From assembly GCA_002989075.1 (NCBI GenBank), contig PSQN01000015.1:930001-994000 (forward strand): a stretch of 64,000 nucleotides of DNA. The letters run 5' to 3'. Under the pieces are notes generated by a model. The model was not told the DNA's origin, searched no databases, and worked only from the letters and a program-made list of their open reading frames with translations. The position numbers and the translations under genes are program-made. How positions within the stretch are numbered: position 1 is the first letter of the stretch; each line of letters begins with the position of its first letter. Of this stretch, positions 1 to 64,000 are shown piece by piece. Source of the stretch: Arthonia radiata (taxonomy: Eukaryota > Ascomycota > Arthoniomycetes > Arthoniales > Arthoniaceae).

Positions 1-131
1 GTCTTCCGAGGGCCGGAGCATGCTCCGGTTGCATTTCTCAGCAATCTTCATCGCGAACACGAACTCCTCCCAATAACTCCTCGTCCTCGTCTTTTCCTCT
101 TTGCACTGCTGTTCATTGAACACGAAGGACA

Positions 132-1325
132 ATGGCGCCTCCACCACCAGCGATAGACTTCTGTGACGATCTCGATGACATCCCCACCAGCACCAACTCC
201 ATAGCCAACACCGCTCCCAATGGCGCCACCAAATCCAACGCGTCGCGGACGCTCCTCCTTGCCCCCCCGTCCCTGGCATCGCACCCAGCAAAGCTCACCT
301 CATACCTCTCCGACAACTGCCCTGACCGCTCGCACACAGACGTCCAAATGCTGGACCGCCTCTCCATGGGCCTCGTCGCGCTCCCCGACGCCACCTTCGA
401 CCTAATCCTCCTCCTCTCAGACGCCGACGGCTCCCGCTCAGAATCAACACAGCTCCTCGACCGCATCATCCTCGCAAAATGCGTCCAAGCGCTCAAACCC
501 ACCGGCATCCTAAACAGCCAAGATAACACCTACGCCCGCTCCGACAGAAGCACCGAGCGCACCGAAGCCGTCCTCGCCGGCCTCATAGCCAGCGATCGCG
601 GGATGCAAAAGCCCGTTTCCTCTTCCTCCGTCCCCCTTAAACTCGGCCGAAAAGTCGCGAAGCAGAACATTGAATCCCACATCCACTCTGCACAGAACGG
701 CACCTCCCCCAACAACGCCATAGAAGCAGGCCTCGACCCCGCCACCCTCGACGCCGCGCCCCCCTTCCTCCCCGCGGGCGTCGGCTTCGACAACGGCGAC
801 ATCGACCTCGACGCCCTCGTCGACGCCTCCGACGACGACCTCATCGACGAAGACTCCCTCCTCACCGAAGAAGACAAAAAGCGGCCTGTCGCCATACCCG
901 CAGAGTGCCAGCCCGTCGGCCGCAAAAAGCGGCGGCGCGCGTGTAAAGACTGCACGTGCGGGCTCGCCGCCAAAATCGAAGCCGAAGACGCGTCGAAGCG
1001 CGCGAAGGCGGATGCCGCGTTAGCTGGTTTGAAAAATGGTGATTTGAAGGATGGCGATTTGAAGAATGGGGAGAGTGGCAGCAGTGATGCGAATGGCGGG
1101 CCGAATGCGAGTGGGCTGCACGGCTTGGCGATCGGGGAAGGCAAGACGGCGCGGCTGGGGGAGGAGGACCTGGCGGAGGTGGATTTCACGGTCCCGGGGA
1201 AGGTGGGGAGTTGTGGGAATTGCGCGCTCGGCGATGCGTTTCGGTGTGATGGGTGTCCGTATGTGGGATTGCCGGCGTTTAAGCCGGGGGAGGAGGTAAG
1301 GTTGCAGAATGAGGTGCAGTTGTGA
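132..1325 (+). CDS. DRE2: Fe-S cluster assembly protein DRE2 (anamorsin/CIAPIN1)
   Basis: Single-exon gene of 397 residues. DRE2 works with the diflavin reductase TAH18 as electron donor in cytosolic Fe-S protein assembly and also acts at the mitochondrial intermembrane space. Both C-terminal cysteine motifs are visible. Motif A runs C259, C271, C274, C276 (ending CKDCTCG). Motif B is a twin Cx2C at C361, C364, C372 and C375 in the signature CGNCALGDAFRCDGCP, followed by GLPAFKPGE. The first ~150 residues fit the degenerate methyltransferase-like domain of the family, and the middle is an acidic linker. The start is the first in-frame ATG after a short pyrimidine-rich leader, and length is normal. 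A short near-repeat (NGDLKDGDLKNGE) lies in the linker. Identification is secure from the cysteine signatures; the N-terminal domain assignment rests on family knowledge. Confidence 0.96.
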   Translation: MAPPPPAIDFCDDLDDIPTSTNSIANTAPNGATKSNASRTLLLAPPSLASHPAKLTSYLSDNCPDRSHTDVQMLDRLSMGLVALPDATFDLILLLSDADGSRSESTQLLDRIILAKCVQALKPTGILNSQDNTYARSDRSTERTEAVLAGLIASDRGMQKPVSSSSVPLKLGRKVAKQNIESHIHSAQNGTSPNNAIEAGLDPATLDAAPPFLPAGVGFDNGDIDLDALVDASDDDLIDEDSLLTEEDKKRPVAIPAECQPVGRKKRRRACKDCTCGLAAKIEAEDASKRAKADAALAGLKNGDLKDGDLKNGESGSSDANGGPNASGLHGLAIGEGKTARLGEEDLAEVDFTVPGKVGSCGNCALGDAFRCDGCPYVGLPAFKPGEEVRLQNEVQL

Positions 1326-1721
1326 AGGAGTGTGCAGTGGCGAGTGGTGAGTGTGGGGTGGTGAGTGTGGTTTGGGGGTTTGTGGCGAGGTCGAGAGGGT
1401 CAATAAGCGTTGCGGTGACGACTATTAGATGAGGCAACTGTACATTGCATTGAATGGCATTATGGCATGACGGGAGTACATTGTATAGATTCATGAATTC
1501 ATGAAAAGACTGACAAGATATGTGCTATTAAAATGAGATACTCCCCGACCTCGTGTTGTTGCGCGATGACTCCCATCGCTGAGCGTGTCGGTCTGTCCCC
1601 GCAGTCCCATCACCTACGTTGTGTGCCTTCATACACAAACTTGCCGTTGCGTTATTCTCCACGCCATCATGCCAGCGCTCTCAGGTAACTCTCCCCTTTG
1701 CATTCCGTACTTCCCCCACGC
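1326..1721. other. Tail-to-tail intergenic region
   Basis: About 400 bp between the stops of DRE2 and the first F-box-like gene. I see no coding pattern. It must hold both 3' UTRs, and the part after the DRE2 stop is rich in G and T. Confidence 0.5.
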
Positions 1722-2282
1722 CTAATCCTCAGCCACCGCCACCTCCCGCTCGCACTCCGCGCGCTCCACCCATTCCACAAACACAACCTCACTCATCCTC
1801 CGCTTCACCCCACTATACCCCTCCTCCACCTTCACAGCCCCTTCCTCCAATCTCTTGAGCGCCACCCTCAACCCCGCAATAACCTCCCAAACCATCTCCC
1901 GTCGACACACCACCTCCCACGCCGGCACCATCCGCTGTATCTCTTCCACCTTGTAAGGTTTCATGCGAGCGAAACGACCCGTGCTCGGACACTCATTCGG
2001 CGGCCGGCAGTTCGCGCAGAACCACTGCTCGATGAGAAATAGGTCGGCGTAGAGGCGCGGCATCACGTTTTTCTTGATTACGTGGGCGATGTCGACGTCG
2101 AGGGTGTTTGTGGCGTCGGTGATGGTGGGGATGTCTGGGAGGATGTCTCGCTTGTGCCAGCGGGTGGTGAGGTTTGTGGTTGGTGGAGGGAGTGTGAGCG
2201 CTTGGGTGAGGATGTGGGCGCGGATTTCGGGGGGGAGGTGTGGTGGGTTTGGGGGTGAGGTTGTGGGTGTTGGGGTTGCCAT
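1722..2282 (-). CDS. F-box-like hypothetical protein, copy 1
   Basis: Single-exon ORF of 186 residues from a good ATG. Near the N-terminus PHLPPEIRAHIL fits the start of an F-box (LPxEIxxxIL), the helix that binds SKP1 in SCF ubiquitin ligases, but the rest of the F-box is not clear. The middle holds VIKKNVMPRLYADL and a FCANCRPP segment, and the C-terminal half is charged and probably helical. The next gene shares this layout (PHLPxEIxxHIL, then VI.K.V.PRL, then NC.P), so the two are tandem duplicates. The shared frame supports both ORFs as real genes. Function beyond a possible F-box role is unknown. GC is high in the N-terminal third, where the codons are Pro/Thr-rich. Confidence 0.6.
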   Translation of the reverse strand: MATPTPTTSPPNPPHLPPEIRAHILTQALTLPPPTTNLTTRWHKRDILPDIPTITDATNTLDVDIAHVIKKNVMPRLYADLFLIEQWFCANCRPPNECPSTGRFARMKPYKVEEIQRMVPAWEVVCRREMVWEVIAGLRVALKRLEEGAVKVEEGYSGVKRRMSEVVFVEWVERAECEREVAVAED

Positions 2283-2607
2283 TGTGGTAGCGGTTCGGGT
2301 AGTGTATATGTGTGGATGGGAGTGATTTGGAGTTGCGGTTGGAGTGGTTGGAGGAGTTGCGATACGGTGTTCGTAGTGTCTGCGAGGTGAGTGCAGAGAA
2401 CAGCGGTGGGCGTGCTCTGACTGGCGTCGCTCTCACTGAGTACCAGGTGCTCAGAATGCTATGTATCCTGGCATTCAGCTCTTGTACGCCGCTCTCTTTT
2501 TCATGTATCGTGGAAAGCCGACGCTTGCAAAGCATACTAACTGCCGCTCGCAACCATTTTGCTCTATACGTTCCTCGAAAACTGTTCTTGACATCCATAG
2601 AGTTGCA

Positions 2608-3081
2608 TCATAGCAGCCAGCAAGTACTCATGCTACTCATCAACATCTCTACTTCAAGCCAGTTTTTCCGTGCCAAAACTAAATCGAAGAACCGGATGAC
2701 CTGACATGTGATAAGTTGCCTCTGCACCATGTCATTGTAATCCCTTTCTGCCGCCCACATGTCGGGTTCAACTGTTCCAGCTTTCGATTGCTCGTGTATC
2801 TTGTTGCCAGGACAGTTGTTGGCAAGCCAGAAGCTCATTGCTACGTTTTCGTTTCGAAGCCTTGGTAGTACGATCTTGGTGATCACATATCTGAGTTGCT
2901 CTGGAGATACACTGAAGCCACGCAAAACAGCAAAGATTGGAGAGAACACCTCTTGGCTTCGGTAGAGGCCGCGAATACCTGCGAAATGGACTGTAGGCCG
3001 AAGTGAATGCCACAGTATGTGGTTGACAATCTCGGTAGGAAGGTGTGGCAGCACCGTCTGTTTGCCAGTCGTATCGTCCAT
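2608..3081 (-). CDS. F-box-like hypothetical protein, copy 2
   Basis: ORF of 157 residues starting at the ATG at 3081; a GTG one codon upstream is not used. The N-terminal LPHLPTEIVNHILWHSL resembles the first helix of an F-box. The segment YVITKIVLPRLRNENV followed by FWLANNCPG lines up with the same region of the upstream copy (VIKKNVMPRLYADL, then WFCANCRPP), which shows paralogy despite low overall identity. The C-terminus ends earlier than in copy 1 (157 against 186 residues), so a short downstream exon or a truncated family member are both possible. Both copies lie on the minus strand, 325 bp apart. No partner or substrate can be inferred. Confidence 0.55.
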   Translation of the reverse strand: MDDTTGKQTVLPHLPTEIVNHILWHSLRPTVHFAGIRGLYRSQEVFSPIFAVLRGFSVSPEQLRYVITKIVLPRLRNENVAMSFWLANNCPGNKIHEQSKAGTVEPDMWAAERDYNDMVQRQLITCQVIRFFDLVLARKNWLEVEMLMSSMSTCWLL

Positions 3082-3343
3082 CACTATGTCTTCAGAGCTT
3101 GCGATCTGGCGAGCGTTGTGTTTTTCAAAATGTTGTTCTCGGCCTTCAGAAAGACCTACGGATAATGGGCATGTGTGGAGGTTGCTTGATCCTGACGACT
3201 CTCTTGAAGCTTGGCCAGTAATTACGTTCAGAAAGTACGATTTTGAACGACGTTGTTGGGGCTCTTGGAATGACCTCAGTCATACGTCAATACAGCGCCA
3301 AGATTGGTGGTTACTGTGAGTAGACTTGTGGCGCAGTACGACT

Positions 3344-4429
3344 TCACATCTTCCCAGGCACGTCGCTCTGATACAAGCTATGTTCTTTGACCCACTGAGC
3401 CACATAGGGAGGACAAAGCTCCTCAACGATCTTCCAATCTTGCTCTCCGCAAGCCTTACGGACGGCGGTACTACTCACACCTACGCTGGCCTCTTCACTT
3501 TCAACAAGCTCAATCTTCTCGGCCCACTCTTTGAGGCCACCATCGTTTTGCAAGTCGCCTCTAGCTAGGCTCTCCCACGTATACCGCTGCTTCTCGGCTT
3601 CCTCAGATGAAGATGCTCGCAGGTAAAGTCGCAAGGCGTGACGCTCGAAAAAGGGCGCCAAAGCCGACAGTGGAGGCTTGTATTGGCCATAGTACTTGGG
3701 GTTTAGAAAGCGCACAAAAGTGTCGTAACCGATGAGATGCACGTGCCGTGGTCGTTCTGAAAAATCTTGCGCATACGCATCTGACTCGTCAATAGCGGCG
3801 CTCTTGTCAGAGTAGTACGGCTCGGTCGTGACCCCTACGTCAACGCTCACTGTGTCTTGAAAGCTCTGCGGAGGCGATGAGCGCAGCGTAGTGAGAATAT
3901 CCTGAGCGAATGTGTACATAAGCGCGAGCCGATGATCGAAAGTAGCCGGCGAAGGCGACTTGTCAGCATTATGGACAGAAAAGAGCAGAAGGACACTGTA
4001 AGGTGGAGGGAAGAAGGTTCGCATCCTGCGGGCATCCTCTGATAACACACTATCCGAACTAAGATAGTCCTTCATAGCACTGGTCGCCATACTCATGTGC
4101 GCCTTTGACGGTGGATTGAAGCTCGCGTCTAAGATGAGGAGCGTTCGTGGCTTTGAAGGAGGCCGCGTTGGCCTTTTGATAGCTTCATTCTCGGTAGCGT
4201 ATCGCAGGCTGACCTTTGTGCTTGTGACGAGCTTGAATCTGGCATTGAACGTGAGAATGGTGTCCAGGGCGGTCCTCATCATGGGTAGGAGCTTCGATTC
4301 GGAAGACATATCGAGTGGAGTCTCAACACTCGCCGAAAGCATCTGTCGGAGCTTGTCCATGCCTTGATGTATCTTCGTGATTCCCCGTAGGCTGAGGGTG
4401 CTTGATGCCGCTGAGCCCGACGCTTCCAT
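3344..4429 (-). CDS. POF1: POF1-type nicotinamide-nucleotide adenylyltransferase-like protein
   Basis: Single ORF of 361 residues with the nucleotidyltransferase fold signatures of the cytidylyltransferase-like superfamily. LDASFNPPSKAHM at about residues 100-112 is the variant GxFxPxHxxH motif. HLIGYDTFVRFL lies mid-protein. SSTAVRKAC at 319-327 matches the ISSTxxR motif that contacts the nucleotide phosphates. This combination is typical of yeast Pof1 (YCL047C) and its fungal relatives, which transfer AMP to nicotinamide mononucleotide in NAD synthesis and have been linked to protein quality control. The ~95-residue region before the catalytic motif has no recognised domain. The start is the first ATG; MDKLRQ at residue 24 is an alternative. 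A small ORF ends 10 bp upstream on the same strand. Confidence 0.82.
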   Translation of the reverse strand: MEASGSAASSTLSLRGITKIHQGMDKLRQMLSASVETPLDMSSESKLLPMMRTALDTILTFNARFKLVTSTKVSLRYATENEAIKRPTRPPSKPRTLLILDASFNPPSKAHMSMATSAMKDYLSSDSVLSEDARRMRTFFPPPYSVLLLFSVHNADKSPSPATFDHRLALMYTFAQDILTTLRSSPPQSFQDTVSVDVGVTTEPYYSDKSAAIDESDAYAQDFSERPRHVHLIGYDTFVRFLNPKYYGQYKPPLSALAPFFERHALRLYLRASSSEEAEKQRYTWESLARGDLQNDGGLKEWAEKIELVESEEASVGVSSTAVRKACGEQDWKIVEELCPPYVAQWVKEHSLYQSDVPGKM

Positions 4430-4438
4430 GCGGTGACG

Positions 4439-4693
4439 CTATACCCTACTTGGTATGACTCGAGAGCTAGTCTCGATGCGGACTGTCGCCAACTTTTTTC
4501 TTTCGGACTGCAACGTGGTCTCCTCAACTTTCCAGGGGAAGAGCACACAGCCCCAAGCTAGTTTGAGAGCGTTTCGCGACTGTGGACCATAAGACATGTG
4601 CAGAAGCAGGTGAATCTGCGACTTCCTCGGGTCTTCCGCAAGCAAACACGCCAACTCCTGTGAAACGATCGCCGGATCCACTCGTTCTGTCAT
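4439..4693 (-). CDS. Small ORF directly upstream of the POF1-like gene
   Basis: An 84-codon ATG-started ORF whose stop lies 10 bp before the POF1-like ATG on the same strand. It has no recognisable domain. It could be a leader uORF, a small independent protein, or chance. I found no splice junction joining it cleanly in frame to the downstream gene. Weak support. Confidence 0.2.
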   Translation of the reverse strand: MTERVDPAIVSQELACLLAEDPRKSQIHLLLHMSYGPQSRNALKLAWGCVLFPWKVEETTLQSERKKLATVRIETSSRVIPSRV

Positions 4694-5105
4694 TTCATCA
4701 GCTTGCTATAGCTTTGAGAACTTACTCATATGTATCATGTCGAAAGATGGTAATATGCTACGCGTTCTATCGCGCAGCGTAGTTGCTTCTCTCTCCAGGG
4801 GTTTGGCGGTTCAGTTTTTGACCTAAAGGCGCCGCGACACTTCTGCGCAAACAGTTCCGTGTGCGTGTCGGACCTTGGACGCGATGCAGCGCTCGCCCCT
4901 GGCAATGAGTCTCGAAATGCTATTCTTAGGACCACGGAACAGATCATGAGCTCATCACATGGAAAGCTGTGTTGTTCATCCTGCCTCTCAAGCTTGTATT
5001 CGCTTGCTGACCTGCTCTCCACTTCTTAGTTTTAGTCAAGACACGCTGATTGCAAGCTACATAATAGGAATATTACTGGACGTACACCACATATAGGCAG
5101 AAGGT
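4694..5105. other. Region upstream of the F1 array
   Basis: About 400 bp between the POF1-like gene side and the first F1 copy. Any N-terminal exon of F1 copy A would lie here, but none is clear. Nothing else seen. Confidence 0.35.
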
Positions 5106-5700
5106 ATGCGGGGTCACAATTGCTGGCACCGGAATGGAGCGCGCATTTTGTCGCCATTCGTCAGTTTTTCTTGGCATGACACAACCTACAACAAGGAGAT
5201 GAGGCCCAAGATTTTGGCGGAAAACGAGCAAAAGATTCTAGAAGGTCGCAAACGTTTCTTTGACATGTGTGACGAACACGTAAAGCGACACAACGCGCCT
5301 AAACCGTTTCACAAGCTACAAGATGAGGATACATTGGCCTTTGCTGGCACTCTTCACCATTGTTGCAGAGAGGAACTTAAAGAATTCAATGATCCAGCGG
5401 AGATGGAGCGCGTCAAGTAAGATTGTGGCGCCAAGCCGAACGTTTTCACAATTGTGTGCGTATCCGACGTATACACTTTTTGGTTACAAGACATACTGAC
5501 CACACGTTTGTCACAGTGATTACACGTATAGCTTATTTACGGTCATGCTCCACCATGACAGTGATCCGGATGCCACGACCGAATCGAGATGGCCAGAGCA
5601 CCATCACCTGAGCCATGTCCAGCGGGTCCCCGAAAAACATCGCAAAATCAGTTTTCACATGAATGAAGTAGTTATAAGTGGTTCTTATCAGCATGGATAG
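5106..5700 (+). CDS. F1 family protein, copy A (two exons, in-frame stop overlapping a donor site)
   Basis: First member of an unrecognised five-copy family. Exon 1 starts near an ATG at 5106 and carries the family core: GHNCWHRNG, then EGRKRFF, then a Cys/Leu helix (HHCCREELKEF), then GAKPNVFT. Exon 2 starts at 5517 and reads FTVMLHHD, then HVQRVPEKH, to a stop at 5698-5700. By analogy with the other copies the intron is 5456-5516 (phase 2), but exon 1 then has a TAA at 5418-5420. That TAA lies in the string GTAAGA. Using this as a donor (intron 5417-5516, same acceptor, also phase 2) restores an open frame of 164 residues and drops the KPNVFT motif. The copy is therefore either a pseudogene or re-spliced. 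No signal peptide or membrane segment. Confidence 0.55.
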
Positions 5701-6308
5701 ATGTATAGCATCGGAAAAACTTCAATCAGAAGAACCTCGAAGGGAAAAAAGAGCAAAGAATGATTACAACTTTTGAAGCTGCCACCCTCGCGTTCTTTGG
5801 TGACAAAAGTCTTTCATCCGCAGGAACATAACTTCGTGGCGCCATCCATTTGATTATAATCTGTCACCGTCGCATTATCCAGGTAGCAGATTGCAAAGAT
5901 TTGCCCGTAATCGTTCGAAAATTGACCAGCATTTTTTTTTCGCAAGTTGCAGTCGCATTTTCTTTGTGCCAATCGAAAGTTTCTAGTGGTAGCAGAATTT
6001 CCCTACAAGTCTCACAAGTGAGGCGCTTAGTACTGACGGTTGTCACAACGAAGCAAGAAACGTGTTCAGATTGGTCGGGTCGCGAGACAGTCCTAATGCG
6101 GAACACACGTCTTTCGCTACTGACAGGTTGCTTGTACAGCAAGTTGCGGTAGGTATCCACAAATGGTACGAAAGTGTACAAATACCTTCCTCATAACGAA
6201 AGCATCGGCGCGCCGCAGCCGGTCAGTCGTCATATACACAATAAAGCGAACCCCCACGATCGCGATTCGAACATTATAAAATTCAAGGTCTTAACACTCT
6301 CAAGTGTC
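5701..6308. other. Intergenic between F1 copies A and B
   Basis: About 600 bp, richer in A and T than the genes, with no coding pattern found on either strand. It presumably contains the promoter of copy B. A run of eight T near 5932 is the only visible low-complexity tract. Confidence 0.4.
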
Positions 6309-6920
6309 ATGGCTCCAGACTGGTATACAGCGGCAAACAAGAATAACCTATCTGCTGATGAACAAGAGTACAGCGAGCATCCTGGCCATGGCTTCTGGCA
6401 CCATTACGGGAAACATAGGTACTCCAAGTACGATGGTCATGATATCAGACTAGAAGTTCTTGAGGACAGAGTCGATGATATTCGCAAGGGCCGAAATGAG
6501 TACTACGATAGAGAAGAGGCACGAAGCGAGAAGAATTCAGCTGAGTACAAACGCAATGATCGGAATCTTCTATCTTTCGTAGAAGAGCTCTACAACTGGT
6601 GTAAAGTTAATAGAACGGAGTTCAATGGGAAAGATGCACAGGAGATGCGAGGGGTGAGGGATAAATGTCAAGGCAAGACGCCGAACGTGTTTACAGTGAC
6701 GTGAGTAGTCCTCTTTCTGCACACCCAACAAGTCGTTGACCCCTGCAGGCGCTGGACGCCAGACAAGTTTGACGTCATGTTGCATCACGAGATTCATCGA
6801 CCGTCGTTCAATTTGAAAGCGGAAATTGGCATGGACCATGTTCAACTTCACCCGACAGATTTTCCCCATAAAAAACTGATTTCTATTTCCCTTGACGATA
6901 TGTTCCGGCTTAGTCAATAG
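6309..6920 (+). CDS. F1 family protein, copy B (two exons, intact)
   Basis: Best-preserved copy. Exon 1 is 6309-6700, from an ATG reading MAPDWYTAANK. Intron 6701-6748 (48 bp, donor GTGAGT, acceptor CAG, phase 2). Exon 2 is 6749-6920. The spliced product is 187 residues. Landmarks are HPGHGFWHHYGKHR, HDIRLEVLEDR, KGRNEYYDREEA, a helix with LLSFVEELYNWC, MRGVRDKC and TPNVFTVT in exon 1, then FDVMLHHEIHRP and MDHVQL in exon 2. The protein is hydrophilic and charged, with no signal peptide or membrane segment, so a cytosolic or nuclear location is inferred. I recognise no known domain. Shared intron position and motif order with four neighbours are the evidence that it is a real gene. Confidence 0.75.
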
Positions 6921-7438
6921 CATTGTCAGGCCATTTGCAAGCCGACGCTACCACAATGAATGTATTGGCATCTGAACGGTCAATGTCCTCCCCTGATCAT
7001 GCTGGTGTCCACCGCCGACTCAAATCGGACTGAAGCAGGCTGGCCTCCACTCAATGCTGGCAAGCCTAGAAAAAATGAGGGAGTCGTCCAACGTAGCAAT
7101 GGCATCGATTGCTGCAAGATGACTCGAGAAGTCCAGATTGCCAATGCGTGCCTGTCTATTGGGGTGGCCCGCCTCATAAGCCTAAAGCAGAATGCCAGCT
7201 GGTTCTTTGCACTATTCTGGTACTTGTCACGACGATGGGTATTCGTGCTCCACAGTATCCCGGGTCGCTAACATAACCAACTCCAGATTCAACACACCTG
7301 GCAAGTTTCAAAACCTGTCCAGCCACCTGTACGCTCACTGAATGATTCTCATCTTAGAACGGTCTGGAAGCCGTATCAGCTCCTTCAACACTTCAGCCTC
7401 TGCTTCAGGCGACCATATAGTCACCACTCTGCGCCGCC
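6921..7438. other. Intergenic between F1 copies B and C
   Basis: About 520 bp. A plus-strand ORF in 6960-7271 begins with YWHLNGQ, which faintly recalls the W-x3-G motif of the family, but nothing after it matches. I see no supported feature here. Confidence 0.35.
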
Positions 7439-8095
7439 ATGAGCTCTTTATACAGCCGTATCGGTCATGGCATCTGGAACTGGGGAGGTGAACGCCATGT
7501 AACCGGATTCAACACGCCCTTTGGTGATTTCTTCCGACTCGAATGCGCGGAGAAGAATCTCGCGAACCTGGAAATCGGACACAGCGATTACTACACCAAG
7601 AGGAGGAGGATCTGAGCGACCTGGGCTGACCAGAGCGGAAGAACCCTAGGGCCGCAAGTGAAGATGGTCCATCAGCCAGACCTGATGCGCATGGCCCAAG
7701 ACGTGCTCCAGTATTGTGTATCGCACAGCGCTGAGTTTGAAGACAGCGCAACTAGAGAAAAAGTGAAGAAAGATTGCGGAGATAAGAACCCCAACGTATT
7801 CGTGCTGGAGTAGGTTTTCCAGAGTGTGAGCGAGCTTTCACGTGTTCTGAGATACTGACGCACTTGTAACAGGGACTTCGAGAAAGACCAATGGAGCTTC
7901 CAACTCTATCATGACGATCATAGGCATGCTCTGAAGTTTAGCGGCTTCTTTAGCGAAGAAGAGCATGAACTTACTATGGAAAAGCCACGGTATTCCGGGA
8001 AGGTAGCCCAGGAAGAAGTAGTAAACTTTCACGAGCAACACGAGAAGAAGCAGAAGGCGTTGCACAAGGAGAGGGAGAGAGCATTGCGCATGTAG
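7439..8095 (+). pseudogene. F1 family copy C, interrupted by one in-frame TGA
   Basis: Exon 1 runs from an ATG at 7439 (MSSLYSR) through GHGIWNWGGERH, FFRLECAEKN and GHSDYYTKRRR. It then meets a TGA at about 7613, after which the same frame continues with LMRMAQDVLQYC and NPNVFVLE. The conserved phase-2 intron is present (7810-7872, donor GTAGGT, acceptor CAG). Exon 2 is 7873-8095, reading WSFQLYHDDHRH and ending in a Glu/Lys-rich tail absent from the other copies. The region between YY and the LM helix is longer than in copies B and D, so a small insertion may accompany the stop. Re-splicing around the TGA would remove the conserved core, so a pseudogene is the simplest reading. A recently lost gene or a sequencing error cannot be excluded. 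Confidence 0.6.
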
Positions 8096-8603
8096 GCGCA
8101 AGAGTAACAGCTTCAATCAAGCCTGTGAAATGTACGTTGGCTGTCGTTGCTATGTTCATTTATCTGTGCGCTAGTCTTGTTTTGGACCGCAATCCCTCCA
8201 GGTCAGTCTTCTCTCTCTTTCTCAAACAACAGGATCTGAAGTCTGAGACCGTTCGCCGACCCGCGCAATTCCGGGACCAAAAGCGGCCTTGCCGCGCTCA
8301 CCCGCGCAACGATCCCAAAAGCGATCCGTGGTAGTCTGAAACACACTGTTGATCGCTCAACTGCCCGAGAGTGGTGGTTTGACATGGCGGAAATTACTCA
8401 CACCTGTGAGCAATAACAACTGTTCTAAATGCGGACTTGTAAGCATGGCGCTTTCGCCGTTGATAGCACGGCTGAGGACACCTCTCTCTGTAAACATGCC
8501 AGAGCGTGGATCAACCGTTCACGAGCTTTCTATCCGCTATCTGTGTGGAAAAAGCCTCATAAGTGTTTTTACGATCGCTAAACCTCCTACATTGACAACC
8601 TAG
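8096..8603. other. Intergenic between F1 copies C and D; possible 5' exon of copy D
   Basis: Copy D has no ATG in its first recognised exon, so its start codon may lie here. An ATG at about 8444 (MALSPLIARL) followed by a possible GTAAAC donor near 8490 is one candidate. I could not decide. Otherwise no coding signal was seen. Confidence 0.3.
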
Positions 8604-9240
8604 CATACTCTAGATACCACGGCCGCCGCCTCCTCCGAGCCCACAGACCACACCAAACACCCCGGTCACCATTTCTGGCACGTCAACGGTCGTCACAAGA
8701 CCGCTGAGTGGGACCCAGACGTGCGTTTAGAGGTTCTCAAAGGCCGCGAGAACTATGTCCTTGCCGGTCGTGATAAATATTACAGGCAATCCGAAGAAAG
8801 AGGCTTAATTACCCAAGACCAAGCAAGGCAGCTTCGGCAGGAAACCCTCCTCAATTTTGCAAACACACTCTATACGTGCTGTCACTTCTACCGCAAGGAG
8901 ATGGCAAATCCCGAGAACTTCGCGACGGCTCGGGGAGTCCGCGTCAAATGTGGTGGCAAGCCGAATGTGTTTACTGTGACGTGGGTACCACAATCTTTTA
9001 TGAATTCTTTTGGTAATGGGTCTGCATTGGAGGGACTTGAAGCGTTCTAGCGCTGACGAGTCTCGCAGAACCTACATCGGAGGCCACTTCGGCATCATGC
9101 TGCATCGTGAGCCTCGTCGATTGGTGGATGAAATTGGGAAATTCATTGAGCTGGACCATGTTCAGCGTACGCCAGACGATGGCAAGCCGCACTACTACTT
9201 CACTGTACATATCAAAGACTTGGGTTGGGTTGACGCGTGA
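8604..9240 (+). CDS. F1 family protein, copy D (5' end unresolved)
   Basis: The recognised part begins after a CTAG acceptor-like site at 8600-8603 and reads HPGHHFWHVNGRHKT, VRLEVLKGREN, AGRDKYYRQSEER, LLNFANTLYTCC, GVRVKCGGK and PNVFTVT. Intron 8981-9068 (donor GTGGGT, acceptor CAG, phase 2) leads to exon 2 (9069-9240), reading GGHFGIMLHRE, LDHVQRTPDD and a terminal GWVDA. No in-frame ATG exists between the upstream stop and the first conserved residues, so a first exon with the start is probably missing from this model. The joined exons divide by three (183 codons). Exon 2 is 172 nt, the same as in copies B and E. It is convergent with copy E, with 188 bp between stops. Confidence 0.68.
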
Positions 9241-9428
9241 CATCTACGAGCGGCGGATAATAGTGATCTCGGTCGCAGCACAGGAAAGGCATCAGGACAT
9301 ATTCTCTACTTCATTGTCACCAGAGACGTTTCCAAGAACAGCCACGCCCTTCTCCCCGAAGGTCCCAAGACCAGAGGCATTATTAAGACAATCCATCCAC
9401 ATCCTTATCGAACAACCCCACGCCGCTC

Positions 9429-10070
9429 TCACTTCAGATTACGTACATACGCGAGTGAATTCCCCAGGTGGATCTCCGCAGTATACCGCGGCGACTCCTT
9501 CGTAGCATCATGACAACAAAAGCTGAAATACCTATACCAACCCATCGCACGCTCATGGCCATCATGGTAGAGCTCAGAGCTCATAGGTCCATACATTCTC
9601 CTTATAGTTCCTAATCGCCAGTCAGCACCACATCACACTCACCTCCACCACGTCACACCCACCTCCAAAACCCAAAACACTCATCCAACCGAGCGACAAA
9701 CTCACCCCAACACAAAAACATTCAGATCTCTCCTTCCACACTGCTCCCTCACCTCCCTCCTCAACCCTTCCCGCTCCTTTAGGAAACGCATCTGATACCG
9801 CAGTGCGATCTCCGCGAACGCCATCATGTCGGGTTTCTCCTCCTTGACCTTGCCGCCGTCCTTGGCTGTGAGGTAAAACTCCTTGCGGCCGCGGACGCAC
9901 TCGTCGTAGTTGGCTTCGGAGACCTCGAGGCGGATGGAGTGGCCGCGGCCGTAGGGTGTCTCGTAGACGGTGGAGCGGCGCGAATGGCGCCAGTTGTGGA
10001 CGAAGCGGATGGGCCAAGCGAAGCCGGCCATGTCGAAGTGGGGGACGCTTGTTGTGGGGAAGACGTTCAT
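9429..10070 (-). CDS. F1 family protein, copy E (two exons, inverted)
   Basis: Minus-strand member. Exon 1 is 10070-9706 from ATG (MNVFPTTSVP), with HNWRHSRRSTV, HSIRLEVSEAN, VRGRKEFYLTA, a helix ending EIALRYQMRFL, and LNVFVLG. Donor GTGAGT at 9705 and acceptor AAG at 9601-9603 define a 105-bp phase-2 intron. Exon 2 (9600-9429) reads SSELYHDGHERAMGW, then KESPRYTAEIH, and stops. The spliced product is 178 residues. Exon 2 is only found by using the family pattern: it is 172 nt, as in copies B and D, and its LYHD(G/D)H and PRY motifs match copy C. An upstream in-frame extension without ATG exists to about 10150, so a further 5' exon is possible. Function unknown. Confidence 0.7.
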
Positions 10071-11018
10071 TGTGGCGTCGATTGGGTCATGGACGGGTGT
10101 GGTTTTGTCGTTGAGAGGGTTTGGCAAGGTTGGAGAGGAGACGAGGAGGCGGGACCAGGCTGGTTATAGGGACTCAGAGGGCGGGCGCATTGGTGGCTGA
10201 TGTGTGTCGTGTGTGCTCGAGGGCGAAGAGACGCTCAGGGCGCTCATAGCAGCAAATCGTGAGAACGTGTGAGTAGTATATTGGAACTGTACATAGGGAC
10301 GAGACATTTTGGGGCCTCTGGGACAGATACGTACATAGAAAACGTTGAGCGACAACAAGTCGTCATAAGCGTTGGAATAATAGTGAGCACGAGCTTCTCT
10401 GTGTCAGAGATAGGCGCAAAGTATGCACTGTATCTTGCTTGGATTGATCCAGTATATGTTGAGCGGCACGAACGTATGGGAAGAGAAGTATCAAGTTGGG
10501 TAGGTACGCATCTGAAGGAAAAAGCACTCATTGACAACGATGGGACACGGAATAGTCCTTGAACCGGAGTAGACGATATTCCAGACCGCGACGACTACGC
10601 CGGCTTCTGCTAGAATGAGAATGTTCGTCTTCTCATGCAAAGATCGAACGACATCTCTACACATTTGGATAACACTCGGAGTCGTTGAGCTCATTTCGTG
10701 CGTTACCTCTACTGCACAAATCTTGATCATGTTAACATGAATGACAGTGTCGGTGGTATGGAAGCAATGATGGTGAATATGAATGATATACTCACATATG
10801 TAATGGACTTCCCCAGCATCTTGTTTTAGTGGTGCTGCCCACGAATCTCGTCTCAAATGCTGGTATATTTGTAGTGATGGCCCCGCCAGATCTCGTCGTG
10901 GTCTTGGTGCTTATGCAGCGCATCGCCGCAGTATCGATCATGTCATAAGCTGAATCGCCTGCCGTCCCACATGTTTCATAACTCGTCACAATACCCACCC
11001 CTTCACCCAAGTCATGCC
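10071..11018. other. Gene-poor stretch after the F1 array
   Basis: About 950 bp between the start of F1 copy E and the end of the SWIM-RING gene. Open frames of up to ~120 codons occur on both strands but show no domain, no family match and no codon pattern like the neighbours. No supported gene. Confidence 0.4.
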
Positions 11019-12158
11019 TTACCACCTGCCATTTCTGAAGCCAGTGTAGTACATCGCAGTCTCTGGATCTTCGTCCCGCAATCCACCCTCTCGACGCTGC
11101 TTGCTCACCCAGAACTTGTGGTAGGTGCTCGTGTCGCGCAAGCCATTGATGCCCAGCTGTCCGGCCACGTTCATATAGCCCTCTTTAGTAACACCGAGCG
11201 TCTTGTTGACCAATCCCACCTTCTCCGTATCGCTCTCCCACGGCGTGCGACAGAACGGACAGGTGACACCGCCGCCCTGGGCGCGCTTCTGTGCCGCCCA
11301 CTGCTCGAAGCAGTGCTTATGCACGTTGTTGCCGCACGCGGCTTTGCAGTAGAGGATGTCGTCCCCTTCTTCAAACTCGACGCAGCAGATTGGGCAGTCG
11401 TCTTCAACAGGCTTGCGAATACCGTTGTCGTCCTTCTCGGTTTCCCCTTTGTCGGTAGGAATCGGTGGCGCCTTGTCGAGAATTTCTTGGAGCTCCGAGC
11501 TGAGGAAAGCACGCTGATACATGAGGTGCGCGGGCGCTCTGAGAGTCTTAGAGAGCACATAGACTATGTGCTTGCACTCATTGCCTTTATTGGCATATGG
11601 GCAGGTGCAAGAGGGCTTTTTGCCGATAGTGACGGTGTAGAGGTTGCCCGTCGTGCCAGCAATTTCGACAGATTCAATAGGACCATCCGCAGTGTCGGAA
11701 CGGGTGCGCTCAATAACAAACATGCTTGTGCATGTCAGCGGGAGGATGGAGGTGAGGGTCAGTGCGGGTACTCACCGCTGAGTCTGCGCGCGCTCGAGGA
11801 GAACTTTGTGCGACTGGGGGGCTTGCTTGCGGAAGCTGCAAGAACAATATTAGCTAGGTAAGATATAATGGGCAACGATGGGAACTCACCGGCTCAAACG
11901 CTTCTCGCCATCGTCTTTCGCTTTTCCTTTGCCCGTGCTCTTTTTGGTTGTCTTCTTGCTCTTCTTTTTGGGCTCGTCTAGGTCATCCTCGTCCTCGTCA
12001 TCATCTTCGACAACCTTGCGCTTGCGCTTGCGCTGTGATTTGGTGTAGATTGTGGTGTCTTCACTGTCATCGTCGTCCAGGCAAACTGGACGGCGTGGCA
12101 AATTGCCTTCGAGAGGGGACTGATGCGGGTCGACGCTATCTTCCTGTAATGCGCCCAT
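11019..12158 (-). CDS. SWIM-type and RING zinc-finger protein, probable E3 ubiquitin ligase
   Basis: Three exons: 12158-11890, 11835-11776 and 11724-11019. Both introns have GTGAGT donors and the joined CDS is 344 residues. The first ~90 residues are acidic then Lys-rich, with nuclear-localisation-like basic runs (RKRKRK, KKKSKK). A SWIM finger follows at about 149-162 (C-x-C, then C-x-H in CTCPYANKGNECKH). A RING finger at 220-268 (CPICCVEF, then GNNVHKHCFEQW, then CPFC) carries the canonical Cys/His ligands. SWIM plus RING resembles ZSWIM2-type proteins, in which the RING recruits an E2 enzyme and the SWIM finger binds DNA or protein. Ubiquitin ligase activity is inferred from the RING. The start is an ATG with exon 1 fully open. 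Confidence 0.88.
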
Positions 12159-12731
12159 TGGATTGTTGCGAAAGACTTGCCGAGATGCTGTTGGACTGCA
12201 GAATCAATGAGAATGGTCTCCAATGAAAGAGATAAGAAGGTGGTAATGGGGAAAGCCAATGCAGAATTCTGGGCAATCATCTCGTCGATATCCGATATTT
12301 CCGCATCACCTTTGGCTAGCGCGGCGCTAAAAGCGCGTGGGTGTCGCGAAGTCACGGGCGGCTCGAAGTGACCCCTTTGCTTTGATCCTGTCAGCCACGG
12401 GCCACGGCTTGGACATGCCGCTTCAACACAACTATGACAAAGGGTCTAAAGTTTCGTATGACAATGGGCAAAAAGATGATGAAGATGAACATCATTTCAA
12501 GCGCTGTCAGGCGCGTCAATTAGTGGTATATGGAGGTATGTACAGGTGGCTAGGTGGACCATGGACGGGCAATGCTCAAGGCCGTGTATGAGGTCTCGAT
12601 GAGGGGCCGTAAAATAAGCAAACAACAAAACTCCCTGGACGCCATCGCTCGAGTATTAGCAAACCACCTCTTTCCTTCGTGGACGCCATCACTGGGCCCA
12701 AAGCTGTTCCGGGGCACTTGTCTCGGTGCTC
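12159..12731. other. Intergenic between SWIM-RING and SUR7-family genes
   Basis: About 570 bp holding the SWIM-RING promoter and the SUR7-family 3' UTR. No coding signal or repeat seen. Confidence 0.4.
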
Positions 12732-14110
12732 TCATGAGTCAATCTCGACGATGTACGCCTTTTTGCTGCCTCGTTTCCGACCAGACCGAACGTCCCGTCG
12801 GCTGGCACAGCAGCACATCAGTGCGAGATCGATGAGCCAGGAGAAGAATGCGAAGGCCGCAGCCGCCCAGATGACAGCAAACATGGCGTTGCCGAGGTGG
12901 GAATCTATGTTGACTTGATCTGCGTTGTTGAACACATTACGCATGATCACGAACAGCACTGTCGCGACCACCGTTGCTATCAGGATCAGTGCTGTGTTGA
13001 TGAAGCTGAAGAAGCCAATGGCAAACGCCGCCCATCTGCTGTAGACCATCAATGGCTTGACGAAGATGAGAACGAACGAGAGGCAAGCTCCAGTGAGGAA
13101 GAAAGCGAACATGATCTGCAATCAACGTCAGTAAATGTGTTGGATAATACAAGGAAACAGAATGGCAGGTGGCTTGCTCACCTGGCTTGCGATCCTGATG
13201 ATATCAAGGACTCTCGTAATGTCCGATGGAAGCTCGACTAAGACTGTGTTAGCAATGCGATATTGTGATAGAGCTGCAGGAACTTACTCGAGGCTCCGGC
13301 GAGCAGCTGGTTTGTGATGATCGAGACGGGATCAAACCAATATAGGGACTCTGGTTCTGAGCAGCTGGTGACGCCTGAGCTGACATATCCTTCACAGTAT
13401 CCCCAGAGCCCGACGGTGTAGAAGTCGTGTAGTCCTAGAGTCTGCGCAATGGAGTTGAGCAGCGCCCCGTTCGGAACCGACTGCGGCACCACATTTTGCA
13501 GATTGAGCTTCGGGTTGTCAGTCAACATGTCCTCATAGCGGGGTTTGTGCGTGGTTTCATTGAGAACGCGGAGAGCAGGAATGAGGGTGGAGCTCATGTC
13601 GAAAAACAGCCCGGAGTTCACCACGCCAGCCATGTAGTCCATTTTGTTATCAGCAGAGGCTGGAGCCATATCCGCGAGTAGTCTGATCGGAGACTTGGTC
13701 TCCAAAAAGTCCACAAAGTTCTACAATGTGCCTTCGACCTGCTTGAGACTCATTGGACTTAACGTGGCCAGTACTTTGGTGGGAAACCGGTGTGGCGCGT
13801 AAGAGAGCCTTTGAGAGTCATTCCTGAGGCGTATCCACAATGAAACCAGCATCCAGAAGGGGTGACCACTGACACTTATGAAGTAGATGTTGGGGAACGC
13901 CGCGGAAGTGGTTGTGTCCCCGACTTCGGCAGCGATGAGAAAGGCAATTGTCAATAGCAGGAAGACAGAGGACAATGTGGCCAATACGGTCCTCGTTCTC
14001 GTCGCCCTCCGCACTTGGCTGTTTGACATCGGGTTCTGATCGTTGTGGCCATCTAGAGTAGCGGGCTGTTGCTTTTCTGAGTTGTTCTTGCGGCCTTTGA
14101 AGAAGGCCAT
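12732..14110 (-). CDS. SUR7/PalI-family four-span plasma membrane protein
   Basis: Multi-exon gene. Exon 1 from ATG at 14110 holds the first membrane span (about residues 38-60) and NIYFI. The middle exon, ending at 13288, holds NVVPQSVPNG, the family-typical GLHDFYTVGLWGYCEGY and LYWFDPV. A short exon 13243-13182 (ELPSDITRVLDIIRIASQ) follows. The last exon, 13115-12732, holds three spans and the CCCASRRDV and GRKRGSKKAY tail. SUR7-family proteins are claudin-like and sit in eisosome (MCC) domains or act in cell-wall integrity and pH sensing. The last three junctions are well supported. The joint between exon 1 and the middle exon is not: an open stretch at about 13714-13510 (FVDFLETKSPIR onwards) has no counterpart I recall in the family and may be a novel extracellular insertion or partly an intron. 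Confidence 0.8.
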
Positions 14111-15141
14111 TACGCCTGTGTAGGTGGATATAGGTAGGCGAAATGCGCTTCAATCAACCAAACTTTGACGGCTGTGTCTCTGAAGCAGTAGTCAAGATTA
14201 CTGATCAGTAGGTAGTATGGAATTTTCAAGCCCGCAGAGCAGTGTATGGGGTAATTGGATGCTCGAATAGCGATGGACTAATAGCGAGAGACAATGGATA
14301 CCCGCTGCTGCACTGGAACAGATGCAGCACAGTGTTGGTGATGAGTGAAATTTTCAAACTGACGGCGAAAGGAGCAGTAAACATTGATCGAGACTGCAGC
14401 GACGCAGGCAGGCGTCGTCGTCGAGATTCGCAATTGCCAAAAAATGACGTCCCAAAACGAGCATTTTACAGTTGCCGCTACAGGGAGCGGCGATCAACCG
14501 CCCCGATTTACAACCGCCAAGACTGGTGCCGAGTCGCCGACAAGAAGGCGCTACCTTTCCAAACCTCCAGAATCATTTCAGTATAGCAGTCTCGGCCTTA
14601 AGATTCGTAAAGTGGGTCCGACGTCTGATGAGTCCAAGTTGGATCTTGAGAGTTCATTGACAGGTACAGCCGTGTAAAGTGAAGGTGACGCTTGGGGCGC
14701 AGAACCGCCAAGAGGTCTCCTTGGCGGACGAATCACAGCCGCATAGCCGCATTGGGGTGATGCAATCCTGAACTTTTTCTTTCCCATTCTCAACCACAGA
14801 CATAACATGATGAATGCCGAGATCGCGGTATTGGCAAACGCCTTGTTGCTGACGCACTCTCATCTCAATACTTCGCTGACGCTTTTTCTCATTGCATCAA
14901 TAGCGACTGTGCGGTCACAGTCGCATTGCATTGCTGACCCCGCGCACAGCGCAAGGTTGTCTTGTCACTCGCTATAGCAGTACCTCTCAAACCCTCGACG
15001 GACACGTCCTAGCTTCGCAATCGTCGATAAGCTCATAATAGTAGTACAGAATCACAAGAGTCGCTTTACCTTGTTCGATTGACTATACTTTCGAAAAGAA
15101 GACTTGCGCAGAGCCCCGTTTCTCACTTTCGCGTTAATAAC
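14111..15141. promoter_or_regulatory. Divergent promoter region, SUR7-family and PLC-like genes
   Basis: About 1 kb between two genes that point away from each other, so both promoters lie here. Open frames at 14242-14677 are out of keeping with neighbouring codon use and show no domain. Both gene products belong to the cell surface, so shared control is possible but not shown. Confidence 0.4.
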
Positions 15142-16521
15142 ATGGTCTGGTTGGCAGCAAGCCTCTGTGGCTTAATGGCCGCCAGATCAATGGCACAATC
15201 ATCCTCGGCCTCCACGACGTCATCGCAATCTTCAACATCTTCATCATCAAGCTCAGGGTCTTCCTCATCACCCACCTTCGACTTCGCGTCCTCATACGGC
15301 ACCATCAGCACCATCACAGATGGCAGCACCTCCATACCAACCGGCTCCTACACCTCCTTCGCTTCTTCCCAATCAACCCTTACGCCCTCTTCAAACAGCT
15401 CCATGTCCTCCAATCCCACAGCCACAACCTCGAACACTCTTCTCCTTACCGGCGGCGGCGCCCGCTCGACCTCTACCTCCTCCACTTCCACCGGCCCCGC
15501 CCTATCAAACACCCAAGCGTGCAACAACTATCTCGAACTCTGCTCACGCGAATACATGTCCTTCACCGAAGTCTGCGCGCACAACTCCGCCTTCTCTCGC
15601 CCCAACAACGCTGCCTCAAACCAAGCCTATCCCATCGTCGCTCAGCTCAACGACGGCATCCGCATGATCCAGGGCGAGACCCACTACGTCAACGACACGA
15701 TCTACTCCTGCCACACCAGCTGTGACATCCTAAATAGCGGCACCCTACAAAGCGAACTCACCGACGTCGCCGGCTGGGTGCGTGAGCATCCCTACGACGT
15801 CGTCACAATCCTGCTCGTGAACTCCGACTTCAGAAACGTATCCGACTACGTCCCCTCCATCCAAAACAGCGGTCTCGCAAATCACCTCTACGTGCCTCCG
15901 AAAGTCCCGATGCACCGCGGTGACTGGCCCACGCTTGGCTCCATGATACTAAGCGGCAAGCGGGTAGTGATGTTCATGGACTACCAAGCTAACCAGACGG
16001 AAGTGCCCTACGTCCTCGACCAGTTCAGCCAGATGTGGGAGACGCCCTACAGTCCGCAGAACATCAGCTTCCCGTGCACGCAGCAGCGCCCACCGGGCTT
16101 GAATAGGGAACAGCAGGATCTGGTGCCGTATCTGGCCAATCACAACTTGAATGTGGAAATCAGCCTGGGCTCAAGCAGCATTCTCATTCCTAACTTCGCG
16201 AGCTTGGATCAGGTCAACAGCGTAAACGGCATCGCGGATAACGGTACTACGGGCTCGTTAGGGGCGATGGCGGATACGTGTAACTCTACGTGGGGACGAC
16301 CGCCGGCGTGGCTGCTTGTGGATTTCTACGAGAGGGGGAATTACGCGGGCAGTGTGTTTGAGGTTGCGGCGCGGATGAATGGGTTGGAGTATACGCGGGG
16401 GAGTAGTTGTTGCGGGGAGAATACGGGTGTTAGTAGCGCACCAGGCTTGAGGCCGTCGGCGGTTGTTGCGATGGCGTTTGGGGTACTGGGGGCGCTGGTG
16501 GGAGCTTGGGGGTTGGTGTGA
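15142..16521 (+). CDS. Secreted GPI-anchored PLC-like phosphodiesterase
   Basis: Single exon, 459 residues from the ATG at 15142. The frame is open further upstream, but this ATG puts a signal peptide (LAASLCGLMAARSMA) at the N-terminus. A ~100-residue Ser/Thr-rich stalk follows. The catalytic-type domain begins CNNYLELCSREYMSFTEVC, with AHNSAFSR holding the first His-Asn pair of the PLC-like TIM barrel, then LNDGIRMIQGETHY and HTSCDILNSGTL. The C-terminus is hydrophobic after a short spacer, fitting a GPI anchor. Relatives are annotated as PLC-like phosphodiesterases of the cell wall. The second catalytic His of true PI-PLCs appears in the HTSC segment, but activity is not assured. Several Asn-x-Ser/Thr sites suggest glycosylation. 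Confidence 0.85.
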   Translation: MVWLAASLCGLMAARSMAQSSSASTTSSQSSTSSSSSSGSSSSPTFDFASSYGTISTITDGSTSIPTGSYTSFASSQSTLTPSSNSSMSSNPTATTSNTLLLTGGGARSTSTSSTSTGPALSNTQACNNYLELCSREYMSFTEVCAHNSAFSRPNNAASNQAYPIVAQLNDGIRMIQGETHYVNDTIYSCHTSCDILNSGTLQSELTDVAGWVREHPYDVVTILLVNSDFRNVSDYVPSIQNSGLANHLYVPPKVPMHRGDWPTLGSMILSGKRVVMFMDYQANQTEVPYVLDQFSQMWETPYSPQNISFPCTQQRPPGLNREQQDLVPYLANHNLNVEISLGSSSILIPNFASLDQVNSVNGIADNGTTGSLGAMADTCNSTWGRPPAWLLVDFYERGNYAGSVFEVAARMNGLEYTRGSSCCGENTGVSSAPGLRPSAVVAMAFGVLGALVGAWGLV

Positions 16522-16909
16522 GTGTCACTCGGCAGTGGAAAAGAGTGTGTATTTGTGATTTTAGCATGGCGTTGGGATTTACGGTAGAAGGTTGGACTAT
16601 TAAGAAGCTTTTTTGATATGGCTTTTGATGCGTTTGTGCATTGTGGTGTTCGTACAGATTGCTGCGTGCATGGCTATGTCACGCAATTCCGTCGTGTCTT
16701 TGATATCGTACATAATCGCATGCCATGTCCCTCGTCATATCGCACATCCGCATACCTGCGCATCCGCGACGGTCGTTATTCGTACAAAGCTCAGCGCTTG
16801 AGCATGTGCACTTCAGCCGAAACGTCCCACACTCTTTAGTTGAGATCGCCGCGCGCCCTTTAATCACTTGTTGGCTTTACTAACGCCATCTCTCGTACCT
16901 GCTGCTTGC

Positions 16910-17820
16910 TCTGTTGAGCTCCCTCGACGTGCCCTCGACGTGCTCCTCAGAGCGCTTCTCAATCTGCGGTATGCCTCTCGTCATACTGAAATCGATCAAC
17001 ACCCCGGCGTCTTGCAACCTCCATGAGACCGACAGCCTTATGTGGATGCTGCGTTTGCTCTGAGCTTTTGTCTTCCGCACACATGCTCCGCAGAGCGGTC
17101 CTCAATGTCTCGCAATGGCGTTGTGCGGCTCTGGAATAGATCGATACGCCGGCGTCCTGAAACTTCGCTGATGCAGGCAACCTCATCGGGCTGCTGTGCT
17201 CGCTCTGAGCTTTCGTCCTTCTTGAAATTGCTCATAAGAGCCGTGGCCGTCTTCGCGATCTGTCCCTTTGCGGCTTGAAATATGGTCAATTCGGCGGCGT
17301 CTCGGCACATTGCGAGGTAAGCGAGGTGATATCGATGCTGCTCTGGGCTCTTGTCCTGCTTAGACTGTGTCCTTTCGAGCGTGCATCAAATCTGCCTACT
17401 GTTCGTTGAGGTCGTGATTGCAATCGGAGTGCCGGCGCGTTCGAAAATGGCGGGATGGGTTAGCTTGACCTGGCATTGTTGTTGCTGCGAGTCATGTCTG
17501 CTCTGAGTGATTGTCCTTTCAAGACTGTGCTCTTCTGAGCGTTCATCGGCTTTTTGAACTGCATGCTCGAGGCGCTGGCCGGGCTCCAATCCGCGGCGCG
17601 TTCGAAAATGGCGGGATCGGTAAGCATAACCTGGACTTGCGTTTGCTGCGAGTTGTGTCTGCTCTGAGCTATTGTCCTTAATAGATTCTGCTCTTTTGAG
17701 CGTTCATCGGCTTTTCGAAATGCACGCTCAAAGCTCTGGCCGCAATCCAATCCGCGGCGCGAGCTGGATCGGAGAGACGGGCGACCTCCGCCTGCTCCTC
17801 TGCGCGCTCTGAGGTCTTCT
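16910..17820. repeat. Degenerate tandem repeat array, about 138-161 bp period
   Basis: The motif CTCTGAG/CTCTGGG recurs at 17058, 17203, 17341, 17501, 17662 and 17807, spaced 145, 138, 160, 161 and 145 bp. A related block (CTCCKCAGAGCG) recurs at about 16943 and 17085. The best two units begin at 17435 and 17596, exactly 161 bp apart, and share GCGCGTTCGAAAATGGCGGG and the CGTTCATCGGCTTTT segment. A third partial unit starts at 17757. Because 161 is not a multiple of three, successive units are read in different frames. On the minus strand they give related peptides (DERSEEHSLER, DERSKEQNLLR, SERAEEQ). The array lies just past the stop of the gene at 17822-19132 and looks like a decayed former coding repeat or a minisatellite. 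Confidence 0.75.
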
Positions 17821-17821
17821 T

Positions 17822-19132
17822 CTAGGCCCTACTCTTGCGAGTGGACCCGCCAAACTTCTTAAGGAGCACTTCTTGAGCGTTGTTCGACTTCTTGCTCTGG
17901 GGTTTACCAATCCCGCCGGATGGCGTTTTGCTCTTCTTGTCGGAACGAGCTTCTTTCGTCTTACTTGCTGGGAGTCGGGGCTGCTCTTTCTTCGCTGGTA
18001 GCTCGGCAGCAGGAGCGGGATCTGGCTCTTTGTGTGTGATGGTTGTGGAGGCTGTGGTATCGTGTGGTGCGCCTGCATGAGCTGCTTGTTCTTGCTCAAG
18101 CGGCATGCTCGTTGGAGTGATTTGGTTGGCTTGAACGTTGGATTCATCGGCATTGCTCTGAATAGCAGGTGCCGTATGCTCGTGTGCCAATCCTGCATAG
18201 GCTGATGGTTCAGATACAGGCGGAACGCTTGTCAAAGCCACTTCATTGGCTTGGGCGTGTGATCCGCTGTCGATGCTCTGGTAAAGAGGTACCATAGAAT
18301 TGTGTGACAAGCTCGCATAAGCGGGTTGTCCACGTTCATCAGAAACGCTTGTCGAATGCAATATATTGGCCTGAACACATGGGTGATCGGCGGTATTCTG
18401 ACTGACAGGCGCCCCATGATTGAGCAAATTAGCATGATGATGAACCTCTGGCGCACCGACTTTAGACAGCTTTGCGCTCGAACTGCTCCTCTGTTTGATG
18501 CCTTCAGGCTGCTTTCGTCTACGGCTTGCGCTCTGGACTCGCTTGTGACTCTTTGAGGATTTGACCTTGATGCTTGATTGGCGACTCCTGGCGAAATTGG
18601 CTTTGATGCTCCCTTGGTTGTTGTTGGCTTTAACAATGATCGGAGTTTTGTGGAGCGCACTGGCCATCTTGGAAAGCTTGTTGCTGTCTTCCTTTGACAA
18701 CTTCGCCGGTGGAGTGCTGCATCGCTTGCTGACGCGATACGAACTGCCTTGACGCGCTGAACGCTGACGTGGAAGCTGAGGCCCAACTTCGCCAAGCGCA
18801 GCCGCGGTTAGCATAGGTCTCGCAGACGGATCGTACTCTTCATAGAGCCAGTACTCGGGTGTGACCGGAACAAGGACTCTTCGTATACTGCGCCTCATAG
18901 GCTCTTCGATGGGAGGAAAATCACAGCTTTCCATGGGCTCGGGACATTGGTAGCCGCCGTTGAGCTTTTGCACATACTTACAATAGTTGGGATTATGCTT
19001 TGATGTCAACAGTGGAGACGACTCGTCAATCGGAGGCACACGAAAGCAAGCGTCCAACGCTACTTTGGAGCGGCAAGCTCTGACAGTGCTGGGACCAGTC
19101 CAGAGCTTGACCTTTGCGAACAACGCCGTCAT
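17822..19132 (-). CDS. Hypothetical basic protein with 40-residue internal repeats
   Basis: ORF of 436 residues from the ATG at 19132. An upstream in-frame exon piece (RKKIKHHADDPDKQVNE, from about 19200 after a TAG acceptor-like site) may extend it. Residues 30-100 hold a Cys- and Pro-rich part (CPEPMESCDFPP, PEYWLYEEYDP). Residues 140-220 are Ser/Lys/Arg-rich. Three 40-residue repeats follow, marked by QAN at 254-256, 294-296 and 334-336, each followed by a TS-P stretch and A(Y/H)A. The C-terminus is Lys-rich. No known domain is seen; the composition suggests a disordered nuclear or scaffold protein. After the TAG stop the same frame stays open for about 48 codons (KKTSERAEEQ onwards) into the tandem array, so the stop may be recent. 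No functional call. Confidence 0.6.
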   Translation of the reverse strand: MTALFAKVKLWTGPSTVRACRSKVALDACFRVPPIDESSPLLTSKHNPNYCKYVQKLNGGYQCPEPMESCDFPPIEEPMRRSIRRVLVPVTPEYWLYEEYDPSARPMLTAAALGEVGPQLPRQRSARQGSSYRVSKRCSTPPAKLSKEDSNKLSKMASALHKTPIIVKANNNQGSIKANFARSRQSSIKVKSSKSHKRVQSASRRRKQPEGIKQRSSSSAKLSKVGAPEVHHHANLLNHGAPVSQNTADHPCVQANILHSTSVSDERGQPAYASLSHNSMVPLYQSIDSGSHAQANEVALTSVPPVSEPSAYAGLAHEHTAPAIQSNADESNVQANQITPTSMPLEQEQAAHAGAPHDTTASTTITHKEPDPAPAAELPAKKEQPRLPASKTKEARSDKKSKTPSGGIGKPQSKKSNNAQEVLLKKFGGSTRKSRA

Positions 19133-19256
19133 CTCGTTGACTTGTTTGTCAGGGTCGTCGGCATGATGCTTGATCTTCTTCCGCGGCGAGCCGCCCCAGG
19201 ATCTACATTGCCGACGTCAGTGAAGTTGAGGTACGCAGAAACAGGCGCAACCATAC

Positions 19257-19754
19257 TCATCCTGTCCGGAGTCGGAGGCAGTATGGCAAGATCGCTTGCG
19301 GCAGGTAAGAGGGCCAATCTGCGTCTGATGTATTGGCAGAGCTGATGACAGCTGTTCTATTTGCTTGCGTTTGATCCACGACCTGGCCAATACCACTTTC
19401 CCAGACGGCATGTAGTACCTCCGATGGAGTATCTCCGTTAGAGAGCTTGCCACATTGGTGTGTGCTGGGAGACGAAGAGGCGAGATGACGAACGTGAAGG
19501 AATTGTAGAGGGAGGCGGTTGGGCTTGAGCCCATTGATAATGTGGGAACCATCTCGTTCACTGCTCTGTGATGGAAGAGTGAATGAAGGTAGATTGTTAG
19601 AAAGCTTAGGAAGCGCGATGAAGAATCGTGGTCGAGGCTGGTGATGAAAGTTAGGAGGAGTGAGTTGCTTCAAAGCTGGGAGTTGATGGAGCTCGTCCAG
19701 AGTGACGGCGGAAGAAGTCAAGTCAAAAGGCGCGTGGCTGGAAGATGGTGCCAT
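19257..19754 (-). CDS. Hypothetical ORF, possibly 5' part of the repeat-bearing gene
   Basis: Open frame of 165 codons from the ATG at 19754 (MAPSSSHAPFDLTSS), ending in TGA at 19257. It contains DELHQLPALKQL, GSHIINGLKPNRLPLQFLHVRHL and NGDTPSEVLHAVWESG. It lies just upstream of the 436-residue ORF on the same strand. A TAG acceptor-like site at about 19201 precedes coding sequence in frame with that ORF, so one spliced gene is likely. I could not find a GT donor that exits this frame before its stop, so I list it separately. No domain recognised. Confidence 0.4.
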   Translation of the reverse strand: MAPSSSHAPFDLTSSAVTLDELHQLPALKQLTPPNFHHQPRPRFFIALPKLSNNLPSFTLPSQSSERDGSHIINGLKPNRLPLQFLHVRHLASSSPSTHQCGKLSNGDTPSEVLHAVWESGIGQVVDQTQANRTAVISSANTSDADWPSYLPQAILPYCLRLRTG

Positions 19755-19839
19755 CAACGCGTCGAAGTGAGGCACTTGTCACCTACGAAGGTGATTTCTC
19801 ACTTCTCCTGCCAAGGGTTTTCAGCATCCACCTCCCCTC

Positions 19840-20090
19840 GTGAAGGTGAAAGCCACCACTTAAATCGCGCGCAAGGTCTGCTACGCACGAACAATGGCTT
19901 GTAGGCTCCTCCAGGCTTCGCTGGCTTAGCGCGCAACCCTCGTTCAGTATCCCCTACGTTATCAAAGGGTGAAACCCACCATATAAATTGCTCGCAATGT
20001 CTCCCATCTATCCTCGGAGGCCTACAGGAACCTCTGGCCTAGCTGTTTCGACGCGCGACACCTGCTGAGTCTCACACCTCTGAGAACAAA
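19840..20090. repeat. Diverged direct repeat, about 126 bp period
   Basis: Two blocks starting near 19844 and 19970 share the pattern GTGAAASCCACCAY, then TAAAT(C/T)G, CGCAA(G/T)GTCT and, further on, a CTCC/CCTCGGAGGCCTAC-like part and GCGCG. Roughly three quarters of the positions match over the first 40. The rest of 19755-20298 holds no gene. Confidence 0.4.
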
Positions 20091-20298
20091 ATTCAGAATC
20101 ATTGGCTGATTAGCTCGCCAGTGCTATTACCCCTGTGTTTAGACTGGAAAGTATCTCTGAGGATGGCTCGTTCCGCACGCAGCGGCTTCTGAGCTCTCGC
20201 CTGCTGTCGAGAATTACCTGAGCAGCATCTGTTTCGCCGGCGTAACGTCGAAACCATACATTCCAGGCTACAATGCTCCTTAGTGTGGTAGCTGAGCT

Positions 20299-22500
20299 TT
20301 ATAGCACATAACCTGCAACGCCAGATCTGCCGCCATGTGCATTCGTACTTGCAGCTTTGCCCTCAACGTCTTGCAACTCACCTTTCTTACCGATGACCTT
20401 GACATTACCTTGCTTAAGTGTCTTCACAACCTCCTCACGGTCCTCTCGTTTCTTTGCTTTTCCTTGCTTAGCTTCCGGCGCCTGTTGATTCGAGCTTTGA
20501 CGGGAATCGGCATTGCCACCGGCTTTATGAGCCTTCTCCTTATTGCGTCGTCTCCGTCGCTTCTTGCTTTCTCTCGTTTCTTCCTCCTTAGAAACAGCCG
20601 TTCCTCCTTTCGTCCTGACCTCACCCAAAACCTTCCCATCCTGACCGGGCTTATAAACTTCTTGGGGTGCGAGACCGCTGGCGTTGCCACTGGTTTCTGC
20701 AGCTGGTCGAGCTTCTTCTATTTGAACAACAGGAGCATGTGTACGCACTTCGAGATTCTTTTCCGGGGGCCGAGGCTTGTAGTGCCAGTTGCATAGAGCA
20801 TCAAGCTGTCCCCTGAGCTCGGTCCACTGCTTTTCGATCTCTGCATGCTTCTTTTTTGTCACCTCGCTACGCTGGTCGACATAATTTGGGTCGGTCTTTC
20901 GAAGGTAGTCATCTTCATACTCCTCTGCGAGTCCATGCTGAGGCTTGGTGTCGCTCAACTCTTCCCTCCGCCCATGCGCATCGAGAATGCCGCGTCGAAC
21001 GGACCCATTCAAGTTATCAAGCTCAGGTCGACGCCGTGGCACCTCATCAAACTCGCTGTTCAGGATACGTCTTTTGATGAGTTCCTCGATGGATTCATTG
21101 ACTTCCTGAGTGATGACCGGCAATGGCTTCCCAGCTCTTTCGAATTCAAGGTCTTCTTCAAGCAGCGCGTTCTCCGGTCGAGCTGGGGCTACAGTCTCAC
21201 CAGTCAAAGCCCAGGGTTTGCTTGCCACGTTCTCCCTCTCCAAGCGAGCGATCTCCTTCCGAAACTCTGCCATACGCCGCTCATGTGTTGACAGGTTCTG
21301 GTTGCTTTGCGCTGCCTCATTCTCCTCGTCTTGCTCCAGGTCTTCGTCGTCTTTTTCATCGTCAACCAGATCTCTTCGCACGGACGACATCGCGCGGTCC
21401 ATCTCAGCATCGCCTTCGTCTTCCATTGCGTCATACTCAGTGGCTATTTCCGAAATGCTGCCTTTTGGATTTGGATTTGTCTCTCTCCTGTGGCGTTCCC
21501 GCAGTGGGTGTTGTCGAGGTTGCCTTGACTTCGATCCTGCAGGAGGTGCAAAGAAGTCGTTGTACATGATCTCGTTGGTATTACTAAAATCTCCCATCGG
21601 TTCAGACTCTATGCCTTCGTCCATCTCTTCATCATCCGTATCTGGTGCATCAAGATCCACGTCGCCAAAGGTCGGCCCGTCTCCGTCTTCATCTTCGTCA
21701 TTTTGGCCGCTTGCGCGATCCGAAGTTTCCACCTTGCCCATGCCTATGCTCACACCTTCTGCAAGCGGGTCCGCATCCCAATCAATATCTTCCTCATCGC
21801 TCGCTGCACCGTCGTCATGGTCGCCTCTTGCGTCCACGTTCTCAAGGAACTGAGTATTCTTGTTAAAATGATCGATAGAGAAGAAGCCATCATTGAGGCC
21901 ATGTCGATCCTTCACAAGCTCTTCTGTAGGCTGTTCATCCTCAGACACATCACTTGCAGGAGTGTCTTCCCCAAGGTCTGGCGACCCTTCGTCACTGGCG
22001 CTGTCCACCTTCTCTCCTACCTCGCCGTCCAGCTCATCTCCTGACTCCACATCATCACCGTCATATTGCCAGTCGACGCCTTCTTCTCCAAGGGAATCAC
22101 TGTCAGCACCATCTTCAAATCGCACTTCTTTCCTACGCTTGGGATCCGGCTCGACTTCCAAAGCATCTGTATGAATCTTTTGATTCGGGACTTCTTTCAC
22201 CACCTCGCGCAAGGTCGCATCGAGCACCCGTTTGCTCTGCTGCCAGACTTGCTCAACGTCGAATCCATCTGTGTACAGCTGCTGCATTCGAAGCAGCTCC
22301 AGTGGTTCTTCATGGTCGTCTCGTTTGCGCTTTTTGCTTTGTCGCTCCAACTTTAGACGCCCGATTTGAGACGCACTCACATCTGACGCAAGAGGGTCGA
22401 AGAATCGTTTGCCAAGGTTCAATACAGTAGTGTTTAGCTCAATCGTGGGCTGCAGAAAGGCCTGCTGTCGGGAGGTGAGGTCTTGTATGATTGTTGTCAT
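20299..22500 (-). CDS. MPP10: U3 snoRNP protein MPP10
   Basis: Single-exon gene; 733 residues from ATG at 22500 (MTTIIQDLTSRQQ). The frame stays open upstream only because a 56-bp duplication happens to lack stops, so the longer start is not credible. MPP10 forms a subcomplex with IMP3 and IMP4 in the small-subunit processome, needed for early 18S rRNA cleavages in the nucleolus. Family signs are long acidic stretches, DEEDIDWDADPLAEG, the YNDFFAPP motif, and the conserved block KPWALTGE, RPENALLEEDLEF, PVITQEVNESIEELIKRRI (roughly residues 445-500). A basic Lys/Arg-rich C-terminal tail follows. Length is in the fungal range. It is divergent with the DUF1279 gene across a 375-bp promoter that contains the duplication. 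Confidence 0.95.
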   Translation of the reverse strand: MTTIIQDLTSRQQAFLQPTIELNTTVLNLGKRFFDPLASDVSASQIGRLKLERQSKKRKRDDHEEPLELLRMQQLYTDGFDVEQVWQQSKRVLDATLREVVKEVPNQKIHTDALEVEPDPKRRKEVRFEDGADSDSLGEEGVDWQYDGDDVESGDELDGEVGEKVDSASDEGSPDLGEDTPASDVSEDEQPTEELVKDRHGLNDGFFSIDHFNKNTQFLENVDARGDHDDGAASDEEDIDWDADPLAEGVSIGMGKVETSDRASGQNDEDEDGDGPTFGDVDLDAPDTDDEEMDEGIESEPMGDFSNTNEIMYNDFFAPPAGSKSRQPRQHPLRERHRRETNPNPKGSISEIATEYDAMEDEGDAEMDRAMSSVRRDLVDDEKDDEDLEQDEENEAAQSNQNLSTHERRMAEFRKEIARLERENVASKPWALTGETVAPARPENALLEEDLEFERAGKPLPVITQEVNESIEELIKRRILNSEFDEVPRRRPELDNLNGSVRRGILDAHGRREELSDTKPQHGLAEEYEDDYLRKTDPNYVDQRSEVTKKKHAEIEKQWTELRGQLDALCNWHYKPRPPEKNLEVRTHAPVVQIEEARPAAETSGNASGLAPQEVYKPGQDGKVLGEVRTKGGTAVSKEEETRESKKRRRRRNKEKAHKAGGNADSRQSSNQQAPEAKQGKAKKREDREEVVKTLKQGNVKVIGKKGELQDVEGKAASTNAHGGRSGVAGYVL

Positions 22501-22607
22501 GGTCGTAGATTTGTGTTGACAATCGCATTGGACTTTCAACGATAAACTGTTGTCATGGTCGTAGATTTGTGTTGACAATCGCATTGGACTTTCAACGATA
22601 AACTGTT
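22492..22607. repeat. Perfect 56-bp tandem duplication over the MPP10 start codon
   Basis: Positions 22492-22547 and 22548-22603 are identical base for base, and four further bases match. Copy 1 contains the MPP10 ATG (22498-22500, minus strand). Copy 2 carries a duplicate ATG 56 nt upstream, which opens a six-codon uORF (MTTVYR, then TGA) in another frame. The perfect identity suggests a recent event or an assembly artefact. Confidence 0.95.
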
Positions 22608-22875
22608 TTCCTCTGCCCAATTTGAGTGCTTCGCAGTCTCTGGTGACGACCCTGCTGTGTGGAGATAACTAGCGCTGCATTATCTCCGCTACGACATGTG
22701 AGACTTACGGGTCGTAAGCGTAAGCTATTCCGGCACGCCGGTACTCCAAGCCAACAAGCAAACACACGTTTAACTTCCTACGATCCATCAAGACACGACT
22801 TGATTGAGCCTATAGGCTCAACTGATAGCGACATAGCTCCGCGAATCTATACACGAGCGGAGCCTCAAATCCTAC

Positions 22876-23856
22876 ATGGCAGAGTTCCGACTGCTCCGAC
22901 GTCCAAATGTCCTCCGATTTTATTTGACCGATCTACAACGCCTGATTTACACAGAAACTTTTCCATTGTCCACAGAGGCTTTCCCTAGGCCCTCCGCACC
23001 TCGCCTCTTCCAAAGTCTCCAAGGAATCCCCGGTGAGCCATCCTTGCGCACTCGACGACTTCCTGGATCCTTCCACAGACCTCGAAGACCTCAGACACAA
23101 CAAACTCGCTTTCAGTCCAATAAGAATTCAGAGAATGGACGCCCACAGCCTGACCCAACACCGCATCTTGGCTCGCCTACTGGCAAACCTCCACTATCAC
23201 TCTCCGAACGCCTTCGGAAGCTTTCAAGGGAATATGGATGGACTGCACTCGGTGTATACTTGGCACTGTCCGCCCTTGATTTCCCCTTCTGTTTCCTGGC
23301 AGTACGACTACTGGGTACGGAGAGAATAGCAAAGTGGGAAAAAGCAATCATTCGAGGGTTTTGGAGTGTCGTCAGCGTGCTTTTTCCTGGTGGTGAAGAG
23401 CAGGTGCGGCATGCATTCAGGACTATTGGAGACATGCTTGAGAGTGTCCTGGAAACGGTGGGACTACGAAAACCCGTTGAAGAGCAGATTGCAGATGTGA
23501 AATCAGAGATGAAGGTCTCAAAGGGCGCTGGAGAGTCTCCGGATGGCGCAGTAGAGCAGCAAGAGTGGACTTGGGGCGTGGATGAGGCGAGGGCGGCACA
23601 CCACAGCAACGCATGTGAGTATATGCAGCTTCTTCGGTTCGCCTAAAAGTCAATTCCACGGGCTGACGACAACTCGAACACCTGCTAATCTGTCTTTGCA
23701 GCTTTGGCGACTCAGCTAGCTTTGGCATATGCCATTCACAAGTCGTTCATCTTTGTGCGGGTGCCGCTCACTGCAGCGATTTTACCGCGCGTAGTAAGAA
23801 CGCTGAGAGGATGGGGTTGGAACATTGGAAAAAGAACACCCAAGTCTAGCCCGTGA
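22876..23856 (+). CDS. Mitochondrial DUF1279 protein (FAM210 / yeast NAT2-like)
   Basis: Two exons, 22876-23614 and 23702-23856 (donor GTGAGT, acceptor CAG, phase 1), 297 residues. The first ~80 residues are rich in Arg, Ser and Pro and nearly free of acids, as in a mitochondrial presequence. The DUF1279 domain starts at about residue 109 with LSERLRKLSREYGWTALGVY and a hydrophobic span LALSALDFPFCFLAVRLLG, and continues in exon 2 with ATQLALAYAIHKSFIFVRVPLTAAILP. FAM210/NAT2 proteins are inner-membrane proteins of poorly defined role, linked in animals to mitochondrial translation. An acidic insert (about residues 200-245) separates the two conserved blocks. An ATG at 22659 starts an out-of-frame upstream ORF. 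Confidence 0.9.
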
Positions 23857-24356
23857 AGCTCGGCTCTGTCGGTATGTAAGCATATAGGAATAACTAGACC
23901 CTCCGCTCTATTAGCGGATAGTGTATGGCTTGATCTGGACAAGCAGCGCGATTAGATACAACCCGAGTCTTCAAGTGCCGCCCGGTATCCTCCGAGTGAT
24001 TGATTGTACCCCAGATACACAACCGAAGCATGGCGCGACGTTGATGGCATCTCGAGCCGAGCCCGCAGAGTAGAGATGCCATCAGAGCGAACAAGCACCC
24101 AAGAGCCATCATGGTGAGAAGCATCATACTGACGACGCGCCGGAAACGCGAACGCTACTTTAGCTGGACATCGCGTTGAACGCTCCTGCCGACTCAGCAA
24201 TATGAGATATTGGATTTCCAGTCCGAGAGATCAGTCGAAATTGTCACCCCTCCAATCACTTTGGTAGCAGAATTCCTGACAATATATTACTGTAGCACAA
24301 GTATTGCTGAAGAACAGATTTATCTGCGAACATATCAGGCCGTGGCTGCGCTGCCA
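23857..24356. other. Intergenic
   Basis: Five hundred bp between the DUF1279 gene and the next gene. An open frame in phase with the next gene extends back to 24210 without ATG, so a short 5' exon may exist here. Nothing else seen. Confidence 0.35.
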
Positions 24357-25198
24357 ATGATGACAGACACGAGCGTTGTTAACGTGCTTACCATGGAGAA
24401 CAATCACGATCGGGACGTCTTCGATGGCTCCGCTGCTGCATATTGCGCGGAACGCGAATGGCTCACATTTCTATGGCGCGTTGAATCTCTGGTGAAAGAC
24501 ATCAACGATGAATTGATTTGCATGGCTCGGCACATGAACATTGAACGCTGCCCCAGCGCTGAACAACTAAGATCGTTTGCATTTTCAAGGACGCAAGATA
24601 AGCTACAACACACTCAGCTGTCAACAAGTCGAACACCCAGCGCACGAAGCGCGGTGGTGTCGCCCTTGAGGCCAGGAAGCGGGTCATTCTCACAAACTCA
24701 CACTGACACCAACTACTCACCTGCCAGTTCATTGGAGAGCACGGAGACTATCGAGCATCGACCAGAGCTTAGAAGCAGTCTCACATTCACTCCTACGCGG
24801 CGATCGGCCGACGAGAGCGTTCATAACCGTCGGCAACGACCGTTCTCCATGTTCGACATGCGCTTCATTCATGCCTCTTCCGGGTCTGTTGGTGCGCACG
24901 CTCAAGTATCAATGCAAAGAGCAGACGTAAGGCGCAGCCTGTCCGACAGCACGCGTCCTGGCTCTACCTTCGATAAAGACAGCACCGACCGCGCACCCAC
25001 ATATCTCTCGCCTAAAAGGAAAGCCTTCCCGGCGAATACTTTCGAACGACAATCAAAGAAGCCCATGAAAGTACGCGTGAACTTCTGATCATTGATCGCG
25101 ATCACTGATACTTACTGACATCGTCTTCGTTACAGCTATTCAAAGAAATTGGTCGTACAATTCTTCCGGTGCGGAGGTCCATGCGCAGCAAGAGATGA
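24357..25198 (+). CDS. Hypothetical protein with disordered Ser-rich C-terminal half
   Basis: Two exons: 24357-25070 from ATG (MMTDTSVVNVLTMENN), then 25136-25198 (donor GTACGC after MKxx, acceptor CAG, phase 0), adding LFKEIGRTILPVRRSMRSKR. The N-terminal ~80 residues look folded and helical (EREWLTFLWRVESLVKDINDE, ICMARHMNIERC). The rest is Ser/Thr/Arg-rich and probably disordered, with basic clusters near the C-terminus. No known domain. The frame is also open between 24210 and 24357, so the true N-terminus could be longer if an upstream exon exists. Some features (SP and TP sites, basic tail) would fit a regulated nuclear protein, but this is a guess. Confidence 0.55.
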
Positions 25199-26148
25199 GG
25201 CAGAATGACCGGATGCGGCCGAAGAGGGCCCCGGGGACCCATTTGGAGAGTATTGGCTCGGTCCGTTGGGCCGCTCACTCACTATTATCAAGGGGACGAT
25301 AGTCTGATAGGGGTATTACCGAAGAAGACCATTGGCCCTCGTTACCCACGTGTTAATGATTTCGATTTCGCGAGGTCAACAGGCGACAGGCAAGCAATTT
25401 GAAGGAACTTTGGCGTTTGGTCTTTGGTCTCATGATCAAGATCAGTATCGCCGTTGCTCAGCCCCGAAGAAGCCACGGCCCTTGCAGAGCCACCGACGTA
25501 CGCTTGGCTTGAATTTTTCCAGATTAATTTCCAGGAGGCACCGGAGTCGGACCAGGTTGGCCCGTTTCACGCTAGCCGGCGTTGCAATGCAGGAACTGCC
25601 GCCGCCGTCTCCCTTTAGGCGCTCTATAGGACTAGTGATTGGCTGCTCGGGCCAGAGACGCCTAACATTGCAGGCATCAGCCGATAAGAGAAGCCCGTGA
25701 TAGCTCCATGACCAACTCCTTCCAATCAGTGCTCATCTCTCCCACGAGCTGCCTCCTCCCATCCCTCTCCTCTCTCTCGCTTTGCACGGCTGTCCTCACC
25801 CTCAGTCCCTCTATCTCTAAGTCACTCCTTTAGTCGGTTTCTCGACATCCAGCAGCCTACTAGTATGTCCTTCGCTACATACTAAGTTCATTCATTCATT
25901 TCAGCCAAAGCACGCGCCTCAGAGTGTCGTTCTTTATCCCTTCTTTTCGTACTTCACCCGCATCTAGACCGTCCCGTATCCGCCGTCAGCAGTTCAATTC
26001 GGATTGCAGGCCTGATACACGCCATTGGGTCCTCAATTCATCAGCAACGTTCAACAATAACTCGGTATATCGCGAATGTGCGATTCGTAAACATTCCACT
26101 TGAGCACGACCTCCAACGGGCCATTGACTGCCCAGGTCAAACAACATT
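25199..26148 (+). promoter_or_regulatory. Long promoter and leader of the Ser-rich membrane protein gene
   Basis: About 950 bp without a convincing gene. From 25730 to 25860 it is strongly pyrimidine-rich (repeated CTCTC and TCCTC), as is common just upstream of transcription starts in filamentous fungi. The transcript probably starts near there, with a leader of about 300 bp. Confidence 0.4.
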
Positions 26149-28449
26149 ATGCGATGGCATCCTGAGCATCGGGAGGCTGCCCGTCATGCAGTCCCCAGTT
26201 CACAGCCTGTTCTCATCCAGCTTCCAAACACTCCTGAAGATACCGATCCAGTAGCCACTGTGCTTGCGGAAACATCTTTGAATGAATCATTACCACCGTC
26301 CAATCGATTGGAGCTCAGACAAGCAGATGATAGTGCGAGTGGAGATGTCTTCGGTGGCGGTGGTGGTGGTGATCAAGGTGGAAGCGCCGGATCATCGTCC
26401 GGAGGGTCCTCTTCTGGATCATCGTCGAGCGGTTCTTCCAGTTCCTCGTCCAGCAGCTCGAGCGATTCACCTTCGTCATCCGACAGCTCCTCATCGTCAG
26501 GTGGAGGAGGAGCTACGTACAACATTGGAGGGACTACGTCTACCGGCTCATCCCCAAGCTCCTCGACTTCATGCCCGGCCGGCTCCAAGACATGTTCACA
26601 AAACTCCTCCATCAGTTCAAATACCTTGCCCATCGTTCTCGGCGTTGTGTAAGTTTGAGACGCGATTTTTCTCGCCGGGTCCTTCACTAACGATTTCCAT
26701 AGGATTCCTTGTCTTGTGGCTGCTGTGGTCTTCATCATTGTTATTCGCAAGCATAAGCAAAGACAACGCCGTGAAGACATGAATGACAAGCATGGCTCTC
26801 TTGACTTTGGCTTGGGCGAAGTACAACGCAAAAAGGGCAAAAAAGGCAGGAACAACTTGCCTGAGATGATTGTCACGGGCATGAGTGGCGAGAAAATGCT
26901 GCACGGCAAAGGTCTTTCAATGGACTTGAACACTCTCGGCAGCCCTTATGTCATTGCTAGTGATCTTCACGGCAAGTCATCTTTCGACTCTGCGTCACGG
27001 TCAATGCACGACGATGCAGACCCTTATCGACCGGTCCGCACCGCCAGCAAATCGCCCGCATCCATGCCATCAAAGTCTTCCAAGTTGAGCGATCAAACGT
27101 CGTTGAGCAGTGAGAAGCAAGGCTTGCTGGGTGGTGCCGCGACACCCTCAAGCAATACCCCTAGGTCCGCCTCGCCCGTCACTCTACCCTTTGGCGAGAA
27201 GCCAGCTCCGGCTTACAATGGCAACAGTGTCTCTCGCAAGCCTGTTGAAAACGTGAGGACCCCTCCACCATTGCCGCCAAAACCCGAAGATCCAAAGCCT
27301 GCTTCCAATTTCAGCATCCCAAGAAACGTTGACCGGTCGTCAATCTCCTCCCGATCAAACATCGACGGCACCCGCAAATCCCCGCCACCACCCATGCCGC
27401 CTTCAAAGGTCTCTTCTCCTGTGCATGACCAGAACATGCCCGCGGATGGTCTCGCAAACTATGTAAATTACACCGATATGCTGGGCATCTCTCAAGGGCC
27501 TCAGGATCCTCGCGGACCTCCACCGGCTGCCGTACCGCGCCAGCGCTCCGCCAACAACCTCGCCGTTCCTCAGTACAACGATCCTCGCCGGTTATCAGGC
27601 GGAGCTCGACCATTACCGCCAGAAGACCCCGCAGACAACGCTGAACAGCGTGCCAATCGTATCCGATCCTTTTACAAGGAGTACTTCGATGATTCAAAGC
27701 CTGCAGGAGGGGCGGAGTACTACGGCTACAGCGAGTATTACGAGGAGGAGTATGGCGACGACTACTATGATGGTGCCGCCGTATGGGATCCCGAGACCGG
27801 CGAATGGGTCATGGGTGGTGCTGCACCATACGATGAGCACGCCCCACATGGCACAATGACACCTCAATCGCGTGGTCAACCTCGCTTCCGCGGTCCAGCG
27901 GGTGCTCACCGCTACACCTCGTCAAGCGGTCACTCTCACCGTTCTCGTGGCCAGGGGCCTCGCGGCCGTCCGGTCAAGAAACTGCCCCCACCAAAACCAC
28001 TCAACAACCTTCCCACGCCTCATCTGCTCAAGGACGACATGACGTCTATGCCAGCCATGGAGTTTGCGCCTCCCCCGTCCATGAAGGACCGCGCTCAAGG
28101 CCGTTCCGCATCACCCAGCCTGCAGCAGCGCGCTTACTCGCCGTCTGTCCGAGCCTTTACGCCGCTGCAATCCTCATTTAAGGAACTCACTGCCATGCCC
28201 AGCCCTCACACCCTCCGCAAGTCTGGCACATTCACCGCTCTTGACTTTGCACCACCGCCCAGGTTGCGTGGTGACGGCGGCGGCTCAGACACGGCTAGTA
28301 TCCGGTCGGCCCGCAGTGGCATATCTGCCATGCAAGCACACAACGTGCGCGCAGGCAACTACCGTCTGAGCCGTGTTGGGAACGCCAACATCGGCACCAA
28401 GGACGATCTTGCTGCCTCGCTCAAGCCCAGGTGGGACATTGGGCGATAG
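26149..28449 (+). CDS. Ser-rich single-pass membrane protein with proline-rich cytoplasmic tail
   Basis: Two exons, 26149-26648 and 26703-28449 (donor GTAAGT, acceptor TAG, phase 2), 748 residues. The N-terminal ~160 residues hold a Gly run and a long Ser run. One membrane span follows, built across the splice junction (LPIVLGVV joined to IPCLVAAVVFIIVI), then a stop-transfer RKHKQRQRR. The cytoplasmic part begins with KHGSLDFGLGEVQRKKGKK, then LHGKSSFDSASRS and DPYRPV, motifs I associate with an SKG6/AXL2-like group of Pezizomycotina membrane proteins. It then carries Pro-rich runs (PPPLPPKPED, PPPPMPPSK) that could bind SH3 domains. A Tyr/Glu-rich patch (YYGYSEYYEEEYGDDYYDG) is notable. No classical signal peptide is seen at this ATG. 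A polarity or cell-wall sensor role is inferred. Confidence 0.72.
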
Positions 28450-29075
28450 CCAGCATTACTTGTTACAACTCAGGGGTGTCGACACAAAAAGTGGTGGTTC
28501 TTGCATACGATACGGCCGCTAATGTCTATGGATCCTATCATGGCTGCATATCAGGAGTTCACATTGTATGAGTATGAGCTGATTCGGTCTCTACTGGCTG
28601 TTGGAAAATATGGCTTGGGACATAGATCGGGGATACTGGACTCTCATTACAGATTGACCCAAAACAACATCAAAAGAAACACGTGGAGATGGATGTGGTC
28701 GAAGCTGTATGTGTATATGGTGGGAGCTACGTCGGCACTATGCCGATGGTTCGGATCTTCTCTTTCTCGCTCGTGCGTGATGATGAAGCAGGGCCTTTAG
28801 CTTTGAGTGTAGATACAAATGGATCTACCATACTTGATATGTCTGTGTATTCATCTACGCCTTCTTTGTGTTAACTTGCACGATATGACTCCAATTCATA
28901 CCGATCATCTGCAGACAACCTCAATGGACATTTATATTCTCGAAAGCCTCCGAAACATGAACGTATCAATGTCACAGCTGATATCAAACAGCCTCCATGT
29001 GCGTAGTCTTCAACCCATCCACAACGTTAGGCCCTTCCGCGTTATCCGAGTATACTCGCCCCTAACCTCCCACTC
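28450..29075. other. Tail-to-tail intergenic region
   Basis: About 625 bp between two converging genes. It must contain both 3' UTRs. Short open frames only, no repeat seen. Confidence 0.4.
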
Positions 29076-30010
29076 TTACTTCCTCACCACCTCATACACC
29101 CCCACATCCCCCTCCCGCATCATCCGCCTGATCGCCTCAATGCTCTTCTCGACCGCCATCTTCGCCTGCTCCTGATACTTCGTCCGCATATGATCGACGG
29201 CGACTTTGTCGGATACAGGGTCGAGCGCGGCGTGCCGCCAGGAGAAGGTGTATGTCATTTTGAGGTCGTGGTCGCCTTCGGGGCCCTGAGGGTTTTAGAA
29301 GTGTTTCGGCGGCTGAGGACTTGTGTGGCGTGTCGATTGTGGCGCGGAGTCATGAGGTTGACGGCGTGAGAGGGTAGTGGAGTGGAGGAGGGGAGAGGAA
29401 GGGAAAAGGGAGGACGGGGAGGATTGATTAGAGTAACGAAGGCTTACTTGACTGATGATATTGGCGACCGTACTACCGTCCGCCTGCAAAAAATCCACAC
29501 GATTCGGCGCGAGGAGTATGCACGTCTCCGTCACGAGCCCGTTGTTCATCTGAGCCGCCGCTGGTCCGTTGCCGGATGTGAATTTGACTTCGCGGAGTAT
29601 GACTTCTGTGCCTGGTTTTTGTTAGCGTTTTACCTTCGTTGCAAGTTTTCCACCAGCGCCGTCATTTTGTGCTGACTGCCAATAGCATCGACTTTTGCTT
29701 CTGTGATTCATGCTCCAGATGAACGTGGGACAGGATAGACTCTATATCAAGAATGATACCAAAGGGTGGTAGGATGGTACAAACACCCCGACGGAAGAGG
29801 AAAGTCACACATACCAGGCGCCAGATTCGGATGACTCTCGCTCGTGCTCTTGGTCTCACTCACCACCGTCGTTGCTTCGATCACTGGCACGAAATCTTGC
29901 CCGCGCCGCACTTTGCGTTCGAGGGCTGTCCAGACTTGCGACTGGGTGAGGACAGGGGACGTGGAAGGGGGGTTGATGGCGCCGGTGTAGGCGAGATTGA
30001 TTGTTGCCAT
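29076..30010 (-). CDS. AtaL-like (DUF1857) START/SRPBCC-fold protein
   Basis: Three exons: 30010-29815, 29605-29448 and 29285-29076 (donors GTATGT and GTAAGC, acceptors CAG), 187 residues after joining. Family marks are NLAYTGAINPP near the N-terminus, SQVWTALERKVRRGQDFVPVIE, then EVILREVKF, LLAPNRVDFLQADGSTVANIIS, and GPEGDHDLKMTYTFSW. This order is that of DUF1857/AtaL-like proteins, small SRPBCC-fold proteins with a hydrophobic pocket found widely in fungi and in some secondary-metabolite clusters. No biosynthetic backbone gene lies nearby, so a general role is more likely here. The exon joins are fixed by phase and by continuity of the conserved blocks. Confidence 0.88.
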
Positions 30011-30546
30011 TTTCTTGGATCTCGTGAGCGCTACAGTGATTGACGTGTTTTCGTCTCAGCTATTGAGTGTTCGAATTCGTCTTGTGGTAGACAAAAGAAG
30101 GAAGGTCGAGATGGTGAGATGGTTTGAAGTTTATTCTCTGGCTGGCGCTACTTGCCTCTTGATCCTCTTCTCGTTGCTACCTAATGGAATTTTATGACCT
30201 TCTGAAGACAGCTTGCGATGGTACTGGCGAGGACTGAATCCGCCGGATGCTGACGGAGAGCATGTTCGCCGCTTGTCGCTGATACGAGTTGGCGTGGACC
30301 AAAGAGGCAAAGCTCCCAAGCGAATAGGCCCGATGGTGTTAGCAATAGCAGCTGATAAACCCACATAGAGACGAAGCAGGTTTTGACACTGATTCCACAC
30401 GAAAGATTCATCAAAGAACAAGTGTGTAGATCGTGATGATTGCAAGACTTCAAAAGAGGGTATCTATAGCAGCTCTCAGCCTTCATCACAATTATCTCTC
30501 CTCAATTCGCACCCTCCCCTATTGACCAGTGAAGGGTCGTGGTGCC
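30011..30546. promoter_or_regulatory. Upstream region of the AtaL-like gene
   Basis: About 540 bp between the AtaL-like start and the end of the next minus-strand gene. No coding signal found. Confidence 0.35.
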
Positions 30547-31711
30547 TTACGCCTGCCTCACCTGCAACGCCCTCAAACTCCTCGCCGTATCCCCAATACA
30601 CTCCTCCAATCCCCTGAACTTGATCCCCAACTCCTTCCTCGCCTTCTCATTGTCCACCTTGAACGTCTCGACCCTCTCCGTCTTCTCCGGCTCCGGCACC
30701 TTCTCCTTGATATCCGGGACAGCCTCCCGAATAGTCCGGCACACATCCGGATACTGAAAATTACCGCCGGTAATGAAGTACCGCTCGCCCTTGCCCTTTC
30801 GCTCGTACGCCTTCAAATGCGCCTCACCTACATCCCGCACGTCCGCGAACGCAGGGAATGCGGTAGCTCCGGGCTCGCTCTGTGATCCGTCCATGAAACG
30901 GTAGATGTCGGCGCTGCTGGTGTTCAGCTTGTTGATGTTGGCGTCGTTTTCCAAGGGTCCATAGATCATAGGCGGGCAGACAGACGCGACATCAAAGGTC
31001 ACGCCAGGCTTCTCAATATAATCCCAGGCCGCGCGCTCGCCAAACTTCTTGCTTGCGCAGTACGCTACGCTGCCGTCGCCGGTTTTGGCTTCGTCGTACG
31101 TAACAGGGTTCCAGTCTTTCTCCGTGTAGGTGTAGCCCGGACGCGCACCCTTGCTCACGTCCAGGATAGCGGCGAAAGACGAGGTGATGACAACGCGTTT
31201 GACGTCTGGCGCGTGCTTCTGGACAGACTCGAGGATGCCGGTGGTGCCCTTGATGGCGGGGTCGAGGAGGTCGCGCTCGTTGTTCTCCACGGAGGTGACG
31301 AAGGGGGAGGCGGTGTGGATAACACCTGTAACGCCCTTGACGGCTTCGTCGAAGGCATTGGGGGTGCCGACGTCCGGGACGATGGCGAAGGTGAGTTGGT
31401 TGTCATTGGTGTATTTTGAGTGGGTCTTGCGGACTTTCTCGGCGGTTGCTTCGGAGCGTACGGTGCCGCGGACGGGGTAGCCAGCTTGGAGGAAGGCGGT
31501 GAGGACCTGTGATGTTTTAGTCAGTTGGTGCCCGAACGTGCGAGCCACCTATACCGCCCAGGAAAGAGGACGGCATCATGCGTTCGGACGCAGAACTTAC
31601 ATGAGCGGCTACAAAGCCCGATGCGCCAGTGACGAGGATGAGCGGCTTATCATGCTTATTGGACGTAACAGCATCTTTAGCCTTGTGCATGGTGTTCTTG
31701 ATGGCGTCCAT
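30547..31711 (-). CDS. NAD(P)-dependent ketoreductase, extended SDR (dihydroflavonol-reductase/GRE2-like)
   Basis: Two exons: 31711-31601 and 31506-30547 (donor GTAAGT, acceptor CAG, phase 0), 356 residues. Exon 1 supplies the nucleotide-binding motif TGASGFVAAH at residues 28-37. Exon 2 holds the conserved GVIHTASPF, the catalytic Ser region VVITSS (about 147), and YCASK with Tyr186 and Lys190. This places it in the extended SDR group that reduces ketones and aldehydes, such as yeast Gre2 and plant DFR relatives. The substrate cannot be told. A ~26-residue extension precedes the Rossmann motif. Exon 1 is needed for function and would be missed if only the long ORF were used. Confidence 0.9.
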
Positions 31712-32337
31712 TCTGACGATCTGTTGGTGGGAGTGTGGAAGTGGTTGTATTCTTGGACAGAGGGCGAAGAGCTCGTTTAAATACGACGGCCATCGTGGAC
31801 GGCTAAATAGTCGTCGCAATGATTTCTAATCCCTGTAGCATCTTGCAGAATTTTTGCTTGATAATTTTCCGTGTTGTCTTCGCCACGTTCGCCTCCGCGC
31901 TGCTGTTATCGCCCTTGACGTCATAATGAAGCCCCAGGGCCGAGTGTTCGACGAGGCTCGTGATTGGCGATACATAGCTTGTTCAGACAGAGACGTCCGA
32001 CCGGAGGAAATCTGCCTCATCGAATGAGACGCACGAAGGAGTGGAAGCATGAACGAAAAAGAAAATCTCACCAACGTATGCGAAGGGCATGACTCGAATA
32101 ATAGAATGTTTGCACCTCATAATTATATTCATACTTTCATGTTTGTAACACAAACATATCAAAATGGTAAGATGCTCCTTGTTGCAATACTGTCAATTTC
32201 CAATCTCAACCATGATCGATCCGACAGTGAGACATAGCTCATTGCGAAGATGTGCATAAGGGCTCGACTCACCGTTGACCAGTTTCCGTAAGCGCCACTG
32301 GAACGGATCTCGAAAACGCCTGCAGGCTTCTCGCCCT
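31712..32337. promoter_or_regulatory. Upstream region of the ketoreductase gene
   Basis: About 625 bp between the ketoreductase start and the end of the R3H-SUZ gene. The part near 32080-32200 is AT-rich. No gene seen. Confidence 0.35.
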
Positions 32338-34605
32338 TCAATTGCTGCCGTTGGCGCCCAGTGGCTTGCTTGGTAAGGGCTGACCTTGCTCCATATGCTT
32401 AGGCATCTGAAATGACAGCGTAGAGGTCGTCGGTGGAGGCTTCGCAGGTAGACTGGAAGAGTTGGCCCACTTCGCAATCGATCCATTTGGCTGTTGACCA
32501 GCGCCATTTTTGTTGCCATTACTGCCACGACTGTTGCCGTTCGGTCCGTTCCAGGCTGGACTTACTTGCGGAACGTGAGGCGACGAAAATGTGCCAGGTG
32601 GTTGGGGCGTTTGCGGCCACGCCTGCGTCGGGCCCGTGGGAGCGGCTGGTACGAAACTCTGACTCTGCGGATTGAATTGCTGAGCGTTGTAGGCATTGTA
32701 GCCTGGCATATGCTGCAGGTTAGGGTCATAGCCGTACTGCATCATGTAGCCGTTTTGAGTGCCGTCAGGGCTGAAGACGTTCTGTTGACTATACGGTGGT
32801 TGGAAGCCTGGCTGCATCCAGCCCCCGTTGTCGGCCTGCGGTTGTTGGCCAGGGAAGTAGCCCGCTAGACTCGGATGCTGTGCTTTTGGTGTCGACTGAG
32901 AAGCCATATTTGGTGAGTTGTAGTAGCTAGTCGATTGGTCGAACTGCTGCGGTGCAAATTGAGGATAAGCAGCCATGTTCGGTTGGAGCGGATATGGCTG
33001 AGCATATTGTTGGTAAGCCGGCCAGGCTGTATTGCCACTGAAGTCTTGCTGCGGCACCTGAAAGTTCTGCGGAGGGCTTTGGAAAGGTACCGCCAGTCCT
33101 GGGTATTGAGGATACGCTGGTGCGTTATTGTAGAAACCATTGTTGGCTTGGGACTGCATGAACGTGCTGTTGTTGATGAAGGCTTGGCCATCGACGGACG
33201 TGTAAGAGGACCGAGCTTCGAAACTATCGTCTTTCGGCCTCTTCCCGCGCTTGTTCTTCTTTTGACCTGAATTGGAGCTGCTGCGCGACATCTCTTTACT
33301 TTGATTGCCAGAGCCTTCTGCACTGTCGGCTTGCCGTTCACTGAAACCCTCAAAGATCCGCGCACGCGCCTCATTGTATTGCTTCTCGCGCTCTTCACGG
33401 GTCAATGCAGACTTGTCTCGCGCTCGCTTTCCGTTGTCCTGAGCATCATCGGCATCTCCTGTAGCTTCATAATCACTGCTTGACTGTGGGCGACTGTTCA
33501 GTGCGTCAATTGTGGGCTCTCCGTGGCCCCGTCGCATGATCTTCATGGAGCCGGTGGGTGGTGGCGTGGGGCCCTCGGACTTTTGCTCTGTGCCCAAGAG
33601 TGGTGGCGCTAGTCGCGTGTAAGGCGTCTTGCGAATGCGGACAGCTTTCAGGCTGTCCTCGTAGACATGGCCGAGAAGATAGTATTCAGCAAGCTTGTGA
33701 GACAACAGCCGATAGAAGGTGTTGGTGGATGGAAGCTGCAGCTCGACCTCCTTCGAGTTCTTGATGAAATCAATGAAGTCCTGCTCAATCTTCAACACAA
33801 ACAACCTGTCCTTAGGAGAGTTCAGAGCCTCGACGAGTTTGTCATCAGGGAGGAGGACGAGACCTGGAGGAGGCCCGCTTGACGGCTCACGGGTAAGGAC
33901 GACCTCGGGTGGTTGAGGTGGTGCACCTGCTGCAGGGTAGGCCGTATCGCCATTGCGCTGCTGCGGAATCGAGTTGGACGATATAACTCTTGGCGCCATT
34001 TGCAAACGCTTGCCCCCATGCCTATCAATCTCGTAGAGCTGGTCGCGAAAAGCACGAGCGTCTGGATCTGAGTCGATCCTGGGCCCAGCGCTGAGAGATT
34101 CAGCGGGGGACACAACCTCTTCATCGCGCGTGCCTTGCATACTTGCGCTGTCGTCTGGCATGAGAGATTCCTTCTCATCCAGAGTCAAGGTCGTACGCGA
34201 AGCGATGCTCTTCGTGTCGGAGTTGTCTCTACGGCCAAGATTCTCGACACTCGAGCATGGTGCAGATTTGTCGTTTATTGAAGTTTCCTTCATTAAGCGA
34301 TTAAGATTAGTGGGCATCTGCCCATTCTGTAGGGTCACAGCTGGCAGCGTACGGGACACTGCATCGACATTGCCTGATTTATTAGTCGGTTGTTTGTCAT
34401 TTTCCGATGCTTGTTTTTGAGCGTCATTTGGCTCCGCTGTATTCTGTGGAGTCTTCACTTGTGGAATTGCAGGCTTATTAGCCGCTGCAGCAACCTGCGT
34501 AGACATTAACATTTGATTTGCGTCGCGAACACGGAGAAGGACGAGTCTTACCTGCGCAAAAGATTTGCGGGATGGGACATTGGTGCCTGTCTGAGCGGTC
34601 GACAT
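32338..34605 (-). CDS. R3H and SUZ domain RNA-binding protein
   Basis: Two exons: 34605-34552 (MSTAQTGTNVPSRKSFAQ) and 34494-32338. The 57-bp intron has donor GTAAGA and acceptor CAG, and because 57 is a multiple of three it also reads through in frame. 736 residues. An R3H domain at about 248-317 (RLFVLKIEQDFIDFIKN, then LPSTNTFYRLLSHKLAEYY) binds single-stranded nucleic acid. A SUZ motif follows (KIMRRG to REEREKQYNEARARIFEGF). The C-terminal ~300 residues are Gln/Pro/Asn/Tyr-rich and low-complexity, like prion-like tails of mRNP proteins. A role in cytoplasmic mRNA regulation is inferred from the domain pair (compare Drosophila Encore). It is divergent with a zinc-knuckle RS-rich gene. Confidence 0.88.
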   Translation of the reverse strand: MSTAQTGTNVPSRKSFAQVRLVLLRVRDANQMLMSTQVAAAANKPAIPQVKTPQNTAEPNDAQKQASENDKQPTNKSGNVDAVSRTLPAVTLQNGQMPTNLNRLMKETSINDKSAPCSSVENLGRRDNSDTKSIASRTTLTLDEKESLMPDDSASMQGTRDEEVVSPAESLSAGPRIDSDPDARAFRDQLYEIDRHGGKRLQMAPRVISSNSIPQQRNGDTAYPAAGAPPQPPEVVLTREPSSGPPPGLVLLPDDKLVEALNSPKDRLFVLKIEQDFIDFIKNSKEVELQLPSTNTFYRLLSHKLAEYYLLGHVYEDSLKAVRIRKTPYTRLAPPLLGTEQKSEGPTPPPTGSMKIMRRGHGEPTIDALNSRPQSSSDYEATGDADDAQDNGKRARDKSALTREEREKQYNEARARIFEGFSERQADSAEGSGNQSKEMSRSSSNSGQKKNKRGKRPKDDSFEARSSYTSVDGQAFINNSTFMQSQANNGFYNNAPAYPQYPGLAVPFQSPPQNFQVPQQDFSGNTAWPAYQQYAQPYPLQPNMAAYPQFAPQQFDQSTSYYNSPNMASQSTPKAQHPSLAGYFPGQQPQADNGGWMQPGFQPPYSQQNVFSPDGTQNGYMMQYGYDPNLQHMPGYNAYNAQQFNPQSQSFVPAAPTGPTQAWPQTPQPPGTFSSPHVPQVSPAWNGPNGNSRGSNGNKNGAGQQPNGSIAKWANSSSLPAKPPPTTSTLSFQMPKHMEQGQPLPSKPLGANGSN

Positions 34606-35200
34606 ATTCCAAGTTTGAAGAACAGTGGATTTGGGGTCGCGCACCAAAAGGTCGCGTCAGGCGATGTGTTCGGACGCCTTGAGGAGAAGGTTAAAAGGAT
34701 GCGAAAGGCGAAGGTGAGTATCACTCAAGGGAACGACCGAGCGGTGGCAAGATGAGCGTCTCGAGGAAGTGTTTGGACATCTTTGAGATGTGCAGCGACC
34801 GCACTCAGAGATCCTCACGGTCGGGTCGAGCGAATGTTTCGACGGACGGGAAGAGTTGTTTGAACGCGCGCAGAGAGGAGATGCGCTGGCTTTTCAAAGC
34901 GCAGCAAGCGGTCGGTGAAGTGAGACGGATCACTTATGTGCGACACTGAAGAACAGTGAGGGGCCTGCTTCAAGATTGGGAATTTTGAGGCTGCGGTCAG
35001 CGCGAAATCAGGCTTGGCACGCGCCAATGCGCGCTTGGGGCGACGCTTGTTAGGCTAGTGTACCGAGTCGCATTTGCTCAGTACCGCTTGAACTTCGTCG
35101 CAATCCAGAAACCAGCACCAGCTACTTACCTCCCGGTACGCGTGGGTGGCCTTAGTATTTTAAGGCATCTGCGTAGATACTGGTAGACTTATTTGCAGCG
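34606..35200. promoter_or_regulatory. Divergent promoter between two RNA-linked genes
   Basis: About 595 bp separating the starts of the R3H-SUZ gene (minus) and the ZCCHC10-like gene (plus). Both promoters must lie here. No coding sequence was seen. Confidence 0.45.
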
Positions 35201-36163
35201 ATGTACCGCCCTAGCACCGGTCCATCCAAAGCTTCAGCCTCAACAAGATGCCAGAAATGCCTGCAATACGGCCACTACAGCTACGAATGCAAGATTCCGG
35301 TCAAAGACAGGCCTTACTCGTCAAGACCGTCACGGACGCAGCAGCTGTTCAACCCGAAGCTGCAATCTAAGCTGTCGGACGACAGTCCCAACCCTCTCCT
35401 CCAGAAAGAAGGTATCGCAGACGCATTACTTAGCAAAGCCGAAGCCGAGCACGCAAGGAAGCGATCACCGTCGGTCTCATCTGTGGCGTCTTCAGACTCT
35501 GTCGCCACGATATCAACGAACGCATCACGATCGCCCTCTCCTCCACGGAAGCGTCGCCGCATCAGCGCAGAGCCAAAGGCTCGTCCGCACAGAGATCGAT
35601 CGAAGGGTAGGCATGGAGACGAACATGGCGGAAAAGACCGAGCACAAGAGAACCATTCTCGACGGGATGATAGACACAATGGCGCAGAGGCACGGTCCAA
35701 GAGACACGAGGAGGACCGATACGACGGAGACCGCGAGCGCAGAAGACGGAGACGATCCCCCTCTCCTGCGACCGCATCGCCCTCTCGTCATGACCGAGAC
35801 ACATACGATCGAGGCCGACCAAGACGATCGACCTCACCAAGACGACGCGTGAATGCTGCACTAAGATCACCGTCACCTGGCGATAAGCAAGATCGCGAGG
35901 GTTCTGGATCGCCTAGGGGACCACGAGAAGGCCGTGAAAATCGCCGCAGGCCCAGATCTCGATCGCCGCCTGGCAGGAACGGCGGTGGTCGTGGCCGCTG
36001 GGACCAGAAAGACCACAGAGATGAGCCTCGCAATACACTACGCGGCCAGCACCGCCAAGATGACGGCGGAACAGTCACCTACGGTAGACCACCGCGCGAA
36101 CGCAGCCTCAGTCCCTTCAGCAAACGCGCAGCTCTGACAGCAGCGTTGAGCGGAGGTCGCTGA
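35201..36163 (+). CDS. ZCCHC10-like zinc-knuckle protein with RS-rich tail
   Basis: Single exon, 320 residues. At residues 17-30 lies one CCHC zinc knuckle, CQKCLQYGHYSYEC (C-x2-C-x4-H-x4-C), preceded by a short N-terminal arm and followed by basic segments, as in ZCCHC10. The rest is dominated by Arg/Ser/Asp/Glu repeats (RSPSPP, RRRRRRSPSP, SRSPPGR), like splicing-associated proteins. It probably binds RNA and works in the nucleus or with spliceosomal factors; this is inferred from composition. The start ATG is directly followed by the conserved arm, so it is secure. Several short frames on the other strand are shadows produced by the biased composition. Confidence 0.85.
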   Translation: MYRPSTGPSKASASTRCQKCLQYGHYSYECKIPVKDRPYSSRPSRTQQLFNPKLQSKLSDDSPNPLLQKEGIADALLSKAEAEHARKRSPSVSSVASSDSVATISTNASRSPSPPRKRRRISAEPKARPHRDRSKGRHGDEHGGKDRAQENHSRRDDRHNGAEARSKRHEEDRYDGDRERRRRRRSPSPATASPSRHDRDTYDRGRPRRSTSPRRRVNAALRSPSPGDKQDREGSGSPRGPREGRENRRRPRSRSPPGRNGGGRGRWDQKDHRDEPRNTLRGQHRQDDGGTVTYGRPPRERSLSPFSKRAALTAALSGGR

Positions 36164-36270
36164 GTATAACAATGCCCTTTCAGCATTCGGCATCAGATAG
36201 CCATGACTGCCAAAGCTTCATAGCCATTTGACCTGTACAGTATATCCACACAGCCTCAACCACTCCAACC

Positions 36271-37007
36271 CTACAAATTCAACGCAGTACTCCCATCCTC
36301 CTCCCTCTGCCGTCCCGGATAAAACCACTTATTCCGCTCCTGATACACCTTCTCCTTCATCAGCTTAAACTTCCTCGCTCCCTCCTTGCCCTCCTCCTCC
36401 AGCTTCTCCAACCGCTCCACCATCCCTTCCAACGCCTTCTTCCCGTCCTCCCGAAACGCCGTGACTTTCTCCATGTTCTTGACGGTCAGCGGCGCGTGGT
36501 CCCGTCCGAGTGCGCGATCCCGTGCTATCGTCTGCGCTGTGAGCCCGAACCGCATGTCGCGTGGTGAGTCCACGAGTTCCAGGATCGCGGAGGGCGCTTG
36601 ATCTTCCTTTTTGGGCTCGGTGCGGAGGATGCGTGTGTAACCGCCTGGACGGGAGGCGTAGCGTTCGCGGAGGGGGCCGAAGAGTTTAGGGATGAGGTCT
36701 GCGGGTGTCTGTGGTTGTCAGTCTCTGCTTCATATGCATTTGCACGTCGTTCCTCGGTCGCAGGTCAGATAGTAGAGCCTGAACTCACGAACAAAACGCC
36801 CCACGCTTTCCTCTTACTGGCTTCCGTATTTCGCTTGCCCAATGTAATCAGCTTCTCGGCTAACCGCTGCGCTTCTTTCGCTTTATGCCAGGTTGTGTGG
36901 ATAGTCTCGTGGGCGACGAGGGAGGTGACGAGGTTGCGGAGGAGGGCCTGCCGATGCGAGGACGTGCGGCTGAGATGGCGATATGGGCGGGCTGCGCCGG
37001 CACCCAT
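36271..37007 (-). CDS. MRPL8: Mitochondrial large-subunit ribosomal protein bL17m (MRPL8)
   Basis: Two exons: 37007-36789 and 36708-36271 (donor GTGAGT, acceptor CAG, phase 0), 218 residues. The N-terminal YRHLSRTSSHRQALLRNLVTSL is the hallmark of L17 proteins (RKLGRxxxHRxAxLRNL), followed by HETIHTTWHKAKEAQRLAEKLITLGKR. Exon 2 begins TPADLIPKLFGPLRERYASRPGGYTRIL, also L17-like, and then carries a fungal extension ending in a charged helix. The protein sits near the peptide exit tunnel of the mitoribosome. It is divergent with MIC12, another mitochondrial gene, 466 bp away. No separate presequence is obvious, as is common for this protein. Confidence 0.94.
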
Positions 37008-37473
37008 CGTGTCTTGTTCGGGACGCAGTCAAGAGGGGAGAACGGGGGATCGACTGGTTGGTTGATGGTGGGTGAAGCGTTGCGGCGTCGATGATTCTAG
37101 CGACTGTGGTGAAATGTGCACTGTCGAGAGTACGCAAATTGTGATGCAACAAGCATCTTAAAGCGGAGAAACTAGGCGTTTATAGATGTATGAGTGGCTA
37201 TGTGAGGTCGTACGTCAACATGGACGAGATCGCAATGCCAAGACCGAAGCTTTTCGTCGCATTGAGGACCTCAAGGGTTGCTCTGAACCTCCCTTTAGCT
37301 GTTACAACAACACTGTCGCAAAACCTCTGCATTTACCTACGGCCGCCTATTGCCGGGACTTGAAAACGATCACGATGCACTAAAGACACGCGTCCCTCAG
37401 CAGACGATACCTACAAGCACTGGCCGACACCGCGCGAGCACCCCCAACTTATCTCGCACCCAAGCCAAACACA
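37008..37473. promoter_or_regulatory. Bidirectional promoter, bL17m and MIC12
   Basis: Sequence of 466 bp between the start codons of two nuclear genes for mitochondrial proteins transcribed in opposite directions. No other gene fits here. Co-expression is a reasonable inference. Confidence 0.5.
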
Positions 37474-37950
37474 ATGGGTTTCACAACCGGCTTCGTCAGT
37501 CCCCCTCCCCCCCTTCCACACCCCTGCTCTTTCCACACCCTCCACCACTAACACCCCCAGCTCTCCGGCCTAACCCTCACAACCTCAACCCTCTACCTAA
37601 CCCTCCTGCTCCACCGGCGCAACCGCACGCAACAATCCCTCACGCTCGCCAACGCCACCGCGTCCCTCACAGACATCTACCACCCACCGCCCATTCGGCC
37701 GCCGCCGCATGAACGTGTACAAAGAGCAGGAATACTGGAAATGGCGAAGGACCGCTGGAATAGGGAGATTACGGAGGGCGTGAGACGGGTGGCTTATGTG
37801 GATTGGGGGAGCCTGGGGAGGGAGACGGTTGGGGTGTGCGCGGCGGTGGTGAGGAGGGTGGGGGGTGTGGTGGGGGGGAGGGAGAGGGAGGTGGAAGCGA
37901 TTGTGGAGAGGAATGAGGGCAGTGGGAGTTTGACGGGTGGTGAGGGATGA
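37474..37950 (+). CDS. MIC12: MICOS complex subunit MIC12 (AIM5/FMP51)
   Basis: Two exons: a 21-nt first exon 37474-37494 (MGFTTGF) and 37561-37950; the intron starts GTCAGT and ends CAG, phase 0. 136 residues. The N-terminus MGFTTGF-LSGLTLTTSTLYLTLLLHRRNRTQQSL is the typical MIC12 start: a single inner-membrane span with a short matrix side, then HxRNRTxQS. The remainder is a helical, charged intermembrane-space domain. MIC12 belongs to the MIC10 subcomplex of MICOS, which shapes crista junctions. The tiny first exon would be missed by ORF calling, but the family start supports it well. GC-rich, G-heavy codons mark the 3' half. Confidence 0.87.
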
Positions 37951-38341
37951 GGGAGTGGGAGTTTGACGAGGGCTGAGCGATGAGCGCCGAACGGGAGCTT
38001 ACGGGGTGGCGTGAGCATACGCAGGCCGTTTAGACGACTGGGCACAAGCAGGCCCCGTGTGAAGTTGAAGCGTGAAATGGCGGGGGATCGTGGATAGAGT
38101 GGAGGCATGAACATGAAGAAAGGCTCCCCACCACTGCAATAGCAATAACACAACCGGAAGCGTTGTACGCAATACTGTTCCTCAATCTACGACGAGCTCA
38201 CCGTGATCTCGCGAATAAATCATCCTTCCTTTCAACTCACATCATGCCAGTCAATCGTCGCGCACCACTCTAATGAGCCGCGGCATTACATCGTTCGTCA
38301 CCATGCCATCGTATCAACGTCCAACCCAGACGACACGGTGG
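37951..38341. other. Tail-to-tail intergenic region
   Basis: About 390 bp between the stops of MIC12 and the bZIP gene. Just after the MIC12 stop a short near-repeat of GGGAGTTTGACG is seen. No gene. Confidence 0.4.
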
Positions 38342-39122
38342 TCACCGCGCAGCTTCAGCAATCCTCGCACGCTTTGAGGCGCGTGTGCTCGGGACCTCCT
38401 CCTCGCTCGAGCTGGACTCGGCATGCTTGCCCCTACCGGAGGCCTTTTCCGTTAGAAGTCCCTTAAGCAGCTGGTTCTCCTTCTCAAGGTCCTTGACGCG
38501 ATTTTCGAGCGCGGTGCACTTGTCCGTCATGTCCTTGGCCGTCTTCTCCATAGCCTGCTCGCGCTGCTTCTTCTTGACGCGGAATCTTGCAGAAGCGGCC
38601 GTGTTTCGGCGGCGCTTATCTTCCTCGGCAGAGACGTCGAGAGCGGTTTGGTCACTGTCTGCTGTGGCGGCGCTTTCGACACTGCCAGACTTCTTGGCTG
38701 CGTCTTCGTGCTTGAGAGGAGGTGCGCGCGATGCCTTTGGAGACGCAGTGATGGCAGAGGGGCTAGCCACGGAGGAGGCCGGGCTCGCGAGGTCCGCTTG
38801 ATAAAATGGCGCAGACTGGTTGCCGGCCTTCAGCATGGGCGTGGTGAGTTTGTGTTCTGAGGTGTTTGCAAGATCTGCCATGTCTGCTGAAGGAGTCAGT
38901 AATGAGTCTAGGCTTGAGTCATCATCGTCCGATTGGGCACGAACCAAAGGCGGAGAAGGATTGGTTGTCCATAGTCCAGAACTGAGGATCCATGAACATC
39001 TCGACACTGTCGTTGTACGGTGCATCGCCCAGTGGCTGCTGCATGTTCAGGTCGTACTCCGAGGGTAGGGCATTCAGAGGTGGGTACTGAAAGGGCGTCA
39101 GGTCGTCATTAGGACTCGTCAT
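38342..39122 (-). CDS. metR: bZIP transcription factor of the cys-3/metR/zip1 type
   Basis: Two exons: 39122-38945 and 38886-38342 (donor GTTCGT, acceptor CAG, phase 1), 240 residues. The basic region at about 147-170 reads RRRNTAASARFRVKKKQRE, the signature of Neurospora CYS-3, Aspergillus MetR and S. pombe Zip1. A leucine zipper (about 171-207) and a short acidic then basic tail follow. These factors switch on sulfur-assimilation genes under sulfur limitation and are controlled through an SCF ligase with Met30/SconB. The N-terminal half is Pro/Ser/Thr-rich and probably holds the activation domain. The target pathway is inferred from the basic region; a related paralogue with another role is possible. 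Confidence 0.85.
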
Positions 39123-39821
39123 TGTGCCGTGCTATGCCAGCAGGCGAGGGCGCAATATTTGTAAGGCCCTTCGAGCCCAGGGAATCGGTGAGACGATTGT
39201 TGTACGCAGAGATGCGGTCTTCTTTGAGCTCGGCTTTGTCCCGGAGTGACTGATTGGGTGCCAGAGGGCTCCCAACTGTTGCACTGGAGTCGAAATTCGA
39301 TCAATGTTGGCGACACGACTAGATGTGATCCTGCGCTGCTGAAAGACGAGCCTTCGAGGGGTTGAGAGTATGGGATGGGTGGAGGATAAACGGTAGGTGT
39401 GGAGGGTGGTCGATGATTTCGCTCCGAAGGCTTGAGGGGAGACGGAGTCACGTAATCAAAACGAGCCCCACCACGCCGATGAGGCAAGCTCTCGATCGCG
39501 ATTCCGGCTCATCTCCGAGCGTAACTCAGCCGCCAAATAGAAACGAGGCTTGCTCTCACCGCTACACAACTTTTACAAACCCGTATTTCCATCTTGGGTC
39601 TGTTCTGTTCTTAGTAATCTTCCTGAATTAGCAGTAAATCAACTTTCTGATGAGATTATGGATCTGCATCAACATTCGAAATACTGCTAATGGAGTGAAA
39701 CCCCAATTGACGCGTGCCACGTTTCCATGTGAGGGTCCCTCTGGACCATCTCTTCACTAGTCTGCCGTCACTGCGACTTTTCAGGATGTCCTAGCCACTT
39801 ATTTGAGAGGGTCTCAAGGAG
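39123..39821. promoter_or_regulatory. Divergent promoter, bZIP factor and TCA17
   Basis: About 700 bp between two divergent starts. No coding feature or repeat recognised; the stretch near 39600-39700 is AT-rich. Confidence 0.4.
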
Positions 39822-40405
39822 ATGGCATTGGGAACGCCTGCAATCGCATGTATTGGCGTGATCGGGAGAGACGTACGTTGATGAAGTAGTCGTAGGAAAG
39901 CAGAAACGACAGCTAATAGTCACAGAACAATCCTCTCCATATCTCACTGTTCCCGCCTGACCAGAGGAATTCATTGGAATATCATTTCATGTTATCGTCT
40001 AGTCTCGACATATTCGAACAGCGTCTCCCCAACCAAAGCGCCGACCATGACTTTGGATTGCTTCAAGCTCTCGATGAGCGCCTGGCCATGTATGGCTGGG
40101 TCACCAGCACAGGTGTGAAGCTTGTAATTGTCGTAGACATGGAAGGCAGACCCCCAGACCCAAGCGCAAACAGAAACAGCTCGCTTCTCGGCATTCGCGA
40201 TTCGGATTTGAAGCCAGCCTTCCGCGCGATACGGGCAGCGTATATTCGGCTGCTGCGGAATCCATTTTATGATCCGGATGACCACTCCCCGCGTGGTCCA
40301 CTCGCACAGCACAAGGTCGGCTCGCTTGAGATTACCAGCCCGCTGTTCATGAAGGAGATCGAACGTATCGGCCAGACGTGGCAGCCAGGCATCCAGAGCG
40401 TTTGA
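39822..40405 (+). CDS. TCA17: TRAPP complex subunit TCA17 (TRAPPC2L, sedlin-like)
   Basis: Two exons: 39822-39872 and 39926-40405 (donor GTACGT, acceptor CAG, phase 0), 176 residues. Exon 1 gives MALGTPAIACIGVIGRD and exon 2 continues NNPLHISLFPPD. Together these form the first strand and longin-fold start of sedlin-like proteins (xIGxxNNPLYI). Later blocks are HFMLSSSLDIFEQR, YGWVTSTGVKLVIVVD and the family-typical IRAAYIRLLRNPFYDPDD. TCA17 works in TRAPP vesicle-tethering complexes at the Golgi and stabilises TRAPPII. An insert between the last strands (about PPDPSANRNSSLLG) is longer than in yeast. The overlapping minus-strand frame of 201 codons is a shadow. Confidence 0.9.
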
Positions 40406-40548
40406 GACGGTCGCAGTCATGGCCCGACGTGCACTTTTTGAAATTGCGTCCGAACAAGCGCCAGCATGTTGAATCGTTTGCGAACTTCTCCCCAAAGCTG
40501 GCAATAGGCCATCGAGCGTTGACATCAAACTGGAACTCACGCATCCGT

Positions 40549-40959
40549 TTAAGTTGGCATCGTCATTGGTGTCTGCTGATGCATGCACATCTTCCACGAA
40601 CCCCCAGGGCCTGTGGAGTCACGTCTCCAGATGCTGCAGACCATTGCCTCATAAAGCTCCTTACCCCGACCAGCTTCGACCTCATAGCAGATAGATGCTG
40701 CTTTGTCTCCTAGGGGCGTGACTTTGACATTGTCCAGCTCATACCTATCCCATGGCTTCATGTCGTTCCGAGTCAATATATCTGTCAGAGAAGGGTCGGA
40801 GTCCGCATCGATAATTGTAGCATACGGCATGATCATGGTGCAGTCCTCAGTCAAGAACGGTAGAAAAGCTCGACCAGACTGCTTCAGTGCGTCCCAGGTC
40901 ATCGATTCCATGTGCAGGATCTCCGCCTGAAGAGAGGCAGCTTGCGTTTCGATCGACAT
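40549..40959 (-). CDS. NTF2-like (SnoaL/DUF4440-type) protein
   Basis: Single exon, 136 residues from the ATG at 40959 (MSIETQAASLQAEIL); the frame is open a few codons further upstream but without ATG. The order is helix, MTWDALKQSGRAFLPFLTEDCTMIMPYATI, a variable strand region, then VTPLGDKAASICYEVEAGR and SIWRRDSTGPGGSWKMCMHQQTPM. This matches the alpha+beta cone of NTF2-like DUF4440/SnoaL proteins, which form small pockets and have varied or unknown roles. It converges on TCA17 (143 bp between stops). The substrate is not predictable. Confidence 0.8.
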   Translation of the reverse strand: MSIETQAASLQAEILHMESMTWDALKQSGRAFLPFLTEDCTMIMPYATIIDADSDPSLTDILTRNDMKPWDRYELDNVKVTPLGDKAASICYEVEAGRGKELYEAMVCSIWRRDSTGPGGSWKMCMHQQTPMTMPT

Positions 40960-41309
40960 GTTTGCGTCAAGCCTTTTCAATGGTGTCGTAGAAGGGTTGA
41001 GTGCTAGCTGTCAGTTAATAGGGTCTGGCGATGGTATGATGGAGTAACCTGGACACGCTTGAGTCTTCAGCGCCGCTGATAGTTAGCTGAAGAGTGAACG
41101 AGGCAGACCAACATTGAACACGTGGCGCCTCGGCAGCCGGGGCTAAAAGCTGACGTCGTTGCCGCTAATGCAGACGCAATCGATGCGCATCGTTATCTGA
41201 CAATATCGTCGGCAGATCGACAGCTCGGCTCTCGTCTGGTTTTCATTCCATTTCATGCACGTCAACTGCTCGCGACGATGGACTCACTTCCGGTGCGTGC
41301 ATCTGCCTC

Positions 41310-43733
41310 ATGCCACCGCCCACGACCTCAACTGGTCTTGCCATTACCAATCCATTGATTCTCTATCGCGCTTTGCTGAGTACGAATCGCATCGATCCTG
41401 ACCCCGCACAACATCGCCTGGCACTACATCTCCAGACACTCTATAATCGTCTCAAGGACTACGAGCCGATAGTTCAGTATGGAAACAAGCTGCAACACTT
41501 ACAGCGCACCCTTGGCAGCACGCCGGCGAATCCGGCCCCAGGAACAAACCATGATGCGCCTCGCCAAAGCATACTCTCCTCGATCTTCGAGGACAGAAAG
41601 AAGTCCGGAGGTGGGGACAACTTGGCCTTGACTAAGGTTCTTACTAGTCATGAGGAAGCCATGAAGATTGATAGTCCCAGGGGGCTTTTACTACACGGCG
41701 AGGTCGGCACTGGCAAGAGTATGTTGATAGACCTCTTTGCTGAGTGCCTACCAACACGAAAAAAGCGGCGGTGGCATTACAACACATTCATGCTGGAAGT
41801 CTTGGCTAAGCTAGAGCGGCTTAGAAGGAGTAGGGAACTGATTGTGCCCGCGTCGCTTGGGCAAGAAGAAGACTATAGTCTGCTGTGGCTGGCCCGCGAG
41901 CTCATATCGACAAGTCCAATCTTGTTCCTTGATGAGTTTCAGCTTCCAGATCGAGCAGCCGCGAAGATCTTGACCAACCTCATGACATGCTTCTTCCAAC
42001 TTGGTGGTGTACTAGTAGCGACGAGCAACCGCATGCCAGAAGAATTGGACAGAGCTGCAAGATTGGGCTTTGCACCACCGCCTGCTCGTACTGGCCTTCG
42101 AGGGCTGGGCCTTCGACTTGGATCTAGTGTTACAGACAAGCGAAGCGAGTTTGCTGACTTTTTGGATCTATTGAGAGCTCGGTGCGATGTTTGGCAGATG
42201 GAGGGTACGAACGATTATCGCCGTCGTGAAGCGGAGCCACACTCTGGCAAGAGCGCAGATGAATCTCCATCGACACCGCACGGGTTCGAGTCAACTGCCA
42301 CGGGCAATCTCGGACTGGGCTGGGAACAGAGCAGTCGTGATAGCGGCTATGTTTCCGACGGCTCATCAGACGCGTCGACGCAGGCTCCTCGATTCTATCA
42401 CCTCAGCGATGACAGCTCCTCGGACACCTTTGTATCCGCTGTGCTGAAATCTTCGAAAGATGCCTTGCCATGGACCGAACAAGTGCTCTCCGTCTACGGA
42501 CGACCTTTGCGCGTTCCACGCACGCACGATGGCACGGCACTGTTTACTTTCGATGAGATATGCTCGAATGCGCTGGGTCCAACATCGGTGTTAGGCCCTG
42601 CTGATTACACTACCCTCGCTTCTCACTACCACACCTTCATAATTACCGATGTTCCTACCTTGAGCCTGCTCCAAAAGAACGAAGCTCGACGACTTATCAC
42701 ACTTTTGGATTCGTTGTACGAAGCGAGATGCAAGCTTGCGATATCAGCCAAAGCAGCTCCTGACAATTTATTCTTCCCTGAAACGATGGCACCTCGTCAG
42801 TCTTCTGGAGATCCTAAAGACTCATCGGAGACGGAAATTGTCGATCAAGATGCTACGTACTCTGAGACTCTTTCCGAGATTTACCAAGACGCGACAGCGC
42901 CATTCCGCCCCAATATATCTACGTATACGGACTCTTCCCCGGGCACTGCTCCGCCGGAAGAGGCGGACGCCACACACGCACGGTTTGCAGGATTGTTTGA
43001 TGACAATCGAGCCGAGCAACAGCGCGAGCTTTCACGGAAGCACGACTCTTCGACAGTCGATGTTGGAGACGCCAAGCTTATCGGGAGTCGCCTTCGAGGT
43101 GCTGACACAACAGCAAGTATGTCAGCAGACACCGAGTCGGGATCGATGGCCCCTCTCGAGAAGCGTGCGAGCGGTCCAGACTTCTCAATGGCAGGCGCTT
43201 TCACAGGCGAGGACGAGAAGTTTGCGTTCAAGCGAGCTCAATCGCGGCTGTGGGAACTGTGTTCGGCTCGCTGGTGGGCACGTGAGCATGATGCCTCTGC
43301 GGAGAGTGATGCTATTAGAAACCCGTCGTGGTGGCGGCCTCTAAGTATAGACGTGAGAGTGTGGGAACGTCCGAGAGACTTGATCTCGCCTTTGGGCACG
43401 TCCAGCAATTCATCTGCCTTCGCATCATCTGCCGAAGGACTAGGTGCGGCGAGTCTTATCCAAAAAGGGAAGGACTCTGTGCTCTTCAAATTTGGCGCTG
43501 GCAGTCCATTTCGAACATCGACGGATCCGCCCCCACAATTTGGCTGGACACACGCCTGGGGAATGATGAGGTGGGGCAAGAAGGCCGGTCGATGGGGTCA
43601 AGGCACAGAGGCTTTCAGCGAGGGGGAAACAGACAGGAGTTCAAAGGATGCAAATGAGTCGGGAGAGGAATACCTTCAAAGGCGCAAAGCCTGGCGTGAG
43701 AGGGAGCCGGACGGTAGCAGACCGAAAAGCTAG
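41310..43733 (+). CDS. AFG1: AFG1-family mitochondrial AAA-type ATPase (LACE1/ZapE-like)
   Basis: Single exon, 807 residues from ATG at 41310. After ITNPLILYRALLSTNRIDPDPAQHRLALHLQTLY, a normal AFG1 start, the ATPase core shows Walker A GEVGTGKS at 130-137, Walker B LFLDEF at 205-210 with FQ following, and ATSNR as sensor region. AFG1/LACE1 handles turnover of mitochondrial membrane proteins such as cytochrome oxidase subunits. The protein is longer than yeast AFG1 (about 500 residues). An acidic Ser-rich insert at about 310-380 precedes a conserved ALFTFDEICSNALGP and HTFIITDVPTL block. After LLDSLYEARCKL a further ~320 residues, mostly disordered, run to the end, holding KRAQSRLWEL and RWWAREHD near the C-terminus. 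An ATG at 41278 lies upstream without a clear join. Confidence 0.92.
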   Translation: MPPPTTSTGLAITNPLILYRALLSTNRIDPDPAQHRLALHLQTLYNRLKDYEPIVQYGNKLQHLQRTLGSTPANPAPGTNHDAPRQSILSSIFEDRKKSGGGDNLALTKVLTSHEEAMKIDSPRGLLLHGEVGTGKSMLIDLFAECLPTRKKRRWHYNTFMLEVLAKLERLRRSRELIVPASLGQEEDYSLLWLARELISTSPILFLDEFQLPDRAAAKILTNLMTCFFQLGGVLVATSNRMPEELDRAARLGFAPPPARTGLRGLGLRLGSSVTDKRSEFADFLDLLRARCDVWQMEGTNDYRRREAEPHSGKSADESPSTPHGFESTATGNLGLGWEQSSRDSGYVSDGSSDASTQAPRFYHLSDDSSSDTFVSAVLKSSKDALPWTEQVLSVYGRPLRVPRTHDGTALFTFDEICSNALGPTSVLGPADYTTLASHYHTFIITDVPTLSLLQKNEARRLITLLDSLYEARCKLAISAKAAPDNLFFPETMAPRQSSGDPKDSSETEIVDQDATYSETLSEIYQDATAPFRPNISTYTDSSPGTAPPEEADATHARFAGLFDDNRAEQQRELSRKHDSSTVDVGDAKLIGSRLRGADTTASMSADTESGSMAPLEKRASGPDFSMAGAFTGEDEKFAFKRAQSRLWELCSARWWAREHDASAESDAIRNPSWWRPLSIDVRVWERPRDLISPLGTSSNSSAFASSAEGLGAASLIQKGKDSVLFKFGAGSPFRTSTDPPPQFGWTHAWGMMRWGKKAGRWGQGTEAFSEGETDRSSKDANESGEEYLQRRKAWREREPDGSRPKS

Positions 43734-44258
43734 AGGTCGTGTACGCATTACAGACTCCCTAGTCAAACTTCTTCCCATACCATACTATGTTGTAAAGAAA
43801 ATGCATGTCCGCGTGGCCAGCAGGACATCAAACACCTCAAACCGTCTGGCCTTCGTGCCAAGGCTTCACACCGCGGAAACGGAATGCCGTTCTGCAGCCC
43901 TTTCCCGATCGACCCCTTGCGAACTGTGAACGCAGTTTTATACCTCCGCCTCGTCTGTGCCTGCTTACGGTATATCTTCGACCTGGGAAAGCTCTGCTCT
44001 CCAACAGTGACAATTAGGCAGCCATCTGTTGTTTCCCGTAGCCGCTCGCGGCATGCTCTGCGTGCTTAGGTGATCCTGGGTTAGTGATAGCTTTCCGAGT
44101 GGTGATATAAGATGGAACGCCTTCCCATTTCCCCAACATTATCATGCTCCTCTCTCATAGTAAGGCAACACATGCATAGCGTGCCGGCTTCTGCTGCGTA
44201 TTAGGGCTGTTTAATATTAGGCCAACCTTTACTAAGTCAGAAAGAAGTGTATTTCACC
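43734..44258. promoter_or_regulatory. Upstream region of the SDR gene
   Basis: About 525 bp holding the AFG1 3' UTR and the SDR promoter. No gene or repeat seen; AT-rich near 44190-44240. Confidence 0.4.
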
Positions 44259-45224
44259 ATGAAAATCAACGAGTTTGATCCGACAAAGGACATTCCTTTA
44301 CTTGTCGGCAAGACCATACTGGTCACAGGAGGCACAGCTGGCCTCGGTACCCAGACGATAACCCATCTGGCTGCCCACCAGCCTGCTCACGTCTACTTCA
44401 CCGGCCGCAAGCAAGGACCTGCAGACGCCAACATCGCGAAATGGCAGTCGTCCTTCCCGAACGTCAACTTTGTATTCATTCGATGCGACTTGACCTCTTT
44501 CAAGTCCGTTGATGACGCCGCAGACACTCTCATATCTCAATGCAGCAAACTCGACATTCTCATCGCCAACGCCGGCATCATGGCCGTCCCCGCCGACATC
44601 ACAGAAAACGGCTACGAGATCCAATTTGGCACAAACCACATGGGCCACGCCCGCCTCATCGAGCAACTCCTCCCCGTTCTCCGCGCCGCACCCTCGCCTC
44701 GCCTCGTCAGTCTGACCAGCCAAGGCTACGCCTTCGCCCCCAAAAACGGCATCAACTTCACGGACGTGAAGCCACCATCCGGCAACGTAGAGTCTACCAG
44801 CGGCCTCAGCGGCTCCATCCAGAAGTGGACCCGCTATGCCCAGGGCAAGCTCGCCAACATCCTGTACGCGGAGCAGCTGAGCGAGCGGTACCCGGAGATC
44901 TCGAGCATTGCTGTGCACCCTGGTGTGATCGCTGAGAATGGGCTTGTGACAAGCCTGGGGTGGATGGAGAAGACGTTGGTGAAGATGACGACATTTTGGT
45001 TTCAGATATCTGTAGAAGACGGTGCGAAGAATACGTGCTGGGCTGCCACGTGTGAGAAGGGGAAGTTGGAGGGATGGGCGTATGCAGAGCCGGTGGGTGA
45101 GACGAAAGAGCCGCCAGGTTGGAATAGGGGGAAAAGAGAGATGCAGGGGAAGGAATTGTGGGAGTGGACGCAGAAGGAGTTGGATGCCTGGGACGAGAGG
45201 AAGAAGAGAGGAGAGTTGAAGTAG
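44259..45224 (+). CDS. Short-chain dehydrogenase/reductase
   Basis: Single exon, 321 residues from ATG at 44259; an upstream GTG in frame is not needed. Nucleotide-binding motif TGGTAGLG at 23-30, NAG at 104-106, a Ser-rich catalytic strand LVSLTSQG at about 149-156, and YAQGK with Tyr193 and Lys197. This is a classical SDR of the retinol-dehydrogenase/WW-oxidoreductase-like group common in fungi. The C-terminus (WNRGKREMQGKELWEWTQKELD) is typical of that group. The substrate is unknown. It converges on a D-2-hydroxyacid dehydrogenase gene with 87 bp between stops; no biosynthetic cluster is visible. Confidence 0.9.
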   Translation: MKINEFDPTKDIPLLVGKTILVTGGTAGLGTQTITHLAAHQPAHVYFTGRKQGPADANIAKWQSSFPNVNFVFIRCDLTSFKSVDDAADTLISQCSKLDILIANAGIMAVPADITENGYEIQFGTNHMGHARLIEQLLPVLRAAPSPRLVSLTSQGYAFAPKNGINFTDVKPPSGNVESTSGLSGSIQKWTRYAQGKLANILYAEQLSERYPEISSIAVHPGVIAENGLVTSLGWMEKTLVKMTTFWFQISVEDGAKNTCWAATCEKGKLEGWAYAEPVGETKEPPGWNRGKREMQGKELWEWTQKELDAWDERKKRGELK

Positions 45225-45311
45225 GGGAGCCGACAGACTCTATTCTAACCCTTGTCTCATCTATTGGTATTAAGTCTATGCTTTCTATTCCCTCAAAGCT
45301 CATGCGTACAT

Positions 45312-46313
45312 TCAGCAGGCTCCTGACACCGGCCACACAACAACATTGACCGGCTTGCCCGCCGCAAAGCCCTCAACAGCAGCCTTTATCAGGCTCTGTA
45401 AGTTCTTCAACGTCTGCTCAGCATACCAAGAAACGTGCGGAGAGACAGTCAGATTCGGTATCTCTTCATCAAGCGGCAACAACGGACTGTGCCCTCGCCT
45501 GGCCGGCTCCGGATCAAAAACATCAGTCGCCGCACCATAAATCCTACGCTCTTTCAACGCCTTCGCTAATGCCCTGTCATTGACAATGCCACCGCGCGCC
45601 ATATTAATGACAATGGCCTCCCTCCGCATTAGACCAATCTCATTCTCGCTGATCAAATCCTCAGTAGACCCATCCTTGGGCACACAAATCACGATTAAGC
45701 TCGCCCGCTTTAAAAGACCCTCAAATGCCTCTCTCCCCTCCCTTACCTCCGCCGCAGCCACTCCTCTCCGCTCAGAAATTACCACCTCCCCCATACCCAC
45801 ACCCCTACACACTTTCTCAATACCCTTTCCCAGCGCTCCATATCCCACAATCCCCACAACTTCTTGACCACAACTCAACGGCGGCCCACCGTCAAACGTC
45901 TTCGTCAACGTCCCCTTTTCCGCCCACTCATCCGTCCTCACCGCCAAATGATGCAACTGCAGCGTCCGTCGCCTGACCGCGAAGTACAACCCCAAGGCGT
46001 GGCCACTACAGCTCTCGATGTTGGATGACGGGCAATTGCACACGGTGACCCCGCGACGAGCGAAATAGTCGCGCTGCACCCAGCCGCAGCCCGTCGCCAT
46101 TATAATTAAGAGTCTGAGATTTGGGGCTTGTTCGGCGTCGGCGAGGGTGAGTTGTTTCGTTGTGATTATGACGATCGTGGCATCGCGGATGCGGGCAGCG
46201 ATCTCGTGGGGTTGGGTGTCGTAGTATTCTGTGTAGGTGTGGGGGATGGAGAAGGAGGGGATGGGGCAGTGGAGGGCTTCGAGGACGACGAGGTGGTTTT
46301 TTGGGGTGGTCAT
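45312..46313 (-). CDS. D-isomer-specific 2-hydroxyacid dehydrogenase
   Basis: Single exon, 333 residues. The NAD-binding motif GYGALGKG lies at 157-164. The catalytic triad is recognisable: Arg240 in MARGG, Glu269 in DVFDPEP and His293 in SPHVSWY. These enzymes reduce 2-oxo acids (glyoxylate, hydroxypyruvate, phenylpyruvate) or oxidise D-2-hydroxy acids with NAD(P). The nearest group is probably glycerate/glyoxylate-reductase-like, but the substrate is not readable from sequence. The start is an ATG (MTTPKNHLVV) and the length is normal. The upstream flank (46314 onward) is repeat-bearing DNA, so its promoter is short or altered. Confidence 0.92.
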   Translation of the reverse strand: MTTPKNHLVVLEALHCPIPSFSIPHTYTEYYDTQPHEIAARIRDATIVIITTKQLTLADAEQAPNLRLLIIMATGCGWVQRDYFARRGVTVCNCPSSNIESCSGHALGLYFAVRRRTLQLHHLAVRTDEWAEKGTLTKTFDGGPPLSCGQEVVGIVGYGALGKGIEKVCRGVGMGEVVISERRGVAAAEVREGREAFEGLLKRASLIVICVPKDGSTEDLISENEIGLMRREAIVINMARGGIVNDRALAKALKERRIYGAATDVFDPEPARRGHSPLLPLDEEIPNLTVSPHVSWYAEQTLKNLQSLIKAAVEGFAAGKPVNVVVWPVSGAC

Positions 46314-46456
46314 CGTTGTGGTGTGTCCTGCGGAGGTTTGGCTGCGATGTCAGTAACTCTACTGAAAGTTCGCAGCACGGTCACCGGAGAACAACCAGGT
46401 AAGGAGGTAGACGCCATCTTTTGAAATCGTCGAGTACGCCCAACGGATGACATCCG

Positions 46457-46481
46457 GCTTGCTCGACGCCGGAAAGGGATG
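46457..46481 (+). repeat. 25-bp sequence shared with 50240-50264, copy 1
   Basis: Matches 50240-50264 in 24 of 25 bases; the core is CGCCGGAAAGGGATG. Flanks of the two sites do not match, so this may be one end of a dispersed repeat. Confidence 0.6.
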
Positions 46482-46592
46482 GCCCCTACTGCCATTTCGG
46501 GATAGGGTAGGTTAGCGTACAATTATAGCCTCAGTCTACTCAGTCCCGTGGGCAGGGTGGGCGCCTAATGCGGTAGTCCACGCCCCACGGGC

Positions 46593-46931
46593 CTGAGGCC
46601 CGATAGCAGTCTTGGCGGGGTTTTGCATATCTTAGCACTTTTTTACACCCAAAACTCGCCTTGCGCGGGTACATATTGCGCAATTAATCCTTGAGTAATT
46701 CTTATAAAAATAGCTGCATCTAAAAGATAATTATAAAATCTAGGACTCACTTTTTTGTATTTGTTTGCGCCGGGCAGAATAGGCTACATAAGAAGATCAA
46801 AGTTGAAGTATGTTTCGTAGTTATAGCAGAAGTAATACTTTAGGGGCTCTTAGGGGGCTTAGGGCCTCCTGGGCGGGGCTTAGAAGCCCCTAACACCCCT
46901 ACGCGCTAAAAAAGCTGCCATCGGGCCTCAG
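46593..46931. mobile_element. MITE-like element with 17-bp inverted ends
   Basis: The left end CTGAGGCCCGATAGCAG (46593-46609) and the right end (46915-46931) are inverted repeats with one mismatch. The ~340 bp between them has a strongly AT-rich centre (46680-46760), unlike the GC-balanced flanks, and no coding capacity. This fits a small non-autonomous DNA transposon remnant. I could not identify a target-site duplication, and the 3' part also holds a G-rich tract, so the boundaries may be internal to a larger repeat. Confidence 0.45.
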
Positions 46932-47193
46932 ACTAGTACAATTAGGCCTTTTTCGCCCCCAGAAAGGTCTGAAAACCGCCCCGAGATTGCTCGCGACCCC
47001 GAAATACGCCGTCGGCGCGTCCGCCGTTTTGCTAACACCTCCTCCCCATCTGCGTCGAGCACGAGGATTGTATCTACTGCTTTGTGAGAACGTATTTGAT
47101 TACGACCATCTGCCAGATTCATGCAATAGTCAAATACTAGCAGCACTCAAGGGGTCAGCGCGGGCGGCACACGTTCATCCCTCTGACCCATTG
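46932..47193. other. Repeat-flanking DNA, no supported gene
   Basis: A minus-strand open frame (LLVFDYCMNLADGRNQIR) runs through 47146-46928 into the right end of the MITE-like element. It has no ATG where needed and no recognised domain. It could be a remnant of a larger repeat. Confidence 0.3.
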
Positions 47194-48104
47194 TCAACAA
47201 CCACCATCACGGTGGCCAGAGCTGCCTTGCTTCCCCAAAGGCGGCCTCACCATCTGTAGGTCTTTGCTCGATCCGTGATCGGCCGTCGCTTTGTATCCGA
47301 AATGGTAATACACGGGCATGGCGTTGGGCAATGCCTCAAGTACGCAAGGTACCGGTGGGACGACTGCATCAGCCCTCTCCAACCCGTACATCATGAGTGC
47401 CTTACCCACTCCCATCGCTCGGTACTCCTTCTTCACGCAGATGGGCGCTAGATACCAGTGCGGACGATCGCCCATTTCCTTCACGCGCCCGGTGTCGTAA
47501 GTTCGGAACTCGTCAAACCAAGCTGGAGCATGATGACCATACATCTGCGCGACGTCGCTGTCTGACCACCCCGGCTTCTTGTCCCAGCCCAAAGGCCGCA
47601 CCAAGTCATTGCGGAACGTGCACGGCACGAATGTCGAAGGGAAGGCGAGGCCAGGATACCCAGCATAGGAGGTCGGAAATCCTGCGTGCGGCCCGTTCTC
47701 GATCCATATGGCCACTCCCATCACGCTCCCACTGTCAGCATGCGTAGCTTTTACGAGATGATATCCCGGCGTTTGTAGAAAGGCGGACAGATGCTTCGCT
47801 AAACGCCTCGTTCTTTCGGACAAAGGTGGGCGGTTGTCAGCATCTTCGACTTTGTTCCAGAACACGTCTGGAAACGCGGCATATATCAGCGCAGCCTATG
47901 CAGCACCGTTTATCAGCTTATTTCAAGGGTCACATGTTGAGTGCCTTCCTTGAAGGATGAACTCACGAGTTCATTGAGGTCGCGCTCTTCTGCGTTACTG
48001 ACTCGCACTTTGTTCCTGTCCATACGATCTTCGTCTTTCGTGGGCCGAGACATCGGCTCGAACCCTTCTGGGACGTCCACTTCATAGTAATTGCGGCCAC
48101 TCAT
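47194..48104 (-). CDS. GNAT-family N-acetyltransferase
   Basis: Two exons: 48104-47967 and 47895-47194 (donor GTGAGT, acceptor TAG, phase 0), 279 residues. The exon junction restores the sequence NEL-AALIYAAFPDVFWN. The acetyl-CoA-binding motif A is seen in HWYLAPICVKKEYRAMGVGKALM (V-x4-R-x-x-G-x-G-K/A), followed by LEALPNAMPVYYHFGYK, the usual GNAT strand-6/7 region. Such fungal GNATs often act on small molecules, but nothing points to a specific substrate. The gene sits inside gene-poor, repeat-flanked DNA yet looks intact. The stop lies about 260 bp from the MITE-like element. Confidence 0.88.
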
Positions 48105-48528
48105 TGTATCACTGGATGAATTGGGTAAAGTTGGGAGGAAGATGCGCAGACACAATGCAGCTGAGTTACGAAGGGGTCGATGTGCGGGAGCTCGCTGACG
48201 GAAAGCGTCGTTGGGGCAGTCTTCTGGTCGATTGACAAACGTTTCTGAGACAGCGAACGCTCATCGAAGGCTTGTAACTACAGGCACTGTTCTTGGGTCA
48301 CACAGGCAAATTGTGGCCTGACGGGCCAGATTTGATGTGCAGATTACATGATGGTGATGTGCACAAGGCGGCTTTACCATCACTGCGCCCCAACGAAATC
48401 AGCCTTGCAGATGCAAGGCGCAATCAACGACGCATCACTTGATGGGGTCGCTCGGATATGCCCCATCCGTGGCAACTGCGAGGCATAGCAGACAAGCGTG
48501 GGGCCGCCGACTCCCACCGTGTTTCGTT
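48105..48528. other. Upstream of GNAT gene, no gene seen
   Basis: About 420 bp between the GNAT start and the permease fragment. No coding or repeat feature found. Confidence 0.35.
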
Positions 48529-48976
48529 TCAGAGCAAACAAAGAGCCCAGCTCTTACCAACGTCCTGGTTGACATCCAGCACAACCTCCAGGATAGGCCT
48601 TTTGTACGTCTTCCTTGCTACCGCAGCCCAGTACACCAGACTCGGTGCCATAATGCCAGCAAACACCACAGCAGACCAATTCGTGTTCTCTGGTGCTGGT
48701 TTCGGTGCCGGATGCCAGAAAGAGAAAGACGCCCAACAATACTGTAACATACGAGTATGTGATAAGTGGACGCTGCCAGCGCCCGAGCTGAAGATGTCCA
48801 TAGTAGATGGGAGCGCCCTTAAACCTGCGCCAGACCAAGCAACAGGCGGCAACCGCATATGACAAATAGTAAGACGCCGCCGTGAGAGATACAAAGGCAT
48901 CAAAGGCGGTAGAAGAACCGATGTTGATCAGGACGAGGATTGCGCTGATGAGCGTCGTCACAAAAATGGCGGGCAA
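48529..48976 (-). pseudogene. C-terminal fragment of an amino-acid/GABA-type permease (APC family)
   Basis: A minus-strand frame reads LPAIFVTTLISAILVLINIGSSTAFDAFVSL, then YYLSYAVAACCLVWRR and GRWQRPLITYSYV, the last membrane spans of fungal GABA/choline-type permeases. Near 48715 the homologous frame shifts: the next expected block, PAPENTNWSAVVFAGIM and KRPI, continues in another frame to 48529. The ~350 residues of upstream membrane spans were not found in 48976-50600, although a CAG acceptor-like site lies just before 48990. A 5'-truncated and frameshifted copy is the simplest reading. Confidence 0.72.
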
Positions 48977-48995
48977 GGGTAGGTGTCTATCTGCT

Positions 48996-50654
48996 TATCG
49001 TCTTAGGAAAGTAGAGGGCAAGGAAGATGCACCGTTTGTCACGTGTGGCAATAAGCCTACTTTGCTGTACTTACGTACTATGCTTCTATCAACATATGCA
49101 CATCGCTTTTCTAATTCTTTGTGAAGAGTATTATCTCGATGACTTGCTGTGCATTCGCTAGAGCACCAGATATAGCACCTGACGGCAAGGGAAGCTGCGC
49201 CCGCGATTTGCGCTTCTCATGTTCAAAGTGGAACCACTGAACACCGCTGTGATGATATGTTGTACGGCTTTACTTACCCTACTGGCCACGTGCAGGGATA
49301 GGCTTGCTGTGCAAGAGCTACGATGTCTGTATGGTAGGAGTCTTGTAGGCATGTTGATGCGTTGCCGAGTCTGCAGGTAGTCCACACACGCCACACCGAT
49401 CGACCCAAACGTTCAACCGCCTCAGCGGATCCGTAAGCTCGTCGCTAGAATCCTGGGACTGATGACGGAGTGCCCTCTCATCCCTCTCGAGTAGCAGTCA
49501 CATGTCCTCGGAAGACCGCGGCAGATCATATACTCACACGAAGACTTTCGCATCGCAACAACTGAAGCTGATCGGCAAGTCCACTACCGAAGTTTGGGCA
49601 ATAGAGCAAGTCGTCGTATACCCTGAAGTGGACAGGCTGCATGGTGCATGCGGAATCGGACAAGGCGGTGGAGATACCGCTGTCTTAGGATGTCTCTTGT
49701 CTCCAAGCGAACGCTTGTTAAGGTAATCAAACATTGTCTGCTCTTACCCAAGAAGACGCTGACATCTCAGCACGGTCAAAACGTACCCAAGACTCGAAAG
49801 CTTGACCTAAGCTCTCACTTCGTTACCCATCCTCTTGAATGTATCGACGGCCGCCTGGAGACGAATGCAAGCTGGATTTTCTCTGGGGAAACTCGTCTCT
49901 ACGGGCATGTGGGCGCTGCCGAGACCGTTGAATGCTAAGCTGTTGTTTCGTACGCACCCGAGCAACTCACTCGATAGTGTGCTATGACAGATACTCTTCG
50001 CCGTGTCGACCAAGTGAGTCGAATCGATCGAGGATACTCTGCCGTCGCTCAGTCGCACAAAGAATCTGACGATCGCGAGGTTTCATTTTGCGTGTGCGAA
50101 TGTCCATGTTGAGCTTGTCCGAGAATCAAAGAAGTGAATAATCCGACCGCTCTAGCCTGGGCCGTTAACGTGATCCACACGCTAGACTTGACTACGATTG
50201 ATAGAGTTGACAGCTGGATTGAATCACGATGTCGCGCCTGCTTGCTCAACGCCGGAAAGGGATGCTGAGACTTAAAAAAAAAAACCCTATTCAGCCCCTA
50301 AATTCTGCGTACCGCCGCCCTGTTAGCTGCTAGCAAACCCCCCACACGTTCCCTTATTTGGGGAACGGGAGCGCGATCTGAAGCTTGTCCAACCCGATCC
50401 GCCTCCTCCATCTCCTTCGTCATCGACAACTGCCGCGTCCGCATCCTCGGTGCAATGGCGATCTTAACGTCTGAGAGGCGATATGGCCTTGCCATTGACA
50501 ACCTCGAACATCCCTTTCTATGGTGTCCTGGTATGTTGCTCAACGACTGTGCAGCATCCACCCTGAGACCGCCATAGTCTTGTACATAACTCGGAACCAT
50601 CAAGCAAATAGCATTTACACAGTCAAGCTCTTAAGGGATTAGCAACCGGCAACA
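48996..50654. other. Gene-poor region
   Basis: About 1.65 kb without a supported gene. It contains the second copy of the 25-bp repeat (50240-50264), followed within 10 bp by a run of eleven A at about 50274-50284. Short frames on both strands show no domain. The earlier exons of the truncated permease are not visible here. Confidence 0.45.
50240..50264 (+). repeat. 25-bp sequence shared with 46457-46481, copy 2
   Basis: One mismatch to copy 1. It is followed by CTGAGACTT and a poly-A run, which could mark the 3' end of an old retroposed sequence. Confidence 0.55.
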
Positions 50655-51944
50655 ATGGCGACGACTACTGAGGACCAGCCTCCTCACGACCTCAACTGTT
50701 TGACTATCGCGGAGCTGGAGACGATAGCAGCAGATAAAATGGACAAACAGACCCGAGACTATTACAACGAAGGCGCTGATAGCGGTACCACATTAAGAGA
50801 AAACAGTGAAGCATACAATAAGTACCGCATACGGCCAAGAGTGCTACGAGACATTTCAGCCATCGATACATCGGCTATGGTCTTTGGGCATAGGAACAGC
50901 GTGCCCTTGGGCGTTGCGCCGACTGCTGTACGTACACGCGGAGTCTCAGCCGCCTGCAGGTATGCTGACGAGACTTGCAGATGCATTGTCTAGCACATCC
51001 AGACGGCGAATTGGCAACGGCAAGAGCCTGCCGCAAGAAGAATGTCATCATGGGCCTCAGCAGCTTTTCGACCACTTCCTTGGAAGATGTCGCAGGGGCG
51101 CTGGAGGGCCATCCACACGTACTTCAGCTGTACCTTATGGAAGACCGTGACCATTCGGAGCATATGATCCAACGCGCGAAAAAGGCAGGCTACAAAGCGG
51201 TCTTCTTAACGGTGCGCACATCTGTTAAGCAAGCTGTGCACTGCTTACGCTGACGATTCACAGGTTGATACACCAATGCTCGGCCGGCGAAACCAGGAGA
51301 TCCGCAACCAGTTCAAGCTACCCGCACCGTTCAAGGTCGCCAACTTCGACCACTCGCAAAACCCACAAAAGCACCTGGCATCGAAGCCAGGTCACCAGGA
51401 AGGCTCTGAGCGCAAACCACCTCAAGGACCCATCACGTTCCATACGCATGCGCCGAATCCGACATTGACGTGGGACGAACATATCGACTGGCTCAAGAAA
51501 CAATGTAAACCGGAAATGGAGGTATGGGTCAAGGGCATCATGACTGGAGAGGACGCGGAGCTGGCGGTCCAACATCAAGTCGACGGCATCGTGGTTAGCA
51601 ACCACGGCGGCCGGCAGCTAAATGGAGCTATGGCGACGCTTGATGCATTGCCAGAGGTCGTTGGCGCTGTCAACGGCAGGCTACCGGTGCATGTCGATGG
51701 CGGCATCAGACATGGTACGGATGTCTTCAAGGCGCTAGCGCTGGGCGCACAGTTCGTCTGGATCGGCCGACCGGCGCTATGGGGTCTCGCATACAAAGGT
51801 CAAGAAGGTGTTGAGCATGCGCTGCGGCTGTATCAAGATGAGATCAAGCTTTGTATGGGCTTGGCTGGGACGGTCAAGACGACGGATATACATAAGGGGT
51901 ACTTGGTTCAAGTGGACAAGAGCGGGTTCATGGCACGGCTGTGA
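50655..51944 (+). CDS. FMN-dependent alpha-hydroxy-acid oxidase/dehydrogenase
   Basis: Three exons: 50655-50927, 50981-51211 and 51264-51944 (donors GTACGT and GTGCGC, acceptors CAG; both phase 0), 394 residues. Exon 1 reads LTIAELETIAADKMDKQTRDYYNEGADSGTT, the usual start of the family. Catalytic and FMN residues in exon 3: Lys258 in VKGI, His282 and Arg285 in SNHGGRQL, DGG at 313-315, Arg317, and GRP at 336-338. Members oxidise L-lactate, glycolate or other 2-hydroxy acids; no cytochrome b2 domain is present, so a peroxisomal or cytosolic oxidase is more likely. The C-terminus ends FMARL: if read as ARL, a weak PTS1-like tripeptide is possible. An odd Lys/Gln/Pro-rich loop (about 202-225) precedes the Lys258 strand. 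Confidence 0.92.
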
Positions 51945-52677
51945 TGCATCATCAGTTGCGGATTTGTGACATGAGGCAGCGTTTGATTTGAACATGGTTC
52001 TGTACATATCATAGGAGTACCATGGACTAGAGATTCCTTGCTCATCGGCCTCATCATCTTTAGGCAGAAGCTCGAGATGCTGGCAAAAAGGCACCTTCAA
52101 ACCAGGGACCAATAAGGACGCCTCCCGCCTCCAGTCCCCACCAGACTAGTTTCTGGGGCCAGACGTTGCAAGCGCAAGACGAGAGCTCAACTGTCTTTGC
52201 TCGTCAAGCTACCTCACTCTCTTCCCTCACTCTCTGTCTCATCCTTGTTCGCTCGTCTCAGCTCCTCAGAGTCATTGCTGCTCGCTTGCCTTCTGACTTG
52301 GCAGCTTTGTTCGTCTGCCTCTCTGAGCTTCCGCTGTCGCGTGCTTCCCCTCCTTCATGTGACGGCTTCAACATCTACTTCCCGCTCTCTCGACACTTCA
52401 CTCCTCTACCTCACTTCGACTAAGCTTGGCATACTTGAAGATTGTGACGACCTACTACGCAGTCTGCCGGTCATTCACACCTGACTCCGTCGAGGCTAAG
52501 GCCTCAATGGAGCAGCACCTGAGAGACAAGAGCCGCTGAAGAGAAGACCAACATTACACCATACAACCCTTTTGAATAGACACACTTCACTACACCCATC
52601 GCAAGTCATCATTCACTTCTACGAATAGCTAGCACGGTCGAAGGCGACGCGCGGCCGTCTTCTTCCGATTAGCTAGC
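51945..52677. promoter_or_regulatory. Intergenic with long pyrimidine-rich leader of the carrier gene
   Basis: About 730 bp. From 52195 to 52430 the plus strand is strongly CT-rich, typical of a transcription start region, so the carrier gene likely has a leader of 250 bp or more. An in-phase open frame there is not supported as coding. Confidence 0.45.
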
Positions 52678-54142
52678 ATGCCCGCGTCAGACGATGAATC
52701 TTCCAAGAACCCGAGTGCACTCTCAATCTTGGCATTCCAAGCCAAAGGCCCCGTGCTCGATACTCCGACGAGAAGATGGATGAAGAAGTATCGTACGGAG
52801 GTCGCGGCGAGTTCGGCGAGTTTGCTTAGTACGCTCTCGGCGGTAAGAGCGACCCTCAACATTCGCGGATTCATCGGGTGACATGCTGACTGAGCTCTTC
52901 AGTACCCGCTGGACTCTGTCAAAACGCGCATGCAGGCGTAAGGGCTCAGAAAAGCTTCCCGAAGAGGACATTCAACTGATCATCAGCAGATATCACTTCA
53001 ATAACTTCTTCGACTGTGTTCGACACACGTATGGCCAAGAGGGTATTCACGGCTTCTGGCGAGGTACGATCACCGGCCACTGAGTCACATGAAACACCTC
53101 CGGCAAGGACAAAGCAATACTAACATGAACAATCACAGGCGCCATCGCCCCGCTCATCAGCATCACTCTTGTCCGCACCATCTCGTTCTCGATCTACCAA
53201 AAGGCCAAGTACACCTACGACGACTGGATCCACAAATCAACTGGCATTTCACCTTTGGCTCACGCCAACTCACCCGGTGCATGGCCATCGCTAACCACCA
53301 TCGCTTGCTTCGGCGGCGCTGGAGCCACGTCTGGCTCTGTCATCACCGCACTCTCATGTGCGTCGTACCTATTTCTTTCTTCTTTTTTCTTATGTCTGCC
53401 AATCATCCCATGGCTTAGATTGTCTTTCTGTTCTGTCTTTTTATACAAACTTTTTCGCGAGTTGCTGACGAGTTTCTAATTAGGCCCATTCGAGCTGACC
53501 AAGCTTAATGCGCAGATCGCTGTGCTGATGGAGAAGGGCGTGAACAAGCACGACAGCTTCGAGGCTCCGAGCTACGACAAGACATCGCCAAAGAAGCAGG
53601 TGCAAGCAGGCACGTTCCGTACCGCGAAATGGATCATCAAGCAGCGCGGCTATATGGGCTTGTACTCAGGGTTTCACCTGCATCTGCGTAAGCATCTTCC
53701 TCGAATCCCGTGCCAGCAGGACCCGGGAGCTCCATCCACCAATGTAAAAATGGTACTGACACACCACACAGTCCGCGACACAATCGGCACAGCCATCTAC
53801 TTCACGACCTACGAATCCAGCAAGCAAATCCTCGCCAACGCCCGCGGCAACAGCCCCACTTCTCCGCTTGCCGTCGTTGTCGCCGGCGGCCTCTGCGGCC
53901 TCGTCTCCTGGGCCTGCATCTACCCTATCGACTCCGCCAAGTCCATCTATCAGCGCAACGTGCTGACTGCTGGCGCCGGCACCGAGACGCCCAAGCAGGG
54001 GAAGGTGCAATTCTTCAACCGCCGCATGTACCGTGGCCTCGGCGTGAGTATGTCACGGAGCTGTTTGATTAATGCGATTTTCTTTAGCGCGTTCGAGGTC
54101 ATGAAGAAGTGGATTAATCAGATGGAGATCGAGGGGGAGTAG
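52678..54142 (+). CDS. Mitochondrial carrier (SLC25) protein, MRX20/YFR045W-like
   Basis: Six exons: 52678-52842, 52903-52937, 52990-53063, 53139-53357, 53484-53687 and 53772-54142. All have GT-AG borders and the CDS totals 1068 nt (355 residues). Three carrier repeats are marked by YPLDSVKTRMQ (after intron 1), PFELTKLNAQ and YPIDSAKSIYQ. GFWRG and GLYSG mark the conserved loops. The second motif (PFELTKL) resembles the YFR045W group of citrate-like carriers, but the substrate is not certain. The 35-nt exon 2 carries the first signature motif, so any model skipping it loses the carrier pattern. The protein is expected in the inner mitochondrial membrane. Intron density is the highest in the window. 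Confidence 0.9.
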
Positions 54143-54692
54143 GGCTTCTTCTGAGAAGTGGTGGGCATTTGACGGCAGCGAACGGCATCAGCATCAGTGG
54201 CGTTACCCGTACGGTGAAGTATGGGAGGTTCAACGGCTTGGGCCGGCATAGATATGATTTCTCACGATGGCGTTGGGCATTGGCAGCTCAGCCGGACAGC
54301 AAGGTGGCTGTTGGAGGGAGTCGGAGCAATCAGCGCTGCGCCAGCTGCCTGCCCTTGGAAAGGTAAAATCGCAAACAGCTACGGGCATCGACCCCTGCTG
54401 TAGCTAAGCATGAAAGAATGCAACACAGTTACAGCCGCAATGGCATAACTTCAATACATGGTCTTACTCATCTGATCAACTGCCTGTGAAGTTCAAAATG
54501 TCGGTGGTTCAAATGTCGATGGTTCATGTCCATGCTCATTATGATTATGGGTATCTCTATGTCCATCGCCATGCTACTAACAAGTTCCCACGCATGCCAT
54601 CCATATCCACATCCATAAACAAACGCCGCGCTATTATTGCTGAACACACTCCACACCTCCTTTTCGGACCCCTCAATCTCTGCCGCGCTCAT
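54143..54692. other. Tail-to-tail intergenic region
   Basis: About 550 bp between the carrier stop and the GPI protein stop. No gene supported. Short ATG-rich repeats (ATGTCSATGGTTC and TCCATGYYCAT) lie at about 54500-54570. Confidence 0.4.
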
Positions 54693-56435
54693 CTAAAGGA
54701 CAAAAGCCAGACACCCCACAGCACCGGCCACAGCCATCCCACCCCACCTCAACACCTCCACCTCCACCCTCCCCGCCCCACCACTCGCCGGCGCCGCCTT
54801 CCCCACCGTCCCCGGCCCCTGCCCCGCCGTCGCACTACACTGCGCAGGCCCGCACCCGTACCCAGAGGGACAACACCCGCCCCCCTGGTCCGCGCCACAC
54901 ATGTAAAACCCCTGCGCGCATTGCCCCATCCCCTGGCCACCGCTGCTCGAAGCACTGGGCGCAGTGACAGTCGCGCTAGGATTACTCTGACTCGCCGGCT
55001 GGTTCGGCTGATTGAGCGTTGTCGGAGCGCCCGCCCCTGGCACGAGGATAGTCGCGCCGTTGGAGATGAGAGTGGCAGTAGTAGACGCAGGACAAGACGT
55101 GCTATCGCAATCCCGCCCCACTTGACAGCACCCGCCGATGTAGGTGGCGGAGCACATGTAGTAGCCTGTTGGGCAAAAGCCCATGCTTGTCGTTGTTGTC
55201 AGGGTGCCTTCGCTGCTGACGGATTGGGCGGAGACGTCTGAGGTCGGTCGCACTGGAGGCGCGGCGGCTGCGGAGGATGCCGGAGATGTGGAGAGGGCAG
55301 GGCAGACGCCGCCGGTGCCGCATGCACGGTCTGTTGGGCAGCAGCCCCCGCCGAGGGAGGCGGCGCAGGTGTTGAAGCCGGGGGAGCAGGTTAGGGCGCC
55401 TTGGGTGGGCGTGGAGGCGGGGATGGGGGCGGCTGTGACGATGACCGCGCCGCCTGATGAGTCGGAAGAAGAAGAGGAGGTGAGGGTTGTGTAGACGGTT
55501 GTGGTGCTGCGTTGTGGCGGTGGCGGTGCAGCCAGGATTGTAGAGGTGGTGGTGATGAGTTGGGTTGAGCTGGGCGGAGGGGGAGGCGGCGGCGGCGCGG
55601 TGGAGTTGTTAGGCGAGACCGTGCCTGTGACGGTTACGACGTTCAGCTGCGTCGTCGTGGAGCTGCCGCCGCCGGCTACGCAACCGACGCCACTACATGT
55701 GAAGCCGGGGATGCAACAACCGCCGTTGGGTGAGCCAGGACAGGATGAATACCCCATGCTGGTGTCGCACTGGCCTACGGAGCCTGAGCAGGTTTGGCCA
55801 GCGGGACAGCAGCCGACGTCGCCGATGCCGGTGTCGGAGATGAGGGTGCATGTTTCGGAGGTGCCGCAGCAGGAGTTGGGGCGCCCGATGGAGGCGCAGG
55901 AGGTGGTCTGGGTGGGGCAGGTGAAGTCGCGTTTGAAGAGGTGGAGGGGGTTGCGGGGGAGGAGATGGTTTGGTGGAGATGGGTTGGTGTCGTCGTGGAG
56001 GAGGAGCGGGGGGAGGTATGGTGTGGTGAGGGTGGTGCCGTTTGTGTTCTCTGATTCGGAGAGGAGGGAGAGGCGCCGGCGGTCGAGTGGGGTGGTTTGC
56101 TCGGTGTTTGGGGTGGTGTCGTCGGGTGTTGAGGTGGTGTTCGTGAGCTCGGAGGTTTGCGAGGAGTGGGCGTCTGCTTCGAATTGCCAGTAGTCGAGGA
56201 AGAACATCTCGCCGGGGTCATCGCTCATCTTGCGCACGCCCACGGGCTTTTGCGTCGCGAACTGCGCGCGGACTTGCAGGTCGCGTTTGACGAGGGGTTC
56301 GTGCTCGGGCCAATACTTCTGGTGTGCGGGGAGGTTGTATGGCCATTGTGGAGGCTGTTGTTGCTCTTGCGCGAGAGCGCTGGTGATGAGGAGGATGAGG
56401 TGGGGTGGGAGTGCGAGGAGGGTAGCGGGGTGCAT
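54693..56435 (-). CDS. GPI-anchored cysteine-rich cell-surface protein with five CC modules
   Basis: Single exon, 580 residues. Signal peptide LALPPHLILLITSALA at the N-terminus. After a ~170-residue region with KR sites (LVKRD, LFKRD) come five Cys-rich modules of the pattern C-x6-C...GGCC(P/I)xGxxC...C; examples are NGGCCIPGFTC, GGGCCPTDRAC, IGGCCQVGRDC and GGGCCPSGYGC. Ser/Thr/Pro-rich linkers separate them, including a run of eight Pro. The C-terminus has a hydrophobic tail (GMAVAGAVGCLAFVL) after a small-residue stretch, fitting a GPI anchor. Such proteins are frequent in Dothideomycetes cell walls; their role (adhesion, chitin binding or wall structure) is not established. The KR sites suggest Kex2 processing. 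Several out-of-frame shadows overlap it. Confidence 0.85.
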   Translation of the reverse strand: MHPATLLALPPHLILLITSALAQEQQQPPQWPYNLPAHQKYWPEHEPLVKRDLQVRAQFATQKPVGVRKMSDDPGEMFFLDYWQFEADAHSSQTSELTNTTSTPDDTTPNTEQTTPLDRRRLSLLSESENTNGTTLTTPYLPPLLLHDDTNPSPPNHLLPRNPLHLFKRDFTCPTQTTSCASIGRPNSCCGTSETCTLISDTGIGDVGCCPAGQTCSGSVGQCDTSMGYSSCPGSPNGGCCIPGFTCSGVGCVAGGGSSTTTQLNVVTVTGTVSPNNSTAPPPPPPPPSSTQLITTTSTILAAPPPPQRSTTTVYTTLTSSSSSDSSGGAVIVTAAPIPASTPTQGALTCSPGFNTCAASLGGGCCPTDRACGTGGVCPALSTSPASSAAAAPPVRPTSDVSAQSVSSEGTLTTTTSMGFCPTGYYMCSATYIGGCCQVGRDCDSTSCPASTTATLISNGATILVPGAGAPTTLNQPNQPASQSNPSATVTAPSASSSGGQGMGQCAQGFYMCGADQGGGCCPSGYGCGPAQCSATAGQGPGTVGKAAPASGGAGRVEVEVLRWGGMAVAGAVGCLAFVL

Positions 56436-56977
56436 CGGTTAGAAGGCGCTGGATCGTCGTTACGCTGGCAGACGCTGTGCGGTGATGAAGGGCAGTATAG
56501 TAACAGAGAGAAGATTGACCAGCAGAACGAAACTGAGTAGTAGAGGAGAGAAGCATTGTGGTGAAGGTGGGAACAGATGAGAGCATTGAACGTGGCTGGT
56601 GACGTGTGGCGGGGCGCGGGTGCGCTAATCTAGTGTTCCCGGCGGCGCGATCTCATGTCTTGGCAAAACTTGTCCACGGCGCGTCGCGACAATGGCTTAT
56701 GCTCTACTCCGTAAGCATCTTCGATTGCCTGTCAAGAAAGCTGTTTATAATTATGAGGCTTCGAGCCAGTTTTTCATCCTCATGTCTGTTGTGTATTCCT
56801 TCTCCAACGCTGCCAGTATTCGTAGGCTATGGATAGTCTCCGATCCGACGCCTTGCAAGGGTGGTTGTGTTACACCAACCTTGGGCGCGACGACGTTTCG
56901 CCCTTGGATGCCACGATGCCCACAGACATAACTTCTGACTCCCAACTCAGCAATGCTTGCCCAAATCTATCTGTACA
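56436..56977. promoter_or_regulatory. Divergent promoter, GPI protein and F2 copy 1
   Basis: About 540 bp between two divergent starts. No gene seen on either strand. Confidence 0.4.
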
Positions 56978-58114
56978 ATGAGGGATAGTGTTCGAAAGCC
57001 AGGTCTTTTTCTATGTTTGCATACGAATTCGTGTCTTTTCACATCCCGGCGAATTGTACCCACCATCCTGAAGCTGGCCTTAAAGTATAGTCCTCGCCTT
57101 CAGTCGAAGGATGTGTTCAGACTCAAACGATGTATCTACGATGAGACGCAGAAACTTCAGATGCCAACGTTTCTGGATTCGCTCGAGCGAACGTCCCCTG
57201 TGAACTCGGCTTCTGATACTGCTGAGCTACATGCTCAACGCTATTTCAAAATCCTGGAGAATGCACGTGCCAGCCAGACCCGGGGGGGCAGACTGGTCCC
57301 CACAAATGAAGAGTTTCTGGACGACGTTTTCGAATTCATCCATGGCGAATACACGACTCATCCAGTGTTCCCGAGTATAAATACAGACCTCATCAGGCTG
57401 TTCGCCTCGCTCAAAAATTACAAAGAGGGGCGCCAACTGCGAGAGTCGGAGTGGCCTTGGCAAGATATCATTGTGTGCCTTCAAGCTCTTCCGTTCCTCG
57501 GCTCGTCAGAGGAACCAGGTCTCGACTCACCTCGTCAGTATCACCTCGACTCATTGAAATTGCTGGAAAAGGCGGGCATCACATTCGACCCGACCATTTT
57601 GAGCTCATTGCATGCTCCACAGGCACAGCATGATCAAGGCATCTACGACATTGATTGTATCGGACTGGCACTGGGACAAGTCCCTAATACTACAGCCTTG
57701 AACGACTTCCGCGCTGACCCTTCAGATGTGTTGAAGACTGTGCTAGACTCTCGTAAAAAGCGTGGGGCAAGAGTTTGCAAAATTGAGGATTACGAGAAGC
57801 TTTCAGTGGGTTGTGATGTTACATCAGGCTACCATGCCACCGCATGCGGATGGCACTACTGCAACTGGTTCATAAACTACGAGCGGCTGCGAGCGGCTCA
57901 GAACGCTGCAAGTCTGCAAATGCAAAGGGACCGCATTGGCACGATAGTTGAAAGCCTTTTGGATCTGGAATCGTGGACCCCGGATCCACTTCCATCGCCA
58001 GCAGAAATCCTGCGGAGATACAAGGTCGTTGCAAGCAACAGCAAAAACCCGAATCCCGTCATGTCGAAGTTTATCGAAGAGACGTTGAGAAGCCAAATCC
58101 GGCGGAGGAACTAG
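56978..58114 (+). CDS. F2 family protein, copy 1 (intact)
   Basis: Single-exon gene of 378 residues from ATG at 56978, the only undamaged member of a four-copy family with no domain I recognise. The N-terminus is KPGLFLCLHTNSCLF then RRIVPTILKLALKY, helical and basic. A second block DVFRLKRCIYDE lies at 45-56. The core WPWQDIIVCLQALPFLG is at 159-175. GITFDPTIL and YDIDCIGLAL follow, then FRADPSDVLKTVLDSRKKRG at 244-263. SGYHATACGWHY is at 283-294 and ESWTPDPLPSPAEILRRY at 331-348. No signal peptide. The first 35 residues are hydrophobic enough that a membrane-associated or buried helix is possible. Function unknown; shared blocks with three neighbours show that it is a real coding gene. Confidence 0.78.
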   Translation: MRDSVRKPGLFLCLHTNSCLFTSRRIVPTILKLALKYSPRLQSKDVFRLKRCIYDETQKLQMPTFLDSLERTSPVNSASDTAELHAQRYFKILENARASQTRGGRLVPTNEEFLDDVFEFIHGEYTTHPVFPSINTDLIRLFASLKNYKEGRQLRESEWPWQDIIVCLQALPFLGSSEEPGLDSPRQYHLDSLKLLEKAGITFDPTILSSLHAPQAQHDQGIYDIDCIGLALGQVPNTTALNDFRADPSDVLKTVLDSRKKRGARVCKIEDYEKLSVGCDVTSGYHATACGWHYCNWFINYERLRAAQNAASLQMQRDRIGTIVESLLDLESWTPDPLPSPAEILRRYKVVASNSKNPNPVMSKFIEETLRSQIRRRN

Positions 58115-58928
58115 TCGTTGTGCTTCGTCTCTATAGGCTGAAGCACAGTGTATCACGACTGCTGTGAGTGGGCCTGTCGCGCCTTGTGCTCAGTAATTGA
58201 CAGCGGCTCCGAGTCGGACCCTTGAGTAGAGCCAGAGTGAGGTGGTTATCCGTTGTCAACAGAGAGCACCTACGTACGCTCTGAGCATGAAAGCAACTGT
58301 CATTGGACTATGGTGCATATGTGGCTTACGAACGTGGAACAGACACTCTTCCACGCTTCGATGCTGAGGTTGAGCCTTTCGTTCGCTAGTATTGTTATGG
58401 ACTAAATTGGCTTGTGGCGTAGATTATGCCAGCATACTCCTGACTAAGATTGTCGACGTGACACAGCCACACGGGCTGGGTCTTGTTTAATAGAGGCTAT
58501 TACAGCGTGCCTGACTCTTTCAATGGACTATCCCAGAATGTACTATTATTCATGCTCAATCCGGAGTGGTCGCGGGTGTTATGAGGCGGGTGGAAGACTA
58601 AGTGACCGGGCGGTGTCGACCTGCTCAACAACCCGTCTGACGGACACTGACATGAAGAAGTATAGTTCGTCGCTAAATCAGGCTACTGACCATTTTCTCA
58701 CATTACTAGGCTCGCTTGCAGCACGTGAGAGGAGTACATTCCACCGCTTGTGAGGTCAGTTCGCCGGGTCATGACATGCATGTTGCTGTTACACAACGCG
58801 CTTCGTGAGTGTGCAACGTCTTTTCTGCGCGGTCTCCCCAACGCAGAAGAAGCGTATTTCAGCAGCAAAGGGCCGAGATGTGTACAAAGGGCCATCAATT
58901 CCTTCGCTAATCGGTTTAGCAGTCCAAC
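58115..58928. other. Intergenic between F2 copies 1 and 2
   Basis: About 810 bp, no gene supported. Its length is close to the gap between copies 3 and 4 (836 bp), but I could not see clear sequence identity by eye. Confidence 0.35.
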
Positions 58929-60022
58929 ATGATAAAAAAGCCGGGCCTTTTCCTCCTTCTAGACGAGGGCATCTTGCTGAAGCGCACTCTTTTGAGGCGT
59001 CGGGTCTCTGAGCTCATTGTCAAATACAGCCACGCCTGTCAGACTCAGGGGTTCTCAAACAACAAATCAAAGATGTTCTTCATATGGCACGACGTCAATT
59101 AAATAGCGAGTTCAGGCACGCGCGCAAACAGTCCAAAAACTTTGAGCCGCTGCAAGACAGCAACACGGATGAAAAAATTTCTTACGGTAAATAGGAGCTC
59201 AGATCTATGATCGGATTGGCGAACCGAAGAGGCATCCTGGCCGGTAAATTTCCTGTGACGAGCAGCATTTTCTGGAATGAACTCGATCAAATGGTGCACG
59301 AAGAATATCGTCGCACGTCACATGAAGGTGTTCAACAATTATCTGCGGATGCTGTCGAACTCTTTACGTCCATTCGACGGTGGAAGACGGGTGTCACTAC
59401 GGATTCAAACGCTTGGCCGTGGCAAGACGTCGTAGTCGCCTATTACTGGCGAGGCGCTCCCCTAGCTTTGAGAGTCAAACAGGACAAGCTGAAAGCCAGG
59501 GGCTTAGAGGTTGATACATACCCCTGTCCGAGACCGCAATCCTCAATGGAGACGCTCCAGGTGGTCGATGTGGATGTTCTTCTTCCAGATGCAGATTCTT
59601 GGCTCAAGGAACGTCCTATGCAATCGCTCTTCGACAATCCTAGGCAGCTGCTCAGTTCAGTCCTCACTTCACGCCGACACTGCGCTCCAACACAAGCTCC
59701 GAAGTTCGACTATGACGATTACAACCTGCTATCCGTGAATGAAGTCTTGACCCATGGTTATGCCGCAGTGGCAAGTGGTTGGCACTATGTTCATGTTCAC
59801 TCGACCCCTCTAGCTTATCAGGCCGATCCTAGAGCAAGCTATTTCCGGGAGCACGCGATCGGACAGCAGATCAACAGTTTACAGGAGTTACAATACTGGG
59901 CGCCGGAGCCCTTACCGTCTCCACATGATCTGGGCCGGATTTTTGCGTCGATGCGCAGTGGGAAGCCGATGAGTGATACTCAAAAGTGGATTCCCAAGAA
60001 GATAGACTCTCAATTGGGATAA
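58929..60022 (+). pseudogene. F2 family copy 2, frameshifted with an in-frame stop
   Basis: Starts with MIKKPGLFLLLDEG at 58929, matching the family N-terminus. Near 59045 the family frame changes: the block expected next (IKDVLHMARRQLNSEF) is in another frame, so a frameshift lies there. In that second frame a TAG occurs at 59192, after which coding resumes (RSMIGLANRRGILAGK) and stays open to 60022. The later part keeps AWPWQDVVVAYYW, DVDVLLPD, HGYAAVASGWHY and YWAPEPLPSPHDLGRIF. If the long 3' frame is translated alone from ATG 59207 it gives 271 residues lacking the N-terminal block. Two lesions make a pseudogene likely. It faces copy 3 with 54 bp between stops. Confidence 0.68.
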
Positions 60023-60076
60023 GCACACTGACTTGGTTGTCACTAGTTGCTCAGATTTGAACCTTGACTCGCTACG

Positions 60077-61162
60077 TTAATGGACCTGTCGCAGCCGCTC
60101 CTTGATCCCACATTCTATGAGAACCTGACCCACGTTCGGAGTCACCCTGTGCTTGGCGGTGTATCCTAGCCAAGATCGCCAGAGCCTTTGAGAATGTGGA
60201 ATAGGCTTCGGCTGCCACGTTTCGAGGTCTGTCAAAGACCACAAGACCGAGCCAATATAATGCTTGTGACCTCGCTGCACTGCCTCCGCCCGCTTTCTAC
60301 TTCCGTGCAGCTAGCACGCGTGATGCCATCCGTTTAACGCCGCCTGATACGAATCTGAGATGGTAGACGATACATCAATCACATCGTAGTCATCCAGACT
60401 CTGACAATTCGGATGGCCAAGGCCCGTTGCCCGGCGCAAGGAGATGAGAGTATTGAGAGTGTCATGCGGTTTGTTTCTGAAGTCTTCAATCTCCATTGTT
60501 GAGGCAGTGATGGACGGATACATAAAATCCACATCGTGATGTCCTTTTGCGCTGCTAGATTCCAGACTCAGTAAGCTTGCGTCGAAGCGCAGACCGTTAT
60601 CAGACAAGAAGCTCAAACGACTTTTTCTGCGCTCCGCATCGCTCGAGCTGCTCAAACCAGGGAAAATCGACATTGTGAGGATGACGTCGTCGAAAGGTCG
60701 CTGCATAATCTGACCTTTTCCTGACTTTGCCTGGCGCACTAGATCAAAGAGTGCTTTGGCTTCTTCATTCAGCCCTAACTTCTCCGGGAGATTTTCACGT
60801 TTAGCCCGGATCATCTGTCTCAGATCATCCCAGAAAGGATTTTCACTACTTATGGAAAGGAGCGTTTCGGCTGGACCTGGGTCGTGAGATGCGTTTGAAA
60901 TAATATTCTCCCATCGCTGGACCTGCCAATCTATCGCGTACTGGAGACTCTTTTTGGGGCGGACCGGTTCGTCTCTAATCGCTGCTCTCACCCGTCTGTA
61001 CTCATACAAAGCCTTCCGCACGTGTCTGTTCTCGCAGTCGTTGAGTCTACCCTGATGCTTTGAAACCAGTCGCGTGATAGCCTTCACCCATTGGTGTTGC
61101 CTCAAGAAGCATCTTGACGTATCAAACAGTAAGAGTAGACCTGGCCGGCGGGTTTGAGCCAT
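60077..61162 (-). pseudogene. F2 family copy 3, one premature TAG near the C-terminus
   Basis: Minus strand, from ATG at 61162 (MAQTRRPGLLLLFDTSRCFL). Open for 283 codons through KHQGRLNDCENRHVRKALYE, QRPFDDVILTMSIFPG, HHDVDFMYPSITAS, DFRNKPHDTLNTLISLRR and DSYQAALNGWHHAC. It is stopped by TAG at 60311-60313. The same frame continues beyond for 78 codons with LWSLTDLETWQPKPIPHSQRLW, which matches the family C-terminus (LLDLESWTPDPLPSP), to a natural stop at 60077. No intron can be fitted over the TAG. A truncated 283-residue protein could still be made. The core has FDD where the others have WQD or WQR, a change in the most conserved motif. Confidence 0.68.
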
Positions 61163-61998
61163 GAGTGTACAGTGTCATCTCTGGCATTAATACGCAGACT
61201 TCGCAATAATGTCAAGATGCGGGGATGGAAGACGCAAGGATTGGCGTCTTGTGTAACACGAACGGTGCGAACATGCATCTGATGATCATAATGTACCTTT
61301 GGTAATCAATTAGCAGCCTCGTATCATTTGAGCATATAAACGGAAGCCAGCCAGCGCGGCCTGATAATACAGCACGAACACGATCTCTTGGCAAAATCGC
61401 CACCCCCTTTTCTCGCCCCGTCCGACCTCTGACTCAATTTCTCTCTCTCTTTTTCAACCGCACGTCCAAGCAATCGCCTTCCCACTTGTAGTTCGAGACA
61501 TGACTTAATTTACGGTGTCAGCAGCAGAAAGCGAGTCTCGCGTCGTCTTCCCACTGCCACATTGACTGATAAGGACAATGAAGACTTGGCTTGCTGCGCT
61601 GCGTCGGATGCGCAGTGAGAAATAGTACTCTGCTCTCATCGGCATCCGCAATTCGAGCCATCGCATCGATGCAAGTGGACAGACCAGCTTCTCTTACTCG
61701 GAGGGGGGCTCCGAAGGATGCTGTAGCGGCTGCTTGTCGAAGGCGGAGGCGTCTGGCTACTTGAGGAGACGTCTTGCTGTTTCAGAAGCCCTATGCAATA
61801 TGTTCTCGTGCGCCAATCTGCCCAAGAGCGCTAGGCCATTGCCGGAGGATATGAGCATCTGCAGTCAAGCTCTATCTGGGTGCGATACCATGCAATCCGT
61901 GACGATAGACGATAGTGTCGCCGCAAGAACCTTGTAAGTTTGAGAGACAGAAGCTGATATGGTATAGAGGTTGCAGTCCTCTCAAGAGGTCACCGACG
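61163..61998. other. Intergenic between F2 copies 3 and 4
   Basis: About 840 bp with a CT-rich stretch near 61430-61460 that may belong to the copy 3 promoter. No gene seen. Confidence 0.35.
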
Positions 61999-63061
61999 CT
62001 ACGATGTTGTTTCGAGGAGTCGCTTGATGCCATGTTCGACTTTATCCTGCTGCTCACTCAGAGGCATAGTCCAGGCGGCAGCGTAACCACGCCATGCCTC
62101 GAATAGCTCCCGTGGCGGCAATGGATCAGTGGGCTGAATATCTTTCAACTCGCTCAGTGAGTGGATAAGAGAACCGGCATATCGCTGTGGCTTTCTCGTA
62201 AATGCTTGTGCACGTACGGTGGGGACAGTAGAGCACATGATTCCACCCGTGAAGTGCCGACTGGAAAGAATTCAAAACGTTGTCAGAAACCGCGATCACG
62301 TCGAAATCCTCGACGTTGTTACGCGAAGATTCAGGACGAGCTGAACTTGTGCGATTCGCCATCATCTTGTCAACGATATCGTTGGGGTGATCCCAAAATC
62401 TTGCAATGTCTTGCGGTCCACCCGTTAGCGATGGGTAAATGCAATCTACATCGACAACGCTCCCAGGACTGTTCGTGTTCTCATTGAGTATATCGATATC
62501 AAAATGCAGTCCATTTTGACTCAATAGATGCAGGCGACCTTGTTTCAGACTATCTTTATCGCAATGCGTCGGTGCTGGAAATGCCTGTGTAGCAACAATA
62601 ATTCTTTGCCATGGCCATTCATGGGACTGTTGCTCCTGTGATTTGGCGAGCCTCAAGGAGTTGAATAAACGCTTGGCGTCTGGTGTAAGGTTGTGGTTCA
62701 AAGGGTTCCGTAAATACTCATCACGTATCATGCAATGGACTTCTGTATGAAATTGCTCGCCACAGGCCCGAAACATTGCACCTACCTTGTCACTCTGTTG
62801 CGACACGCTAGACATTGTTCTCGACCACTGCTCGCACTTGCGCGCCGCTACATCGGCTGCTGCACCAGAGATGAAATTCGTGGCTGCTGCGTTTTTCTGT
62901 TCATAGAGGATTCTTTTGACATGTACGGCGTCTTTAAGTGTCATTTTGTTATTGTGTTTACCAACAAGATTGACGAGGCGCGGCACGATCTTGCGGGCGC
63001 TCAGAAGGCAGGCCTTTGTATCCAGTAACAGGAGCAGTCCTGGGCGACGAGGCCTTGACAT
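61999..63061 (-). pseudogene. F2 family copy 4, frameshift in the C-terminal region
   Basis: From ATG at 63061 (MSRPRRPGLLLLLDTKACLL) the frame is open to 62126, with ARKIVPRLVNLVGKHNN, LKDAVHVKRILYEQ, HEWPWQRIIVATQAFP, GLHFDIDIL, VVDVDCIYPSLTGG and SFQSALHGWNHVL. Just after the GWNH motif (about 62210-62235) the family pattern moves to another frame, which reads RYAGSLIHSLSELKDIQPTDPLPPRELFEAWRGY down to 61999. The unshifted frame instead ends in an unrelated tail. A frameshift therefore cuts this copy at nearly the same place where copy 3 has its TAG. The first ~280 residues remain intact and could still function. N-terminal identity to copy 3 (RRPGLLLL-DT) makes these two the closest pair. 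Confidence 0.68.
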
Positions 63062-64000
63062 CTTTTTCGAGCACGAGCGAATGCCAGCTTCTTCAACGCA
63101 TAATCAATGAATTAAGTCAGTCAGCCGTATGGAGGGAGAAAGCCCAGGTTTGCAGATGGATCCGTTTCACGTTACACAAAACGGCGATCCTTGCTTTCTT
63201 CGCGAATCCTTGTCGCTTGGCTCTTCACTACTAGGCCAGAGTGTCGGGTGTATGGCAATATGTCGGCACAGGTCCGGTCTTCTGGTCGCTAAACGGCAGG
63301 CCATATTGCTCCGCTAATATGATGAGATGTTCTGTGACGAGACGGGTACTGCACTGCACTGTGCTCACTGGATCGGATGTTATTGGATCGAAGGCAGATG
63401 TCGAAGATTATGACTCCAATAGACATATAATAGACTTCGTAATCAACAAGGGCATGGACGTGCGCTTCTAACCACAACTTGGCCGTCAAAAGGCTGGCTG
63501 TGATCCCCCCAACGATGCAAGTCCGTGTCCACATGTACCTCATGCAAGATACATACGCTCTTTCGGGCTTCTGACACAGACGCTTTCTTGGCTCATCCGA
63601 TACAAAGCTCCATAGAGCAACAACAGCTGGCAGCCCTGTCTGCCCTTGATGGGGACATTGCAGCCGTCACTCTGTAGCATGTCAGTTCGCCTCGACCTTT
63701 TCATGAATCCGCGCTACTTACGTAGAAAGCCTGCATAGCAGTAACACAACCGCTCCCAATTCCGTGTGCCGCCCGCGCATCACACTTTTACAAGACTTGG
63801 ATGAGGCTTCGTCGCAAGCCGGGTGGAATGCAATGCTGTGCGTGAGTGAGGCACAATTGCATGCACTGTGGTGGCTCGGTGTTTCACAGCACTCGCGATG
63901 GTAGTTGTCAACTCACATGCTGGTGTGACCGCTTTACATATGGGTTTTCCTTCCAATCATTCGAATGGAGCTTACGGACATTATGCATACGGGTGCTGGC
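63062..64000. other. Region beyond the F2 array, no gene recognised
   Basis: About 940 bp to the end of the window. No ORF with a known domain, family match or convincing splice structure on either strand. It holds the promoter of copy 4, and a gene starting beyond the window could begin here. Confidence 0.35.

Follow-up and report, generated by a model that had tools for sequence, protein, structure and literature searches.

The block order of the gene family analysed here, namely an N-terminal hydrophobic strand followed by DT, a helical region, a C-terminal V....GW and a short tail, is common to it and the DREG-2/HDHD3 branch of HAD IA proteins with a C1 cap (TIGR02252; PDB 3k1z; YMR130W), and profile-profile alignment, with weak scores, would place the two in register at motifs I and IV. 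The family differs from that branch in that it has no HMM-level match, that the motif I Thr and the second motif IV acid are gone in all four copies in the register used, and that the nucleophile Asp is replaced in copy 1; copy 1 also exceeds YjjG (225) and L091 (233-236) in length by about 140-150 residues. A precedent for HAD proteins that have lost catalytic residues and act by partner binding is the PA2803/PcrP subfamily of Pseudomonas, which is reported to lack such residues, to show no activity and to bind proteins (PMC12132448). Unlike the present family it is bacterial, has a truncated cap and is classified as HAD, and the two are likened by description and not by sequence. The tandem arrangement recalls the orphan paralogues of Neurospora crassa, another species than the host of this array, which are likewise unannotated and tandem, and lineage-restricted, as the present family may be; that survey counts orphan paralogues for 11% of orphans, with the two genes in tandem in 33% of these pairs (PMC2684829).

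Four paralogues and their interruptions

The window is the whole stretch of 64,000 nucleotides of Arthonia radiata DNA that was analysed. Its positions 56978-63061 hold four paralogues of one family side by side, copies 1 and 2 on the plus strand and copies 3 and 4 on the minus strand, with pairwise identities of 23-32%:

56978..58114, + strand, copy 1: 378 codons plus stop, single exon
58929..59102, + strand, copy 2 N-terminal piece: 57 aa, carrying the conserved block KKPGLFLLLD
59207..60022, + strand, copy 2 main ORF: 271 aa, comprising the body plus the conserved tail at the C-terminus
60311..61162, - strand, copy 3 main ORF: 283 aa, in-frame stop directly after GWHHAC
60077..60310, - strand, copy 3 tail: conserved, in frame, past the stop
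62126..63061, - strand, copy 4 main ORF: 311 aa
61999..62229, - strand, copy 4 tail: conserved, in a different frame from the main ORF

The array of four homologous copies is real. All six pairs of main bodies match in blastp among the window ORFs, the strongest being copies 3 and 4 (30% over 288 aa, E 2e-38 to 3e-37) and the weakest copies 2 and 3 (E 5e-7 to 5e-6), and the weakest real pair scores 40.4 bits against a maximum of 26.2 bits among 500 shuffled copies; the four homologous coding regions reported at this place in the preliminary description are thereby confirmed. Most of the blocks that it had listed as shared occur in every copy, namely (R/K)(R/K)PGL(L/F)L (counting the separate copy 2 N-terminal piece), (W/R)P(W/F)(Q/D)(D/R)(I/V)(I/V), D(I/V)D and GW(H/N)(Y/H), but DFR-x2-P-x-D is exact in copies 1 and 3 only. 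The conserved C-terminal tail did not figure in that description. A family profile search of the whole window found no fifth copy, the window's other array (5097-10163) showed no relation to this one, and the copies contain no hydrophobic stretch of transmembrane length.

The copies had been taken for four single-exon genes, which is not borne out, as the reading frame is uninterrupted in copy 1 only; its product of 378 aa (43.2 kDa, pI 8.3) is the full-length representative of the family. In copy 2, a frame change and a stop separate the main ORF from the N-terminal piece, which lies in another frame than the main body and scores weakly in the family profile search (E 0.014). In copies 3 and 4 the conserved tail sits past the break and extends them to about 60077 and about 61999; the tail of copy 3 matches those of copy 4 (37%, E 2e-7) and copy 1 (E 1e-5). 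The frame of copy 4 breaks soon after GWNH, and the final 25-30 or so residues of its main ORF are in the wrong frame. In copies 3 and 4 alike the break falls within the same linker, shortly past the GW block.

The copy 3 stop cannot be spliced out by any GT-AG intron lying between the conserved blocks on either side of it. The copy 4 break can be bridged only by introns with GTGCTC donors (46 or 52 nt), and on our reading the RA-x-A stretch that copy 4 has in common with copies 1 and 3 would fall inside these candidates; for the copy 2 break, only non-consensus donors are found among the candidates listed. RIP is unsupported as a source of the breaks, the copies resembling the rest of the window and carrying no RIP signature. 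In the spacer 58115-58928, TpA/ApT is raised to 1.0 and the second index is 1.08. Since all copies but copy 1 are interrupted in the sequence as read, the locus is for now better described as an array in decay than as four functional genes.

Divergence, past selection and database searches

Between copies, third codon positions show an identity of 0.25-0.27, against 0.38-0.58 for first and second positions; shared fourfold sites are identical at about the chance level (43 of 176 over the six pairs), and pS between copies is 0.81-0.88. Synonymous sites are saturated, so that dN/dS between copies cannot be computed, and their saturation together with the conservation of positions 1 and 2 indicates that the proteins were long held by selection, in agreement with the earlier suggestion that the copies had been selected for a long time. 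When copy 1 was simulated without constraint to 0.25 substitutions per site, it gathered a mean of 8.8 stops and none of 300 simulations ended with one stop or fewer; unconstrained evolution since duplication is excluded. Three copies are now broken, as sequenced, after long divergence under selection.

The family carries no name in any catalogue searched. No curated-level match was found in Pfam, NCBIfam or PHROGs and no significant sequence match in the PDB, where one search gave no match and another eight (best E 0.14), to unrelated molecules. Relatives were found neither in viral contigs (profile A1 and copies 1, 4 and 2 as queries) nor in genome contigs (copy 1 as query), and no report of such a family turned up in the literature, a search that cannot prove absence. 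The earlier picture stands: the family is old, was once under selection and has diverged strongly, and none of the curated models searched recognises it. The companion remark that no domain was recognised holds at curated cut-offs but needs qualifying, since profile-profile alignment makes a link to HAD plausible, though unproven.

A possible link to the HAD superfamily

It is tentatively proposed, at what we consider a little short of an even chance, that the family derives from the haloacid-dehalogenase (HAD) superfamily (C1 cap), a common group of phosphatases, and that its active-site motifs have eroded. On this reading, motif I on strand 1 would correspond to the N-terminal GLLLLLDT block and the cap to the helical half that follows it; WPWQDII and D(V/I)D would probably form strands 2 and 3, and V....GW(H/N) would represent motif IV, for which HAD proteins have two acids of the VGDxxxxD type. 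The nearest branch, at a distance, would be DREG-2/HDHD3/yeast YMR130W with its helical C1-type cap.

This proposal comes from alignments of A1, a four-row family profile, with a main template of 58 HAD-IA sequences, which give two colinear local alignments (copy 1 residues 11-185 and 273-339) that place motif I on HAD motif I and motif IV on HAD motif IV. None of 60 column shuffles attains the top score, and templates of SDR, isochorismatase and His-phosphatase, for which the selection rule left 1/30, 1/30 and 2/30 loci without an ORF, give z of at most 0.81. The chain score of 45.4 is reached by none of 200 block shuffles (maximum 41.0), 171 unrelated ORFs (36.8) or 100 decoy profiles (36.7); the top score alone is reached by one of the block shuffles and by 12 of the decoy profiles, and single copies do not stand out against the HAD template. 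When HAD templates were drawn at random (60, overlapping) and the two best alignments to each scored for motif register, motif IV was in register in 41, motif I in 16 and both in 9; block-shuffled queries gave 25, 11 and 0 of 480 under a looser rule, and 55 of the 480 reached the top score over random templates. The ordered placement of motifs I to IV, found in 9/60 with A1, occurred in 0 of 600 runs of decoy profiles and in 1 of 513 runs of unrelated single sequences, and with A2 in 1/60 only. Motif IV alone was placed far more freely, in 108 of 150 decoy runs for isochorismatase, 62 for His-phosphatase, 28 for SDR and 26 for PIN, and in 104 of the 513 runs of unrelated singles. Against 27 DREG-like sequences (2/29 loci had no ORF by the selection rule), A2 placed motif I with a score that 0 of 60 shuffles reached.

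Other comparisons are less favourable. Every listed hhalign probability is below 5%, and with the first template of 31 sequences (the first HAD set left out 3 of 33 loci, >300 aa) 200 shuffles attained the local score 5 times and the global score 73 times. Pfam and NCBIfam gave no HAD family at E up to 10, although most weak matches are lost to the HMMER filters; a HAD profile run in HMMER did not set the family apart from the remaining window ORFs (rank 9 at best, E 10), and HAD_2 alone as template gave no match. Small DREG-2 templates scored 11.5-15.6, and the same DREG-2 set with one yeast sequence added 18.6, with motif IV only. There is no agreement on the middle register, HAD strand 2 falling on residues 149-162 in hhalign but on WPWQDII in the MAFFT alignment and the model. 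The family motif IV also aligns, more weakly, to HAD motif I.

At the motif I nucleophile position Asp is present in copies 2 (N-terminal piece), 3 and 4 and His in copy 1, and the Thr position holds Cys, Leu, Cys and Cys in copies 1-4, so that no copy has the Asp and Thr of HAD motif I. The motif IV positions read C/E/S/D for the first acid and G/G/S/S for the second, and the two HAD acids do not occur together in any copy; an Asp lies one column off the first place in copy 1 and the second place in copy 3. If WPWQDII is strand 2, a register that is disputed, the motif II Ser/Thr would be Thr in copies 3 and 4 and missing in copies 1 and 2; for the motif III Lys/Arg, in an uncertain register, copies 1 and 3 have DFR and copies 2 and 4 no Lys or Arg at that column. 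The family is not filed as a HAD member, because the catalytic features tested fail. Structure prediction with Foldseek, recommended in the preliminary description, yielded two poor models (pLDDT 43 and 48), and no HAD was among the matches listed (50 of 69); in the low-confidence copy 4 model, helices separate predicted strands at 9-13, 154-158 and 206-208, an order that a C1-capped HAD protein would show.

Competing readings and proposed role

Many unnamed paralogue families exist in fungal genomes, and it is quite conceivable, if clearly below an even chance, that this one is a mostly helical orphan-type family whose fold is unrelated to HAD, the HAD signal being a matching of hydrophobic-strand patterns. 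The want of a curated match anywhere searched, a first structure model made of helices only with no strand, and hhalign probabilities that are low and vary with the template all fit such a fold, as do the tandem orphan families known in fungi from the Neurospora survey (PMC2684829); what speaks against it is the ordered motif I to IV placement, which exceeds both shuffles and real-protein decoys. A degenerate AAA-ATPase_like protein (PF09820), in which the N-terminal RRPGLLLLLDT would be a dead P-loop, is considerably less probable. Copy 4 matches PF09820 below the cut-off (E 0.002 for the whole, 18.4 of 26.1 bits; E 3e-4 for its N-terminal piece, 20.9 of 26.1 bits), and a 22-column alignment to RPRRFGKSLLIDTLKCLF scores 25.3, a value attained by none of 100 decoy profiles and by a single one of 171 unrelated ORFs, with a template of four sequences only. 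The Pfam match is confined to one of the four copies, at no curated cut-off, GK[ST] is absent from all seven pieces, and the block lies, as we read it, so near the N-terminus that it leaves no room for a strand before the P-loop; the next aligned segment scores only 11.9, and block shuffles reach the top score in 5/200 and the chain in 8/200 cases, unrelated ORFs the chain in 2/171.

More improbable still is a relative of PIN-like nucleases, proposed on the resemblance of GLLLLLDT to the first PIN motif: the template gave z 5.5 and 4.7 at profile columns 7-20 (0/60 shuffles), but this covers 14 columns only, the next segment is weak, Pfam has no PIN match at E up to 10, and intact copy 1 has His where the catalytic Asp would be expected. 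Equally improbable is a relic transposable-element protein family instead of host genes. Several copies in both orientations, three of them interrupted, would suit such a relic, but the constraint was long-lasting, repeats between parts of the region measure only 18-28 nt with no long flanking repeats, and no Pfam domain was found at cut-off in the four copies, nor any Pfam match in the 10 ORFs scanned between or beside them.

Returning to HAD ancestry, if the register is right, the loss of the second motif IV acid, the motif I Thr and the copy 1 Asp would make the family a non-catalytic HAD derivative, which might work by binding a partner or ligand; that catalysis was lost and a binding role taken up is proposed with somewhat greater reserve than the ancestry itself. 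The family may well be non-catalytic, and is probably intracellular, the latter because no hydrophobic stretch of transmembrane length is present, and under birth-and-death evolution, a turnover that would account for old, selected copies of which three now have breaks. An unlikely further reading is that non-catalytic HAD-derived or new-fold proteins are kept as a fast-diverging local array, its copies continually lost, because diversity as such brings a benefit, perhaps in recognition or conflict; a bolder form of it would have the copy 3 and 4 tails still produced through readthrough or frameshift. Should the domain be a worn HAD domain, part of fungal dark matter would consist of old enzyme folds beyond the reach of single-sequence search, and a fungal case would be added to the HAD groups without catalysis; should it not be HAD, it would still be a clean, well-delimited family for structure work, with a 378-aa full-length member and clear motifs.

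A diverged and interrupted four-copy array

The second family of the preliminary description is borne out at 56978-63061, where four coding regions belong to one family and all pairs are matched by blastp:

Within 56978-63061, + strand, coding regions of copies 1 and 2
Within 56978-63061, - strand, coding regions of copies 3 and 4

E-values between copies range from about 2e-38 to 5e-6, pairwise identity over shared codons is 24-32%, and the weakest true pair scores 40.4 bits versus a maximum of 26.2 bits from shuffled copies. A search with a four-copy profile found no fifth copy among the window ORFs of at least 25 aa (best unrelated E 0.5). Pfam, NCBIfam and PHROGs contain no match to the copies at the curated level, and PDB sequences gave no significant match. 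The array is real, old and mostly broken, and its family is missed by the searched catalogues.

Synonymous differences between copies are saturated (pS 0.81-0.88), so no dN/dS figure is obtainable. Third codon positions are identical at chance level (0.25-0.27), as against 0.38-0.58 for positions 1 and 2, and 43 of 176 fourfold sites in common are identical (six overlapping pairs). The conservation of positions 1 and 2 while silent sites are saturated supports the prolonged past selection claimed earlier. In simulation, unconstrained evolution at 0.25 substitutions per site is expected to bring about 9 stops over the length of copy 1; the breaks in the copies must be late. The copies show no RIP-type damage by TpA/ApT (0.51-0.59; window 0.63) and (CpA+TpG)/(ApC+GpT) (1.29-1.34 versus 1.25 in the window). 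The spacer that separates copies 1 and 2 (58115-58928) differs, with a TpA/ApT of 1.0, above copies and window, and a second index of 1.08.

All four genes had been taken as single-exon; copy 1 has a single open frame of 378 codons, and copies 2, 3 and 4 are broken as sequenced. The GW(H/N)(Y/H) block is followed by a conserved tail (about 70 residues) that contains a PLP.P-type block and closes with a stretch similar between copies. This tail is kept but severed in copy 3 by a stop directly after GWHHAC and in copy 4 by a frame break soon after GWNH; copy 2 has its N-terminal block in a different frame and an additional stop ahead of the main ORF. Candidate introns were sought between the conserved blocks flanking each break. 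No GT-AG intron restores the frame of copy 3 there, the copy 4 break is bridgeable only by two short introns, both with GTGCTC donors, and the copy 2 break has nine candidates of up to 200 nt, those listed having non-consensus donors. Because of these results copy 3 is surely, and copies 2 and 4 are very likely, interrupted as sequenced; assembly error may be the source of the breaks. Those of copies 3 and 4 (~60310 and ~62230, - strand) fall within one shared linker directly behind the GW block, with conserved tails beyond, and may reflect coincidence, shared tolerance or recoding.

Possible descent from the HAD superfamily

The earlier statement that no domain is recognisable stands at the curated level; a likeness to the haloacid-dehalogenase (HAD) superfamily, seen by hhalign, qualifies it. 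The AlphaFold2 model of the copy 4 core, a poor one (pLDDT 48), has a strand at 9-13, five helices to 140, a strand at 154-158, a helix, a strand at 206-208 and further helices after it; that of copy 1 (pLDDT 43) has helices only. Taken with GLLLLLDT on strand 1 and a V....GW block last, the element order of the copy 4 model matches that of a C1-capped HAD phosphatase. HAD motif residues are named in PMC12132448.

A HAD-IA template (57 bacterial ORFs plus the HDHD3 stretch of PDB 3k1z) was compared with the four-row family profile by hhalign, giving two colinear alignments (copy 1 residues 11-185 and 273-339) that place motif I on motif I, and motif IV and tail on motif IV and tail. None of 60 column shuffles reached the top score. 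The chain score was reached by 0/200 block shuffles, 0/171 unrelated bacterial ORFs and 0/100 four-sequence decoy profiles, the top score by 1/200 block shuffles. Over 60 random HAD templates, which overlap and hence are not 60 independent tests, motif IV was in register in 41, motif I in 16 and both in 9; the figures for 480 shuffled queries under a looser rule were 25, 11 and 0. Motif I followed in order by motif IV occurred in 9/60 family runs versus 0/600 decoy runs and 1/513 single unrelated runs.

Several observations, however, weigh against HAD descent. All hhalign probabilities given are below 5%, in HMMER searches the family does not come out close to HAD, Foldseek has no HAD among the matches listed, and single copies are indistinguishable from unrelated sequences. 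The top score is reached by 12/100 decoy profiles and by 55/480 block shuffles over random templates, and motif IV alone is matched by many decoys (isochorismatase, for example, in 108/150 runs). The outcome also varies with the template: with the first one (31 sequences) shuffles reach the local score in 5/200 and the global score in 73/200, small templates from the DREG-2 branch score 11.5-15.6, the HAD_2 set alone gives no signal, and adding one yeast sequence to the full set leaves motif IV as the sole aligned part (18.6). An alternative family profile yields the ordered motif I-IV pattern in 1/60, and in the middle hhalign sets residues 149-162 on strand 2, where MAFFT and the model set WPWQDII. 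Because the middle register is unsettled and decoys easily match motif IV, we lowered our estimate for HAD descent, which is plausible but unproven at a little short of an even chance, and raised that for a fold unrelated to HAD, now a substantial if rather doubtful alternative. Taken by itself, the N-terminal block fits both PIN and the P-loop of PF09820. The copy 4 N-terminal piece (62620-63061, - strand) resembles PF09820 (AAA-ATPase_like; E 3e-4, 20.9 bits, below the 26.1 cut-off) through the likeness of RPRRPGLLLLLDT to RPRRFGKSLLIDT; whole-protein homology was rejected, as GK[ST] is absent, nothing strong lies past 22 columns, and block shuffles reach the top alignment score in 5/200.

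Predicted protein type and activity

In the assumed HAD register, the motif-I nucleophile position holds Asp in three copies and His in the intact copy 1, and Cys or Leu takes the place of the motif-I Thr. At the second acid of motif IV, copies 1-4 carry Gly, Gly, Ser and Ser, with an Asp one column away in copies 1 and 3. If HAD-derived, the copies should not hydrolyse phosphate esters. Because catalytic residues are replaced, we do not file the family as a HAD member and propose descent and likeness only. The best precedent for a non-catalytic, partner-binding derivative is the PA2803/PcrP subfamily, which, according to PMC12132448, is without such residues, is inactive and binds partner proteins. 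For copy 1 we propose a binding role, which we rate at somewhat less than an even chance.

No transmembrane helix is predicted, since mean hydropathy stays at or below 1.25 in every 19-residue stretch of the seven ORF pieces of the copies. The N-terminal hydrophobic run is short, flanked by charges and followed by conserved D/H-T or D-E, and does not resemble a secretion signal. GC at third positions is 0.50-0.55 in the main bodies versus 0.48-0.77 in ten domain-bearing window genes.

Genomic setting

The window also encodes Dre2, Mpp10, an AFG1-like protein and a mitochondrial carrier, a gene content that points to a filamentous fungus, probably an ascomycete. The left neighbour of the array (54693-56435, - strand) is a cysteine-rich, secreted-looking protein of no Pfam family, and Pfam gave no match at E <=0.1 for ten of the ORFs that lie between the copies or next to them. 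A second array of short paralogues at 5097-10163 has no match to the four-copy family and comprises, besides pieces:

5097-5417, + strand, short paralogue
6153-6701, + strand, short paralogue
8604-9047, + strand, short paralogue
9705-10163, - strand, short paralogue

Its best pair is 42% identical, and NVF(T/V) lies near the C-terminus in three of four aligned. Tandem orphan paralogues are known from fungi, according to PMC2684829. Inside the Mpp10 ORF as listed, at its 5' end, is a 56-bp perfect repeat of 2.1 copies (22492-22607), and a 161-bp tandem duplication (83% matching) lies at 17433-17761. At 11019-11723 (- strand) a small protein combines a SWIM with a RING finger, each exceeding the Pfam cut-off, with a 296-aa ORF opposite.
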